From assembly GCA_030062745.1 (NCBI GenBank), contig CP099842.1, positions 2,108,001-2,172,000 on the forward strand: a stretch of 64,000 bases of DNA, read 5' to 3'. The notes beneath the pieces are model-generated. The model had not been told where the DNA came from. It saw nothing but the letters and a program-made list of their open reading frames with translations, and did not search any database. Shown one piece after another: positions 1 to 64,000 of this stretch (positions are counted from its first letter, which is position 1; each line of letters begins with the position of its first letter). A program made the translations under genes and the position numbers. Origin of the DNA: Capitulum mitella (Eukaryota > Arthropoda > Thecostraca > Pollicipedomorpha > Pollicipedidae).

Positions 1-2280
1 CGGTATAGCCGGTATGATGTCGTCATTCTGGCCGTATGTGAGAAGAAAACAAACCTGAAAGCGCCGTTATCTGTTTTAAACACCCAAAAGAGGTTTTGCA
101 CAAATTACATTTCTTCTGGCCCGAAGACGCGTTTTCATTTCCTTTCCATTTCCCCGAAACGCAGATGTGCCACATATCACGATGAAGGTGAGCAATTCCT
201 TTCCGGGACATTCGCGTCAGAGATGAGGCGATAAATTGGCAAGACCGTTTCCTCAGAGACCCCAGCCCACTGCTGACTATGGTCTGTCACGACTGCCGCC
301 CTCCCGAATCGCCTCCTTTAGAGCCGCCATGCTTCGTCAGCATCACATTCACGCCGCCCATGCCGCCAGCCTCCGGTGACTTCAGCTTCATTTGCTGCCA
401 GTGCAGGGGCTGCTTTGACGTCGGACTATCCTCCCGCGGCGTCATCAGACCAGCGTCGGTCTCCGTTGCCTCCGCAACGTCCCTGTCGCATCCTGCGGCC
501 CCTGCTGCGTCCGCGCCAGCCCCCATTAGCTTCATCGCGAGGTCGTTATCCTTCCATTTGCTTCACGTCGCGGGCGGCGGTCTCCGGCCCGATTCAAACG
601 GCGGCGCCGGGTCGCCGTCGGCCGCGCTTCGACGGACGCCCACGTCAGCAGCCGGCCGTCGTCCGGTTCTGACGCTCTGCCGTCGCTCTCCGCTCTGCCT
701 CCGCGCCGTGTCCGCCGCCGCTGCCGGTTTTGCCGACGCCGGCGGCCGGACGGGCGTCCTGTCGCCGGCGACACGCGCTGGCGCCCGGCGGAAGTCGCGA
801 CGAAACCGACAAACATGGCGGCCGCGACGGAGGAAACGGCCGAAAAGGAGTCTGCCGGTGGCGGGGGCGGGGCCGGGGTGGGTCTGGCGTCGGAGAGAGG
901 TCTCGCGTCACTCTGTGATGTGTCGACGCGTCAGGTCCGATCCAGTGACAATGGGACTGAAGTTAGCCGTGAGTCAGACCGGGCGCCCCTCTCTCACCCA
1001 GACCGGCGTCAGTCCCGGGTCAAGCTGGTGGCCGGATCAGACCCGATCCGGCGGCCAGGCATCCGGACCGGATCCGACGCCGGCCACCGGGTCTGACGTC
1101 ATCACGCCCGGCAGGAGTTGGGACGCCGAGTCAGGGATCCAGTTAACCTGAGACCCACTCAGCCGAGGGCCCGGGAAGCCAAAAGCCGGAGTCATGGCCC
1201 GGTGAGCCGGGGAGCAGGGCAGCGAGGCAGCAGCGCACCAGGAGAGCCGGCACACTGAGAGACCGTCCGTCAGACGACGGACAGAGCGGCGGCGCTTTCT
1301 CCGCGCCGTCCGCCGCCGAACCGCCCGCGACGGGCGTGAGCCGTGCCGTGCGTGCGGCACAGGGCCGGTCCGGCCCGGCCCGGAAGCCACAGCTGCGCCG
1401 GCTTGCCGTTACCAGTTGTGCCAACGCGGCAGGGTGTCCCGGGAAGATCAGACGGTTCCCAGGTTGCGCAGCCAGCGCAGCGCGCCGCTGCGCCGCGTCG
1501 CCGCGCGAGCTGACGACCTCCCGTCAGCGCGCCGGCGGCGGGCGGCGCGCGTCAGACGCAGGCCGCCGCCGCGGCCGGCCAGCGGCGCGGCCGGGCGCTC
1601 GGCCGGAAGGCGATCGGCGGCGCGGCCGGCGGCGACAAATGGGCGGACGGCGGCGCCGGCTGGCCGTCCGAGCGCCGCCGTTCGGAGCGGCCGTGACGCC
1701 GCGTCCGGCTGCCGCGTCACCGGGCGTCGCGTCACGTGACGGGCCGGGGCAGCGCCGCCGACTGCCTCGCCGGAAACGGGTGGACGGTTAACGCGCCCCG
1801 GAAAGGGTGGGAAACCGTGACAGACATCACCGGATAGGAACAACTTCCGGTTGTCGGAGGCCACGTGACGTCCGATAGCCTCACTCATCATATGATAGAT
1901 AGGCCGAGCGATAGCGGACCGTTTTGTCATCCCTTGTTTCGGTGGACGCCTGAAGGGGAAGGAGGGCCAACAGCCTTCTTGCTGAAAAGCTGACAATCGA
2001 TTTCAGTGTGTCACGGAATGGCTACTGAAATATATGGCTGAAATCAATCAGGCACAAAAGTGACGTCATACAAGCATCGCAATCGCATCGCAACTGATGG
2101 AGAGAACAGACGACCCAACTCATGAGAACGAAGCGACCGCAAGCTGGTCTGGCTATCCCCTGGGTTAGACAGATCTTTGCAAAGTTATGAGCAGATATGA
2201 GTCGGGATCCCGACGGAATGCAGGTTATCGTTTTGCGTCGGATTCTGAGCTGACAAGGGTAAGTGTGGCGTCACCTGGGC
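1..2280. other. gene-poor stretch with a GC-rich island
   Basis: No gene is recognised. About 560-1790 is very rich in G+C and CpG, which keeps many overlapping reading frames open on both strands. Their translations are Arg/Ala/Pro/Gly-rich and match no domain. The island could be a promoter region for a gene outside the window, but nothing here proves that. The flanks have ordinary composition. Confidence 0.5.
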
Positions 2281-2394
2281 GCCACTTTGCTTCGGAGGGA
2301 CGCGACCTTTCCGAGATGACGCAATGACCCGTCCAGGTCATTGCTCCGGAGGAACGCGACCTTTCCGAGATGACGCAGTGAACCGCCCAGGTCA
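2281..2394. repeat. two-copy tandem repeat, 54-60 bp unit
   Basis: Two adjacent units (2281-2340 and 2341-2394) share a core reading CGCGACCTTTCCGAGATGAC and both end in CAGGTCA. The second unit is six bases shorter. It is a short minisatellite with no coding potential. Confidence 0.8.
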
Positions 2395-2873
2395 ACAAGA
2401 GGTTGAACACATCACGGGGATAAGCTGCATTCCATCGGGATCCTGGCACGTATCTGGTTATGAGTAATTCCACTCATTTCATTCCTGGATAGCATGAAGC
2501 CTAGAGCGAACGTATCCCTCCGCTGACATTGTCGTAGTAATGCCGTTATGCTTACGACATAATCATCCAGAATGTTGGTCCACGGAACTTATCGGTTCCA
2601 ACGGCCTAAATTGCCTCGATTCCAGATGAGATCGATCAGGTTCATTGTTAAGGGATTTATTGTTTTTGTTCCAGCTCTGACCGTAATGTTTTGTCCAATA
2701 GCGTTGCGTGCGGAAGTTGGACCCTCCATAATTACGATGGCGGTCAAGCCAACATCAAAAAAATGCTAGCCAGTAACCAGCCACTTTATGGGCTTATTGT
2801 TTTATCGATACCAAAGCCTGCGGTGTCAATAATCGCCGCAGTAAGGACGCTGAATACAGAATGCATCTCATCT
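2395..2873. other. no recognised feature
   Basis: This stretch has ordinary base composition. No convincing coding region, RNA gene or repeat was found. Confidence 0.5.
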
Positions 2874-3235
2874 CAGGGGCGGATCCAGCGGCTCCATTTG
2901 GGGGTGGGGAAGGGGGCCAAACCAGTTTCCTGGGTGTGAATGGTAGGTCAGCGGAGTCGTTGACCGGGGAAGGGGGAGGATTGAAAGACGCTGGTCGTGG
3001 GTTCGGAGTGCACTTCAGCGGCTGAGTATGGATGGTAGGCCATCAACCGGATGGAGGACGGGTGGAAGACACTGATTATGGGCTGGATTCGGAGTTCCAG
3101 CAACGTCAAAATCTGGTTGAGCAGAAATATCCATGTCTTTGGGTGGGGGGAGTAAATGACCATTTAGCCCCCTAATCGTGGTTGGGGGGCCGAGTTGGTA
3201 TCATGACCGAGGTGACCCCCTTGGATTCGCCTGTG
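2874..3235. mobile_element. probable short hAT-like non-autonomous element
   Basis: The left end reads CAGGGGCGGATCCAG. The right end, read on the opposite strand, is CACAGGCGAATCCAAGG, so the termini are imperfect inverted repeats. A G-rich block follows the left end and a C-rich block precedes the right end, as in the other CAGGGGCG-ended elements of this window. No clear 8-base target duplication is visible, so the copy is old or its borders are slightly off. Confidence 0.45.
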
Positions 3236-3428
3236 CACAGGTAGCTGCGTTGATCGACAGTTGCATCCAACACTGTTTTCTGCGTTTCATCTGGCTCAAT
3301 TCGACTGATCCAACATTTGTCTGTCCCTTGTTGTAGCCAGTGAACGTATCAGTGCGCGATCGCCTGTTCGCGCTGGACTCCACTCCGAGCACTGTTCACG
3401 ACCGCGGCCCCTAATCTCGGCGCTGGCA

Positions 3429-3589
3429 GACTGTGTCTCACGGTGAGGTCCGGAGGCTGGAGGGGAATGTATCAGGGTGAGGCCCCGAGGCTGGAGGGAA
3501 ACTGTATTTCACGGTGAGGTCCCGAGGACTGGCGGGAGACTGTATCTCACGGTGAGGTCCCGGGGCTGGAGGGAGGCTGTATCTCACGG
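3429..3589. repeat. minisatellite, about 36 bp unit, 4-5 copies
   Basis: The repeated core is CTCACGGTGAGGTCCCG followed by GGCTGGAGGGA and a CTGTAT linker. Copies differ by a few substitutions and short gaps. Each contains GGTGAGGT, which resembles a splice donor, but there is no sign of an exon array. Confidence 0.85.
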
Positions 3590-3689
3590 CCACCGGGCTG
3601 GCGGGCGGGGCAGTGCTGCTGCTCTGGTACCCCGCGGTCGTGAAGGCCATCGCTCCCAATTACCCGTTCAAAACAGCATCGATTCACGA

Positions 3690-4490
3690 GCCGGTCGCCC
3701 GGCGAGACGAACAAACAACGCCGGGACCGAAATACGCCCGGCTGGCGGAGCCGGCTGCAGCGCAGGGAGCCGGGCCGGGGCGGATCCCGGACCCGGCGGC
3801 CGGGCCGGGGCGGATCCAGTGCACGCTCGCCTCTGACTGGCGCGTGAGCTCCGCCTCGGCCCGGTGGTCGTGTCGGCCGAGGCGGAGCCCGGCGTGGGCT
3901 GCCGGCGATCGCGGGCTCGGTTTCAGGCGATCACGATCGGAGCGGTTCCGTTCCGGCCGGGCCGGTTTCCGCGGGTTGGGTTACGAGAGTGTGCGGTTTC
4001 ACGAGAGCGGGACGCCAGCGCGGACGTGACTCTTGAGGGAGCCGTGCTCGCGGCCGATCACCCGACATTTCTACCACGTGCTCGGTCACCGGGGCCCCCT
4101 CCGCCGACGGCGCTGCCGGCCACGTCGCCCGCCACGGCGGATCCCCGCGGCGGACCCGACACGACCCCTGGTCAAGGTCGGCGCCCGCACGAGCGCCGCT
4201 CTGCGACGTCATCGCGGCGGCGGCGGCGGCGGCGGCGGCCCGCCCGCCTCGCAACAGCGCCGGCGGCCGCCGAGCGGCGGCCCGTGATTGGCACCGGGCG
4301 GGGGCCGACTGACGGCCCGCCGGCAGCGGCGGCGGCTCCGCTGAACGGGGCATCGCCGGTCGATCGCGGTCGGAGCGATTGCCGCCGGCGATCGGTGCGC
4401 CTGGCCGCTACTTTTAGCCGGCCGACGCTATTTTTGCCCGCCGTGCGCCGCGGCGAAATGCGCCTGAATTGCCGCCGGCCTCTGTGAATT
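3690..4490. other. GC-rich island with a (GGC)n tract
   Basis: This block has very high G+C and CpG and includes a (GGC)n run at about 4214-4240. The open frames are low-complexity on both strands and look like products of composition, not genes. The block could be a CpG-rich regulatory region; no gene could be assigned to it. Confidence 0.5.
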
Positions 4491-7400
4491 GTCTGAAAGA
4501 CACAGCGGTTAGGTTTCCTTTTTCGTCGATGATAAGGAATGTTTTGATGTCGTGAACTGCAGCGGGAGCTGCAGCAACCTGGTGGGACAGGGGCCGGGCT
4601 TCGGGTTCTTCCGCTGGCCGCCTGGGTGCGGGTATGAACAAATACACGGGACGCGCACCAGAGTTTGACCTCGAGGCTCTCTGACGAAGGCCAGAACGCT
4701 ACCGGCTGCCCAGCTGCGTCATCACCGTCGCCACGTGATGCGTGAGGTCGTCACGCGCCGGGCGAGGTCGTCACAGGCTAAAATATGACAGTAGCGATAA
4801 TCCATTCTCCCAAGACGAATCGTGCCAGTTCGGAACGATTACTGAGGCGCTGAGTCTGCAGCCTGAATACAGTACTGGCACACGAAAGCTTCCATGAGTC
4901 ATCGGCCTCATCCATTCGATAGCGAGGCAGCTGTTGAGACTAGGCGCCCCACGAACCTCATGCGTCTTGTCCGCTGCACTTCTGTGCATAGGTCATATCA
5001 AGCTGCGCTGTTGTTCGAAAGTTTGGCGTGAGGTACGTTAGCGCTAGCCACGGCCTTTAAAGTGGTCCGGCAAATGTCATGTACTGAGCCGTGGACCAAG
5101 TTTAGAACAGGTCATTATATAATATAGGCAAAGAACAGGTTATTCCCATAAGTCCATTCAGCTACAAAAGAAACTTTTGTCATTTCTGAAGAAAGCACGT
5201 TGTTTGCAGCACCCGCACATTCAACAGAAAGAGAGTGATTCTGCCGAAAATGGGCCATTCGGTTTTTTATGCATGCACTGCGCATGCCCATGGCTTGAAT
5301 GCGTCATAATATGTACATTGCATTACATTTCACTACACATCATGATCACATCAGAAAATAACAAACATAACATTCATGCCTATAGTATCACCTTCCTTTT
5401 AACTATAGTATCATCCACCTACCCATTCCCGGGATCACCAATCATGCATAGAGCACGAGCTTTTTGCCAGGAAGCATGCTGCATTTTAACGAAATTACCA
5501 TTTCTTATAACGACAGCGAAATGTTAGTTTTAAGTCCAAGTCTTGCGTGATATATCATCTGCTTTCAGCACATGTTTTCGTCTAAACGCACTGTCCCGAA
5601 AGTGGATGCTGTTGGAAGAGTAACAAATGAAGCCTCTTCAAGTCGACTGTTGGCTGCCCGGCTTAGGACACGTTGCAGAATGGCGCGCAATGCTGCAATG
5701 CACTGCAACGAACGCGATTTTGGACATATGGCTGTACGGCCCAGCCGAATTCAAAGGCTGGCCAATGGCCCGTTCGTTGTCGTGCTGTCCGCGTTGAACA
5801 TACAACATGCTTTTAAGCAAATGAAGCCAGCCGGCTTGCACTGTTGAAGAGCACCATCAAACTGATGTCACTGCTGAGGCCCGGGCTCCGCCGAACTTGG
5901 TGGGACCATCGGCGAAACGATCAATATGGACAATCAGTATGTCAATATCAGTAGCCATGTGTGGACTCCACAACAGGCAGACCTTTTTGCCGAGCACTTT
6001 TGCGTCACGAGCGCTGACATACCTTAAACATGGCCGGCATCGGAATTATTTCACGGGCACTGGCTGCCACAGTCCGGCTAAGCTTGCCCATCAAAGACCC
6101 AGCACTGAATTCGCTCGTCTGTTGAACCAGCTGGAATGCTTTCTCGTTGTTCACCCGCAACATTGAAGCGTCAAAACACATTCCGTTTGTGGCGTTGTTT
6201 TGCCCACGTAAGTGCACAATGCCAAGAGCGTTCGAACATTTTTTCTACCACTCACTGCAGGCACTCCGCGTTTTGTGCGACTTGCTACAACTTCAGTGGG
6301 GGTAAAGCGCGTGATGTGGATACAAAAAGCAAATCAGGACTGTTACATTCGAGCTTCTCTAACATTCCTTTTGATTTCAGAGAAATCGGTTCCTTTTTGA
6401 GCGGGATCCTACACCGGACTCCAAATCTGCGCTCCCCGTGTTTACCAGAGGTTACGCTACCATTATAAACAGCTTTGCGGCGCCTTTAGCGGCGTCGGAT
6501 GGCTGAACAAAACCATCTCCGAAATTTGCTCTTAGCCTGGGCAGTCTCAGCCGCTCAACAAAAGAAGAAATGACTCTGTTTTGGCGTAAATAAAGTTGCA
6601 ATGATCCTACACATTTACTGAGTGCCTGCAATGGCTGGCTGAGTAAATGCCGGAACTGCTTTGCTTCTCAGAAGGAGCTGTCGACAGCCGAGACTGAGCG
6701 GAACGGAAACGCACTAAATGAAATCATAAGCCACAAACTGCATCCAAACTCAGCTTTGCCGTCGGCGCACCCCACACTCCGTTCAAAACGCACCAAATGT
6801 CATTCACCCCTGCCGCCATGCCCGCAAAAAATGTCTGCGTGTCCAAAGCGCGAGTCTCCAAGACACGTGCGGTCGGACAGGCGGAAGGCTGTTCCGCTCC
6901 CACGCTCGCCCCGCGACCCCGACAAACACGGGCTGGATCCAGCGCGGGCGGGCCACGCACCGACGCGCCGTCAACACCGCCCGCGCGCCGTCGCAGGCCG
7001 CCGCCCCAGGCGGACACGACAGCCGGTGTTTTCGGGCGGCCTCGACCGCAGGCACCCGGCTGATCAGGACCTCGGTCGACCGCCGGCTGCAAACATGGGC
7101 CCGCCTCCCGTCAGAGGGGAACGCGTGTTTATTTTTGTGTTTTCCGAGCCGTGTTGTAACGTTTATGTCACTGATGTCTTGGTTTTTGCATCCATCTTTA
7201 TCCTCAAACTTGAATTTGAACTAGAAGGTTGCGCCAACAGTTCAAGCTTCTCAAAAGCAGCGAAAGGAGCAAAAACATATCAAGGTTTAATACAGCACAC
7301 ACGGAGATTCATTAACGTGTCCTTTCTGGAATCCCATCACACAGCCTCGCACCGGCCCACGCCTCGCGAAAACCCAGGCTCCGCCTGCCGGCGGGGCCGC

Positions 7401-7956
7401 GGGGTGCCCGCTGACGTGATCCCGAGTGACGGGCGTACGTTGCTTGTTTGGCTCCGGTCACCTGTCCTCCTGTTCAGGAGGAAGGGGGACGGGACGGACC
7501 GCGCCGCTCGGTTCCGACTCGACAAATCGGCTGAGCCGCCGGGGATCGAGGCGCGGTTCGACGCGAGGCGGTCGAGACTGACTCGGAACTGGTCGCGCCA
7601 TCACTCTCTGGTTTCGCGGCGCTTCCATGTGACGAACGGACGGCTGTGCCATGTCTGGCACAATGCCCCATCCCCTGTGTCCACCGTCTGCGGCAAAAGC
7701 TAAAGCCCCATACAACGGAGAGACTCCGTAAAGGAGCTCGCCATGTGACCGCCCATTGATGTGTCCTAAGTGAGAGTAATTTTGGGCCATCTTGACTGCG
7801 CCAACATTTCCTCCCCCAACAGGTGAGGGACATCCCTTTGGACATCAAAGACCGGCCGGACATGAACGGTCTCCAGCTGCCGGCCCGCGGCAGCTGTTCC
7901 AACCCGGCCCACCTGCCGGCGGCGCCAGCCGGCCAAGGTCGCGGTCGCGCCCACCG
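4491..7956. other. no recognised gene
   Basis: Composition is mixed. Short open frames near 5572-6470 and 6724-7790 occur on both strands, with no recognisable domain and no consistent splice structure. I see nothing here that can be annotated with support. Confidence 0.45.
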
Positions 7957-8500
7957 CAGGGCAGTCAGCCGGGCAGGACGAACTGCCCACTACCCAGCGA
8001 CCCGACCCATCGCAAGGCAGTCGACCGGACAGGACGACTGCCCGTTGCCCAGCGGCCAGACCCACCCAGGGGCGTAGCCATGGGGGGCCACGGGGGCCAT
8101 GTCCCCCTCGAGTCAAGCGGTCTACACTGGATCTATGGCGATTTCGCAGGAATACGCAATGGTGACCATATATTTGTTGCAAAATCAAACAATGTTTTCC
8201 TGTGCGTTGGACATGAGGTAAATTGCATAAAACTGCTGCGTTTCCTACAAATTTCGTCGTATGCCAGTGGCATATGACGAAATTTGACATTTGGTCCCCT
8301 CCCTGGGGAAATCTCGGCTACGTGCCTGGGCCCCCGCAGGGCGGGCGGTCGGGCGGGACGGACCGTCCGCTGATCAGCGGCCGACCCATCGCAAGGCAGT
8401 CGACCAGGCAGGACGGAGTACCCACTGCCCAGCGGCCGACCCATCGCAGGGCAGTGGAGCGGGCATTACGGACTACGCACTGCCCAGCGGCCCGTCCCGC
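7957..8500. repeat. GC-rich tandem array, about 54 bp unit, split by an insertion
   Basis: Units contain CGACCCATCGCAAGGCAGT followed by CCGGACAGGACG-like and GCCCAGCGGCC-like segments. Copies lie at 7957-8066 and again at 8329-8500. The two blocks are separated by a short element with CAGGGGCGTAGCC ends, so they were probably one array before the insertion. Confidence 0.75.
8067..8328. mobile_element. short hAT-like element inserted in a tandem array
   Basis: The left terminus is CAGGGGCGTAGCC; the right terminus on the other strand is CAGGCACGTAGCC. The internal 260 bases are AT-richer than the array around them. The flanking 8-mers, gacccacc and ggcccccg, both resemble the array's gacccatc segment. 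This fits a decayed 8-base target duplication within one repeat unit. No coding capacity is present. Confidence 0.6.
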
Positions 8501-8578
8501 CGCCGCACGTGGTCGATCGCTGACAGGAGCCAGCTCTGTCCGCGGTGAGGATCGCTGCCGCAGGGGCTGACGCCGGAC

Positions 8579-9109
8579 CTGCACGACCTCCGTGAAGTCC
8601 TCATAGCTGTAGTCCTCATAGTCCTCATGGCCGCAGACCGCCGGCCCTCGCTGGCAAGCGAAGGCCGTCATTCCGACAGGCTTCCATTCTGAACTGGAGA
8701 GTGGCATCGCTTCCGACACGTTGCATTTCGAGCCCACTGGTTTAGTCGTGTCTTTGAGCATACAGTCAATTTCCGTATTTGGAAAGACAACGTTTAAGAA
8801 TTTTCTGCCCACAGCACTGGTGGCGAAAGGTTCGTTAACTTCCAAAGAAAGCAAACAGCTGTTTTGAGGTGAAGTGGTATCGATTATGTTTATGGAGTAT
8901 AAATGAATAAGAGGATCGTTTAATGCCATTAAAACCCCTTGCATCTTGGCATTATTTAATGCCTTAGTAAGCTGGGTTAAGCTAATTAATGACGAAAGCC
9001 TTTTTAATACAAAACTACCGTTATTCATGTATGCTGGGAAGTCCGAAAAACGTAATCGATACCCATCAGAGTAAAACACGATTACGGAATTGTGAAGTGT
9101 TTTTAGCGC
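8579..9109 (-). CDS. putative coding exon, unrecognised protein
   Basis: A 177-codon open frame runs through only moderately GC sequence, where a chance frame of this length is less likely than in the GC islands. It is bounded by an acceptor-like TATAG at 9110-9114 and a CAG/GTCCGG donor-like site at 8579. The peptide has balanced, protein-like composition. It begins near ALKTLHNSVIVFYSDGYR, contains several cysteines, and ends in an acidic-aromatic stretch (HEDYEDYSYEDF). I do not recognise the family. It could be one internal exon of a secreted or membrane protein, or transposon-derived. Neither flanking exon is secure. Confidence 0.35.
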
Positions 9110-9249
9110 CTATACAGGTTGATTGCGTAAAGAGTCTATTTATCGATGTTTGACAATGCACGAAAAACATCTTAAGCTGAAGGGCGTATTGCGACTTTCC
9201 GTAATAATCCTAAATACCCCGCATACGTCGTAACTTCCATAACCTTCAA

Positions 9250-9398
9250 TAACGCAACTTGTACCAAGAACAAGTGCGAACATCCTCCTTTCCTGGAGGT
9301 ACGCTGCGGTTTGAGAAATGCCAAGCCGTATGAATATTGTCGATCGAGCATCTCATAATTCAGCTTCATGCGATCACCACCATTTGCATTCACCTCTT
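9250..9398 (-). CDS. possible upstream exon of the unrecognised minus-strand gene
   Basis: An open frame beginning near VNANGGDRMKLNYEMLDR lies just upstream, in transcription order, of the 8579-9109 segment. An AG acceptor-like site precedes it. Several GT sites could serve as donors in a phase compatible with the next segment. The peptide is protein-like but unrecognised. The joining is inference, and the downstream border is uncertain. Confidence 0.22.
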
Positions 9399-9484
9399 GC
9401 TAATAAAGCCTGCGTTTCCTAAAGTCCATCTGAGCATCATCAAAATGAGAATGGCAGTATTGTTATTCCCATTTTGATGATTGT

Positions 9485-9605
9485 TTAATGACCTATTACT
9501 TTCCCGAACAGCAAAACAGGCCAGCTTGTCATCATGTCATTTTGGTAAAAATTTAATGCCGTATTAACTTTCCGGAGCAGCAAAACAGGCCAGCTTGTCG
9601 TCGTG
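9485..9605. repeat. two-copy direct repeat, about 65 bp period
   Basis: Two copies share the core AGCAAAACAGGCCAGCTTGTC and a preceding TTAATG...TATTA...CTTTCC segment. They are close together and diverged at a few positions. Function is unknown; this is probably a local duplication. Confidence 0.75.
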
Positions 9606-10563
9606 AGTTAATATGAGCTTTTGCTCATAACCATTAAGTGCGCTGTTCTACTGTTCGCAGAAGCAGGCTTCATATAAACATCAAGGGCTGGCGAAAAGCA
9701 AGGCAGTCGGCCCTCATTGTCCGCAATGGCAGAGGGCGGCGCCCAGCGGAAGACCTCGCTCGCTACGTCACATTCGACGAAAGGATCAGCCACGGCCAAC
9801 GCTACGGCTCGCACGCAATCTACGTAACGTGATTCAGTTCCCGATTGTAATCCCCGTCCACTCAGTGTGTTCGATGCCAAACAGACGACGTCGCTGGCGA
9901 AGGCCCGGGGCCCTGAGACCTGGCGGAGGGGTCCGACGGCGCGGAGGACAGCACTCACCACGGACCTGGACCGGGGACCTGGCGGCCAGTTCGGCCGGCG
10001 GCCTGCGCTGCGTCCGGCACCTGCGGACGCGACCTGCTCCGTGACCTCCGCGAAATGTCGCCAGCGCACACAGGCCGCACCGCGCCCGACGCGCGCGCTG
10101 TTGTCGCAGGTGGCCGGCGAACTGCGCCGCGCCGCAGCGGCACCGTATCGCGCCGCTCGGTAGGATAAGGACGTGTCCCGTCCGATAACGGCGCGGGCCG
10201 GCTACGTGACGAGAGGCGACGCCCCGACGCCGTCACGGGCCGGCGCGGCACGTGACGGCCTCGGTTCCGGCCGCGCGAGTCATACACGGCACGACTGCAG
10301 CGACCCGACATCTATACCTCATCCTTGCTTTCTGATTCTTACCCCTTACACTGCCCTTATCCGGTACAGTTAAGTGCCACTTTACCCCATTCCTTCATTC
10401 CATGGTTCCGCAATGATCCAGTGAGTCAAAGGAGTTCTGCCCAAATGCCTCACCCCCCAACCAGGCACCCCGAGTCAGCCCGCGCCGGGCCGGCATGACG
10501 AAGTGGACGGCCGGCCGGAAGTACGTCGTGTTTGTTTGATCAGCGTTGCCAGGACCCCACGGC
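9606..10563. other. no recognised gene; GC-rich from about 9890 to 10290
   Basis: A CpG-rich block lies in the middle of this stretch. Its open frames are low-complexity and overlap on both strands. No domain, splice structure or RNA gene is evident. Confidence 0.45.
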
Positions 10564-10823
10564 GTGTCAGCCTGAGGACGCCCGGCAACCGGCGCCTCCC
10601 GAGGAGGACAGTCCCGTGTCAGCCTGAGGACGCCCGGCAACCGACGCCTCCCGAGGAGGACAGTCCCTTGTCAGCCTGAGGACGCCCGGCAGCCGACGCC
10701 TCCCGAGGAGGACAGCTCCGTGTCAGCCTGAGGACGCCCGGCAACCGACGCCTCCCGAGGAGGACAGTCCCTTGTCAGCCTGAGGACGCCCGGCAGCCGC
10801 CACTCCGCCGGAGGAGGACAGCC
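10564..10823. repeat. minisatellite, exactly 52 bp unit, 5 copies
   Basis: Units start at 10564, 10616, 10668, 10720 and 10772. Each contains GTCAGCCTGAGGACGCCCGG and then CGCCTCCCGAGGAGGACAG. The copies are nearly identical, which implies recent expansion. On the minus strand the array encodes a Gly/Ser/Ala-rich repeat peptide, but no gene structure supports translation. Confidence 0.92.
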
Positions 10824-13000
10824 GCACTTGAGAGCGGCGAGGAAGAAAACGCGGCACCGTCACTGACCGGGATGAGCAATCGCTGAGGGGGCCGTTAATA
10901 TCACGGAGATTCTCAAGTGGACTGACGCTGATCACAGCTGCAGTTGCAAGACCCTCCTGCAATGCGCCATTGCGATTCAAAAGTAAGGTGATACATTTGA
11001 GGACTGCGTGATGAGTATCCAGAGCTTCTCTTGTTTGTCATAGCTAAAAAATGAAGACAACCAGGAAAAGGAAATGCCAGCGAAATATCTCGATTACCTA
11101 ACACCACATAGACCGAATACTGGCAAGCCACATTCAATCAGGGACCAGCCCGGGGTGTTATGGAGCTATCAAATGTTTATTGGCCAAATGAGGGATTCGG
11201 AGCCGTCAGGCGGGAAGCCGCCATGGTTAGCTGAAACAATGACCAACGAAGCAAGATCTGCACTAAAAATATTGCCAGAGAAAGGTCGTTTCGTCGCACG
11301 AGGTGACGTCATCACAATCTCCGCCCCAGCTCCTTCCGTTTATGAGGTCAGGGTCGGGGTCCGTCCAGTTCATTATGAAAAGCAGCCAACATTATCAGAT
11401 TCCGAAAAAGCTTTTGAACCACGAGATCCTCGGATGGGGCGTAGGCCTGGCTGCATTAGCTTCGTGGGCAGCCGTATGGAGCTCGTTACCTCAAAGGTAA
11501 CGCCCGGCCGCAGCTAAGTTTGGGTCGTTGGAGGCCCGGGGATGGGGCCGGGGGAGGGGGACGGACGGAGTTCAGCCGCACACGGCCTCGCTGGCCGGGG
11601 CAGGTGTCGTGATGCAGCGGGACAATGGAGCGGCCCGCTGAGCTGGCGCCAAACGTGTCATGTTGGCAGCCTCCCGGCGGCCGAGCTGGCTGTTGACTGA
11701 TCCTGCCGAGCCCCCTCCCTCCCTCCGCATTGGAGACGAAGCGGCTCGGCACTCGAGCTTCTGACGAGCAGAAACGCGTGGTCCGTGCTGTGATGGGCGA
11801 CCCGCACCCGGCCGCGGCCAGGCTCCAAACGGGCCAGAGCCAGGCCGCTGCTTGATTCCGTGAATATCGCAGTCGGCGATGTAGCCGGCGTTGTCAGAAC
11901 GAAATCGCATGAAACTTCCGAAGTGTGTTGTCGGTGTGACTGGAAACCTCTTCGAGTTTCGTCAGGTTTTGCTCCTCGAGGAGCAAAGCAAACACAGACG
12001 CATTCAAGGCGACCACGCTGCTTTAAAACGGCTGGATGAAATTCACTCTTTATTTGAACTCGAATGAAAATCGGTTCGCTTTGGACGTGGATAACTTGAA
12101 GTTGTTTTAAAGTTTCATATTGGTTGGCGCCAGACTGCTTTGCCAAACTTTGTGGCAAAGCGTCGTAGGACCTGTATATGGTCGGAAACATATTTTCTGC
12201 CTCTGGCTCGAAACCCCAAAACACCCCACACCCGAGTAACTGAGATCGGCACTAGCGGCCAACACAAAATTCGATCAATACATTGTCGGACAACTCCTTG
12301 TGGCCTGGCTACTTCGCTTTCAGTAACATTAAGCGGGGACAGGAAGCATTTAATTTCCATTCAACGCTGCCCGTGTCGTCCATCCTACCATTCCGCGGCT
12401 CAGGAGATCGTTAATTTTTGTGACGCGGCTCTCTACGGGTCCATTTTGGCTGATCGTAAATACGCCCCTCACGGGAAAAGCAATTCAATTAAGCCTTCAG
12501 CAGCACCGAGCGAGCCGATTGGGGGCCGTTCGCCAGGTCGGCCGTCCGCGGCGGCTAAAGGCCCTCACCCACGCGACCTTAATCCCCAGAGGAGCCCACT
12601 TGACCCTGGGCAGCTCAGTCTCCCTAGACACAGCGTGTCACAGCGCTCTCAGCGACGGACTCTGCCCCCCCCCCCCCCGGCGCCGGCCGCTGCTGCTCCC
12701 CTCCGCGTTCTTCCCCGCGCTCCGGCCGCGACTCCGACGGAGCCGACCGTAGCTTCGGCGAGCCGCAGCCCGCCCGGCCGCCGGGCCATCGACGGCCGGA
12801 GCCGGGCACAATTTGCTGGCACCAGCGGCCGCCAGCAGCGGCAATCGATAACGCCCGCTGGCCATCCGATACGGGCGCGTCACGTGATCACGGCCCGGCC
12901 GAACGGGCCCCGGGGGCGTCGCCGGCGGTCAAAGGCCCGAGGGCGCAAACACGGGCGATCGGCGGTGAGCCAGCCGGTTAGCGGCGGGAGTGCCGAATGA
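10824..13000. other. no recognised gene; GC island and poly-C near the right end
   Basis: About 12530-13000 is GC- and CpG-rich and contains a poly-C run near 12663-12678. The rest is mixed composition. Open frames on both strands (for example 11658-12224 and 12140-13000) overlap each other and have no recognised domain. Confidence 0.45.
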
Positions 13001-14300
13001 TGGCCGCCGCGTCGACGACCGGGCGCGGCAGAAGCGGCGAATCATGCGCAGCAGAGCCTAAAACAGCGCAAAGCCAGGGCCAGACAGCCGGCGTATTATA
13101 CACATACACAGGGATGTTGATTTGTGTTCGTTATGAGGGACCACCCCCCGTCCGCATCTTGGTCCATCTAAAGCCGATTTCGCCCCCCCTCCCAGTATTT
13201 CCAACCGGTTTGAATAAGAGAAATGGGCGATAATGATAAAAAGAATGGCTGCAATAGACAAGAGAGCCAAGAATCATGAATATCATACAGCAGAGGTAGT
13301 GCAGATATGTACATGTCGTATATATTTATGTTAATATCGTCCCATTTACCTATCTATCAATGTACACATTATATGTGTATATCCTTATGTGTATACATAA
13401 GGAAATATACAACTTGGATTTGGGAAATGACAGCAGCAAAGCCGATGAGAATCCGATATTTGGGGGAGTGAACCTGGACCTCGGCCCTTGGATCCCCCCC
13501 TCACAATCATTGACACAAAACGATACCTCCGCACACACACACATACCCGCATACACATATGTTCACTATGCACGTCCTTGGGCAGCATATTTTATTGTAT
13601 GCAGGCTTTATTCAAAACTAGGAGGTGCTTTGCTTTGTCGGTTCTTTTGTTGTTTTTTTCGATATGCCGGATAAAATGGACGAATATTGTACAAAACGCA
13701 GGCAAGATTGATATGGAAATAAAATTCATAATATCCACACATTATAGTCTATCTGGGTTCATATGGGTAATAAAGCTCTTTTGGCTCAATTTTATGTGCC
13801 GTGAATGATGAAGTGAAACACATCGTCCGTGAAATAAAAAAAAGCACGGAAAAAACTGATGAAAAAACTTTTCCTAATTTCCAACAAACACACTCACACA
13901 CACACACACACACAGATATGCACGTCTACATGTATGTATAAATGGTGATTGATTGTCCCTGCCTTCTCTGGCCAGGTTACTTTCTTTTCTTTCTCTTTCC
14001 TATTTCGAAGCCTTTTTCTCGTGGAGTTTGGCTTCACGAGAAATATACTTAAATAAAAACGGATAAATAAAAAAGTAAATACTTAAATAAGAGAATAACA
14101 ATACTCTCCTCTCTTCTCGCTTTTCTCCACTTCCTTATTTTATCCTTCTTTCTCTTTCTCTGCTTGCAGCTGACGATCTAATTGCCATATGACGTGGGCA
14201 ACCATCATTTCGTTCGACACTTATCAAGGAAAATATTGAATATTCCATAGCAAAACTCATGATTCATGCCCACCTTAATGGTTAGCCTCTGCAAAAAATA
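13001..14300. other. AT-rich stretch with short CA and TATG-type simple repeats
   Basis: The region holds a (CA)n tract at about 13889-13914, TATGTG/TATACA-rich sequence around 13310-13400, and a pyrimidine-rich TTCTCTTTCTC block near 13980-14160. No credible coding region is present. Confidence 0.6.
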
Positions 14301-15735
14301 AGAGACGACGACAGAGGTCAGAAATGATTATGCAACAATGAGAGCGGTATCAATAGGTGTCATTCGATCAATGCGTGGTACGCAGGCCCATGCAGTGGTG
14401 AACATTGGGCGGTCTGTCTGCCAATAGGTCGCGGCGTGGGCCATGAGGCTTCCACTGATGAACATCGAATAATGCGCCTTATGAAAGGGCGCACAATGCT
14501 GCGCATCGGAAATGATGGTCCATTGGTGCGACCGAGGCAGGGGCATGCCTGGAATAAAGGAGTGAAAGGAAACGGCACAGGAGGGTCATCGGCGGTCCCG
14601 TGTTTCTCAGGTTAGCTCCAGCGCAACGGTCGTGCAGGCACCTTGTCCTCGTCACGTTTCCACCGCACTAGACATGAACAACTGTTGCTCATTGATTAGC
14701 GAGATCCAGTATTGAAGGTGTCACGAGCCACGTCCAATAGCCAACGAGGCCTGGCATTCTTCGACGCGTGCCGAATGCCGTTAGTCGCGGCGACGTCCGC
14801 GACGAAGAGAAGAACACGCACTGTCGATCGTCGGCCGAAAACCTCGCAATGTTCAGAGTCGTGGCAGCGCTGAGAGAGCGAACATCCCGGTCGAGCAAGC
14901 GCTTCACGATGAGCGCACGGCCGAGAGTCGTGAACAGGTCCGTGCCCGCGAGTGGTGTCCGGTTTGAGATCGAGTGTGTCCTTGTCGCGAGAGACTTCTC
15001 AACTCGGACGCGGTATCGCATTTCACAGGCTCCGATGGCTGAAGGCGGCACGGCTGGCTGCCTGGAACGACCGCTTCCTCGCCGGCGGCTGACGGGGATG
15101 TCCCAAGTTCGACAACTCCATCCGCGGGTATCAGCAGCGGCCGTCGGCGATTGGCTCGTGGACGGCAGGAGAGGGGATGTGAGCGACTGTGCCGGGCAGG
15201 CCGACGAGTGGACAGAGGCCGCGTCACCGGCCCAGTGCGCAAAGGCCGACCCCTGCAGTTCTGCACGGAAGATAGCCCGACACACCGACACCAAGCCACC
15301 GTCTCGGAAACACCGCCACACACTGCATTTGGACGAAAACCGATCAGTTTTGCTGGGGCACCGATTTCGGGAGCAGCGGCGACCTTCTGTTTCGTTTCGG
15401 ACCAAACGGCTTAAGAATCTGTGCTCAGCGTACCGAATACGCCACATTATTCTGGATAGTCACCATCAGGCTCCGGCATGTGAGTCGGGAAATACGCATT
15501 GGACCGTGGCGGCTTGGTCTGCCTGTATTTTTACAATCTGTCGTGACCCTAATTCCCTCAACGAAAAAGAACAATACGAAAACAGCGCAGCACGCTAGCG
15601 AACTGCCACTGAGGACACCGCTGGGAAATATATCTTATTTTGTGCGGAAGCCTTATGCCGGCAGCTATTTTACGTCACTCTACACCGCAAAAAAGTCCCA
15701 GCATGAAAACAAATCCCGCCTGTAGAACAGACAAG
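14301..15735. other. overlapping long frames on both strands, unassigned
   Basis: A 276-codon frame on plus (14768-15598) overlaps a 252-codon frame on minus (14689-15447). Neither peptide contains a domain I recognise, and both are rich in Arg and Ser. At most one can be real. Composition alone does not decide, so no gene is called. Confidence 0.35.
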
Positions 15736-16670
15736 AAAAACAGCTAACCTTTTGCAATATTTACGCCAACAGGCAATTATGTGCTGCGTCCGGCTCGCCG
15801 GCCCGCACTCTGACGACAGTAAAGCGCTGCAACAGCAGAATAAAAAGCGGTCGAGGCGCGGCGGCCGGCCAGGCAAAACAAGTGGCACCGCGCAGCCCGC
15901 GCTGATTGCCGACAGAAAACTTATTCCGACGGCGCACTTGCGACGACCTCCGGCGCCACGGGGAAACACGGACTCCGCCGTCGGCCGGCTGATGGATGGC
16001 GCCGTCCGCCGGCGCGGACCACATCTGTGGCTTCGGCGACCGACACAGCAATGAAAACACCTGCCGGCACTGCCAACGCCGACGTCCGGATTTCGCACAG
16101 GTGTCCTTCCCGTTACCCCAACCCCTGCCGATGCACCTGGCGATTCGTCGGAGGCAGTGGTCAGCTTCCGCTCGCCCGTTTCATGGTGAACATTGAGGGG
16201 GTCCGTGACTGACGCAAGAGCGGCGATCTCCCCACCCTCAGGTTTCAGGCGTTCGACCGTCCAGCTCGGGCCGAGTGAACGCGTTCGAATGCCGCTGGCT
16301 TGGAAGCGCCGGTCGCTGCTGCCTCGCCGGCTCGCGGACTCACGTCGACTCGCCCAGCGTCTCGGCGGACGACCGACTCGACTGCGGCGCCCGGCCGCCT
16401 CGCGCGCCTCGCCGCGCCCCCGGCGGCGGCCGCAGGACTCGGCGGCGGAACAAGCATGAATCGATCGGGCTGCGGCCGGCGGCGGACGGTGGCGCCGCCG
16501 CTGACGGAGATATCGGGCGAGGCGCAGGCCAGCCTGTCATCCCGCCGGAGCCCGGATCGCGCCCCCGGGAGCGGGCCGGCCGACCGCGCGACAGTGGCCG
16601 CCGCCGGCAGACGCCGCCCGAGCCGGGGACGGCGCCGCCGGCTCGATAGGCTGGCGTCAGGGCGGGCGGC
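15736..16670. other. GC-rich island, no recognised gene
   Basis: G+C rises strongly from about 16240. The long open frames on both strands are low-complexity Arg/Ala/Pro/Gly. Nothing supports a gene. Confidence 0.45.
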
Positions 16671-16932
16671 GCGGTCCGGGACCAGATGGCGCGGTCCCAG
16701 ACCAAACGGCACGGTCCCGGGCCATACGGTGCGCACCACGGACCAAACGGCGCGGTCCCGGACCAAACGGTGCGCACCATGGACCACACGGCGCGGTCCC
16801 GGACCAAACGGCGCGGTCCCAGACCAAACGGCGCGGTCCCGGGCCAGACGGCGCGGTCCCGGACCAAACGGCGCGGTCCACAGACCACACGGCACGGTTC
16901 CGGACCAGACGGCGCGGTCCACAGGCCAGACC
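16671..16932. repeat. minisatellite, 20 bp unit, about 13 copies
   Basis: The unit is GGCGCGGTCCCGGACCAAAC with variants such as AGACCAAAC and GGGCCAGAC. Some copies carry GGTGCGCACCA in place of the GGTCCC part. GGTCCCGGACC is nearly palindromic, so the array could form hairpins. Six-frame translations are repetitive and not credible proteins. Confidence 0.93.
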
Positions 16933-18604
16933 AAGGACATAGGGCATGGGTCAGTGGGATTCATGTTTCTCGCTCCTGACCGAAAATTAGAAACGACACA
17001 GAGCATCAATGGGCATAATACCACAATCACTTACTCCACGCGGTTAAGACAGAGTAGCAGAAAAACTGTGAAAAATACATCTGGAACTTAGCGCTATAAC
17101 ATCATGAATTCCGTTTCATGGTCGAATAGTCAGCGGTTTCCGTGTTTTTCTTTTTCGAAGCTTTGAACAAACAGGAGTGGTTCACGTGTATCCACACAGA
17201 GAAATTTCTTAGGCCTTCTGGACCATCGTAAAAAACAGACCGCATATTTTATGCAACTCAACAGCCACGTGCAGAGCGGAAATTAGGACCAGGATGCTTC
17301 ACCAAAACCAACTGCCACTGCCGTCCAAAATGACCGGGGCGCAATCAAGGTGTCCTTTATTTAACTTACTGCGCTAAAGCTTAGGACGTAACGACACATC
17401 GTCACGTGCCCAGTGCACGCAACACTATTTTCGGCGGCAGTAACTCTTCAAAGGCTTGTGCTGCTTGTAACCTGTAGCGCGTTTAGCTCCGTGCTCGCCA
17501 AACCCTCAATGATCCGGGAAGAACAGCTCAAATTTTGTCATAAATGCAGCGAGTGGGCGTTTTCACAAACATTCGATTCCAGAAAATGTCGACATTTAGC
17601 GGGTACGCCGCCGATCGCGCGTAATCTTCCACCGCCAGGTGGACCTGCCACCGCCGGCCGGCTCGCTGCCGGCGCTCATCGCTACACTACACTACGCTGC
17701 ACTACACTGATGCACTGCTCGCTGCCCACTGGCGCGGCGAGCGAGTCCGCCAGCGCGGTCTGCGCGCGGTCAATGTTCTTTCCCGCCGCCGCCTCGCTAT
17801 CCGTCCCTCGGCCGTTAATCCATAGCGCCTTGCCGGCGGTGTTATTGGATTAGCCGGGCGACGCCGGGCCGGTGTACGCCGGCGGTGAGCGGGAACCGGC
17901 AGGCCGGCTGGCGTCCTCTCGGCTCCGGCGGTGGGCGGCGGGCGGCGGGCGGCGGGCGGCGGGCCACTCAGCGGTTACCACGCCGTCCGGGACGGTCGCC
18001 GCCCGCGGCCGGCCCGCCGCCCTAGCCGGGACCGACCACTGAGCTCGAACGAGTCGACGATCCGCCGCGCCTGTCGCCAGCAGCGAGGCGAAGCCGAGGG
18101 AGAAAAGAACGGAGCGGTAGCCAGAGCGCGTGACGTGCGGAAGTGACTCCTCCGACAGCGGAGGCGCGCGTCAGGGTCAGTGCCGGAGCCGACGGCCTAA
18201 TCCGGCCAATCGATGCGGCCGTCCGCGGTGTTTGCGCTCTGGACGGATCGCGTCTCACGAGGGTGGCGCGCGTCCGACACGCGGGCCGCTGACACCGACA
18301 CATGACACCGGGACCGGGCGCCGGCGCCGGGTGTCGTCTGACACCAGGACCCTGCCCGCGGACGGACCGGCCGTCCGGCTGCGGCGTTCAACAAGGCCGG
18401 TCTCCGTTCCGGAGGCCTGTCTCCTTTCAGGGCGGATCGATCCGGGCGTGAATGCGCGACGCGGGTGGTGCGATAGCGTCGCTCCGGTGACGTCCTTGTT
18501 CGGGACCGGTCGGTGAGGATCAATGTTTGGAACGTCTGGTTCATGACGGCCGACAGAAATTCAGACCTATCCTTGTTTCTAAGTCTCATTAAAATTTATG
18601 TACA

Positions 18605-18607
<3 letters not shown>
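16933..18607. other. no recognised gene; GC island about 17600-18500
   Basis: A CpG-rich block contains a GGGCGGC-type run at about 17928-17966. Flanking sequence to 17600 is ordinary. No domain or splice structure was found. Confidence 0.45.
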
Positions 18608-18635
<28 letters not shown>

Positions 18636-18636
18636 C
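18608..18636. repeat. (TA)n microsatellite
   Basis: An uninterrupted TA dinucleotide tract of about 14 units in an AT-rich setting. Confidence 0.95.
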
Positions 18637-18639
18637 TAA

Positions 18640-20967
18640 TACAACAAAATAAAATCGAAAATAAGAAAATGCATGGTCATGACTCTTTGAACGACAGCGG
18701 GGCTGCGAAACCGCTTATCAACAAATGTGTTTCTTATGCTCGACAGGAATCGATTTATGGGCAGTTAACTCTGCCCTAGAGTTACCCTGGACTTACTCTG
18801 CCCTCTGCTGGCCGACCGGCCGGCAGCTGGTCAGCCGGGCAGTAAATGGGCGCATCTCGTCCAGCATGCAGCTGATTAACGCGTCTGTCGGCAAACAAGG
18901 CGTTTGCCACTTTTTCTTCGTATTGTCAAGGCAGCCTAATGTCTAAGCCGTCAGCTCAGTGGAAATGAAATTAATACGTCACAGGCAAAAGCACAACGGA
19001 CGAAGCGCGCGTTATTGCACGTCAGATAATGCGCACGTGCACTTACGAATATAATGCGACATGCGGTACTAAAACGTTGAATGTTGCCTTTATTCCGACA
19101 AACAGGTGTTTATTCATGGAGACCTCTTGCTGCTTGCTCGTTATTAGCCCAACGCAGCTCCTCTCATCGAATGAGTACATTGAGCCGTTGTTTTTATTTC
19201 CCAGCCGAGTGATTGTGAGCGGTCCTGGAGGATCCGTCCACTTGGTCACGTTGCTCACATAGGAAACAAGCCTCATTGAGTATGCTTAACAAGAGATATA
19301 TCGAGTCTGACGAGCTCAATGAGTCAGGTTTAGTCATCAGCTGTACTCCACGAGATCAGAGGCTCATTTATTACGTCTGATTCAAGCCGAGTTGCTTGAC
19401 GATAAAAAGCAAAAAAATAGATTTCCTGAGGAAGCGTGAGTTCGTTCTACATACCTTAAACAGAAACTGAAAAATGCATAGGTTGTCATATTTGACAGGC
19501 AATGACATGGCTAAGAGACTGATGGCCTTGTTTTCGCCTACCCTAATCGCGAACAATACAAGGGCCGATCAGACCAAAACTGATTCGGCTTAAGTGCGCT
19601 GCATTACACCCGCTTACGGGAAACGACGTCTTGTGGCATTACATTTTCGTATCTCTGCTGATGTATGCTGCAACGTTAAGAAAGGTCATTTTGCTATCTT
19701 TGCGGACCCTTCGCTGAGCGCTCACACCAAAGCTCTATCATCGCCGTGCAACTTTGCAAAACCCCGCGAATGGCGCAACCGACAGAAGTGTGCTTTTGAA
19801 CGCGCCGATGCAGGAAACATTGGGTTGTTCATTGCACCCGGTGGGGACCTCATTGTGCCGTCAGTATCAGATAAAAGAGTTGAGGAGATGGGAGGAAAAG
19901 GTCCGAAGGCAGTCAGGTTGTGAGAAAGATGTGTATGTGGTGAACAGTGGTGTAATTAATTCCTATTCCTTTCACTCCTGAAGAAACTCGGCCGAAAAAC
20001 TAAAGACGGACCAAGGAAAGCTAACTAAGAGACTAAAGAGACTAAGAGACTAAACAGGCTAACCAAGAGAACTGGAGAAAACGAACTTATCCAATTTGGG
20101 GCGGTTCAGTGCAGACCGAAGACCATTTTGGAAGCCTAAGAATCAGGCGCTTGAAACATGGAATAGTTCGCTAAAATGTACACTTGCAGTTTCTTGTTCC
20201 ATGTCGAAAAACAAAAACAAAAGTCATAAGAAAACCTGCGTTTTCTTAATAAAGCCGACAGAAAGCGCTACCACGTTACCACAAGCTGATGGCAGCGGCA
20301 GCAGACTTAATACGGGGGTAGGATGGAAATATGTCGTGAATAGCTGCGTGTGGAGAGATCTGTCGAAATATTAAGATGCGCACATTAAAAGGGAGGAGGG
20401 CAACCCTTCACTTTCATTATAATAGAACCGCCAGTTCGCTTTGGAAATCGAAATGAGTTTGGGAAGAACTAGAGGCTCGAGATCTCTCATTAAGAGGATT
20501 GCTGTATTTTGAAGAATACATTAAAGATATCCTCTGCACTGTTTTATTTTCCAATATTTCGCAAAAATCAGCGCTGCGGCTTGGTGCGGTCGCATGTACC
20601 AACCCATGATTCCTTTATTCCCGATATGTTTCCGGTAGCACTAGACATTGACAAAGTATTCATCCCTGTCGTGTTTCGGATGAGAAGAAAGTTGGCGTCA
20701 AGTCACAACTACCATGCTAAAAAGGGAAGAGATATTGACATCACATGCACCTAACAGCGCAGCGTACATTTGACAATCTCTCTACACAACGCACTAGTAA
20801 GAAGTAGAGACAATATTCCCCTCTGGCAAGATGTTCCTCATGTACACTGACTAAGATCAGAAATATGACGGCGCAGGTCAAAACTGTTGTTATCAATTTC
20901 GAGTGGCATCGCCGCGCACTGGCCGAGTTAAATTAATCGGCGCCCAGCGTCTGTGACAAGTTGGCAT
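18640..20967. other. no recognised gene
   Basis: Mixed composition. A short GAGACTAA-type repeat occurs around 20024-20060. Small open frames on both strands lack recognisable domains. Confidence 0.45.
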
Positions 20968-21617
20968 CTGTAACTGATCCGGTCTGGACCAGGTCATCCC
21001 TCCCCGTCTGTAGATGACGAGACCTGGGACAGCCCTGTCTGCAAATGGCCCGGTCTGGGGCAGACCGCTCCTTCCCATTCTATAGCTAACATGATCTAGG
21101 TCAACTCGCCGTCTGTAACTGACCCGGTCTGGGGCAGGCCACCTCTCCTCTGTGTGTGACTGGCCTGACCTGGGTCAGCCCTCGTGTGTAACTGGCCTGG
21201 TCCGGGGCAGGCCACCCTTCCCCGTCTATATATGACCTGACCTGGGTCAGCCCTCGTGTGTAACTGGCCTGGTCCGGGGCAGGCCACCCTTTCCCGTCTA
21301 CAGATGATCTGAATTGGATCATTCCCCGTCTGGGACAGGCCATCCCTCCCCCTTCTATAGCTGACCTGACCCAGGTCAGCTCGTCGTCTGTAACTCACCC
21401 GGTCTGGGGCAGGCCACCCCTCCTCCTTCTATAGATGACCTGATCTGGGTCAGCCCCCGTCTGTTAGTGACCTGGTGCGGGGCAGGCCACCCTTCCTCGC
21501 CTTTCGATGACCTGACCTGGGTCAGTCCCCGTCTGGGCCAGGCCACCCCTCCCCCTTCTACAGCTGTCCTGCCCCGGCTCAGCTCGCCGTCCGTAACTGA
21601 CCTGGTGCGGGCGCAGG
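20968..21617. repeat. minisatellite, about 70 bp unit, about 9 degenerate copies
   Basis: The unit alternates TAACTGACCCGGTCTGGGGC, AGGCCACCC, a CTTCTATAGATGA segment, and CCTGACCTGGGTCAG. The last block is a near-palindrome. Copies differ in length and sequence, and some lack the middle part. Minus-strand translations repeat PGPGQLHTRADPGQ-like peptides, but no gene structure is present. Confidence 0.9.
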
Positions 21618-23109
21618 AGGGCAGCGGTCGGTGGCGCCTCCGTCGTCGCCGGCGGCCGCAGCACCACTGGCCCAAGAGCGGGCCGGCCGCCGGGCCGGTG
21701 AGAACAGCGACCGCCTCGCGATCGATGCGTGCAACAGACGCGGCGCGGGCCCGACCGCGGGCCGGCGGGCGCCCGCGCGCCGTCCCCCACCGACGGCGCC
21801 GTCCCCTCAGGCCGGCGGGCGTCCCCTCCCGGCGCTCTTCCCTCCGCCGCTCGTCACGATCCGCTCTACCTCCGAGCGCTCTTCCTCTGCCCGTTATCTG
21901 CTCTGCAGAAACTGGTGCGCCTTCTCATTGCAGCTGCCCGTAATTCCGTCCCGGAACTCGTGCCCTCTCGCTCTCTTTCTCTGAGCTGCCCCTGCTCTGC
22001 CTCTGAGCTCATCACTATGCGGCTGCCATGGTGCCCGACTGACCGAAATAATGATGTTACCACCAATGCACAACAGTAATGAGGAAGTGTGCTGGATAAA
22101 ATGTCCCTGGCAATTTATATTGCCCCTGATTACATCGAATACCATATTTGCTTTTTGTTTCCGCCACGCTCCACTCACCGGCTGTTCCACTCGCCTGCAT
22201 GTCGCGAACCGTCCCGAGTCCTCCCAGCACAGACGAGGTTACATACACGGAATAGGCCCGTGTATGCGTATGCATGACGGTCCGGCCGTCACTGTCACCG
22301 TCACAGACAGACCGTCCGTCAGTCACCGTCACTGTCACAGGTAGACTGTCCGTCAGCCACCGACACAAGGAACCTACGGTGAACCCGCCACAGGTACACA
22401 CCAGTCCCCCCAGCGTAGCGCGGACCGCCTCACCAGACAAGCGGCTGCTCAGGGCGCCGACCACTCGCGGCTCGCCGCCCCGGCGGTGGACCGTCGACGC
22501 GCTCCGCCGAGTTCGACTGGCGGCCGCCTGGCCCGCCCACGCCGCCTCGCGCCCGGCCCTCCGCACCGCGCCTGAAACTGGGAAAGGGAAAGTTCGCCTG
22601 AACTTTTGCCTGAACTTTCGCCGTGCGCCGGCCGGCACGTCGGGAGCACTCGGCGGTCGACGGCAGCCTGGCGCACGCCTGCCGCCCACCGGACGCCTGC
22701 TGGCACGTTGATTGGGCGCCCGATCCGTTTCCGATTGGAAAACGCGACGCTCGCGACAAACAGCCCTAGCAGCGTATGCACTCAAAAGATCAGGAGACGC
22801 AGACAAGGATTTTGAGGCGGCCTATCCATGCACTGTTATGCAGCCATAGGCCTAAGTTGTCGGGGGGGGGGGGGGTCGGTGCCTTTGTTCTGAACTCCCC
22901 TCCCCTGCTCCCATGAATAGACCAGCGCGGCAGCCTGCGCGGCAGCCGCAACGGTTAATCAGTCCACTTGTGGCGATCATGGTGGGCCGGCACGGAGCGG
23001 GCGGCGTGCGTTCCGCTGTCACGCGAACCTCTCCACCTGCCGGCAGCGTTCGCAGCGCCATTTACCCCCTCCCCCCGGCGCGGCGCCGACGTGACATTCT
23101 GGCGACCGG
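21618..23109. other. no recognised gene; GC-rich with a poly-G run
   Basis: A GC-rich island spans about 21618-21850, and a second spans about 22430-22720. TCACCGTCACTGTCACAG-type repeats occur at 22280-22370 and a poly-G run at about 22861-22875. No credible gene. Confidence 0.45.
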
Positions 23110-23306
23110 CGGAGGGTCGCCAGATGGTGACTGACAGACGGTCAGCCTGTGACGGTGGCGATGACGGACGGTCAGCCTGTGACGATGACGGCGACTGACG
23201 AAGGTGACGCTGTCCGAGGGAAGGTCATTCTGTGACGGTGGCTGGCGGACGGCCACTCTGTGACGATGGCTGACGAACGGTCAGTTTGAGTCGGTGACCG
23301 ACGAAC
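23110..23306. repeat. GACGGTCAGCCTGTGACGG-type tandem repeat
   Basis: Irregular copies of about 30 bases carry GACGGTCAGCCTGTGACG and GGTGGCTGGCGGACGG. The same motif resumes at 27403 (ACGAACGGTCAGTCCGTGAC), directly after the hAT-like element. The array was therefore split by that insertion. The left copy of the target duplication, CGACGAAC, is at 23299-23306. Confidence 0.75.
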
Positions 23307-24473
23307 CAGGGCCTATTTTAACATGTTAACTGGGGGGGGCAAATGCCCCCCCAGTCGGACACTTTGCCCCCCCAGTCAAGATCCTTTGCCCATGCAAAGA
23401 AAAAAACAGCCAGGTGTACTAGCGTGCCCAGGAAGGTATTCCATAAACCGCTGCGCTCGCAAAGCAGCATCTTATCAACGAAGGATGTGTTGAATCACTG
23501 AGTAATGTGGGAGCACACTTAGAAGCATGACCTTATAATACGTATTGCAGGCACACCTAGTGACCGCTGGCGAGCGTGTTTCGTAATTAGTACGTCGGCA
23601 CTCGATGCCGCGATTGTCTGGTGGGCGGCCAAGGCGTTTCATTGCATGGTAAGCACGTTAAAAATGATGATAACCATCTTTGATGTGTTCAAGCGCAAGG
23701 AAACTGAAGGGTGAGCTGGTGCGCAGGGCGGTTTCGCTATGATGAGATAAGGTTTATATGAATGCGGTAACAGTCCAGCAGTGCTGTAGTCATCACCAAT
23801 CATCCTGATCCGAAAACCCTGCTAAAATCCCAGTACCTGATTGGTAGAACTTCATTGAACTAGGCGGTTAAACCCGAGTTTTACGCGAGGAAAACGGAAA
23901 ATTAATCAGTCATATATTAAAACCGTCAATCTTGCTGCTCCTAGTGCATGGGTTTGAGCATCCCATGAGCATGCTTCATCTGCTTAACGAACGTGGCATG
24001 GCCCAGACTGCAGATAATGACGAATGTTGATTATGTCTCACTGAGGCGGGACTAAGGCGAATATTTCAATCTGAGGTGACTTTTTTATTTTGGGGCCGAT
24101 AACCTGGAAATGGAGAAGTTTGTTCTGCCTGTGTTGGGACAGCTTTTACACTTCTGCGCAGTGTTGAAAAACATATGGCCAAAATTCGGTGAGAAAATGT
24201 ATTTTGGGGATAGATTAGATCAACAGAAACTATCCCGAAGAGGCAACCTACTGTCTCATTTAGGGAATAATCGAAGCTGCCGCAACATCTCGCCAATATT
24301 CTGGCCATCGTTTGCAGACTGTGACTTATATATTTAAAGTACCACGCCTTGCCATGCCACGGTAACTCACGGTGCCGGTCTGGCAATTTCCCGCGCGTTC
24401 TTAGACGTCAGGATATTAAAGGACCACCTGCGTCAATGCAGAAAGTACCTTTTATAACGGAAGTCTGTGCTAC

Positions 24474-26690
24474 TATGGCTGCACCACGAGAAAAAGCCGA
24501 ATTTTGGTTGACCGGGGCTCAGAACTGCCATCGCGGGGACAAATGCTGCAGCAATATTTTCAGTCCCACCGTGTGGATAGGCTTACCCAGAGGTAGGTCA
24601 AAACACAGATCGTCCGCGAAATGATGAAGGTGTGGAACAAACCCCGTATTCTCACTGCACCGGAGCGGAACGTGATGAAGCTCAACAGGAAGCTTGACCA
24701 GTACCAAAGGCAAATTCTGGAGGTTCACGCCGGCAATTGACAAGAAGAATGGATTTAGGGACAACCTTAACAATCTTTTTGACCTTGCCCTTGTCGGCAC
24801 CATTCAGATCATCAAAACCAAGAGGATAAAGACATTCTCTAGGCCCAAACGGAGCCAGGTCGCCGAGGCGTCATGGTGGTATTCGATAAGTTCCCTTCTG
24901 AGAAGGAGGAGTGAGCTCTTCAACGACAACAGTAGGCCGAAGTTTTAAAGGGCCCGCCGTAAGATTACACAGCAGACCGAGCATGAGGCAACTGCCCAAC
25001 TGGGATACTCGCCTACCGACAACACACAACTGACAGATCAGGATGACCCGCAGCCCTTGGCCATGCCTTCGAAGCGGCCCTGCAGGAGAGCCAAGAACAT
25101 CGCCACTCTTGGTCAGGCAGCAGCCCTCGATCGGACCAAGCTCAATGATCGCTCTGGAATTCATTTCCTAACGGCGACGGCTTCGGTCCTCGGCCACGAC
25201 TCCTCTGAACTGGCGATCACAGAAGCTCGGGCAGGCGCGCTCGTAGACCGCAGAGGAAAGCCATTACGGACGAAATCTAGCATTCTTTCTTCGCGTCACC
25301 CAACCTGGTGGTCCACTGGGACGGCAAACTGTTACTGACGATGGAAACGAAAAGGTGGATCGACTCTGTCATTGTAACCGGTCCAAGAAGTGCCGCCAAG
25401 CTCTTCGGTGTTTGGAAGTTGCAAGTAGAGCCGGAGCAACGCCAGCCGACGTTGTCGCGCTTTGTCTGGAACACTGGGAGGTCTCGGACAACGTCGTCGG
25501 CATGAGCTTCGACACCACCTCCAGCAATACTGGACAAGTTGTGGGAGCAAACACGCTTCTTCAGCAGAAGTTTCAGTGACGGCCTATTCACTTTGCTTGT
25601 CGTCATCATATCGTCGAACTGGTGACAGAGGCGGCTTTCTCCACGCACTTCGGTCCGTCCTCGGGACCGGGATCTCCTTGTTCAAGAGCTTCAAGAAGAG
25701 ATGGAGGCTCATTGATTGGAACAAGTTTGAACCTATGGTGTATGAAGACCTGGAGCCAGCAGTGGCCGAGACGTTTTTCTCTTCCAATGATCGTTTCGTT
25801 GCCTTCTGCCGTGAGAAGCTCGCCGAAATCCAGCCTAGCGATGATTATCGTTGGTTTTTTGAGGTCTCGATTATCCCCTTTGCTCAAGAGCCTCCACGGG
25901 GAATCAAGTTCCCCAGCCAGGTGCTCTCCAACGTGCCAGATAGATGGTTCCATCGCGCCAGATGGATGGGTCGCATAATCTGCGGGATCAAGATCTTCTT
26001 GCTTTGCCATCAGTTCTGCGTGACTCTCAGTGGATTGGGAGCACTCAAGCGCTTCGACTCTTTCATGGTTGTTTTGCACGTCAGTGCATGGTTCTGCTCT
26101 TCATCGGCGGTCAGCGCTTCCGTGCACGACCTGGCCGTTCTGCAAAGCCTGATGTGAATGCTGAAATTTCGAAGGAGATCTCCAAGGAGTTTGCCGATCA
26201 CCTATTATCTATTATGACATTATAGTCGACATATGATTTATTATAACAATCACCTATTACGGTGCCCCAGCGAAGAACTGGCTGGTGTGTCGTTCTTCGA
26301 CGAGAGTGTGCAGTGTGAGATGAAGACGAGGATGATCGCGGCACTCCAGGAACAGGGATCGGAGAGTCCTCCCAGCGAGCGCAAGTGGATCTCGCAGAAA
26401 AGGAGGTTCTCGTCCCAGGCAGATCATCGTCGACTTCATTACCGCAAAGTCGGTGGGCAACCTGAAAGCCTACGGCAGCAACATGGACTTCCTTGCCGCC
26501 GATACCGCTGATTGGGAGACAGCACCTGGTTTCACGAACGCTAAGGAAGTCCTGTGCGGGATCGCGGTAGTTAGCGACTTCGCCGAACGAGCTGTGGCTC
26601 TTATCGAAGTATACAACAAGGCACTGACGAAGGATGAAGGGAAAAAACAGTACCTGCTGCAGTCGTCGAATAGCATCGTCGCCAGAACTC
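24474..26690 (+). pseudogene. transposase-like gene of the hAT-like element, copy 1
   Basis: The likely start is ATG at 24474 (MAAPREKAEFWL). Similarity continues in pieces through three frames. In order these are: a NLFDLAL region near 24770; a VVHWDGKLLL segment near 25310; VVALCLEHWEVSDNVVGMSFDTTSSNTG-type sequence near 25460-25545; ACRHHIVELV near 25600; LFKSFKKRW near 25680; HRARWMGRI near 25955; and a C-terminal DFAERAVALI / KKQYLLQ region to about 26670. I recall this pattern from an anonymous protein family common in arthropod genomes. The DTTSSNTG and CRHH blocks resemble the first-Asp and CxxH regions of RNase H-like transposases; that is inference. A TGA near 25577 lies between the two motifs, and a frameshift follows before LFKSFKKRW. 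Confidence 0.8.
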
Positions 26691-27175
26691 CGAGACCACT
26701 AAGAGGACTGAAGTATCATTCCCACCTAAGCCACACTGCTGCCGACAGGGCCAGTGACCTATGACCTGAGACAGAATGCGAAGTGTCTTTCGATCCAGTG
26801 TGTCAAAAGGAGTACTATGATGTGCATTTTATGCATATCGTGCGCATGGTTTAAAAAACTGAAGCACAAAACACGTTTGGGGGCATTTCAGACACATCTC
26901 TCCCTGAGCGAATCTCCCAGGGATCACAAGGCCATGGAGAATGAGTTCTTGCTGGGGATAAATGAAATGGTGTTCTTTAAATTTAATGGGCTCGGAATGC
27001 ACAAAAGCCGGCGCGAATTTCATCGAAATAAAATAAAATCCAGCACAAACGACATAGTCTTCGTGTGAAAGTGCTTAAGAGTGCTGGACCAAGGTCATGT
27101 TTTGCACACATGATTTCCTCCAAAAGACATATCAGTTAATGACAGGGCGCTGTGGAAGTGTTCATTGTAATTCGC

Positions 27176-27178
<3 letters not shown>

Positions 27179-27210
<32 letters not shown>

Positions 27211-27255
27211 TTTCTTAGGAAAGCATTTATATATATATATATATCCTTTCCGTAG

Positions 27256-27289
<34 letters not shown>
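27179..27289. repeat. interrupted (TA)n inside the transposon
   Basis: Three TA tracts are separated by CCTTTCTTAGGAAAGC and CCTTTCCGTAGG, which are near-palindromic. The same layout recurs, longer, in the other transposon copy, so the spacers belong to the element. Confidence 0.9.
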
Positions 27290-27291
<2 letters not shown>

Positions 27292-27408
27292 CGTGGACAA
27301 AATTCAATAAGGAGAACACAAATGCCAGGGGGGTGGTGTCAGCCAACGCGTCTCGTTCGCAGAATTGCCCCGCAGTCATTTTTCCTTAAAATAGGCCCTG
27401 CGACGAAC

Positions 27409-28891
27409 GGTCAGTCCGTGACTGTGACAGTCACCGACAGGCGGACATACACGGAGCTATTCCGCGAATGTAACCACAGCACTGGGCAGTAGCATAACCA
27501 GAGGGGTAAGAGGTGCCAATGAACGTTCGGTTATGATCGGATGGTTCCAAAAATTGGCTAGTAGCTGAAATTACTTGTTTCAAAGACAAAACGCATTTCG
27601 GAATTAAAAACAGGTGTATTTTTCTTTCAACTACCCAACGTGAGTTACATGCTAGAATCAATTTCCCAATGTGCGCAACCAAATGGTAAAAGTACCAAGC
27701 CCAAGTATGTCAGCCTCAATTCCCCTTATAAAAATCCTGGTTACTCTACTGGCACTGGATGCATGTAAACGTTGTACTTCGTCGTTCCATGAAAACCTAC
27801 GTTTATGCCATCAACCAGAGTAAGGGCAACATCACTTACTTCCACTTTTTCGGGGTACGAATTGCTCTCGCAATGCCAGCGTTCCCATAACGGAACAAAT
27901 TTACCTCTGATCAAAACAGGGTTTTCATTTCGAAATAAAAGTTCCGTATGCCATATTCAACTTAAAAGAGAAAAGTGTTTTTCGGTTTCTTGGAAATGCA
28001 TGCAACGTTCTTGCTGCGAATTCCAATTTATCTCGAGCTCGGAAGATGTCGGTTTAACTTATTATGAAGGTCGCAATGACCACTTTTTAAGAATCATGCA
28101 TATGATTATGCATCTATTAAAAGACTTCAAGTGTAAAATAAATACCATCTAATTGTTTATTTCGGCACAACGCCTAGTCCGTGCAGGAAACAAAACATGG
28201 TCACAAATGAGGAAAATGACCCCAAAAATGCTTAGCTCCCTTCCATGCACTTGACGGAAAGACATTGGTGATTACATGTTGCATGTTGACATGCCAAAAA
28301 CTATGAGTTTCTTTTGCTGCACATTTCATTTTTAAGACACAAAAAAAAACATTTATCGGATTCAGATCACGACTGGGAGGCTCAGATGCACGCTGGAGGG
28401 CCGAAGTCCGTCTACAAGTACACTAAACAGCACCCCTGAGTGTCCGGCGAAGCATCCGGAGAGAATGAAGATATCTGAACAAGCCACGAGCGTGGAACAA
28501 ATTTGACATTTCTCACAAAAGTGAAGACGCTGATCGTTTTAAGACGTAACATAATCTTGAAAAACCTTATTTCTGGGATCTTAGGACAAAAACCTATATC
28601 TGGGATCTAGGAAACACTTCAGGTGACATGTTTCCTAACATTATAAGACCAGACTGTAAGCCTTGCTTCCACAGGAATTCATGGATGATGAGATTTTACA
28701 ATAATATCAGAGTAAGGATTATTCGGGAGGACATCCGGTTTTAACGACGCGTTTTATTACAATGGTCACGAAGTACTAATGCATCGTGCCAAATGCAACA
28801 CTGGGGTTTACTTGTTTCGTCTTTTTGACTAAAGGAAACCGATCGTGGGACAATGCGATCCTCAGGCCCACGTCCCTAATTCTTTTCCCAC
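27409..28891. other. no recognised gene
   Basis: AT-leaning sequence. The first 40 bases continue the GACGGTCAG-type repeat broken by the transposon. A 115-codon frame at 27805-28152 has no recognisable domain. Nothing else is supported. Confidence 0.45.
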
Positions 28892-29257
28892 CTATAAAGT
28901 AGTCGCAGGATTGCAGTTATCATGTGCCACACTGGACCAACTTTCTCTCAGTTCTGATTTCACCACAGGGAACAATGCCCTACGCAAATCAGTTTGCTGC
29001 TGTTTGAACTTTGCAAACTTTTGGCAGCCTGACAAGAGCCGTTTGGATCCTTGCTGGTGTCCGTCGGCCGATGAATTTGACGAGGATTGGTCATTCCAAG
29101 AGGAATTGAAATACAGTGCGATACTGAGATACAATCCATGCTTGCAGAGCTGCAATGGATAATCGTTAAAGCTTCTCAGTTTTTCCTTGAAAATGCCACC
29201 AGTTTTTGTTCCAGTTTGAGGCTTTTGAAACCGTCCCAGATTCGATGCCTTTGACAT
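28892..29257 (-). CDS. small open frame, unrecognised, weak
   Basis: A 121-residue frame starts at ATG 29257 (MSKASNLGRFQKPQTGTK) in sequence of average composition. It has a Ser/Asn/Gln-rich middle and no signal peptide or known motif. The composition is protein-like, but no splice or promoter evidence supports it. It may be chance. Confidence 0.2.
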   Translation of the reverse strand: MSKASNLGRFQKPQTGTKTGGIFKEKLRSFNDYPLQLCKHGLYLSIALYFNSSWNDQSSSNSSADGHQQGSKRLLSGCQKFAKFKQQQTDLRRALFPVVKSELRESWSSVAHDNCNPATTL

Positions 29258-29532
29258 TACGCTGGCGTTTGTCAAAATGACGCTCCATCGCGGGTGACTC
29301 ACAGGTGAACAATGGCAGACAGCGGGCCTCGGACGCACCAGCCGACCAGCCAGAATCGACGACACGGCCAGATCGTCGTGTCCGGGACGGAATTTAATCA
29401 AGATCCATACTGCGGAGGGGGTACAATTCAGTTACAAGGCAGCCGAAGGGATGTTCATAAGTTTAGGCGAGTTTATATCCACCAAATACATAAATGCACC
29501 AAAAGCCTCAACCAAAAGTACTCACTGCTGAT

Positions 29533-29560
29533 GCTGATATATGATATGATATGATATGAT
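29533..29560. repeat. (ATATG)n microsatellite
   Basis: A pentanucleotide tract of about five units. Confidence 0.85.
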
Positions 29561-29600
29561 ATCCTCAACGGATTTCAAAAGGCACTGAAAAAACAGCGTC

Positions 29601-30102
29601 TTAACCCCTATTCCCGGAGGGCTAGAGATATGGCCGATTCCCTGCAGGGGGTGGATTCGCCCCCCCCGAATCTCGAAGACTACACGTCTGATTTCATCGC
29701 AACAAACAGCAATCGATTTGCCATGACGTAAACTACATTTTATAGCTATTTTTGGACTTACAGCTATATTGTTATAACTTTGTTGTTTACGGACCTATTT
29801 TAATGAAACTCGCATGAATCGAGAAATGATAGATGAGACTTTTACCACTCGTTCGCACATTTGAAATTTCGAGAAAATTCATAGGCGTTCGCAGGGTTTC
29901 GTAAGTAGGATTACTTTTTCAAAAACTGAATTAACAAGAAAATTAAAACACTTTTAGCTTTTGCTGATCATTTTATGCTGAAGAAGTATAAATCGTATAA
30001 CAATATTTGTATAATGTTAGCAAAGATGGTGCCAGGGACATGAAAAAGGGGAACTGTCATGGTGACACGTTCTTCAAGGCAACTTACGATCTTGCACCTT
30101 AA
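29601..30102 (+). mobile_element. TTAA-bounded foldback module A
   Basis: The module starts TTAACCCCTATTCCCGGAGG and ends TTAA at 30099-30102. Its whole length matches module A' (30749-31315) in inverted orientation, from TTAA to TTAA. TTAA boundaries with a CCC start are typical of piggyBac-type elements. It has no coding capacity. An extra G/C block (CCCCCCCCGAATC) follows the left end. Confidence 0.75.
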
Positions 30103-30752
30103 CCCTATTCCCGGCAGGGGGGAGGAATCCGCCCCCCCTCGGGTTTTTTGCTTGCCAATTCCAGGCTTTTTAACGCAGCTTCACGAAACTTGGTGACTTT
30201 TCCTAGCTATTCCTTCTACGCGCCGTGACAAAATTTCGAAATTCCATTTTGCTCAGTGGCGGAGCCAGGCAACGTTTTTGGGAGGCACCTCAGATCATTT
30301 TTGGCCATGTTGAGGGTAAAAGAAAAATGTCTGCCAAAAACAGAGTTTTTAAGATAGAACTTAAAACTTTATATGAATGTATAGCTAAATAGTTTGGGCA
30401 ATGTGCATACATAATTTTGTTTATCTGAGGTCACTTTACAAGGTCAGGTCAAGGTCAAAAGTCAAAATTTGTTTTTTCGCAGTAATTTCGGCACCGTTTT
30501 TTCAAATGCCAAACCCAGAATATATGTGACGTAGAAGGGTGCCCTCTACTTGTGTACCAAGTTTCAGCTTGATATCAGGTCGGGTCACGGAGCTATGACC
30601 TAAAATGTCAGTGCGCGTACCCTATATCGCAAAAGCCAAAAAATGATTTTTTTGGAATAGAGTGGATTCAATCAATTAAAAACGTTTACAGATAATATTG
30701 AATGCACAAGACATCATTCCAGGTGACCCCAAGGTCACTGGAGGTCATTTAA
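30099..30752 (+). mobile_element. TTAA-bounded foldback module B with AGGTCA cluster
   Basis: The module starts TTAACCCTATTCCCGGCAGG and ends at TTAA 30749-30752. It matches module B' (31312-31956) in inverted orientation. It contains AAGGTCAGGTCAAGGTCAAA near 30440-30465, and AAGGTCACTGGAGGTCATTT and further half-sites near 30730-30770. AGGTCA is the nuclear-receptor half-site. No protein is encoded. Confidence 0.75.
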
Positions 30753-31315
30753 GGTCAGAGGTCACAAGTTGATCTGAAGAACGTGTGACCATGACAGTTC
30801 CCCCTTTTTATGTCTCTGGCACCGCCTATGCTGACATTATACAAACATGGCAATGCGATTTGTACTTCTTTAGTATAACATGACTAGCAGAAGCTAAAAA
30901 AGTGTTTTGGCCTCTTTTGTTCATTCCGTTATTAGAAAACTAATCCCCCTATTTTTGAAACCCTGTGAACGCCCATGAATTTTCTCAAAATTTCAAATTT
31001 GCATACCCATGGTAAAAGCCCTATCCATAATCTCTCGATTCATGCCAGTTTCATCGAAATCGGTCCATAAACAACGGAGTTATAAGAAATTAAAAAGTAT
31101 CCCCCATTTTGACATTTTTGCCCCCCTGTATCCACAAATTTTAAAATTTTGAAAACTTCTTTTTATAAAAATGTAGTTCACGTCACGGCAAATCGATTGC
31201 CGTTTGCTGCGATGAAATCGGATAAGTAGTTCTCGAGATCTCAGGGGGGGGGGCCGAATTCGCCCCCCCTGCCGGGAATCGGCCATACCGTCTAGCCCTC
31301 CGGGAATAGGGTTAA
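30749..31315 (-). mobile_element. TTAA-bounded foldback module A' (inverted A)
   Basis: This is an inverted, diverged copy of 29601-30102. It shares the block around GAACGTGTGACCATGACAGT and ends ...CTCCGGGAATAGGGTTAA. It lies between the two B modules, so the A and B arms are interleaved, not nested. Confidence 0.75.
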
Positions 31316-31956
31316 ATGGCCTTCAGTGACCTTAGCGTCACTGGAATGATCTTGTGTGTGTTTCATATTATTTGAGAACGTCTCCAACCATTTGAATCCA
31401 CCTTGTTTCTAAAATTCCATTTTACGGCTGTTGTAATGTAGGGTGCGCGCACTGACATTTTAGGTCATAGCTCAGTGACCCAACCCGATGTCAAGCCGAA
31501 ACGAAGTACACAAGTACAAGGCAACCTTCTCCGTCACATATATTCCGGGTTTGGCATTCGAAAAAATAGCACCAAAACCTTTACATGAAATTAAATTTTG
31601 ACTTGACCTTGACCTGACTTTGTGCAGAGACCTCAGACGAACAAAATTGCACGTGTATGTTTCCCGACTAGTTACTTATACACCCATGTAAAGTTTTAAC
31701 TTCTATCTTAAAAACGCTACTTTTGGCAGACATTTTCCTTTTACCCTCAACAGGGCCAAAAAATGGCGTGAGTGCCTCCCCAAAAGGTTGCCTCGCTCCG
31801 CCCCTGAGCGAAATAGAATTAAGAAATTTTGTAACAATACGTAAAAATAAAAGCCAAGAAAAGCCACCAAGTTTCGTGAAGCCGCATCAAAAAACCTGGA
31901 ATTGGCAGAAAAACCGAGGAGGCTGATTCAATCCCCCATGCCTGGAATAGGGTTAA
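31312..31956 (-). mobile_element. TTAA-bounded foldback module B' (inverted B)
   Basis: This is an inverted, diverged copy of 30099-30752. It begins directly after the TTAA of A' and ends CCTGGAATAGGGTTAA. It keeps the half-site cluster as TTGACTTGACCTTGACCTGA near 31597-31616. A CGAAATTC/GAATTTCG-rich segment and a GCTCCGCCCCTGAGC remnant lie inside. Confidence 0.75.
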
Positions 31957-33123
31957 CGAAATGCCGGTACTCTGTTGACATTTCGAATTTGAAAAAGAAC
32001 ACCCAAAAAAGCGCACAATAAATATATTACCTGATCATGTTGTCGAATTCACCAGTCTAGCCATTATGTCTAAACACGAGGTAAGCGGCCCTTCCTGAGT
32101 ATCCAGTCTATAAGAGAGCCCTCACGCCCATGTGCGCAGCAATCCCATCCGTCGCACAAAAACGCTTTGAAATGTTTCCCATGAAGCAGGATATGCATCT
32201 TTGTACCAGAGTTTGATGTCGCGAGATAAACCCTCACATAAAGCGAGATAAACCCTCACATACCTTTCGCATGATAGAAACACCGAACGTTCAGCCCACA
32301 CAGGGCGAGGCAGACGTCCGCCGTCAACACTGAAAGTACACGGTACAACCCGCCGATGGGTAAAAATTCATCCCTAGCGACGCGTTTCTAGAACCCATGA
32401 TATTTCCCCAGTATGAAAGACGTCTTGTGGACCGTCCGCAGCGTAGGAGTTGGTTCCCAGCGCGGCTCGCAGCCACCACGGTGAAAGTACAGCAGACACC
32501 AGGCGCGCCCAATAAGTTCGCCTCCCTCTACATGACATGCATGCGACGCGAGAACGACCTTCAGACCATCCGACGAACCGCGCGATCAAAGCGCATCGCC
32601 AATGGGCAGACCGCACACGGCGCCGGCGGCTCCTGGCAACCACGTGCATACAGGGCCCGGCCTGGCGACAGCGCGCGCCACGGTCAATGAATGCAGACAC
32701 CACACACATGGCAGCGGGCGGCGCCGGTCAGGTCGGCGCGGAGCGGCGTGCCGTGACGCCGACCGTCACGTCACGCGCTCTCTTCCCGCCGCGGCGGGGT
32801 CGCAGGCGCGACTTGTTGCAGAGTGAATCCGTCGCGGTGGTCGTGGCGAGCGGCAGCTAGCGTCCCTCCAGAGCCGACCGGCGGCCACGCGGCGTCTGGA
32901 GCCGGCGCCCGCCGCGTGACGCCACTTTCACGCGCCCTGACGTCACGCGCGGTGAGGACTAACGGTCGCGAGCGTCTCTCGGGGCGGGACGGTGCTCCGG
33001 TTGGCGCGCCCTGCCGGCCGCAGGCGCCTTCGCCCCGCTTCCCGGCGCCGGGCAGCGGCCCAGGCGGCGCCGGGCCGGGCCGCATCCCGACGGCCCCGCC
33101 GACCGACTTCAGCGCGGCGGCCG
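31957..33123. other. intergenic, becoming CpG-rich towards the transporter gene
   Basis: A short direct duplication (GCGAGATAAACCCTCACAT) occurs at 32220-32262. From about 32600 the DNA is GC-rich and includes the 3' flank of SLC38A9. No convincing polyadenylation signal for that gene (TTTATT on plus) was found close to its stop. Confidence 0.5.
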
Positions 33124-34999
33124 TCAGTCGGTCTTGACGACGAACTGCAGCACCAGGTTGACGACGCCGAGCACGATCAGCGCCGAGTGCAGCACCGCGG
33201 CCGGCCAGCGCAGCCTCCGGCGCCGGTAGGTGCCCACCAGGTACGTCACGCACGGGAACGTGAAGATCCAGGCCATGCCGCAGAACGCGCCCGAGAAGCG
33301 CAGCAGCTGGCCGATGTGCGGGTAGAAGATGGCGACGGCCACGCAGGCGACGACCAGCGCCGTGTTGAGCAGCAGCACGCGGCCCGGTCCCGGGTACGTG
33401 GTGCTGTAGATGAACGTCATCAGCTGGGCCCGGATCATGAAGCCGAGAAGCGGGAACACGGTGCACATCTGGAAGAAGAGGAAGAGCCGAGCGCCGATCG
33501 ACATCGGGTCCGTGCCGAGGAAGTTGTCCAGGAAGTTGTCCTGGATGCAGGACTTGGCGAACGGCCACGCCATGAAGAACAGCAGGCCGATGTAGAGGTA
33601 CGTGATGAAGACCAGGAAGTACGCTATGAAGAGGTCGCGCACGTTGTTCTCCTGGTGCTGGTTGCTCTCCATGATGCGGCAGATGCAGTTGTGGATGAAC
33701 ATGGCCAGCGACAGCGTCCCCATCGCCACGGGGAAGTTGACCCGGAACAGCCGGACGAAGTCCACGGCTGCGACATCGGAGAAGTTGACGTGGATGCCGA
33801 ACTGGGCCGATTTGGTCGTCACGAAGATGACCATGTACAGCACCGAGATCGTGCCCATGCCGGTGAACTTGGTGAAGAAGGTGGGGCTTTTGATGTTCAG
33901 CAGCGGGTACAGCAGGAGGATGAGGAACAGCGGGGTGGTCTGCGCGTTCCACATTTTGTCGTACATGCTCTCTTCGCCTCCGACCGCGACGGGCACCTCG
34001 GCGACCTGATGGACCACGTCCTCCGGGCAGAAGGCACCGTAGATCACCGTCGCGTTCACGTCGTACTTGCTGAAGTTACCGATCGCCAGGTCGTAGAAAA
34101 AGTCCACCGTCCTGTACAGAAAGTTGGTCATGAGCACCCAGTACACCAACATGGCTCCCGTCAGCACGGCCACCGAGAACAGGATGCCGAAGTATTCCCA
34201 GTACTTGGACAGCACGTCGCGCATGATGTTCTGGAAGTCGTGCGTGGGCGGCGGGATGCGGAGCAGCTTCTGCATGGTCAGCACGCGGTACGCGGTGAAC
34301 ACGCACACCACGGCCATCGCGACGAACGTGAGGATCGACGAAACGAAGCCGGACTGCTCCACCAGCCACGGCATCGACAGGATGCTGGTGCCCATCATCG
34401 TGTTCCAGATGGCGAACACGGTGACGATGGAGGGGTTCCTCGTCTCCTCGCCGGGGCGCGGCGCGCGCGCGAACGGGATGAAGAACTCGGCCGGGATCAG
34501 GTGGTCCGGGATGGTGAAGTGCGGCGGCTCCCAGGCCGCCTCGTCCGTCTCGCTGCCAGTCTCCGAGTCGCGGCGCGCCTGGCGGTCGCCCATGATCTTG
34601 CGGCTCATCACCTTGCGGATGTAGTTGAACCGGTTGAAGTTGGCCACCTCGCAGTCGCTGGCCTCGGCGCCCGAGTCGTGGCGGTAGCGGTGCGTGCCCG
34701 GCACCTGGTGGTAGTGGTACGGCCGGCGCGAGCGCTCGCCGTCCGACTCGCTGGTGGCGCCGCCTCGCGACGTGCTCCGCGCGCCGCCTGGCCGCGCGAG
34801 CGCCGCGTCCGACTCGCTGGCGCGCTTCTTGCGGGACGGGCGCGCGCCGGCCGGCGGCCGCCGTCCCCTCGGCGTCCGAGAGGAGGCCGCGTTCCGGCCG
34901 CGGCGGCCGGCGCACCGGCTCCAGGTCAGAGCCGGTCTTGCCGCTGGGAGGCTTCAGCAGCGGCGTGCGCTCCGTCGGCCGCCTGCCGCGTGACGTCAT
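33124..34999 (-). CDS. SLC38A9: SLC38A9-like lysosomal amino-acid transporter/sensor
   Basis: SLC38A9 is an 11-helix lysosomal transporter that signals luminal arginine to Rag GTPases and mTORC1. Here the TM1 region has IWNTMMGTSILSMPW. Later come GAMLVYWVLMTNFLY, MFIHNCI, QENNVRDLFIAYFLVFITYLYIG and CIQDNFLDNF, which together identify the family. About 11 hydrophobic segments can be drawn. The cytosolic tail has NRFNYIRKVM and FTIPDHLIPAEFF, matching the human Rag-binding region in position. The chosen start is ATG 34999 (MTSRGRRPTERTPLLKP), which also has an acidic-dileucine-like ERTPLL. A one-base frame discrepancy lies at the GGGG run (34865-34868). With it, the product is about 625 residues; the human protein is 561. 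The region from about 34800 to the stop at 33124 is one open frame without introns, whereas vertebrate SLC38A9 has many exons. Confidence 0.92.
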
Positions 35000-35230
35000 G
35001 GCGAGCAGCGCCGGCCGACGCCCGAGAACAAAGGGCGGCACCCAGCCGCGGGAACACGCGTCACCACCGCCGAATCACGCGCGCGCACTGGCGACACAAG
35101 GAGGCCGCTTCGCAGACCCGGCCGCCGCGAAGTCGCTGTCGACTGCAGTTTTGTTGCGGGCGACGGCGTGCGCAGCCGGCGTCCGTCGGCCGACTAAGGC
35201 GCCAAGGTCACGGCGTGCGACGTGTAGAGG
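35000..35230 (-). promoter_or_regulatory. CpG-rich 5' flank of the SLC38A9-like gene
   Basis: GC-rich sequence continues for about 200 bases upstream of the chosen ATG and then drops to average composition. A CpG-island promoter is inferred from composition and position only. No TATA box or initiator was identified. Confidence 0.35.
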
Positions 35231-36480
35231 TCCGCCCGGCACCAGGTCGAAACCCGCCCGTCACCAGGGACACATGCACGGGACCTAAAAGCGAGAGAAT
35301 TGAGAAGTGTTAATTTTGTGGAAGAGACGGATGAATGGGCAGGTTGTAAGAGACGATCACGGCCAACACCAGGAAGCGGAGAGAGTGTCACAGCAACATG
35401 AAGCCTGCAATCGTATCGCGACGATCCGAACAAAACATGCGTCAAGTTCTTGTTGCTGACTTGTTCTTACCTTGTACCGATAAGGCGCACATATTCACTT
35501 CTCTGGGGTGGCCTTGGAAATGTTTGTGCCGTGACGAAGGGAAAGGAAGGCAAAGGGCTACATACAAAAACAGTGTGCTTTAGTAGGATTAGAGGAAGCC
35601 ATTCTGGTTCTGCAAGGTAAAACGCTGTGTAAGTACTTGGTGGCGGTGCAGTCTGCGTTTTGTACATGTTAGCCATTTGAAATGCCAGAATCGCAGCGAA
35701 AGCTGTACACACAAATGCAAACTAACGTCGATTTTATCGCAAAACGTAGCTTCTTAAAATAACTTGGAGGCAGAAATGGCAGTTCTAAAGAAGGTCGAAG
35801 AACGTCATCCGATGCTCAGTTTCGTTCACGTACCGCCCAGCAAGCTGAGCAGGCGAGGCAACTGTTGCATATACGCCGAAAAAATATGTCAGCAGTTATC
35901 AGAACGCTATGAAACGAGCATTCGTGTTAATCTATGAAAAAAGAACACGCAGTTTGAATGCGCTATGGACGTCATATGGTATATTTTCTTCCCGTCCCGT
36001 TCCCGTCCCGTCTCCTTCTGAAGCGGCCGTTGGACATGTTTCCACATCCTGTTTACGCAACAAAACAATGCAACCTGGTGTTACACACAGCCTTTGCTTC
36101 GTACCGAGTCATTCATGAGTGTTCGGTGTGCTGGCAAGACGATGCGAAATGCCGCAAGTCACTTTCACATGTCGACATGTCCAGGCCAGTCTGGCGCCAG
36201 TCTGGCGGCCAGTCTGGCACGTTAAAAAGTTGGTCTGTGAGCGCGGAGCTCGCACATCAAGTCCACTCGGACACGTCGGCAGTCGCTCCTATCTCTCCGG
36301 TTGATTTCACCGCCAGCTCTGAGCTCTCCAACTCCCTGAAGGTCCGCCTTGGCTTCACTCCACGCCACGGCCGACACCTGCATCACACTTCTACGGCCAC
36401 CAGCAACCGATCACCAATGCACCATTTCCAAAAAGCATTGCGAAATAGCCGGGACGCTGGCGCAGCAGCGGCTTGAGATT
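35231..36480. other. no recognised gene
   Basis: Average composition. A TCCCGTCCCG-type run occurs at 35992-36012, and a GCCAGTCTGGC motif repeats three times at 36184-36219. No supported coding region. Confidence 0.45.
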
Positions 36481-37160
36481 GGCAGATGGTAGGCTGCGGT
36501 GCCCCGCCGTGGCGCCGTTTCAGCCGCCGACCCCGCCGGCGCCGCGCGGCCCGGCGCTCGGCAACGCGGCCAGACCAGACCGCGGCCAGACCAGACCACG
36601 GCCAGACCAGATCGACCAGAGCCCGGCGGCGGCGGCCCGGAGAGGCGGCCGGCTCTGAGTCACGGTCCAGCGGCCGGACGTGCCGGTCTGCCCGTCTGGA
36701 TCGTGACCGGCCGAACCGCCGGCACGCCCCGGGGGCGCCGCCGCCGATCGCGCGGACACCGGCCCGTGCCGAAGGAACGGCCGGCGCTGTGTCGCTGGTC
36801 ACGGCCATGGAAGCCTCTGCTGTCGGCGGCCCTGGGTCTCGGGACCGCTCCTCTGTCGTTTCCCGTGTCCCGGGACCTATCCCGCTGTCCCGGGACCTGT
36901 TCCGCCGTTCCGGGACGCGGCCGCGGGCCCGCCGGGGCCGTCTGTTTACAGAACGGCACCGCAGGCCGGCGCTGGACCGTACTGGGAATCCGGGTCATGG
37001 CGGTCCCCGGCCGGCCGGCGGTCACCGGGCACGCTCCGGGCAGGGAGTTCGTCCCGCGCCGAGCTCCGGCCGTTCAGGCCGAGCGGCGGCCAGCAGCCGC
37101 CCGGGCACCTACCCGGGCGAAACGTCCGCTCTCTCACGGCGCGGCGCACAAGTGACGAAA
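36481..37160. other. GC-rich island with two small tandem repeats
   Basis: CGGCCAGACCAGACC occurs about three times at 36567-36612, and a GTCCCGGGACCT-type repeat lies at 36868-36918. Overlapping low-complexity frames exist on both strands. No gene is called. Confidence 0.5.
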
Positions 37161-39000
37161 TCCGTGCCAGTCATCTTCAGCGTACTGGTGCAGGATTCGT
37201 GGCGGTTTACTTCGAGTAATTAACGACAAATCGTCTGCGAGTTGACGTAGATTACGAGTCCTGTTCGTTTGTTTTCTTTTTCTCCGCGACACCGGCCGCC
37301 GCGGACGATGACGAGTCAGCTGGCGGCGGAGGAACACTAGTGATCCCAGCGCGACGAGGCCAAAATGGCGCGAAACAGCTGCACTTTCAGCCCAGCGCGT
37401 GCTTGTGCGGAAATTTCCGCACCGAAAACGCTTCGTAAAGAATCAAGATGACCTCATCGGGTTCATGGAGCCGCAAGGACAAGGAAGCCCTTAAGTGCGT
37501 AGTAATCCCTGGTCCCTAAATCGCTATCAGAACGATCCTAAAAACGCGCGCACCGCAGCCGAATGTCGCGCAGTCGGTTCTCTGCGAGCACCGACTGCTG
37601 CATTTGAATGCCACGCGCTCGCTGATCGATAAGGACCCAGTAGTCTGCGCTTCTCGGCCTGGTCACGGCTGGTTTTCCGCCGCAGCGGCCACCGTTCCCG
37701 GTAACGGGGCTGTGACCGCATGCTTTATGCAGCAGATCCCAAAACGCTGCTTTGAACTAGGCACGTTCTCGCAGCAGACTTCCTGACGGTTTGCCGTCAG
37801 CATCGTGATAAACGACAGCAGGGCTGAACGACAGCCACACCGACAGTAGACTACAGGCAAGAGCCGGCAGGGGACCGACAAAACAGAGGTGCCAGTGTCA
37901 ATATCTTCACGAGTTCTTGCGTGGCAAGCTATGGCAGCCACGCCACATCCGCGCGTCCCCACGCCGTCTGGGCAAACCGCAGCTGCCTGGTGAGACTTAC
38001 CAGACCTGAGGATGCCAGAATGCTGTCGTCTGCCGCTGGCAGAGAAACTTAACTGAGACGCGTTCCACAGAACAGATGATTCGCCGCAGGTGTCATATTC
38101 CCTGAACCCTCCATACCCACTTAAAATTCAGGACGCTTGGCGGGCTTGTCTTGACTTGGCAGGCCCCGGGCGCGAAACTACCCATGGAAACCGGTAAAAA
38201 ATACTTCATACTTCCCACAATGCTGCGTCATGCTGCATCATGCTGTTCTTGGTAGACTTTTGTCCATATCACGCTGACTGAAAGCCTAGTCAATACGAGG
38301 CAGACGAGACAATGTTGGAGGCCTGATATTCACAAGCATCAAACCGATCCCGGGCTGCGAAAATTCGGAAACATGGTGCAAAACCTTGCTGTTCGAAAAC
38401 TTTTCTGGGCGCCACCTTCGTCCTGTTTTCGTTTCTGCAAGGTCCACTTGACAAAGCTGATCTTAAAAATTGGGTCTTATCACGGACCATCTATTCCTGT
38501 GGAGTCCCTGGACACAACACGGTCAGAAATGTTCTTAAGTTTCCATGTCAGCAGTGAAAGGCAATTTTACATCCATCTGTTTAGAGCCTTTGCGCATCGT
38601 CAAGCGGCGTTAATTAAGCAGTACGGATGAACTCATGAAAAAGAAATAAGCGATGAAAAACTGGCGAAAAACCTTCCCCATCGACAGGAAAAGTTGGCAA
38701 GATGCCATGACAATCGTGCTGGAGGTGGGCCAAACAGTCCTTTTTTGGCGCTTCCGTCAAAAAAGCACGCGGAAGTATCGCCGAATCTAAAAAGAGTACC
38801 GCCAGGAATGTTGTGTCCCAACAAGCCTGCATTCACGATGCAGTGAAAAACGTTCTGCAACGGTGCGTGACGGCACCGACGTAACACCGGCACAAAGACG
38901 CAGAAACGGAAGGCGAAAAAAACTACGGAGGCGCCAAGGACGACCAAGGAAAGGCTTGCCAACCTGTTTCTCAAACAGGCGCCTCGAGAGAGCACCGCGG
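37161..39000. other. no recognised gene
   Basis: Average composition with scattered short frames on both strands and no recognised domain. A small TGCTGCGTCATGCTGCATCATG duplication-like patch lies at about 38221-38242. Confidence 0.4.
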
Positions 39001-41000
39001 GCCATCGCTGGAGGATCCGGCGCCGGCCGCGCTCGAGGCCGACTCACGCTGGAGACGGCGGCGCGTCTCCTGAGGCGGCCGGCCTCGGCGCTCAGGTCAG
39101 CGACACCAGGCGCGTGGGCCGGCGACGCTAGCGCCGCGGCGGCGACGGCCGGCAGGCTGGCGTGCGAGCCGGCCGGCCGCCGCCGCCGCCGCCGCCGCCG
39201 CGGACCACTTCCTGCCGCCGAACAGCGACAGGGCGACGCGGCGCGGTGGAAGGCGTCCGGCCACGGCCGAGACGGGACCGCACCCTGACAGGGCCGGGAC
39301 TGGGCGGACGACACGGCGCCGCACCCCAGAGACAGGGCGGCGCTCCTCTCGCAGCAGGGGTCGACTGGGCGCCACCCGCCGCCCTCTAAGACACCGCCCA
39401 CCACCCGGCCGCGGGCAGAGAGAGGGGAGAGAGGCAGAACGCTGTCCAGTGGTCCATGAATCGGGTATCTGGCATAGCTCACGACATTTACCAAGTCACG
39501 TCGCACAACATACCAGGCTCGGAAACTGCGTAACAAGAACTGAAACGCACTTGAACACGAAATGTAAATACCTCGGAGACATGTAAAATATGACGAAATG
39601 TTTCAGCTATTGCTACGTACTGCGAACCGGAAGCAGTGTGCGAGACGTGAACTCCTGGGAGACGGGGCAGCTGCTCGCAATCAAGTTTCATCGAACTCCA
39701 AGGTGATCCAGTGTGACCTAATTGCGGTCTGACGGTCAACAGTGACTGCAATCACGCTATCTGCCGCGTTTTAAGCAGCCCAAGTAGCCAGCATGATATC
39801 GGGCCCATCGGGCTGTTATGATTGGCCGGCACCGATTTCGTTCCGCTATGGTTTTCACTCGCGCTGGAACGTTCACGAACGTTGTGTAACCACCGGCACC
39901 AGCAACGAAAGTAAGCGCAGGTCGGGTTTCTCCGGTGGACCAGGTGAGCAACCAGATCAGACCTGTTCGGCTGCGGCCGGCCAATCGTCACCCCCGCCAA
40001 CAGCGACCACCGGCACCGAACCGCACCGCGCCCAGCCGGCCGGTGACCAGGGGACCACAGTGTGCCCGAGCGGCCAATGACCAGGGGACCACCCTGCACC
40101 CAGCCGGGTGGTGAACAGGGAACCAGCCTGCGACCGGCCGACGTCTACAGACGGCCGGACGGCCCCGCCCGGGCGGCCAACAGCCGGACGACCTTGGGCG
40201 GGCCAGCGGCCGGCCCGACCTCGAGTGACCTTGACCGGCGGCCGCGCCTCAGTCAGCTGGCGCCGGTTCCGCGTCGCGGCCGCCGCGCCGGCGACCGAAC
40301 CCGGCCGTGTCAACATCGCGCCGCCGCCGGCCGCGCGCCGCTTTGTTAACCACCGCGCCGGAACCGTCTCGCGCCGAGTACCGGTGCGAGGAGCGGGCGG
40401 GGAGCGAGCGGGCGGCCCGGCGCGGCGCAGGTGGGAACGAGTCGGGCAGGCGTGGACGGGGTGGGACAGGGCCGTTTGGCCAGCAGCTGGCGCCGGCAGC
40501 ACGGCATGCGCTCCTTTGTGGCGTTGATATTAGAGGACGGGATGTCCGGGCACTCAGGCAAGATTCGGCTGGCTGTTGGGAAGACCGAGAACGCTGAGGG
40601 TACACGGAGGATGAACACCGTTTCTATGGCGGCCAAAGTGTGCACCGAAGACTAAATCATGGACACTAGGACGGGCCCAGACCACGTGCTAAAGAGGGTG
40701 GGGGCAAATCTCCATCCATGTGACGCAAACTACCCGAAAATGTTCATTTCCCAGGATTTCGCCATAAAAAACGTGTAAAAAAGGAATCAAGAAAGCATAC
40801 CTTTCCGACAGAAAAGGGGGCCAACAGACACGGCGGCCCCTCCTTTCCAACGACGTGGGGTCGCGGGCCCGATGTCCCCCCCCCTGGGATACGCCAGTGT
40901 ATGGGCATTGGTGAAAGCTGTAAGTGGCCAATTTTACGGACCTGCTTCTTACAGCACCGCCTCAGATGCCTGATGCTGACGTTGAGAAACGCCAAAATGG
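39001..41000. other. two GC-rich islands and a small minisatellite
   Basis: GC islands span about 39000-39420, with (CGC)n at 39178-39203, and about 39960-40500. A GACCAGGGGACCAC-type repeat of about 42 bases occurs roughly three times at 40040-40140. Around 40880-40905, CCCCCTGGGATACGCCAGTG resembles the right end of a hAT-like short element, but its left end was not found. No gene. Confidence 0.45.
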
Positions 41001-41120
41001 TTCTTAAACAGGGCCTATTTTAAGGAAAAATGACTGCGGGGGCAATTCTGCGAACAAGACGCATTGGTTGAGACCACCCCCCCCCCGGCATTTGTGTTCT
41101 CCTTATTGAATTTTGTCCAC

Positions 41121-41123
<3 letters not shown>

Positions 41124-41181
<58 letters not shown>

Positions 41182-41225
41182 TTAAGGAAAGGACATATAT
41201 ATATAGATGCTTTCCTAAGGAAGAC

Positions 41226-41296
<71 letters not shown>
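41124..41296. repeat. long interrupted (TA)n inside the transposon
   Basis: TA tracts at about 41124-41179, 41193-41206 and 41226-41296 are separated by TTCTTAAGGAAAGG and GCTTTCCTAAGGAAG. These spacers correspond to those of copy 1. The tracts are longer here, so the microsatellite changed length after or during transposition. Confidence 0.92.
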
Positions 41297-41300
<4 letters not shown>

Positions 41301-41789
41301 GGCGAATTACAATGAACACTTCCACAGCGCTCTGTCATTAACTGATATGTCTTTTGGAGGAAACCATGTGTGCGAAATATGGCCTTGGTCCAGCACTCTT
41401 AGCACTTTCACACGGAGACTGTATGTCGTTTGTGCTGGATTTTATTTTATTTCGATGAAATTCGCGCTGGCTTTTGTGCATTCCGAGCCCATTAAATTCA
41501 AAGGACACCATTTCATTTTTCCCCAGCAAGAATTCATTCTGCCTGGACTTGTGATCCCTGGGAGATTCGCTCAGGGATGTCTGAAATGCCCCCAAACGTG
41601 TTTTGTGCTTCAGTTTTTTAAAAGAAGCGCACGATATGCATAAAATGCACATCATAGTACTCCTTTTGACACACTGGATCGAAAGACACTTCACATTCTG
41701 TCTCAGGTCATTGGTCACTGGCCCTGTCGGCAGCAGTGTGGCTTAGGTGGGAATGACACTTCAGTCCTCTTAGTGGTCTCGGGGTTCTG

Positions 41790-44030
41790 GCGACGATGCT
41801 ATTCGACGACTTGCAGCAGGTACTGCTTTTGCTCTTCATCCTTCGTCAGTACCTTGTTGGATACTTGGATAAGAGTCACAGCTCGTTCGGCGAAGTCGCT
41901 AACTACCGCGATCCCGCACAGGACTTCCTTAGCGTTCGTGAAGCCAGGTGCTGTCTCCCAATCAGCGGGATTGGCGGCAAGGAAGTCCATGTTGATGCCG
42001 TAGGCTTTCAGGTTTCCCACCGACTTTGCGGCAATGAAGTCGACGATGATCTTCCTGGGACGAGAACCTCCTTTTCTGCGAGATCCACCTGCGCTCGCTG
42101 GGAGGACTCTCCGATCCCTGTTCCCGGAGTGCCGCGATCATCCTCGTCTTCATCTCACACGGCATGCCCTCGTCGAAGAACGACACACCAGCCAGTTCTT
42201 CGCTGGGGGCACCATAATAGGTGATTGTTATAATAAATCATATGTCGACTATAATGTCATAATGGATAATAGGTGATCGGCAAACTCCTTGGAGATCCCC
42301 TTCGAAATTTCAGCATTCACATCAGGCTTGGCAGAACGGCCAGGTCGTGCACGGAAGCGCTGACCGCCGATGAAGAACAGAACCATGCACTGACGTACAA
42401 AACAACCATGAAAGAGACGAAGCGCTTGAGTGCTCCCAATTCACTGAGAGTCACGGAGAACTGATGGCAAAGCCAGAAGATCTTGATCCCGCAGATTATG
42501 CGCCCCATCCATCTGGCGCGATGGAACCATCTATCTGACACGTTGGAGAGCATCCGGCTGGGGAACTTGATTCGCCGTGGAGGCTCTTGACCAAAGGGGA
42601 TAATCGAGACCTCAAAGAACCAACGATGATCATCGCTAGGCTGGATTTCGGCGAGCTTCTCACGGCAGAAGGCGACGAAACGATCATTGGAAGGGAAAAA
42701 CTCATACAACATAGTCTCGGCCACTGCTGGCTCCAGGTCTTCATACACCATAGGTTCAAACTTGTTCCAATCAATGAGTCTCCATCTCTTCTTAAAGCTC
42801 TTGAACAAGGAGATCGCGGTCCCGAGGACGGACCGAAGCGCGTGGAGAAAGCCGCCTCTGCCTCCAGTTCGACGATATGATGACGACAAGCAAAGTGAAT
42901 AGGCCGTCACTCAAGCTTCTGATGAAGAAGCGTGTTTGCTCCCACAACTTGTCCGGTATTGCTGGAGGTGGTGTCGAAGCTCATGCCGACGACGTTGTCC
43001 GAAACCTCCCAGTCTTCCAGACAAAGCGCGACAACGTCGGCTGGCGTTGCTCCGGCTCTACTTGCAACTTCCAAACACCGAAGAGCTTGGCGGCACTTCT
43101 TGGACCGGTTACAATGACAGAGTCGATCCACCTTTTCCTTTCCATCGTCAGTAACAGTTTGCCGTCCCAGTGGACCACCAGGTTGGGTGACACGGAGAAA
43201 GAATGCTAGATTTCGTCGGCAATGACTTTCCTCTGCGATCTACGTGCGCGCCTGCCCGAGCTTCTGTGATCGCCGGTTCAGAGGAGTCGTGGCCGAGGAC
43301 CGAAGCCGTCGCCGATAGGAAGTGAATTGCAGAGCGATCATTGAGCTTGGTCCGATCGAGGGCTGCTGCCTGACCAGGAGTGGCGATGTTTTTGGCTCTC
43401 CTGCAGGGCCGCTTCGAAGGCATGGCCAAGGGCTGCGGGTCATCCTGATCTGTCAATTATGTGTTGTCGGTACGCGAGTATTCCAGCTGGGCAGTTGCCT
43501 CATGCTCGGTCTGCTGTTTAATCTAACGGCGGGCCCTTTAAAGCTTCGGTCTACTGTTGTCGTTGAAGAGCTCGCTCCTCCTTCTCAGAAAGGAACTTAT
43601 CGAATACCACCATGACGCCTCGGCGACCTGGATCCCTTTGGGCCTAGAGAATGTCTTTATCCTCCTGGTTTTGATGATCTTAATGGTGACGACAAGGGCA
43701 AGATCAAAAAGATTGTTAAGGTTGTCCCTAAATCCATTCTTCTTGTCAATTTCCGGGCTGAACCTCCAGAATTTGCCTTTGGTACTGGTCAAGCTTCCTG
43801 TTGAGCTTCTTTATCACGTTCCGTTCCGATGCAGTGAGAATACGGGCTTTGTTCCACACCTTCATCATTTCGCGGACGATCTGTGTTTTGACCTACCTCT
43901 GGTAGGTCAAAACACAGTCTTTCAGTCCCACACGGTGGGACTGAAAATATTGCTGCAGCACTTCTCCCCGCGAAGGCAGTTCTGAGCACCGGTCAACCAA
44001 AATTCGTCTTTTTTCTCGTGGTGCAGCCAT
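41790..44030 (-). pseudogene. transposase-like gene of the hAT-like element, copy 2
   Basis: The gene starts at ATG 44030 and has the same order of motifs as copy 1, including FDTTSSNTG, CRHHIVELE and LFKSFKKRW. It shares with copy 1 the TGA codon just before the RPIHFACRHH segment and the frameshift before LFKSFKKRW. Relative to copy 1 it has a 9-base insertion giving ETMLYEF where copy 1 reads ETFF. It cannot encode a full-length protein without recoding. Confidence 0.8.
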
Positions 44031-45205
44031 AGTGGCACAGACTTCCGTTATGAAAGGTACTTTCTGCATTGACGCAGGTGGTCCTTAAATATCCTGACGT
44101 CTAAGAACGTGCGGGAAATTGCCAGACCGGCACCGTGGGTTGCCGTGGCATGGCAAGGCGTGGTACTTCAAATATATAAGTCACAGTCTGCAAACGATGG
44201 GCAGAATATTGGCGAGATGTTGCGGCAGCTTCGATTCTTCCCTAAATGAGACAGCAGGTTGCCTGTCCGGGATAGTTTCTGTTAATCTAATCTATTCCCA
44301 AAATACATTTTCTCACCGAATTTTGGCCATATGTTTTTCAACACTACGCAGAAGTGTAAAAGCTGTCCTAACACAGGCAGAACAAACTTCTCCATTTCCA
44401 GGTTATCGGCCCCAAAATAAAAAAGTCACCTCAGATTGAAATATTCGCCTTAGGCCCGCCTCAATGAGCTATCATCAACATTCGTCATTATCTGCAGTCT
44501 TGGCCATGCCATGTTCGTTAAGCAGATGAAGCATGCTCATGGGATGCTCAAACCCATGCACTAGGAGCAGCAAGATTGACGGTTTTAATACATGACTGAT
44601 TAATTTTCTGTTTTCCTCGCGTAAAACTCGGGTTTAACCGCCTAGTTCAATGAGGTTCTACCAATCAGGTACTGGGATTTTAGCAGGGTTTTCGGATCAG
44701 GATGATCGGTGATGACTACAGCACTGCTGGACTGTTACCGCATTCATATAAACCTTATCTCACCATAGCGAAACCGCCCTGCGCACCAGCTCGCCCTTCA
44801 GTTTTCTTGCGCTTGAACACATCAAAGATGGGTATCATCATTTTTAACGTGCTTACGATGCAATGAAACGCCTTGGCCGCCCACCAGACAATCGCGGCAT
44901 CGGGTGCCGGCGTACTGATTACGAAACACGCTCGCCAGCGGTCACTAGGTGTTCCTGCAATACGTATTATAAAGCGATGCTTCTAAGTGTGCTCCCACAT
45001 TACTCAGTGATTCAACACATCCTTCGTTGATAACATGCTGCCTTGCGAGCGCAGCGCTTTATGGAATACATTCCTGGGTACGCTAGTACACCTGGCTGTT
45101 TTTTTCCTTGCATGGGCAAAGGATCTTGACTGGGGGGGCAAAGTGCCCGACTGGGGGGGCATTTGCCCCCCCAGTTAACATGTTAAAATAGGCCCTGTTC
45201 TTAAA

Positions 45206-47040
45206 GGAAATAATAGGGAGATTCACTCTTGGTCGTCGTACGAAATTGGTGAAAGGAAAGACAACGACGTGAATCGCGTATAAACATTTAACAAACGTGC
45301 GCTGACCAAGTTCCCAGGATTTCTGCAGTGGATTACGAAACAAAACACGACAAACGTATTGCCTTTGCTTTGTTCCTGATGTGGTCCTAAAAATCGCCAG
45401 GTCGTCACGATCACCCTACCAACGCTTGATGACAGTTATGGTTCACAATGGAGCACCCGGATACGGTCGAAGGCTGCCAGCGTCACTTCAGCCAAAAACT
45501 ACAATGATGAAAAGAAACCCAATTTTCAGTTCCGAATGAGCTCGGTGGAAGCACCTGTGACTGATTTGTGATTGTGATTGCCACTGCGACTGCATGAATG
45601 GTTTTGCTTTAGTAAACGGCATGATGATACGCCTCCTTTTTCACGGAATTAACCCGCTCAAGCAGATGTTGCCCGCCTGTCAAATATTTCGCAAATGTGG
45701 GAAAATTTATCATGAGCCACCAGATGGCGCTTGTGCCACGACGACTATGTTGCCATGGTTATCACATGTCTGTCGTCTGGTCCTTTCCGATACAACATCA
45801 TATATGATTATATTCATGGCAACCGACGTGCGCCGTGGGATTGAATATCACAGAATGCGATGTACTTCCATGCCTGCAGACCTCTGAAAACTAGGAGGAG
45901 GGTCCGAGCCGGACTTCATCCTGTTTCTTTCCAGTCACTGCTGCAGCCTAAGGTTAAAACCTCTGAAAGCTGAGGGGTTTAGACCCTCCTTCAGGATCTC
46001 TAGTCCTATGCATTTCCACATGGCTGCAAAAGCGGCATCGATGAATGTTATGCACCACGAGGAAATCCGCCGAGGAAAATTCCAAGGATCACCACGCAAT
46101 CTGTCACCGACCATGGTGGGGTCATCCGCAGATAAAATTTCGGCTCCGGTTATAATCAAAAACCGGTATCTAGCCAGAATCAGGAAGACTCTAAAATTTA
46201 TATATATATAGTATATAATATATATATTATACATAAAAAATTAAATAATAAAAAAATAAAATAGGAGCATTTGTTCGAGCCCATTCATGCAAATCAGCCC
46301 GGTAAATTTCAACATCTCAAAGGCCCTGACTGTCCATCCCCACATAGATTTCATGCAAAAACTACGCAAAATACGAATATGAATATACAAAATATGAAAA
46401 TAATGCTGACTGTGTATGCGTATGGCACAAACCGTAAAATAATCGCGTTGCCGCCTCCCGTTTTCCCCATTCTTTTGTCATTTTGCTCACGATGTTGAAC
46501 TCTTGGTTCATACGTCCAACAATAGCAAGAACAAGCTTCGCTGACTCCACTTCGCGCAAAATATCGTAGAAAAACTAAAGAAACCTGAACAAGCCACTTT
46601 TCGGTGACCAATCAGCATGTGCATTTGCACGTTTTTTGGTACTACAGACGCTGCAGTAAAGGCAACAAGATAAGACGTCAAGCTGTCATATTACTGCGGA
46701 AAAATGGCTACTGAACTCGGTCACCAGCGTTCGCTCTCACATGGACTAAACCCGTCCAGTGATGAAAAAGACCTGAAGTCTGATGCAACATACGGCAGGG
46801 GTTTAAGTTTGGTGGACAATGAGCCAGTGTAACAGCCAAAAATGGTGTTACATAGTGTGACCAGAAGACCAAAAATGGTGTAATCAGAACATGAACGGAC
46901 ACGATTTTATCCCTGAGCTGCAAGGTCATGCCTTAGCTTCAACAGGAAACAGACCACCCCGTTACGTATCAGAAGGTCCTCAACAACTGACCAGCGCAAC
47001 ATCTGTTTTCGTCATCAATCAGCGCTCAGCTGACTACCAC
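45206..47040. other. no recognised gene
   Basis: AT-leaning sequence with a TATATA-rich patch at 46199-46260. An imperfect inverted repeat around 45945-45995 (CCTAAGGTTAAAACCTCTGA...TGAGGGGTTTAGACC) is visible. No supported coding region. Confidence 0.45.
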
Positions 47041-47140
47041 GTCAACCAATGGCAGCCACCTCCCGGCAGCGTCCGAACACCGACCCGCCGGGACCCGGCC
47101 ACAGGCGCGGCGCAAAGGGAGGCGCCAGCCACGACCGGGA

Positions 47141-47174
<34 letters not shown>

Positions 47175-47648
47175 ACCGGCCGTTTTTGCCAGAGGGTCTC
47201 GCCGTTAACGGACCGGTCAGGGGTCGATGGACGGGGGCAGACGGTCAGGGGCAGACGGATGGTTCAGGGACAGGCCAGGGGCAGATGGACGGTAAGGGGC
47301 AGGACAGGCAAGGGGCAGACGGATGGGCCAGGGGCGGACGGGCCGTCAGGGGCGGAGGGACGGCTCAGGGTGACGCGGGCGGGCCCGGCAGGCCGGCGGG
47401 TGTGCGCGGCCCGCCAGTCGCTCGGTCCGAGAAGGCCGGCCGGGCGACTCCTGGCCGGCGGCTGGTTATCGCCGTGCCGACGCAGCGCCGCTGTCGTCCG
47501 CGCGGCCGGCCGCCCGGCGACGGCCGCTGTCAGGTCTCGCAGCCGACAGAGAAAACAAACACACGCGGCCGCGCCCGACGCCAAAAAGAGGGGCTTGTCG
47601 CCGTCCCGGAGGCCAAGTGCAGCGGGCGGGTGTGACCACCAGAGCAGA
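47041..47648. repeat. GC island with (GCC)n and a CAGGGGCAGACGG minisatellite
   Basis: A (CGC)n tract at about 47141-47173 is followed at 47205-47365 by irregular repeats of GGTCAGGGGCAGACGGATGG, about 20-30 bases long. The repeats make long Gly/Arg/Gln-rich frames that are not credible genes. Confidence 0.7.
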
Positions 47649-47876
47649 CACTGGCGGATCCAGGAGGTTGGGTGGGGAGCAACAGAGTCACGCAGCCTTC
47701 AAGACTGCAAAAATTGGACAAAAGCTGACGCAATTCTGGACTTTGAAGACAATCTAAGCAGCTTTTACACGAAAAGGAAAGGAAAGGGAAGCGAAATCCG
47801 ATGGGTTTTTGAAAATCAGTACACATTTTGAAATCTGTCCCTCCCGGCGTAAACCAACGCTCTGGATCCTCCCCTG
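47649..47876. mobile_element. short hAT-like non-autonomous element
   Basis: The termini are CACTGGCGGATCCAG on the left and, on the other strand, CAGGGGAGGATCCAG at the right. The flanking 8-mers AGAGCAGA (47641-47648) and ACAGCAGA (47877-47884) match at 7 of 8 positions, consistent with a target duplication with one later change. The 228-base body is non-coding. Confidence 0.75.
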
Positions 47877-47884
47877 ACAGCAGA

Positions 47885-50800
47885 CATAGTCTGAAGAACT
47901 GGACGGCCTGGCAGAGCTGCGGATGTCAGCAGAAATGGAGCAGTCAAGGCGGGCTCAACTTCAAGGACGTCATCACGCGCTGCTTAACTGTGTTAACTGC
48001 TTATTTCAAGGAAAATGTGGTTATTAACACCATTTCCATGGGGAAGGGGACGATTCGCCCCACCCTCCGTAGTTGTTTTCCAGTGCCAAAGCCAAAACGC
48101 GTGTGCTATCGCGCTGAAATTTGGCGGCTTCTTACGTATCCCTTTTACACATTCCGTGACAATCTGGAGTTCCCAAACTGAACAAGAGGCGCTCCAGGAA
48201 GCGTTTCTGGAACGCTCGTCAGGCCACTTTGCGGTCATTTCAGACGCATGCTCACTCGTTTTGATATCGGTGCTGTAAGCTGATATTTAGCTATGTTGTG
48301 ATTCCAATGATTGACGTTTATGATAACTAACCATCCACATAGTCTACAAAATATTTGGAGATTGCCAAGGGCGGATGAACGGAACATCACGGAAGGGGGG
48401 GGGAATACAACGTCATGAGCTGGTGGGTCCTACGGATTTAAAACAAGGACTGGCTCGATACGCAGACGTTGATAGACGCCACAACACTGTTATCAAGGAT
48501 ATAGGCTGTAGTGGTGGTACACATTACGACCAGGGGCTGAACCAGGCGCAGATATTAGGAGGTTTAGACTTCGATCAACAACTACGAATGATTTACGTCG
48601 TTGGTTTCAACCCAATAGCGACACTTATCAAAACTGCACATACAACATTTACTTGCACATGCATTGGCAAGGGCGGATCCGGAAGGAATGAAGGGGGCAA
48701 AGAAAAAAGATAAGAATGATGGTTTGTTTTCATAAAAACACAACTGACATCTTCAGTAGAATGCAATTTGGTTTTTGGTTTTTGGTTTTGGCCCTATTTT
48801 GGTTTCCTGGACGCACCACTGATAGCTCCAATGTATTGTGACTATCGATTCAAGTTAAGGTATTGAAACTGGCCTAGCAAATCGGGCAAAACTGCGCGAA
48901 CTAAGTTTTAGTTAACTGCCCTGCCCCTCCTATGTCTGGGACTTTGGTACCCCCACTGCTCCAAAAAAATGCTTCTAGGTATGTCTTGAGACTATCTAAA
49001 GGACAAAAAACTGATGAGAGTCACAGGAAGTGCTTGCAGTGTCCTTAAACCCAGGACGATAATGGGCTGTTTGCCCCCACTTTTGCTCTCTTCAAAGCGA
49101 CACTGTTTCTTTTTTTGCAATTTCTACCTACATGAAAAGTAGTTCGGATCGCATGCTTTCGTTTAAGCCCTGCCTTGTCGAAATCAGTCCAGCAAATCGA
49201 CAGACCCCGAGGGGGGAGCCGAATGGCCCCCACTCCGCCTGGATTTCAAATAAAATCCACCGCATGAAAATCACTTAATGGATTGTTTATTGGGAGCAGG
49301 AGTGCAGCGAAGGAAACCGCATCCAGCATAGACAAATCATCGATTCTACGTGAAAAATGGCTGAAATCGCTGCCTTCCGTTACATTTTTCTCTTTCCACA
49401 TCGCCAAAATTTATAGACAGAAAAGCAGAAATACGGATATGGATAAACATAGTACTTGTGTCACCCTGGGTTTCAAATGTACCCAGTAGGTACAAAAGCT
49501 ATCAGAGCAGTTCGTGTACCGTGTGGCTTCTTTATACATTACAAGTCCCTGCCGCCCGAATTCACCGATGACAGTGGCGTGTTTCAAACGCGCTCTGAAG
49601 AGGCGTCTGGTGACAGCCTTGAGCACTGCTGGATCATGATGCCCATGTGTGTTAATGTGCTTTTGACTCCGCTTTTTTTGCTATAATGCCGATCTTGACG
49701 TATCACCCTGTATATATACATCTCATTGTATGCTGTATGTTATGTGCGCGCCTCCACCTTGACTCTTCCTTATCATTTGACCTGGGCTCGAGAATAGCCC
49801 TAGTGACCTCGGTCATGGCATGAGGATGAGCCTTCAGTGTATAAATAAATAAACAACAAATAAATGAGCAACAAGACACTCGTTCCACACATTACCATCA
49901 GGTGCAATTTCTTTTCTTGGCAGGCGCAAAGGACGTTTGAGCACGAAATGGTCGGCTCTTTACTGTGTCCTGACACCGGACAACCTCTACTTTTCGTCGG
50001 AAATTGCCTGACAGGCACCATCACTTCCATCAGGCCATCTTCAGCGAGGAGACAAATGTATGAAGACAGAATTTCGATGTACCGGAATAAAAAGTGATTC
50101 AGTCTCAGGGTCACGATGCCTTGTTCCTGTTCTTATCACCCTCAGTAACCACGGTATTTCATAGAACACACATGTATGTGTTGCCATGACACACTACGAC
50201 AAAAACCGAAACAACGCTGACGCGTTTTTTCGCGTGTAACAGAAAACTGTCCGACCAACAGCACGTGACCAGCTCCGCAGCAGTCCCGCAACAAAGGAAT
50301 GCGGACTGACGTGCGCAACAGCCAGATGCTGGCAGAATCTTGTCACGCGCTTGCACCCCATAAAACAGACTGGCGTAGGTAACCAAAATATACGGAAAGG
50401 TGGCATATAAGAAATGTCCGCAGAGCACAGGATAGCGAATAAGACCACTCCGAGCCGTGCCCAGCTCCATGGGTGGTGCCGTCTCTCCGTCATTCTGTGC
50501 TCCGAGTTAACACGGAGTCCAAACCGACGGCCGGGTAGCTTATTGTGAAATGTCACCTCATGGAATGTCAGCCGTTCGGAAACTGGCAGGACAGAACCCT
50601 GCGCGGCCAGATACCGTCGTACCCTGTTTTGTTTTTCTTCGCCTCTTAGTCCCACCTCAGATCGTGCCATTCAGTATTATCCCCAACTCTGGACCACTGT
50701 TTTCCATGTCGGTTTCGACTTACCAGATTATGCCCGTCTCAGTCGAGCACCGCGAAGAAAGAACTTGACAGGTTGAAAAAAAAAACAAGTAAAAAAAATC

Positions 50801-52237
50801 CGTTTGGGGCATCAACTAAAGCGACAATGTTATCATCACAATGCTGGATGGGTGAATGGGGATAGGTTTGAGCGGATGTTGTTAAAACACAGGACAATCG
50901 ATTAGCAGGGAAGTTATCATAAACTTTACGGCGTTTTTCTAGTTTATTTTTTTAATCAGAAGAAGAGGAAAAGATGACACCCTGAAAGGTCACCTTAAGC
51001 AAAACCTGTTTGAAAGCTGATCGTCAATCCAAGCAGCACTGCCTTCGATTCAGTACACCACGGCGCGGGGCAGAAGCCTCAGCTGCACATCCTCGAGCTT
51101 AACTCCTAGAGACACATTGCAACATCGTTGCCGGGACGTGCACTCCACCCTGCGGAAGCAATCAGGAAGACGACGCCAATGAGCCCCGTTCACCAAGGCG
51201 AGCTGGATCCAGCAACCTGGACCCGGACCGGCAGCTCGCAGGGCGATGCCGCATGTCAAGGCAATACGAGGGGGAGAAACGTGACCCGGTGGCATGTCTG
51301 GACGAGTCCACGTGCGTCCTCCGCCAGCCGGACTGCATACATGATCAGCCATGGATGCAGAACAGCAAACAACGGGTCCCGCAGCGTAACGGTGCCTCCG
51401 TGACGCGTAACGGCGCAGCACTTCGCCTCGGCCGAAAGGTGAATGGACCAAAGCTCGCCTTTAGCGGTCTTTTCGCGAGGACTGTCGTCGCTACTCCAGC
51501 ACACACGCCCTGGAAGCAGAGCAGGACCTAGCGGGGGACGATTTTCCCAGACTTTCCCAAAGAAATTCCACATAGCGAACTTGGGAGGATGGTTTCCGGC
51601 ATGTTACCCCATTTCAGACATTCCGAGAGAATTTCTGACGCTCCGGCTTTGCCTCCGGCAGGCATGACGGGCCGGGGCGGCTGGATGTACTGCTCACCAT
51701 GGATCGTCCGGACGTCGCGGAGGCGATGGCGGAGACGCGCGCAGGAAGCTGGTCACGCGGCGAGCGCGCGTGCGCGCGCGGAGCCATCCACCGGAACGGC
51801 GATAGACGGCGAGGCAGAGCTATTTCGCTGTCGATAACCTCCCGCACTCGATCGGCTTCAGCACCGTCCACGGTTCTCCACAGCCGGTCCTGTGCGCTCG
51901 CGAGGCACGGACCCCGCACTTCCCGTCTCCGTTCAAGACTGCCCAGCGCGTCTCTTGCCGCTTCCGTCCAGCCCGCCGGGCACTCGGCCGCAGCGACCAA
52001 TCAGACCGCCCGATGCAGCGCAGCCGGCGGGCGTTAACCAATCAGCGCGCCGCTGACAGACGCCGCCGTCGACAGCGCCGTGGTCCGTGGCAATTGCGGT
52101 ACATAAAGGTGTAGCCGTTGCGGCAGCGGTAGCCGCAGGCGTTACCGCCGGGCGGAGGGGGAGGGGAGCCGGCGAAGGACGAAAGCAGTGACTGGACGGT
52201 CAGGGTGACGCTCCTCGCGGGGGTTGCAAATCGAGCA
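47885..52237. other. no supported gene; element remnants
   Basis: CAAGGGCGGAT starts at 48367 and 48668 look like ends of further short elements without found partners; CTGGACGCACCACTG at 48807-48821 is a possible right end. Around 49190-49225 a CCCCGAGGGGGGAGCCG block recalls the foldback modules. Frames at 50194-50670 and 51614-52000 lack recognisable domains. A GC island spans about 51660-52160. Confidence 0.4.
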
Positions 52238-52245
52238 GCCACGGA

Positions 52246-52407
52246 CGCAGGCGCAGCCAAAGGGGAGGGGCGCCGGGCACTCTCCTTAAGCCCGATTTTT
52301 TTGTGAAAGCCATTGCACATTGTCTTCCCAGCAGGCGGTTTTCGCATGATTTCAGTTCACCCTGGCCTCCGGGCCCCCTCCTTAAGAAAATCCTGACTGC
52401 GCCCCTG
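52246..52407. mobile_element. short hAT-like element, family M copy 1
   Basis: The left end is CGCAGGCGCAGCCA and the right end, on the other strand, is CAGGGGCGCAGTCA. The perfect 8-base duplication GCCACGGA flanks it at 52238-52245 and 52408-52415. The interior, including TTTTTTGTGAAAGCCATTGC and CAGCAGGCGGTTTTCGCATG, recurs at 56769-56936. It is non-coding. Confidence 0.85.
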
Positions 52408-52523
52408 GCCACGGAGACAAACCCGCAGCCTCATCTACCAGTATGTACGGTGGTGACACGGTCCGATCTGCTGGGCTCAGGCCCGCTTCAGTCGTCCGGG
52501 GTTTGTGGCTGCTGTCATGGGAC

Positions 52524-52704
52524 CAGGGGCAGAGATGTCGATTTCTGTAAATGACTGGGGGAGGGGGCGAGCCGAGGACCCGACAACCTAACCTCCACCC
52601 AAATGTGGGTTTTTCAACGGATTTAGCCCATTTTATTTTGACCAACATATAAATGTTTTTGTTACTTTTTACCTAATGAAAAGTTACTTTTATCGCCATG
52701 TATA

Positions 52705-52764
<60 letters not shown>

Positions 52765-52803
52765 AAAGATAGAAAGATAGATAGATACGTCGCTTTAGAC
52801 TTT

Positions 52804-52844
<41 letters not shown>

Positions 52845-53145
52845 ATATTTATACAGGTAGAAGATGAAAAGATAGATAGATACATCGCTTTAGACTTTAT
52901 TTTATATATATATATATATATTTATAAAGGTAGAAGATAGAAAGATAGATAGATACATCGCTTTAGACTTTATTCTTTACTTTCTGCCTGTTATCCATTG
53001 AGGCCGTTCTTTTCATTATCATTACTAATTTCCTTTTCAAACCAGCAGAAAACATGGGAGGGGGGGGCAAACCAACATTGGATGATCTCAAATCAACGTT
53101 GGGTGGGCCAGAGCCTTCTCAAAAGAAAACAAGTCGACACCCCTG
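52524..53145. repeat. microsatellite-bearing repeat family, copy 1
   Basis: The copy starts CAGGGGCAGAGATGTCGAT and ends GTCGACACCCCTG, giving imperfect inverted termini. Inside are AATGTGGGTTTTTCAACGGA, long (TA)n tracts at 52708-52762, 52809-52838 and 52902-52923, and a repeated AGATAGATAGATAC...CGCTTTAGACTTTATTCT block. A second copy lies at 54693-55336. No target duplication was found, so exact borders are uncertain. Confidence 0.65.
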
Positions 53146-53147
53146 GC

Positions 53148-54478
53148 CAGTGGCGTACATAGGGGGGATGCCATCAGGCCATGGCATCCCCTTTGGGCGC
53201 CGAAGGCGTCCCTGTCGGGAACACCGTTTACTGGCTAACAGGACGCCGAACCTAAAATTATGCTTTCGGCCGCCCGAAGGGAGACTCAAGAGGCCTAAAA
53301 ATGCCCCGAGGATGGGAAGAAAATCAACAACTCAGCTCAGCATCATGGTCATGAAGACCCAAGGGCGCCCCAAATGCCGGAGAGCCTGACCTCCCCCTCC
53401 CCCTCCCCGAGAGCTCGAAGAGTGCCCCTGAAGTCTGAAGACATCTCAATGGCTAGAACAATTGCCTGAAGACCAAAAAGGCGCCCAAACACTGGAGCCA
53501 CGCCCCCGAAGACTGAAAGGACGCCCCTGTGATCTGAAAATATGTACCGACGTCTAGAAGGGCGATGCGAGGAATAAAAGGGAGTCCCAAACCCTCGGAC
53601 TGGAGGATCGCCTTCCGAGGGCTCATTCAGGCGCTCCGTTAGTCCATGTCCGTGGTGACGGAAGGACGGCCTAAACAACAAAAGAGCGCCTGCAGTCGTA
53701 AAAACTACTGGAGGGGCGCCCCGATGGCTCAAAGGGCGTCCCAATGTCTCCAGGGGACACGCCTTTGGTTTCAAGATACTTCCCGAGGGCTAGAAGGACG
53801 CCCTAAAGAATGAGAGGGCCCCTAGAACCTTGGAGGGGCGTCCCTAGGGCTCAAAGGGCGCCCCTGTGACCTGAAATGCAGCCATGTCTGCGTCATATAT
53901 GACTGATGCTTTGGAGTAGAGCGGCATGGTTTGTTTCATCTGGGTGCCCAGTGTAATCGTGTCATTGGATCACCGACGATTAATGATTGCTTGGTATCGC
54001 TTAAATGTTTTTTAAATATAGAGTGTAAAATATGCAGAATTATGGAACCTGTGGTGCCCAGTGCAGCAAAGGCAATCGGATGCATGGAAGGCTGAGACTT
54101 CGATCTGTGTGCTGCACTTGAGCACCGTCGCAAACCACGCGCATACAACGATTCGCTTCTGTGTGCCACGCTCAGTCCCGCATTCCGCTGGTTCGGTGGT
54201 AGAAATCCTGCCCCGCCACCGCAGTATCACGTCTCCTGGGGACTCAAAATGGCACCTTGGACGGAGTGTAATGGCAGAAAGTGCCCGGCTACCTGCCAGC
54301 CCGGGCGACGCGGGGTCATCTCTCCGCACAACCTTTACACGTCAGAATACAAAAAGTGACATTTCTTAGAATATCAGCTGCCTCCCCGACCCCCCATATG
54401 CACTGGTGCCCCTAAAACTGGTAGTCCCCGCCTAAAGCATGATGGCATCCCCCAGGTCAATTTCTAAATACGCCCTTG
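53148..54478. mobile_element. possible non-autonomous element with an internal decayed array
   Basis: The left end CAGTGGCGTACATAGGGGGG, followed by ATGCCATC, faces a right end that reads CAAGGGCGTATTTAG and then GGGGGATGCCATC on the other strand. Between about 53160 and 53880 is a degenerate array of roughly 30-35 base units rich in GGGCGCCCC and AAGGGCGTCCC. No target duplication is visible. It abuts the preceding repeat copy. Confidence 0.5.
53360..53880. repeat. degenerate tandem array with palindromic GGGCGCCC cores
   Basis: Units of about 30-35 bases carry AAGGGCGCCCC, GGAGGGGCGTCCC or AAGGACGCCCC, separated by short variable text such as CTGAAG or GGCTCAA. The units are strongly diverged, so the array is old. 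Frames through it are repetitive Gly/Pro/Ser stretches. Confidence 0.7.
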
Positions 54479-54692
54479 CATGGGGCAGCTGGTCTTTGTT
54501 GTAGGCCTGGTGGCGGCGGCGGGCATCTGGTAACCGTGGCATGACGTCAGCTGGCGGTCAAGCGGCACAAAGCAAGGCCAGCGGAAATGAAGCGAAATTA
54601 ACATTTTCCTTTGCAAAAAGGACCGGCCAATGGGTCGTGCATCCATTCACGGCTCAACAATCACTACCAAACTCATGTGATGGGAACTGGTC

Positions 54693-54901
54693 CAGGGGTG
54701 TCGATTTGTGTAAATGATGGGTGTGTGTGGGGGGGGGGGGGAAACCGTGATCCCGACAACCTAATCCCCCAGATGTGGGTTTCAATGGATTTAGCCCACT
54801 TTATTTTGACAAACGGAAATTTACGAGTTTTTTTGCTACTATTTATCAAGTAGCATTTATCTTCTTTATTTATATATGTATGCCTTTATCTTCTTTATTT
54901 A

Positions 54902-54996
<95 letters not shown>

Positions 54997-55053
54997 TATA
55001 ATGCCTTTATCTTTTATTTATATATGTATATACATATATAAAATAAAAAAAAA

Positions 55054-55116
<63 letters not shown>

Positions 55117-55336
55117 TAGATAGATAGATAGGTAGATAGACAGATAGACAGATAGGTAGAAGATATAAAGATACATCCCATATTTTATCTATTGCGGCTG
55201 TTCTTTTTGTTATTATTACTCAGTTCCCCTTAAAACCAACAGAAAATATTGGGGGAGCCCAAACCAAAATGGGGAGGGATAAATCAGCATTAGGTGGTCC
55301 AGGGTCCTCTCAAAAGAATACAGACTGGCACCCCTG
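54693..55336. repeat. microsatellite-bearing repeat family, copy 2
   Basis: This copy starts CAGGGGTGTCGATTTGTG and ends CTGGCACCCCTG. It shares with copy 1 the GGATTTAGCCCA(C/T)TTTATTTTGAC segment and the CAAAACCAACAGAAAA-like right part. The interior has (TA)n at 54913-54953, (GA)n at 54953-54993 and 55061-55113, and (GATA)n to about 55160. The microsatellite type differs between copies although the site is the same. Confidence 0.7.
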
Positions 55337-56768
55337 GGGACGGGTCTGTGCATTAGCAGGCGATCACGATACTTTGAAAAGAAAACTAGAAAACGTGCCA
55401 CGGTGGAAATGAAATGATATTCCATGGCATAGGTTGTCACTCGTCGAGGCATTCGAATAGTACCTAAGCATTCACCATTCTAAGGGCACACATACACCAG
55501 ACCATATCTGCCCTGACTCCAGATCTGCACCTTGCTTGGTCTCGTCTCGAGTATACGAGTGTAAGGCAGCCTACTTTCACTATTGTCGCTTCCGGTGCAC
55601 GTGTCCTCGGTGTGCCGTGCCTCTTAGGGCTAGTCCAATGTGCACAGTGCAGTGCTTGGTGCGATCACCGTGGCGATGGCATCTTGCGACTTTGCATAAC
55701 TTACTCCTGCCATTATGGGGAGCAAGCACCACACATTGGCCTAACGCCGCAGGTAACAACTGATATATGGAAAGATAACTTTGTTTCGAATTCAGCCGGC
55801 GTTGTTTCCAAATGACAGATAACTCATATTTGCCTGGTGGCCAGAGTGACCGATACCCTCAGATAGGTATCAGCGGCATCCGGAAGAGGAGGTCAGTCAC
55901 CCTCGCAGCTGGGTCGTCTCGAACGTGACAAGGTATTTGGAAAAGACCTCTGCTGACGCGGTTTGCAGGCTCCCGCCAGGAATGTATGATTCAAGATATT
56001 TGGCGCCTGGCGGCATGCCAACTGCTTCAGCTACGCTCGATTTGAGTGACGTCTCATTTGCTCCAATGGGCAAATTTGCAAAAATATGATATGTTGTCAA
56101 GCACTTCTCAGTTATCTCAAGTCTGCCTTCCAGCAAACTAGCAACTACCCTGAAAGATGCAAAACACGAATATCGCATCCGCATCCGGTGTGTCCGAGGC
56201 TGTTTATTTCACTGAGTGCGCCGCGTCTGGTCTGAATGTCGGATTCAGAGTGCGGCTCACGAGACACGCAAACTGTGGCTACTGTCAGACATGGCCGGCG
56301 ATTTCCAAAGATTATATTATTTAGGGGGGCCCGCATTGGTTTCAGGCCGTTTTATTTCCGTCATTGACATAAGCCTTATGTTGAGACCCCTGGTTACTGG
56401 GGGTTCATCCCCCCTATCTCCCGGGATCGCCAGCCATGCCGTCAGTCCAGTTTCTAGACCGACGACAGAAGTAGAACACACGGTGCATTTGCAGGGTAAT
56501 GTTGAACGCTAGGCCTGATGTGTGCAGTTTTAGAAATTGGCGCATGTTTCGTTGTTTATGCACCTGACCTGCTTTTTAGGTGGCTTGTTTCACGCCCAAT
56601 TTTGTTGCAACTGCCCAGGGGCGCAGGACCATTCCAGAAAAAATGACGGGGTCAAAGAAGTTTTTTCCCATGTCGCTAATGTTAAATTTCACCATAAGTG
56701 GGGGTCATGAACCCCCTGACCCCCGTTCCTATGGCCATACAACTAATGTATTGGCGTACTGTATAGCA
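55337..56768. other. no supported gene
   Basis: Mixed composition. Near 56310-56760 are GGGGGTTCATCCCCCC, CAGGGGCGCAGGACC (56618) and GGGGGTCATGAACCCCC. These look like fragments of short elements with C/G-rich ends, but I could not pair their termini. Confidence 0.4.
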
Positions 56769-56936
56769 CACAGGCGCAACCAAAAGGGGACCTCGGCGGC
56801 CAGGACCCCCCACACCTTGGACTCGCATTTTTTGTGAAAACCATTGCATTTCGTCTTCCCGGCAGGCGGTTTCCGTATGATTTCAGTCCACACTAAGCTC
56901 TGCTCCCCCCCTCAAGGAAATCCTCTCGCGCCCCTG
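56769..56936. mobile_element. short hAT-like element, family M copy 2
   Basis: The left end is CACAGGCGCAACCA and the right end ends ...GCGCCCCTG. Flanking 8-mers GTATAGCA (56761-56768) and GTACAGCA (56937-56944) agree at 7 of 8 positions. The interior matches 52246-52407, including TTTTTGTGAAAACCATTGCA and the GGCAGGCGGTTTCCGTATGA block. It is non-coding. Confidence 0.83.
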
Positions 56937-57290
56937 GTACAGCAACAACAAGTCGCTACTGTACTGACCGTCTGCCTAGTGAGACGGATGTCCAACGTCA
57001 CATGTTCCTTCAGACGGGTGTGAAATTTGGGAATCTGGCAGGGATTTGGCAGCATGTATAGAGACCTTTTCGGATGGGCTGCTACAAATGTTGTGCTGGA
57101 GGTCTGAGTGGCTCGGCTGCTTTTAGCCTTGAGCTACTTCCAGATATCAGATCCCAATGGATAATGTTGATATTTAACACAAGCCTCACACATTGCTGGA
57201 ACAGACCTTACTTGTTGCCATTAATTGCGTTGTACGGAAGAAAGTTGAGGGAAGAGCAGTTTTGATTAGAGATACTTTTTTGTCGAACTA
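56937..57290 (+). promoter_or_regulatory. 5' flank of the zinc-finger gene
   Basis: About 350 bases of average composition separate the small element from the proposed first coding exon. The frame of the proposed start has a stop at 57267-57269. No TATA box was identified. The assignment as promoter or 5' UTR rests on position alone. Confidence 0.25.
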
Positions 57291-57353
57291 ATGTCAACAT
57301 CTTTGGACTTCATTGCTTCTTCGGCTGAAAAAATTGACGGGTTTTTCAGCCGA
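57291..57353 (+). CDS. zinc-finger gene, proposed first coding exon
   Basis: ATG at 57291 opens a 21-codon frame (MSTSLDFIASSAEKIDGFFS...) ending at a strong donor, CGA/GTAAGTG. The in-frame stop at 57267 limits upstream extension. Start context is not strong (C at -3). The exon ends in phase 0, which fits the next exon. Confidence 0.5.
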
Positions 57354-59189
57354 GTAAGTGTGTATGATGTTGTTAAGTGTTGAATGGAACTATTCTTTGT
57401 ATTGTCTACATGATTATCTGTGAGAAATATAAGTTTACTCATAGTCATGTGATTGGAATATGTGGTGAATTGCAATTACATGCTGCTCTTCAGATTGTAT
57501 TATGATGTGTATTTGATGATGTTTTTCCCATTTAGCTCACCATGTGATTAATGCTCATGGGTTATTTGGGGTAGAATGTATTAATGCAGCCTGCCCTTGA
57601 AATGCAGTTTTCCACCATGTTAAGGCTACTTCATTTTGCACTGTACAAAAGAATATTCTTTATTTTTAGTGAGTTTTTCTAAACATCCTTTTTGTCACTC
57701 CTAGGGACAAAAATGGGGCATATGGGGCATCTAAGACAAATGTGGTGCAGTGATAATGCTGCTGTGTGTTGAACATTGTTTCTGTGGGAAAATCATGACT
57801 GTTGGTGGAGCTTTGCCATCCTGCTACCTCATGATATAATGGACTACCCCAGTTCAGGTGAAATTTCCCAAAAATTTTTGGAAGCAGCCCCATAACTGGT
57901 GCTCTGCCCCATCTCTGCCCCAACAAGAATGTTTGATTGGCCATGATATTGTGCAGACTGCCTTTATATTGAATGTATATTTTTCAGCTCTCAAAATGTG
58001 GAGTTGCTGCACAGTATGGTCTGCAGCTTCTTGTTCCTGAATTTGACTTAGAACTGAAGCACACAATCATAGCTATATACAGAAAATTCCTGGAGGATAT
58101 AAAGGTATTTTTACCCTTTATTCATAAATCCTGTTCTTTAGGTTATGCATTACCCAGTTAAACATCTTTGCAAAATTTGTGTTATGCAGTGCAGAAACCT
58201 TATCTGCTAACTTTCAGTTTCAAGGCAAAGACTTGTAAAATGGGACACCATTGAGTGTTATGTTTCATTTCTTTGGTCCATGGTTTCAAACCTGGGCATA
58301 TCATTCATTGTGAAGTATTTTAGCATCATTGCAGACCAGTCTTGCACTGTATCTAGATGTTATCTGTCTGCTGTTTTCAGTTTCTACTGGCAATGCTTGG
58401 AGAGCATCCAACCAGAAGAGCCATTGTCAAACCCCATTACCAGCACCCAGTCCAAGAACTCTACAAGAGGAAGATCAGTTCCAAAAACTACGGCCATCGG
58501 TCAGTAATGAATGCCAGTCAGAATTGGATGTTGTAATGATAATTGGAAAGAATTCTTCCATTGTCCACCAGTAAGTGTTAAGAAAGAATGTGACATTGAC
58601 AAAGAGTCATGTGCAATAATATTTTTGCATCCAGTACATCCAAACAAAAAAGCAGCAAGGCCTTATCTGAACAACATGTAAAAAATGGTCATTTAGAGAC
58701 CTACATGTTAATATCGAATTTCTGCAGTGCTCAACTCCTGAGCACTGCAGTCATTTGATGATCATCATTTTACACCAGGTGGCGTGAGGAGGGCGAGTTG
58801 GCCATTTGGAATCTGGTTTTACTTCCTCAGAATCGAGCACTCTGTTGGCTGGTAAGCAGAGTATACTGTCCACAGATTTAACAACTGACATTGCAGTATT
58901 GTTTTTTACAGGATGTTGAAAGATGAAAAAGAGTTTTCTTACAAGTTTCATTATTTTTTTTTTCAGCTGGCTCGGTGGACTGAACCGACCCGGCCCAGCC
59001 GTCCGGCCGCAGCGGCCGGCGGCGGCGGAGGCACCTCTGCCGGCCCGTCCCTCGGCGACTCGGGCCTGGTCCTGGTGCTGGAGGCGGCGCTGGAGCCGGC
59101 TCCCGCGGCCGGCTCCAGCCCAGCCGCGGCTCCCGGCGGCCCGGCGGCGGAGCCCGGCGCCGGCTCCGGCCTGCTCCCGCTCGGTCGGC

Positions 59190-59229
<40 letters not shown>

Positions 59230-62200
59230 GGCGGCTCCGGGCTCGGCGAGAGACGGGGTCCCAGCGGCGGCCGCGCCGGCGGCGGCCGTCCCGGCGAAGC
59301 CGCGCGATCTCGCGGATCGCCGTGCCGACGCGGCCGCGGGCGGACCTCGCGGCACGACGACCGCCGAGGAGGGTCCACCTGGTGACGGCACGCGTCAGGC
59401 CGACTGCTGGCGCCGCCCGGAGGCCGCCCGACGACCCTGCGGTGAACGCTTCACCGCCGTTGGCAGTCGCTACCGCCGACGGTCGTCCGCAGTCTCGAGA
59501 GCCGCCTCTGGTGGTCCGGGGACCACTCGGCGACCCTCCCGGGCCGTTCGCCGTTCAGACGGACCCCGCCAGCCGGGTCCCTGCCGCCGGGCCCGGCGCT
59601 GGTGACGTCACGAAGCCGGGCGGGCCGGGCGCAGCCTCCGCACTGCAGACGACGGCGGACGGCGGGGAAGGGGTGGGACCGTTCAGCCCGCCCCGCCCGC
59701 TCCGGGCCGACGTCCACCTGAAGGTGCATCAGAGCCGTGACGTCACTCCCGGCAAGGTGCGATGTCATGTTGCGGCCGATAGGTTGTTCCGCGCTATATC
59801 GTTGGTCTCTTGTGGTCGCTTGAACTTGGCGCAGAGGATATTGCTCCAGGACTTTTCGCTGAATGTGTAGATTACAGTGGAAATGGTTCCGATTATCTTT
59901 AGGTGTTTTTGAAGCTGACAGTGTTTGTTGAGCAATGAAAACTGCTTTTTCCATCACTTACAGATGCTTTCTGGCAATGCTCACACCGCTTCTGAGAAGA
60001 AGCGGTACCAGAGTAAACATGGTTGGCCATGGTGGGTTTGACACAACGTGACTGGCATTGCTGTGCGTTTTTAACGGATGCTGTCAAAGTATAATCGTGC
60101 CAGATACTGGTCAGGTCTGCTGGTTCTAAGGCCCTGTCCATCAGTTATAACACTGACGTCATGTACAGGATGCTGACGGACGGAGCTGTGAGGATGGAGG
60201 AACAGAGGAAGCGACACAACGCAGTGGCAGCTACCCCTGCTGTTTCTGCACGGAGTTCTGCACCTCCAGATCGGCACTGGACAGTCACCTAAAGAACCTG
60301 CATGGCAAAAACTACCGGTGTTCACTGTGTGGTGAGGTGCGACTGGCCAGGCGCTCTAGATGTACACGCGTTCACGAACGTAGTGGTGCTGTGTGATACG
60401 GACGGTTCTTCCTGGCGTTCGATTCGTGGCTTAGCTGGAATCATCTCACAACATACACCGTTAACAAGTCAGCTCCTGCATGCTGCTCTCGTTTCGATCT
60501 GTGTCCATTGCGGGTCAGCCTTCGTGCACACGGCTGCGTCAGACTTGCCTCCTGTGACGGCCGGCCGTGGCCTGGCGCCCTCTACGCAGCCCGTGTGCGT
60601 TCGCCCGGTCTGCCTCGGCGGCGGCTCCGGCGCCTGACGGGCGGCTCTCTGCCGGCCTCGGCAGACGCTGGTGTCGTTCCTCGGCTACGCCGACCACATG
60701 GAGTCGCGGCACGGCCAGCGCCGTCCGCTGCCGTGCCAGCTGTGCGGCCGGCACCTGCGCACGGTGCAGGCCTTCCTGCGGCACCTGGACACCCACCGGC
60801 CGACCTGCGCCACCACGTGCGAGGTACGTGCGGCCGGCCAGAGAGGGTGAGCCCGGGAGGTGGCCGGGATCGTTTTCAGGTCGGCGGAGTCGGCGACGTG
60901 TTCCGGCACTGTCGTCTGGCCCGGGATACCGTTCCTTCATCGTGGGTACTGTCGGAGATTACGGTGCCTGGTGTTGCCTCTGCCCGGCAGCGCCGCAGGC
61001 CATCGGCCGGCTGACCTCCGGCCGGGTCGGGCGCCGAATTACACACTCTGAATCGGGAGGCCGTCTTTATGACAGGTACGTTGGCGGAACATTCACGCGA
61101 ATAAGGCTACCAAAATACTGGTCTTCGTACGCGTCATTATTTCTATAAGTCGCTCTAGTTTTCATTCTTGAAGTCGGGTACGCCTATTTCGGCCACGACT
61201 GCAGAGTCTGTAGCCTCGTCACCCTCGTCTGTAGTCTGAATGAGAGTCTGTAGCCACAGGGGTAATGTACCTTGGAAGGTGCGCTCGATTGCCGCTAAGA
61301 ACACCGGTCAAGATCTTGACGGCGCTGTAGGAAAATTTACCGCTTGGCTGATGCCACCGTCCATTCACAGTCAAACTCGTGCACGTTTTTGACCGGCGGG
61401 AGGAGCGGTTTGGTTGACGATTATCCGCTGATCGTCCGGTGTCGCAGTCACAGTCGGTCGGCACGGACGCCGCGGGCCGCGGGCAGGACCGGCCGTCTTT
61501 GTGCTGGCCGCTGCTGTACGCCTTGCGACGGAACGATGGGGTGATTTCGAGAAAATAAGCCGGCCCGGCACGAGGCAGGGACCCTCGGCCTGGGAAGGAT
61601 CCGGGATCGGGCGTGACGGCGGTCTGAGCGGCCGTTATGGGAACAAGATGCTGCCCTTGCATGCTGCGGAAACAGGCAGTGGGTGAAGTGTCTTTCCGTT
61701 ATGTAAGGTCTTTCGCAACGTTGAAGGTTGCTTTAGGGAAGTTGCAGAACGGCTATGGACGGTTGATAATGTGCGCATTAATGTCAACGTGGCCATCCTG
61801 AACAGGCCATTGCATAGGCAGTCGTCATGTTTGCTTGTTTGCTCACATCAACGCTGAGGTGACATGGGCCTGAAATGGATGCCCGCTATGTGTTGTGGGC
61901 AGATCCCGGCTTGTCATGCGAAACCATAGCCCGTCAAAAATTTGTTGATGTTCACGTGAGCGTTTTTGCTCGAGGACGGGGACGATAAGGTTTCGTCGAA
62001 ATGGTCACGAGAATACCATGAAGCTTCTTTTGGTTTCGCTTGTCGGCTTACTTGTGCTACATCTGACCCGGATGTACGTGTTGACGTCCTTGTGCAGGTG
62101 CGCTGTAGCTGATATTGAATCAATCGAGTACTTCTTTTAAGGAGGTGCTATTTTCCGGACGGTAATTTGTTTGCAAGGATGAACATCGCAGAGCTTGCTT

Positions 62201-63290
62201 CTTACGGGGCAGCCATATAGTAGCCTGTATATGAATGCCATATGCGGTAGCCTACGTACACCGATAAGTGTTTTGTAGTCACCAGAAATTCATTTTGGCC
62301 CTGACTTTTTTGTCTACGAACGTTCGGCGAACGAAGCAATTGTGGCATATGAAATATGTTCAAGTGCAGCTTCAGGGTTGCTCCATTGCGTTGGTGATCC
62401 GCTCTAAGTCGACTCAGGGGTCTGACTGGCGTTACGCCTTACGGTCTAAGCGCGACTCTCCTCGCTTTTGTTTTACCAAAGCTCGACTTACCGGACTCTG
62501 TGTTTTCGTGTGTTCGTTTTACCCGTATACCTGTCTCGAATGAAATATTAACCCATTACCTGGTATGATTCGTAAAATACATTGGCTGACTTGGCACAGT
62601 CATGCTCGGTCAGGATCATTCGCAGTGTGTTAGCCGTTTTTGCAGTATTGCAAAGCTCATTACAGATGCCTTATTGTGATGCCGATATTCTGTGTTAGCG
62701 CAGAATTATTACATGTGCCTTAGTGTCGTAGAAAGTGAATGCCATTGCCAGGGCAGCGGCGGCCAACTGAAGGCATACTATTCATTGTGGGCCGTTCAGT
62801 GAAGTTTTTACTTTTTGCAGCAGGAACTGCCCACCTACAGTGAACATTTTTGAGGAGCGACTTTCCACAGTTGTGTTTTGCCTGATGGCCACTATTGTCG
62901 TATGACTGCCTGCTTGCGGAAATTTGGCGTCTGTTTTGAGCGGTCCTGCTTTTATTCTTATTCCGGAAAAGCGCAGTGTGAACAAACAATCTAACCACCT
63001 TAACAGCATGTTATTAAAAATGATGGAAGAAAGAGGACGGAGGTCCGCATCAGTCCAAACATGCTATTTGTGTTTTTTAAGCGTCCTTGTTTTCCGAACT
63101 CCTGCACTTGACCTGGCGAGATCCGCTTTCTAGATGATCTGCGTCGTTGCAGGTATGTGGCAAGTCGTTCGCGCGAGCCGACTACCTGAAGATTCACCAG
63201 CGACTGCACGAGACGTCGGCACCTCGCCGCCAGTGCCAGCACTGCGACAGGTCCTTCAGCAACACCAGCAACCTGCGCTCCCACCTGAGG
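57291..63290 (+). CDS. multi-exon C2H2 zinc-finger protein (3' end outside window)
   Basis: Proposed coding exons are 57291-57353, 57988-58104, 58416-58570, 58779-58851, 58967-59756, 60169-60336, 60665-60823 and 63153-63290. Except for one frame change inside the fifth, every junction is phase-compatible and has GT/AG borders. The N-terminus has no domain I know. A long Ala/Gly/Pro-rich linker follows, then at least five C2H2 fingers, the last continuing past 64000. C2H2 proteins usually bind DNA in the nucleus; this one's targets are unknown. I see no SCAN, KRAB, BTB or ZAD domain. The first four exons are less certain than the finger exons. No orthologue could be named. Confidence 0.78.
57988..58104 (+). 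CDS. zinc-finger gene, exon 2
   Basis: A 39-codon exon runs from an acceptor with a pyrimidine tract (TTTTTCAG) to AAG/GTATTT. The peptide starts LSKCGVAAQYGLQLLVPEF and looks like a compact helical segment, but I do not recognise it. Both ends are phase 0. Confidence 0.55.
58416..58570 (+). CDS. zinc-finger gene, exon 3 (start uncertain)
   Basis: The frame KSHCQTPLPAPSPRTLQEED...SELDVVMIIGKNSSIVH ends at a strong donor, CCA/GTAAGTG, leaving two bases that the next exon completes to a glutamine codon. The acceptor at 58415 is preceded by CAACCAG. A better pyrimidine-tract acceptor at 58380 would open another phase-0 frame (FLLAMLGEHPTRR...) that has only a weak donor. Alternative splicing or a wrong choice of acceptor is possible. 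Confidence 0.45.
58779..58851 (+). CDS. zinc-finger gene, exon 4
   Basis: A 73-base exon between TTTTACACCAG and CTG/GTAAGC encodes WREEGELAIWNLVLLPQ and seven further residues. Its first base completes the split codon from exon 3, and it ends in phase 0, matching exon 5. Confidence 0.5.
58967..59756 (+). CDS. zinc-finger gene, exon 5: Ala/Gly/Pro-rich linker
   Basis: The acceptor is a long T tract ending TTTTTTTTTCAG. The exon begins LARWTEPTRPSRPAAAAGGG and includes a 12-residue alanine run encoded by (GCC)n near 59190-59228. It ends ...SRDVTPGK at AAG/GTGCGA. The opening and closing frames differ by one base. Protein-like sequence shifts frame near 59375. Either a base error lies there, or an 85-base intron at 59382-59466 (CCTG/GTGACG to TTGGCAG/TCGC) is spliced out; removing it restores the frame. 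Confidence 0.6.
60169..60336 (+). CDS. zinc-finger gene, exon 6: finger 1 and first half of finger 2
   Basis: The exon runs from GTACAG to GGTGAG/GTGCGA and has 56 codons. YPCCFCTEFCTSRSALDSHL...LH is a C-x2-C-x12-H-x4-H finger. YRCSLCGE begins the next finger and is cut by the intron after the second cysteine. The acidic lead (DADGRSCEDGGTEEATQRSG) is probably a flexible linker. Confidence 0.88.
60665..60823 (+). CDS. zinc-finger gene, exon 7: rest of finger 2, finger 3, start of finger 4
   Basis: The exon begins TLVSFLGYADHMESRH, which completes finger 2 as C-x2-C-x12-H-x4-H across the intron. Finger 3 is CQLCGRHLRTVQAFLRH...TH (C-x2-C-x12-H-x3-H). The exon ends RPTCATTCE at GAG/GTACGT, where the last Cys is the first zinc ligand of finger 4. 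Phase 0 at both ends. Confidence 0.9.
60824..63152 (+). other. large intron of the zinc-finger gene
   Basis: The intron is 2,329 bases, flanked by GTACGT and TTGCAG. A TCTGTAGCC(A/T)C-type motif repeats near 61203-61257. No additional finger exon or mobile element with clear ends was recognised inside it. Confidence 0.7.
63153..63290 (+). CDS. zinc-finger gene, exon 8: rest of finger 4 and most of finger 5
   Basis: After TCGTTGCAG the exon reads VCGKSFARADYLKIHQRLH, completing finger 4 as C-E-V-C-x12-H-x3-H across a 2.3 kb intron. Finger 5, CQHCDRSFSNTSNLRSHLR, stops after its first histidine at AGG/GTGCGT. At least one more exon must follow. None that fits was found before 64000. Confidence 0.92.
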
Positions 63291-64000
63291 GTGCGTCCAT
63301 CGCTGTACACACCCGGCACAGGGAGTGTGTTTCCCTGCACACGCTGTGCGCAGAGCGCATCTGGTGCTGTACACAGTTGCTTGTGTGTGCACACTAAAAT
63401 GCCATGTTATAGCGCATATAACACTCCGTTCTCCAGCCTTAAGGTGTTTGTAAAGTTGTGTCTAGTACTGTGTGCGTTGTGAAATACTATCGAAAACAGC
63501 CGGCCTTAGACTACTTCCGAAGGCGGCTGATTAGCCAGATCGTCGCTTTTCGCGTTTACACACACGACCCACCTTGCAGGTCATCTGTGGCTGTTGGTTT
63601 AGAGCGTCACTTGCAATCGCCGTGCGCGCTGAAATTGGATTGTTTGGGGGATTTGATTGAAATCAGTCATGGACTATTCCTAGATAGCGCTGCACGCTTC
63701 GCTTGTTTTCTAAGGGGGCAGTGTCATGTTTGTGTAGCATTGGCAGATATTTGAAGTCTGAACGTCTTGCAGCGATACAAATTTAGCCCAGTAACGTTCG
63801 TAGTTTTTCGCATTGTAGCGTCCATTTTACCCCAGCGAGTCGCAATTCAGTAATTTCCCGCAAGTAATAATCCAGCGTTTGAGTTTCTGAACAGTCCCGC
63901 ATGTGCTGTGATCGCGGAGTTGTGCTGCGCCCACCACGAAATCAGTTGTTGGCGTCGCGTAGGTGTCACGTGGATGGCTCGTATACGAACCGATTTCAAA
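63291..64000 (+). other. start of the next intron, running off the window
   Basis: After the GTGCGT donor, no segment completes finger 5 (a histidine after about three residues in phase 0). A CAG/GTCATCTGTGGC site at 63579 does not continue a finger. The intron therefore appears to extend beyond the right edge. Confidence 0.6.

What the first reader, a model, noticed from the sequence alone, without database searches (positions are those of the whole stretch)
23299..45205. Two inverted copies of one hAT-like transposon, each with its own perfect 8-base target duplication
The ends CAGGGCCTATTTTAA and their reverse complements define 23307-27400 and 41009-45197 to the base. The flanking duplications, CGACGAAC and TTCTTAAA, differ from each other, so each copy arrived by separate transposition. 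This ties an otherwise anonymous DTTxSNTG/CRHH protein family to a mobile element with exact borders.
Basis: partly seen in the sequence, partly recalled or inferred. Interest (0 to 1): 0.78.

Follow-up and report, generated by a model that had tools for sequence, protein, structure and literature searches.

The report
Two dead copies of hAT-like transposon
Two copies of one cut-and-paste jumping gene sit in what looks like a barnacle genome; its enzyme belongs to an animal protein family that the domain libraries searched here do not name but whose predicted shape matches a known transposon class (hAT), and both copies seem to have jumped when their own enzyme gene was already broken.

The parts
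23307..27400 (+). copy 1 (A) of the element, 4094 bp
   Evidence: exact TIRs, TSDs, homology to copy 2 ending at these bases
41009..45197 (-). copy 2 (B) of the element, 4189 bp, opposite orientation
23299..23306 (.). target site duplication CGACGAAC, left of copy 1
27401..27408 (.). target site duplication CGACGAAC, right of copy 1
41001..41008 (.). target site duplication TTCTTAAA, low-coordinate side of copy 2
45198..45205 (.). target site duplication TTCTTAAA, high-coordinate side of copy 2
23307..23321 (+). 15-bp terminal inverted repeat, left end of copy 1
27386..27400 (-). 15-bp terminal inverted repeat, right end of copy 1
41009..41023 (+). 15-bp terminal inverted repeat, right end of copy 2 (element orientation)
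45183..45197 (-). 15-bp terminal inverted repeat, left end of copy 2 (element orientation)
23329..23377 (.). subterminal G/C-run block of the left end: ACTGGGGGGGGCAAA and two direct TGCCCCCCCAGTC copies; a similar motif lies about 24 bp in from the right end (27365-27377)
   Evidence: the regular expression hits only the four element ends in 64 kb; end-to-end similarity beyond the TIR is reached by 9 of 2000 shuffles in copy 2 but by 570 of 2000 in copy 1
24480..26718 (+). broken transposase gene of copy 1, aligned to relative P0001 residues 3-740
   Evidence: 13 frameshifts, 5 stops; 373 of 708 aligned codons identical
41754..44025 (-). broken transposase gene of copy 2, aligned to P0001 residues 3-738
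   Evidence: 14 frameshifts, 5 stops; 381 of 708 aligned codons identical
25320..25322 (+). codon of proposed first catalytic Asp (HWDGK; D294 of P0001)
25511..25513 (+). codon of proposed second catalytic Asp (FDTTSSNTG; D359)
25598..25609 (+). CRHH motif (C388-H391), proposed counterpart of the C/DxxH signature
25960..25965 (+). RW pair in the helical insertion (R502, W503)
26585..26587 (+). codon of proposed catalytic Glu (AER; E694)
22291..22328 (-). paralogous uninterrupted site matching the joined flanks of copy 1 across the junction

Best explanation
The two intervals are independent insertions of one cut-and-paste DNA transposon whose transposase is a highly diverged member or sister of the hAT group. 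Shown here: borders, 15-bp TIRs, 8-bp duplications, separate targets, family membership of the coding remains, a predicted Hermes-like fold of relatives, and shared lesions. Inferred: a hAT-fold enzyme (RNase H core with D, D and E, interrupted by an all-helical insertion) binds the ends, cuts the element out and joins it to staggered target cuts 8 bp apart. Because both copies carry the same broken gene, the last jumps were made non-autonomously, with enzyme from an intact copy elsewhere in the genome.
Against: No sequence-level link to hAT: profile searches of PDB sequences found none (0 hits at E <= 10; 2 unrelated weak hits, E 0.73 and 0.94). No hAT dimerization (PF05699) or BED finger match in the Pfam rows shown. 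Only two insertions were examined; other genomic copies and an intact autonomous copy in this genome were not seen. The fold comes from predicted models of relatives, not from an experiment, and VIA-align only re-ranks Foldseek's top 1000 chains.
Confidence: 0.88

Rival explanations
1. It belongs to another superfamily of the C/DxxH group with long duplications (MuDR/IS256 side, or P), and the Hermes match reflects only shared features of that group.
Against: Hermes aligns over roughly 80-95 residues more than ISCth4 and leads it by more than 4 Z units in both models. No MULE or THAP family appeared in the Pfam rows shown.
Confidence: 0.08
2. One copy arose from the other by local duplication or inversion, not by transposition.
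For: The copies are 13.6 kb apart, face each other and share most lesions.
Against: Homology stops at the TIRs with 600 bp of flank tested, and each copy has its own perfect duplication; copy 1 has a related uninterrupted site.
Confidence: 0.01
3. The shared lesions are not real (mis-assembly, programmed frameshifts or introns) and the source was intact when it jumped.
For: The alignment cannot say how an RNA might be processed; the closest reference is only about 53-54% identical to the read-through residues.
Against: Ten shared shifts are counted against each of three references; 12 of 13 in copy 1 against P0001 are losses of 1-2 bases, not intron-sized insertions; 2-3 stops are shared; no excess of third-position changes. 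Two well-separated loci would have to carry the same assembly errors.
Confidence: 0.06

Closest known systems
Hermes transposase (hAT superfamily; PDB 6dwz, 6dww, 4d1q, 2bw3, 8sjd, 8edg)
   Same: Best VIA-align match of both models over 347-361 residues; same order D, D, C/H motif, RW, E (order in Hermes recalled); 8-bp duplications. Changes at Hermes D180, D248 and E572 affect activity (passages in PMC2533014).
   Different: 9-12% identity, no detectable sequence-profile link; no BED finger in the rows shown; a helical N-terminal region of about 110 residues.
hAT elements in general (Ac, Buster and Tip groups)
   Same: Length 2.5-5 kb, TIRs of 10-25 bp, 8-bp duplications (passage in PMC3942097); here 4.1-4.2 kb, 15 bp, 8 bp.
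   Different: Transposase not recognised by PF05699 in the Pfam rows shown.
'Cc8K15.2-like protein' and other unnamed animal proteins
   Same: Same protein family by sequence: Homarus, Artemia, Patella, Cyphomyrmex, Helobdella, Cotesia, Schizaphis.
   Different: The label is a likeness to a Cotesia protein (origin recalled). Element borders of those relatives could not be seen with these tools.
ISCth4 (IS256 family; PDB 6xgx, 6xg8, 6xgw)
   Different: Shorter alignment (264-270 residues) and lower Z than Hermes by VIA-align.

Membership tests
hAT superfamily | 8-bp target site duplication | tested here: met
   2 of 2 insertions in the window, perfect
hAT superfamily | short TIRs (10-25 bp), element 2.5-5 kb | tested here: met
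   15-bp TIRs; 4094 and 4189 bp; ranges from a passage in PMC3942097
hAT superfamily | RNase H fold with D, D, E and a large helical insertion, Hermes-like | tested here: met
hAT superfamily | C-terminal dimerization domain PF05699 recognised by sequence | tested here: inconclusive
   not matched at E <= 1 in 10 relatives, nor among the 25 of 46 families shown for 61 relatives (the other 21 not seen); the structural match covers the region
hAT superfamily | transposase nested within hAT in a tree of transposases | not tested
   no hAT sequences were at hand to build it
hAT superfamily | hairpin on flanking DNA during excision (recalled for hAT) | not testable with these tools
   needs biochemistry
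P superfamily | N-terminal THAP finger and GTP-binding insertion (recalled) | tested here: inconclusive
   no THAP family in the rows shown; no strand of 3 or more residues in the insertion of either model
MuDR/IS256 | best structural match to IS256/MuDR-type enzymes | tested here: inconclusive
   ISCth4 ranks below Hermes by VIA-align but first by Foldseek with model 1
Kolobok / Dada | TTAA 4-bp (Kolobok) or 6-7-bp (Dada) duplications | tested here: not met
   duplications are 8 bp; definitions from passages in PMC9587614 and PMC3706591

The most novel reading that the evidence does not exclude
The whole animal family (hundreds of proteins; named hosts are arthropods, a limpet and a leech) is an unrecognised deep branch beside hAT: Hermes-type catalytic and insertion domains, a different helical DNA-binding N-terminus in place of the BED finger, and CAGGG ends with 8-bp duplications. 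In this genome it persists as a non-autonomous line that kept jumping after its enzyme gene died.
Probability: 0.35. Interest if true: 0.6.

Novelty: new variant of a known kind. Interest (0 to 1): 0.42.

Why it matters
It gives a protein family without a name in the libraries searched a likely function (hAT-type transposase) and anchors it to an element with exact ends and duplications, so repeat annotators can look for its copies and for short non-autonomous derivatives. It also shows, inside one window, two jumps made after the coding gene was dead, which predicts an intact or recently intact source elsewhere in the genome.

Tried and rejected
Relatives with flanking DNA: none in viral contigs (51 pattern matches, 0 confirmed) or prokaryote contigs (12 matches, 0 confirmed), so duplications around relatives could not be tabulated. 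Sequence links to solved structures: 0 hits and 2 unrelated weak hits. Literature: no paper of the held library contains the five peptide motifs searched or Cc8K15.2; the listings (13 of 13 papers; 20 of 25; 15 of 163; 7 of 7; 3 of 3; 10 of 17; 8 of 26) gave, by title and start of abstract, no description of this family. Of papers I saw passages only: PMC8721813, PMC10045372, PMC3706591, PMC2533014, PMC3942097, PMC4455052, PMC9587614. Repbase and Dfam were not searchable, so earlier description there is not excluded. One relative (P0118) carries precomputed PF27041.1, which our Pfam copy did not return, so a newer Pfam may already cover part of the family. P-element transposase chains did not appear among the rows shown of the aligned structures; that excludes nothing. 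The subterminal motif is beyond shuffles in copy 2 (9 of 2000) but not in copy 1 (570 of 2000). NCBIfam (7 relatives) gave only matches far below cut-off and PADLOC (1 relative) none; Pfam on five open frames of the copies gave none above cut-off. No blastn-detectable fragment of the element elsewhere in the window at E <= 1e-3.

Full report
Observation. The window holds two copies of one element, 23307-27400 (+) and 41009-45197 (-). Their four ends carry the identical 15-mer CAGGGCCTATTTTAA pointing inward, and this exact 15-mer occurs nowhere else in 64 kb. Each copy is flanked by its own perfect 8-bp duplication, CGACGAAC and TTCTTAAA; the copies are 95.6% identical over 4081 aligned bases, and with 600 bp of flank on each side the full-length match starts and stops at the ends. 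The joined flanks of copy 1 match, without a gap across the junction, a paralogous uninterrupted site at 22328-22291 (38 bp, 86.8%), because copy 1 landed in a degenerate local repeat; copy 2 has no such match in the window. This is what two independent cut-and-paste insertions leave behind.

The gene. The coding strand runs with copy 1. Pieces of one protein lie in all three frames between 24475 and 26662. A read-through of those pieces found 59 relatives at E <= 0.001 (of 7996 candidates scored), the best at E 4.1e-175, 46% identity and 97% coverage. A profile of 34 of them found 599 at E <= 0.01 (of 7991 scored; 120 listed). Named hosts include Artemia, Homarus, Patella, Helobdella, Cyphomyrmex, Cotesia and Schizaphis; most listed relatives come from unnamed sources. 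In the lists, 58 of 59 and 119 of 120 relatives carry no precomputed Pfam domain. Hmmscan of ten relatives gave no family above its cut-off, and of the 46 weak families found among 61 relatives none of the 25 shown is a transposase family. In a tree of 34 relatives and the two window copies, the copies group together and with P0001-P0003 (support 1.0 for both groups).

How the copies moved. Aligned to P0001 with frameshifts allowed, copy 1 has 13 shifts and 5 stops, and copy 2 has 14 and 5. Ten shifts are the same in type and place, an eleventh is at the same place but scored differently, and three stops are shared. With P0002 and P0003 as references the number of shared shifts is again 10 (of 15 and 12; of 13 and 12) and that of shared stops 3 (of 4 and 5) and 2 (of 5 and 3). 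Stops that fall inside inserted codons are not counted by this method. Since the split, changes fall evenly on codon positions (30, 29, 26 over 666 of 708 codons), pN/pS is about 0.74 (simple count, small numbers: 61 and 24 changes), and coding and non-coding parts diverged alike (4.5% against 3.9% and 4.8%). So the common ancestor of the two copies was already broken, and yet its descendants made two clean insertions. The simplest reading is mobilisation in trans by an enzyme made elsewhere in the genome. That enzyme's gene was not seen.

Ends. Inside the TIRs both ends carry a subterminal G/C-run motif, roughly ACTG(G/C)GGGGCAA read inward about 23-37 bp from the tip. A regular expression for it hits only the four ends in 64 kb. 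The similarity of the two ends beyond the TIR exceeds mononucleotide shuffles in copy 2 (9 of 2000 reach it) but not in copy 1 (570 of 2000). It may be a second binding site, as subterminal repeats are in other hAT elements (recalled); this is a guess.

Host. Between the copies lies a single-ORF SLC38A9-like amino acid transporter (33124-34704, minus; Aa_trans E 5.1e-20), whose closest named match is the goose barnacle Pollicipes pollicipes, 89% over 92%; two unnamed matches are 81-83% over 100%. The host is therefore probably a barnacle or near relative.

Known or new. Length, TIR and duplication size agree with hAT (2.5-5 kb, 10-25 bp, 8 bp; passage in PMC3942097). Membership by sequence is unproven: profile searches of PDB sequences found no hAT protein, and no tree with hAT was built. 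I file it as a hAT-fold transposon of a divergent lineage, a new variant of a known kind. Searches of the held papers found no mention of its motifs or of Cc8K15.2; Repbase and Dfam could not be searched, and one relative bears a newer Pfam accession (PF27041.1) that our copy does not return, so it may already have a name.

Noticed in passing
33124-34704 (-): Single-ORF SLC38A9-like amino acid transporter between the two copies; 89% identical over 92% to Pollicipes pollicipes, which points to a barnacle host.
   Followed up: yes
32992-35313 (+): A 773-aa open frame runs antisense over the transporter gene with no Pfam match at E <= 0.01; possibly a by-product of GC-rich codon use.
   Followed up: no
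27179-27289 and 41124-41296: AT-microsatellites with short palindromic CCTTTC/GGAAAG-like islands inside both copies near the right end, longer in copy 2; they make up most of the length difference between the copies.
   Followed up: partly
22276-22366 and 23216-23298: Degenerate repeats (GACGAACGGTCAG-like units) in which copy 1 inserted.
   Followed up: partly
20967-21617: Complex tandem array with 32-203 bp periods.
   Followed up: no
24475-24700 (N-terminal part of the transposase gene): The family's N-terminus is predicted as a bundle of helices; one of 61 relatives has a weak Myb/SANT-like match (E 0.032, position not seen), so it may be a different DNA-binding domain from the BED finger.
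   Followed up: partly
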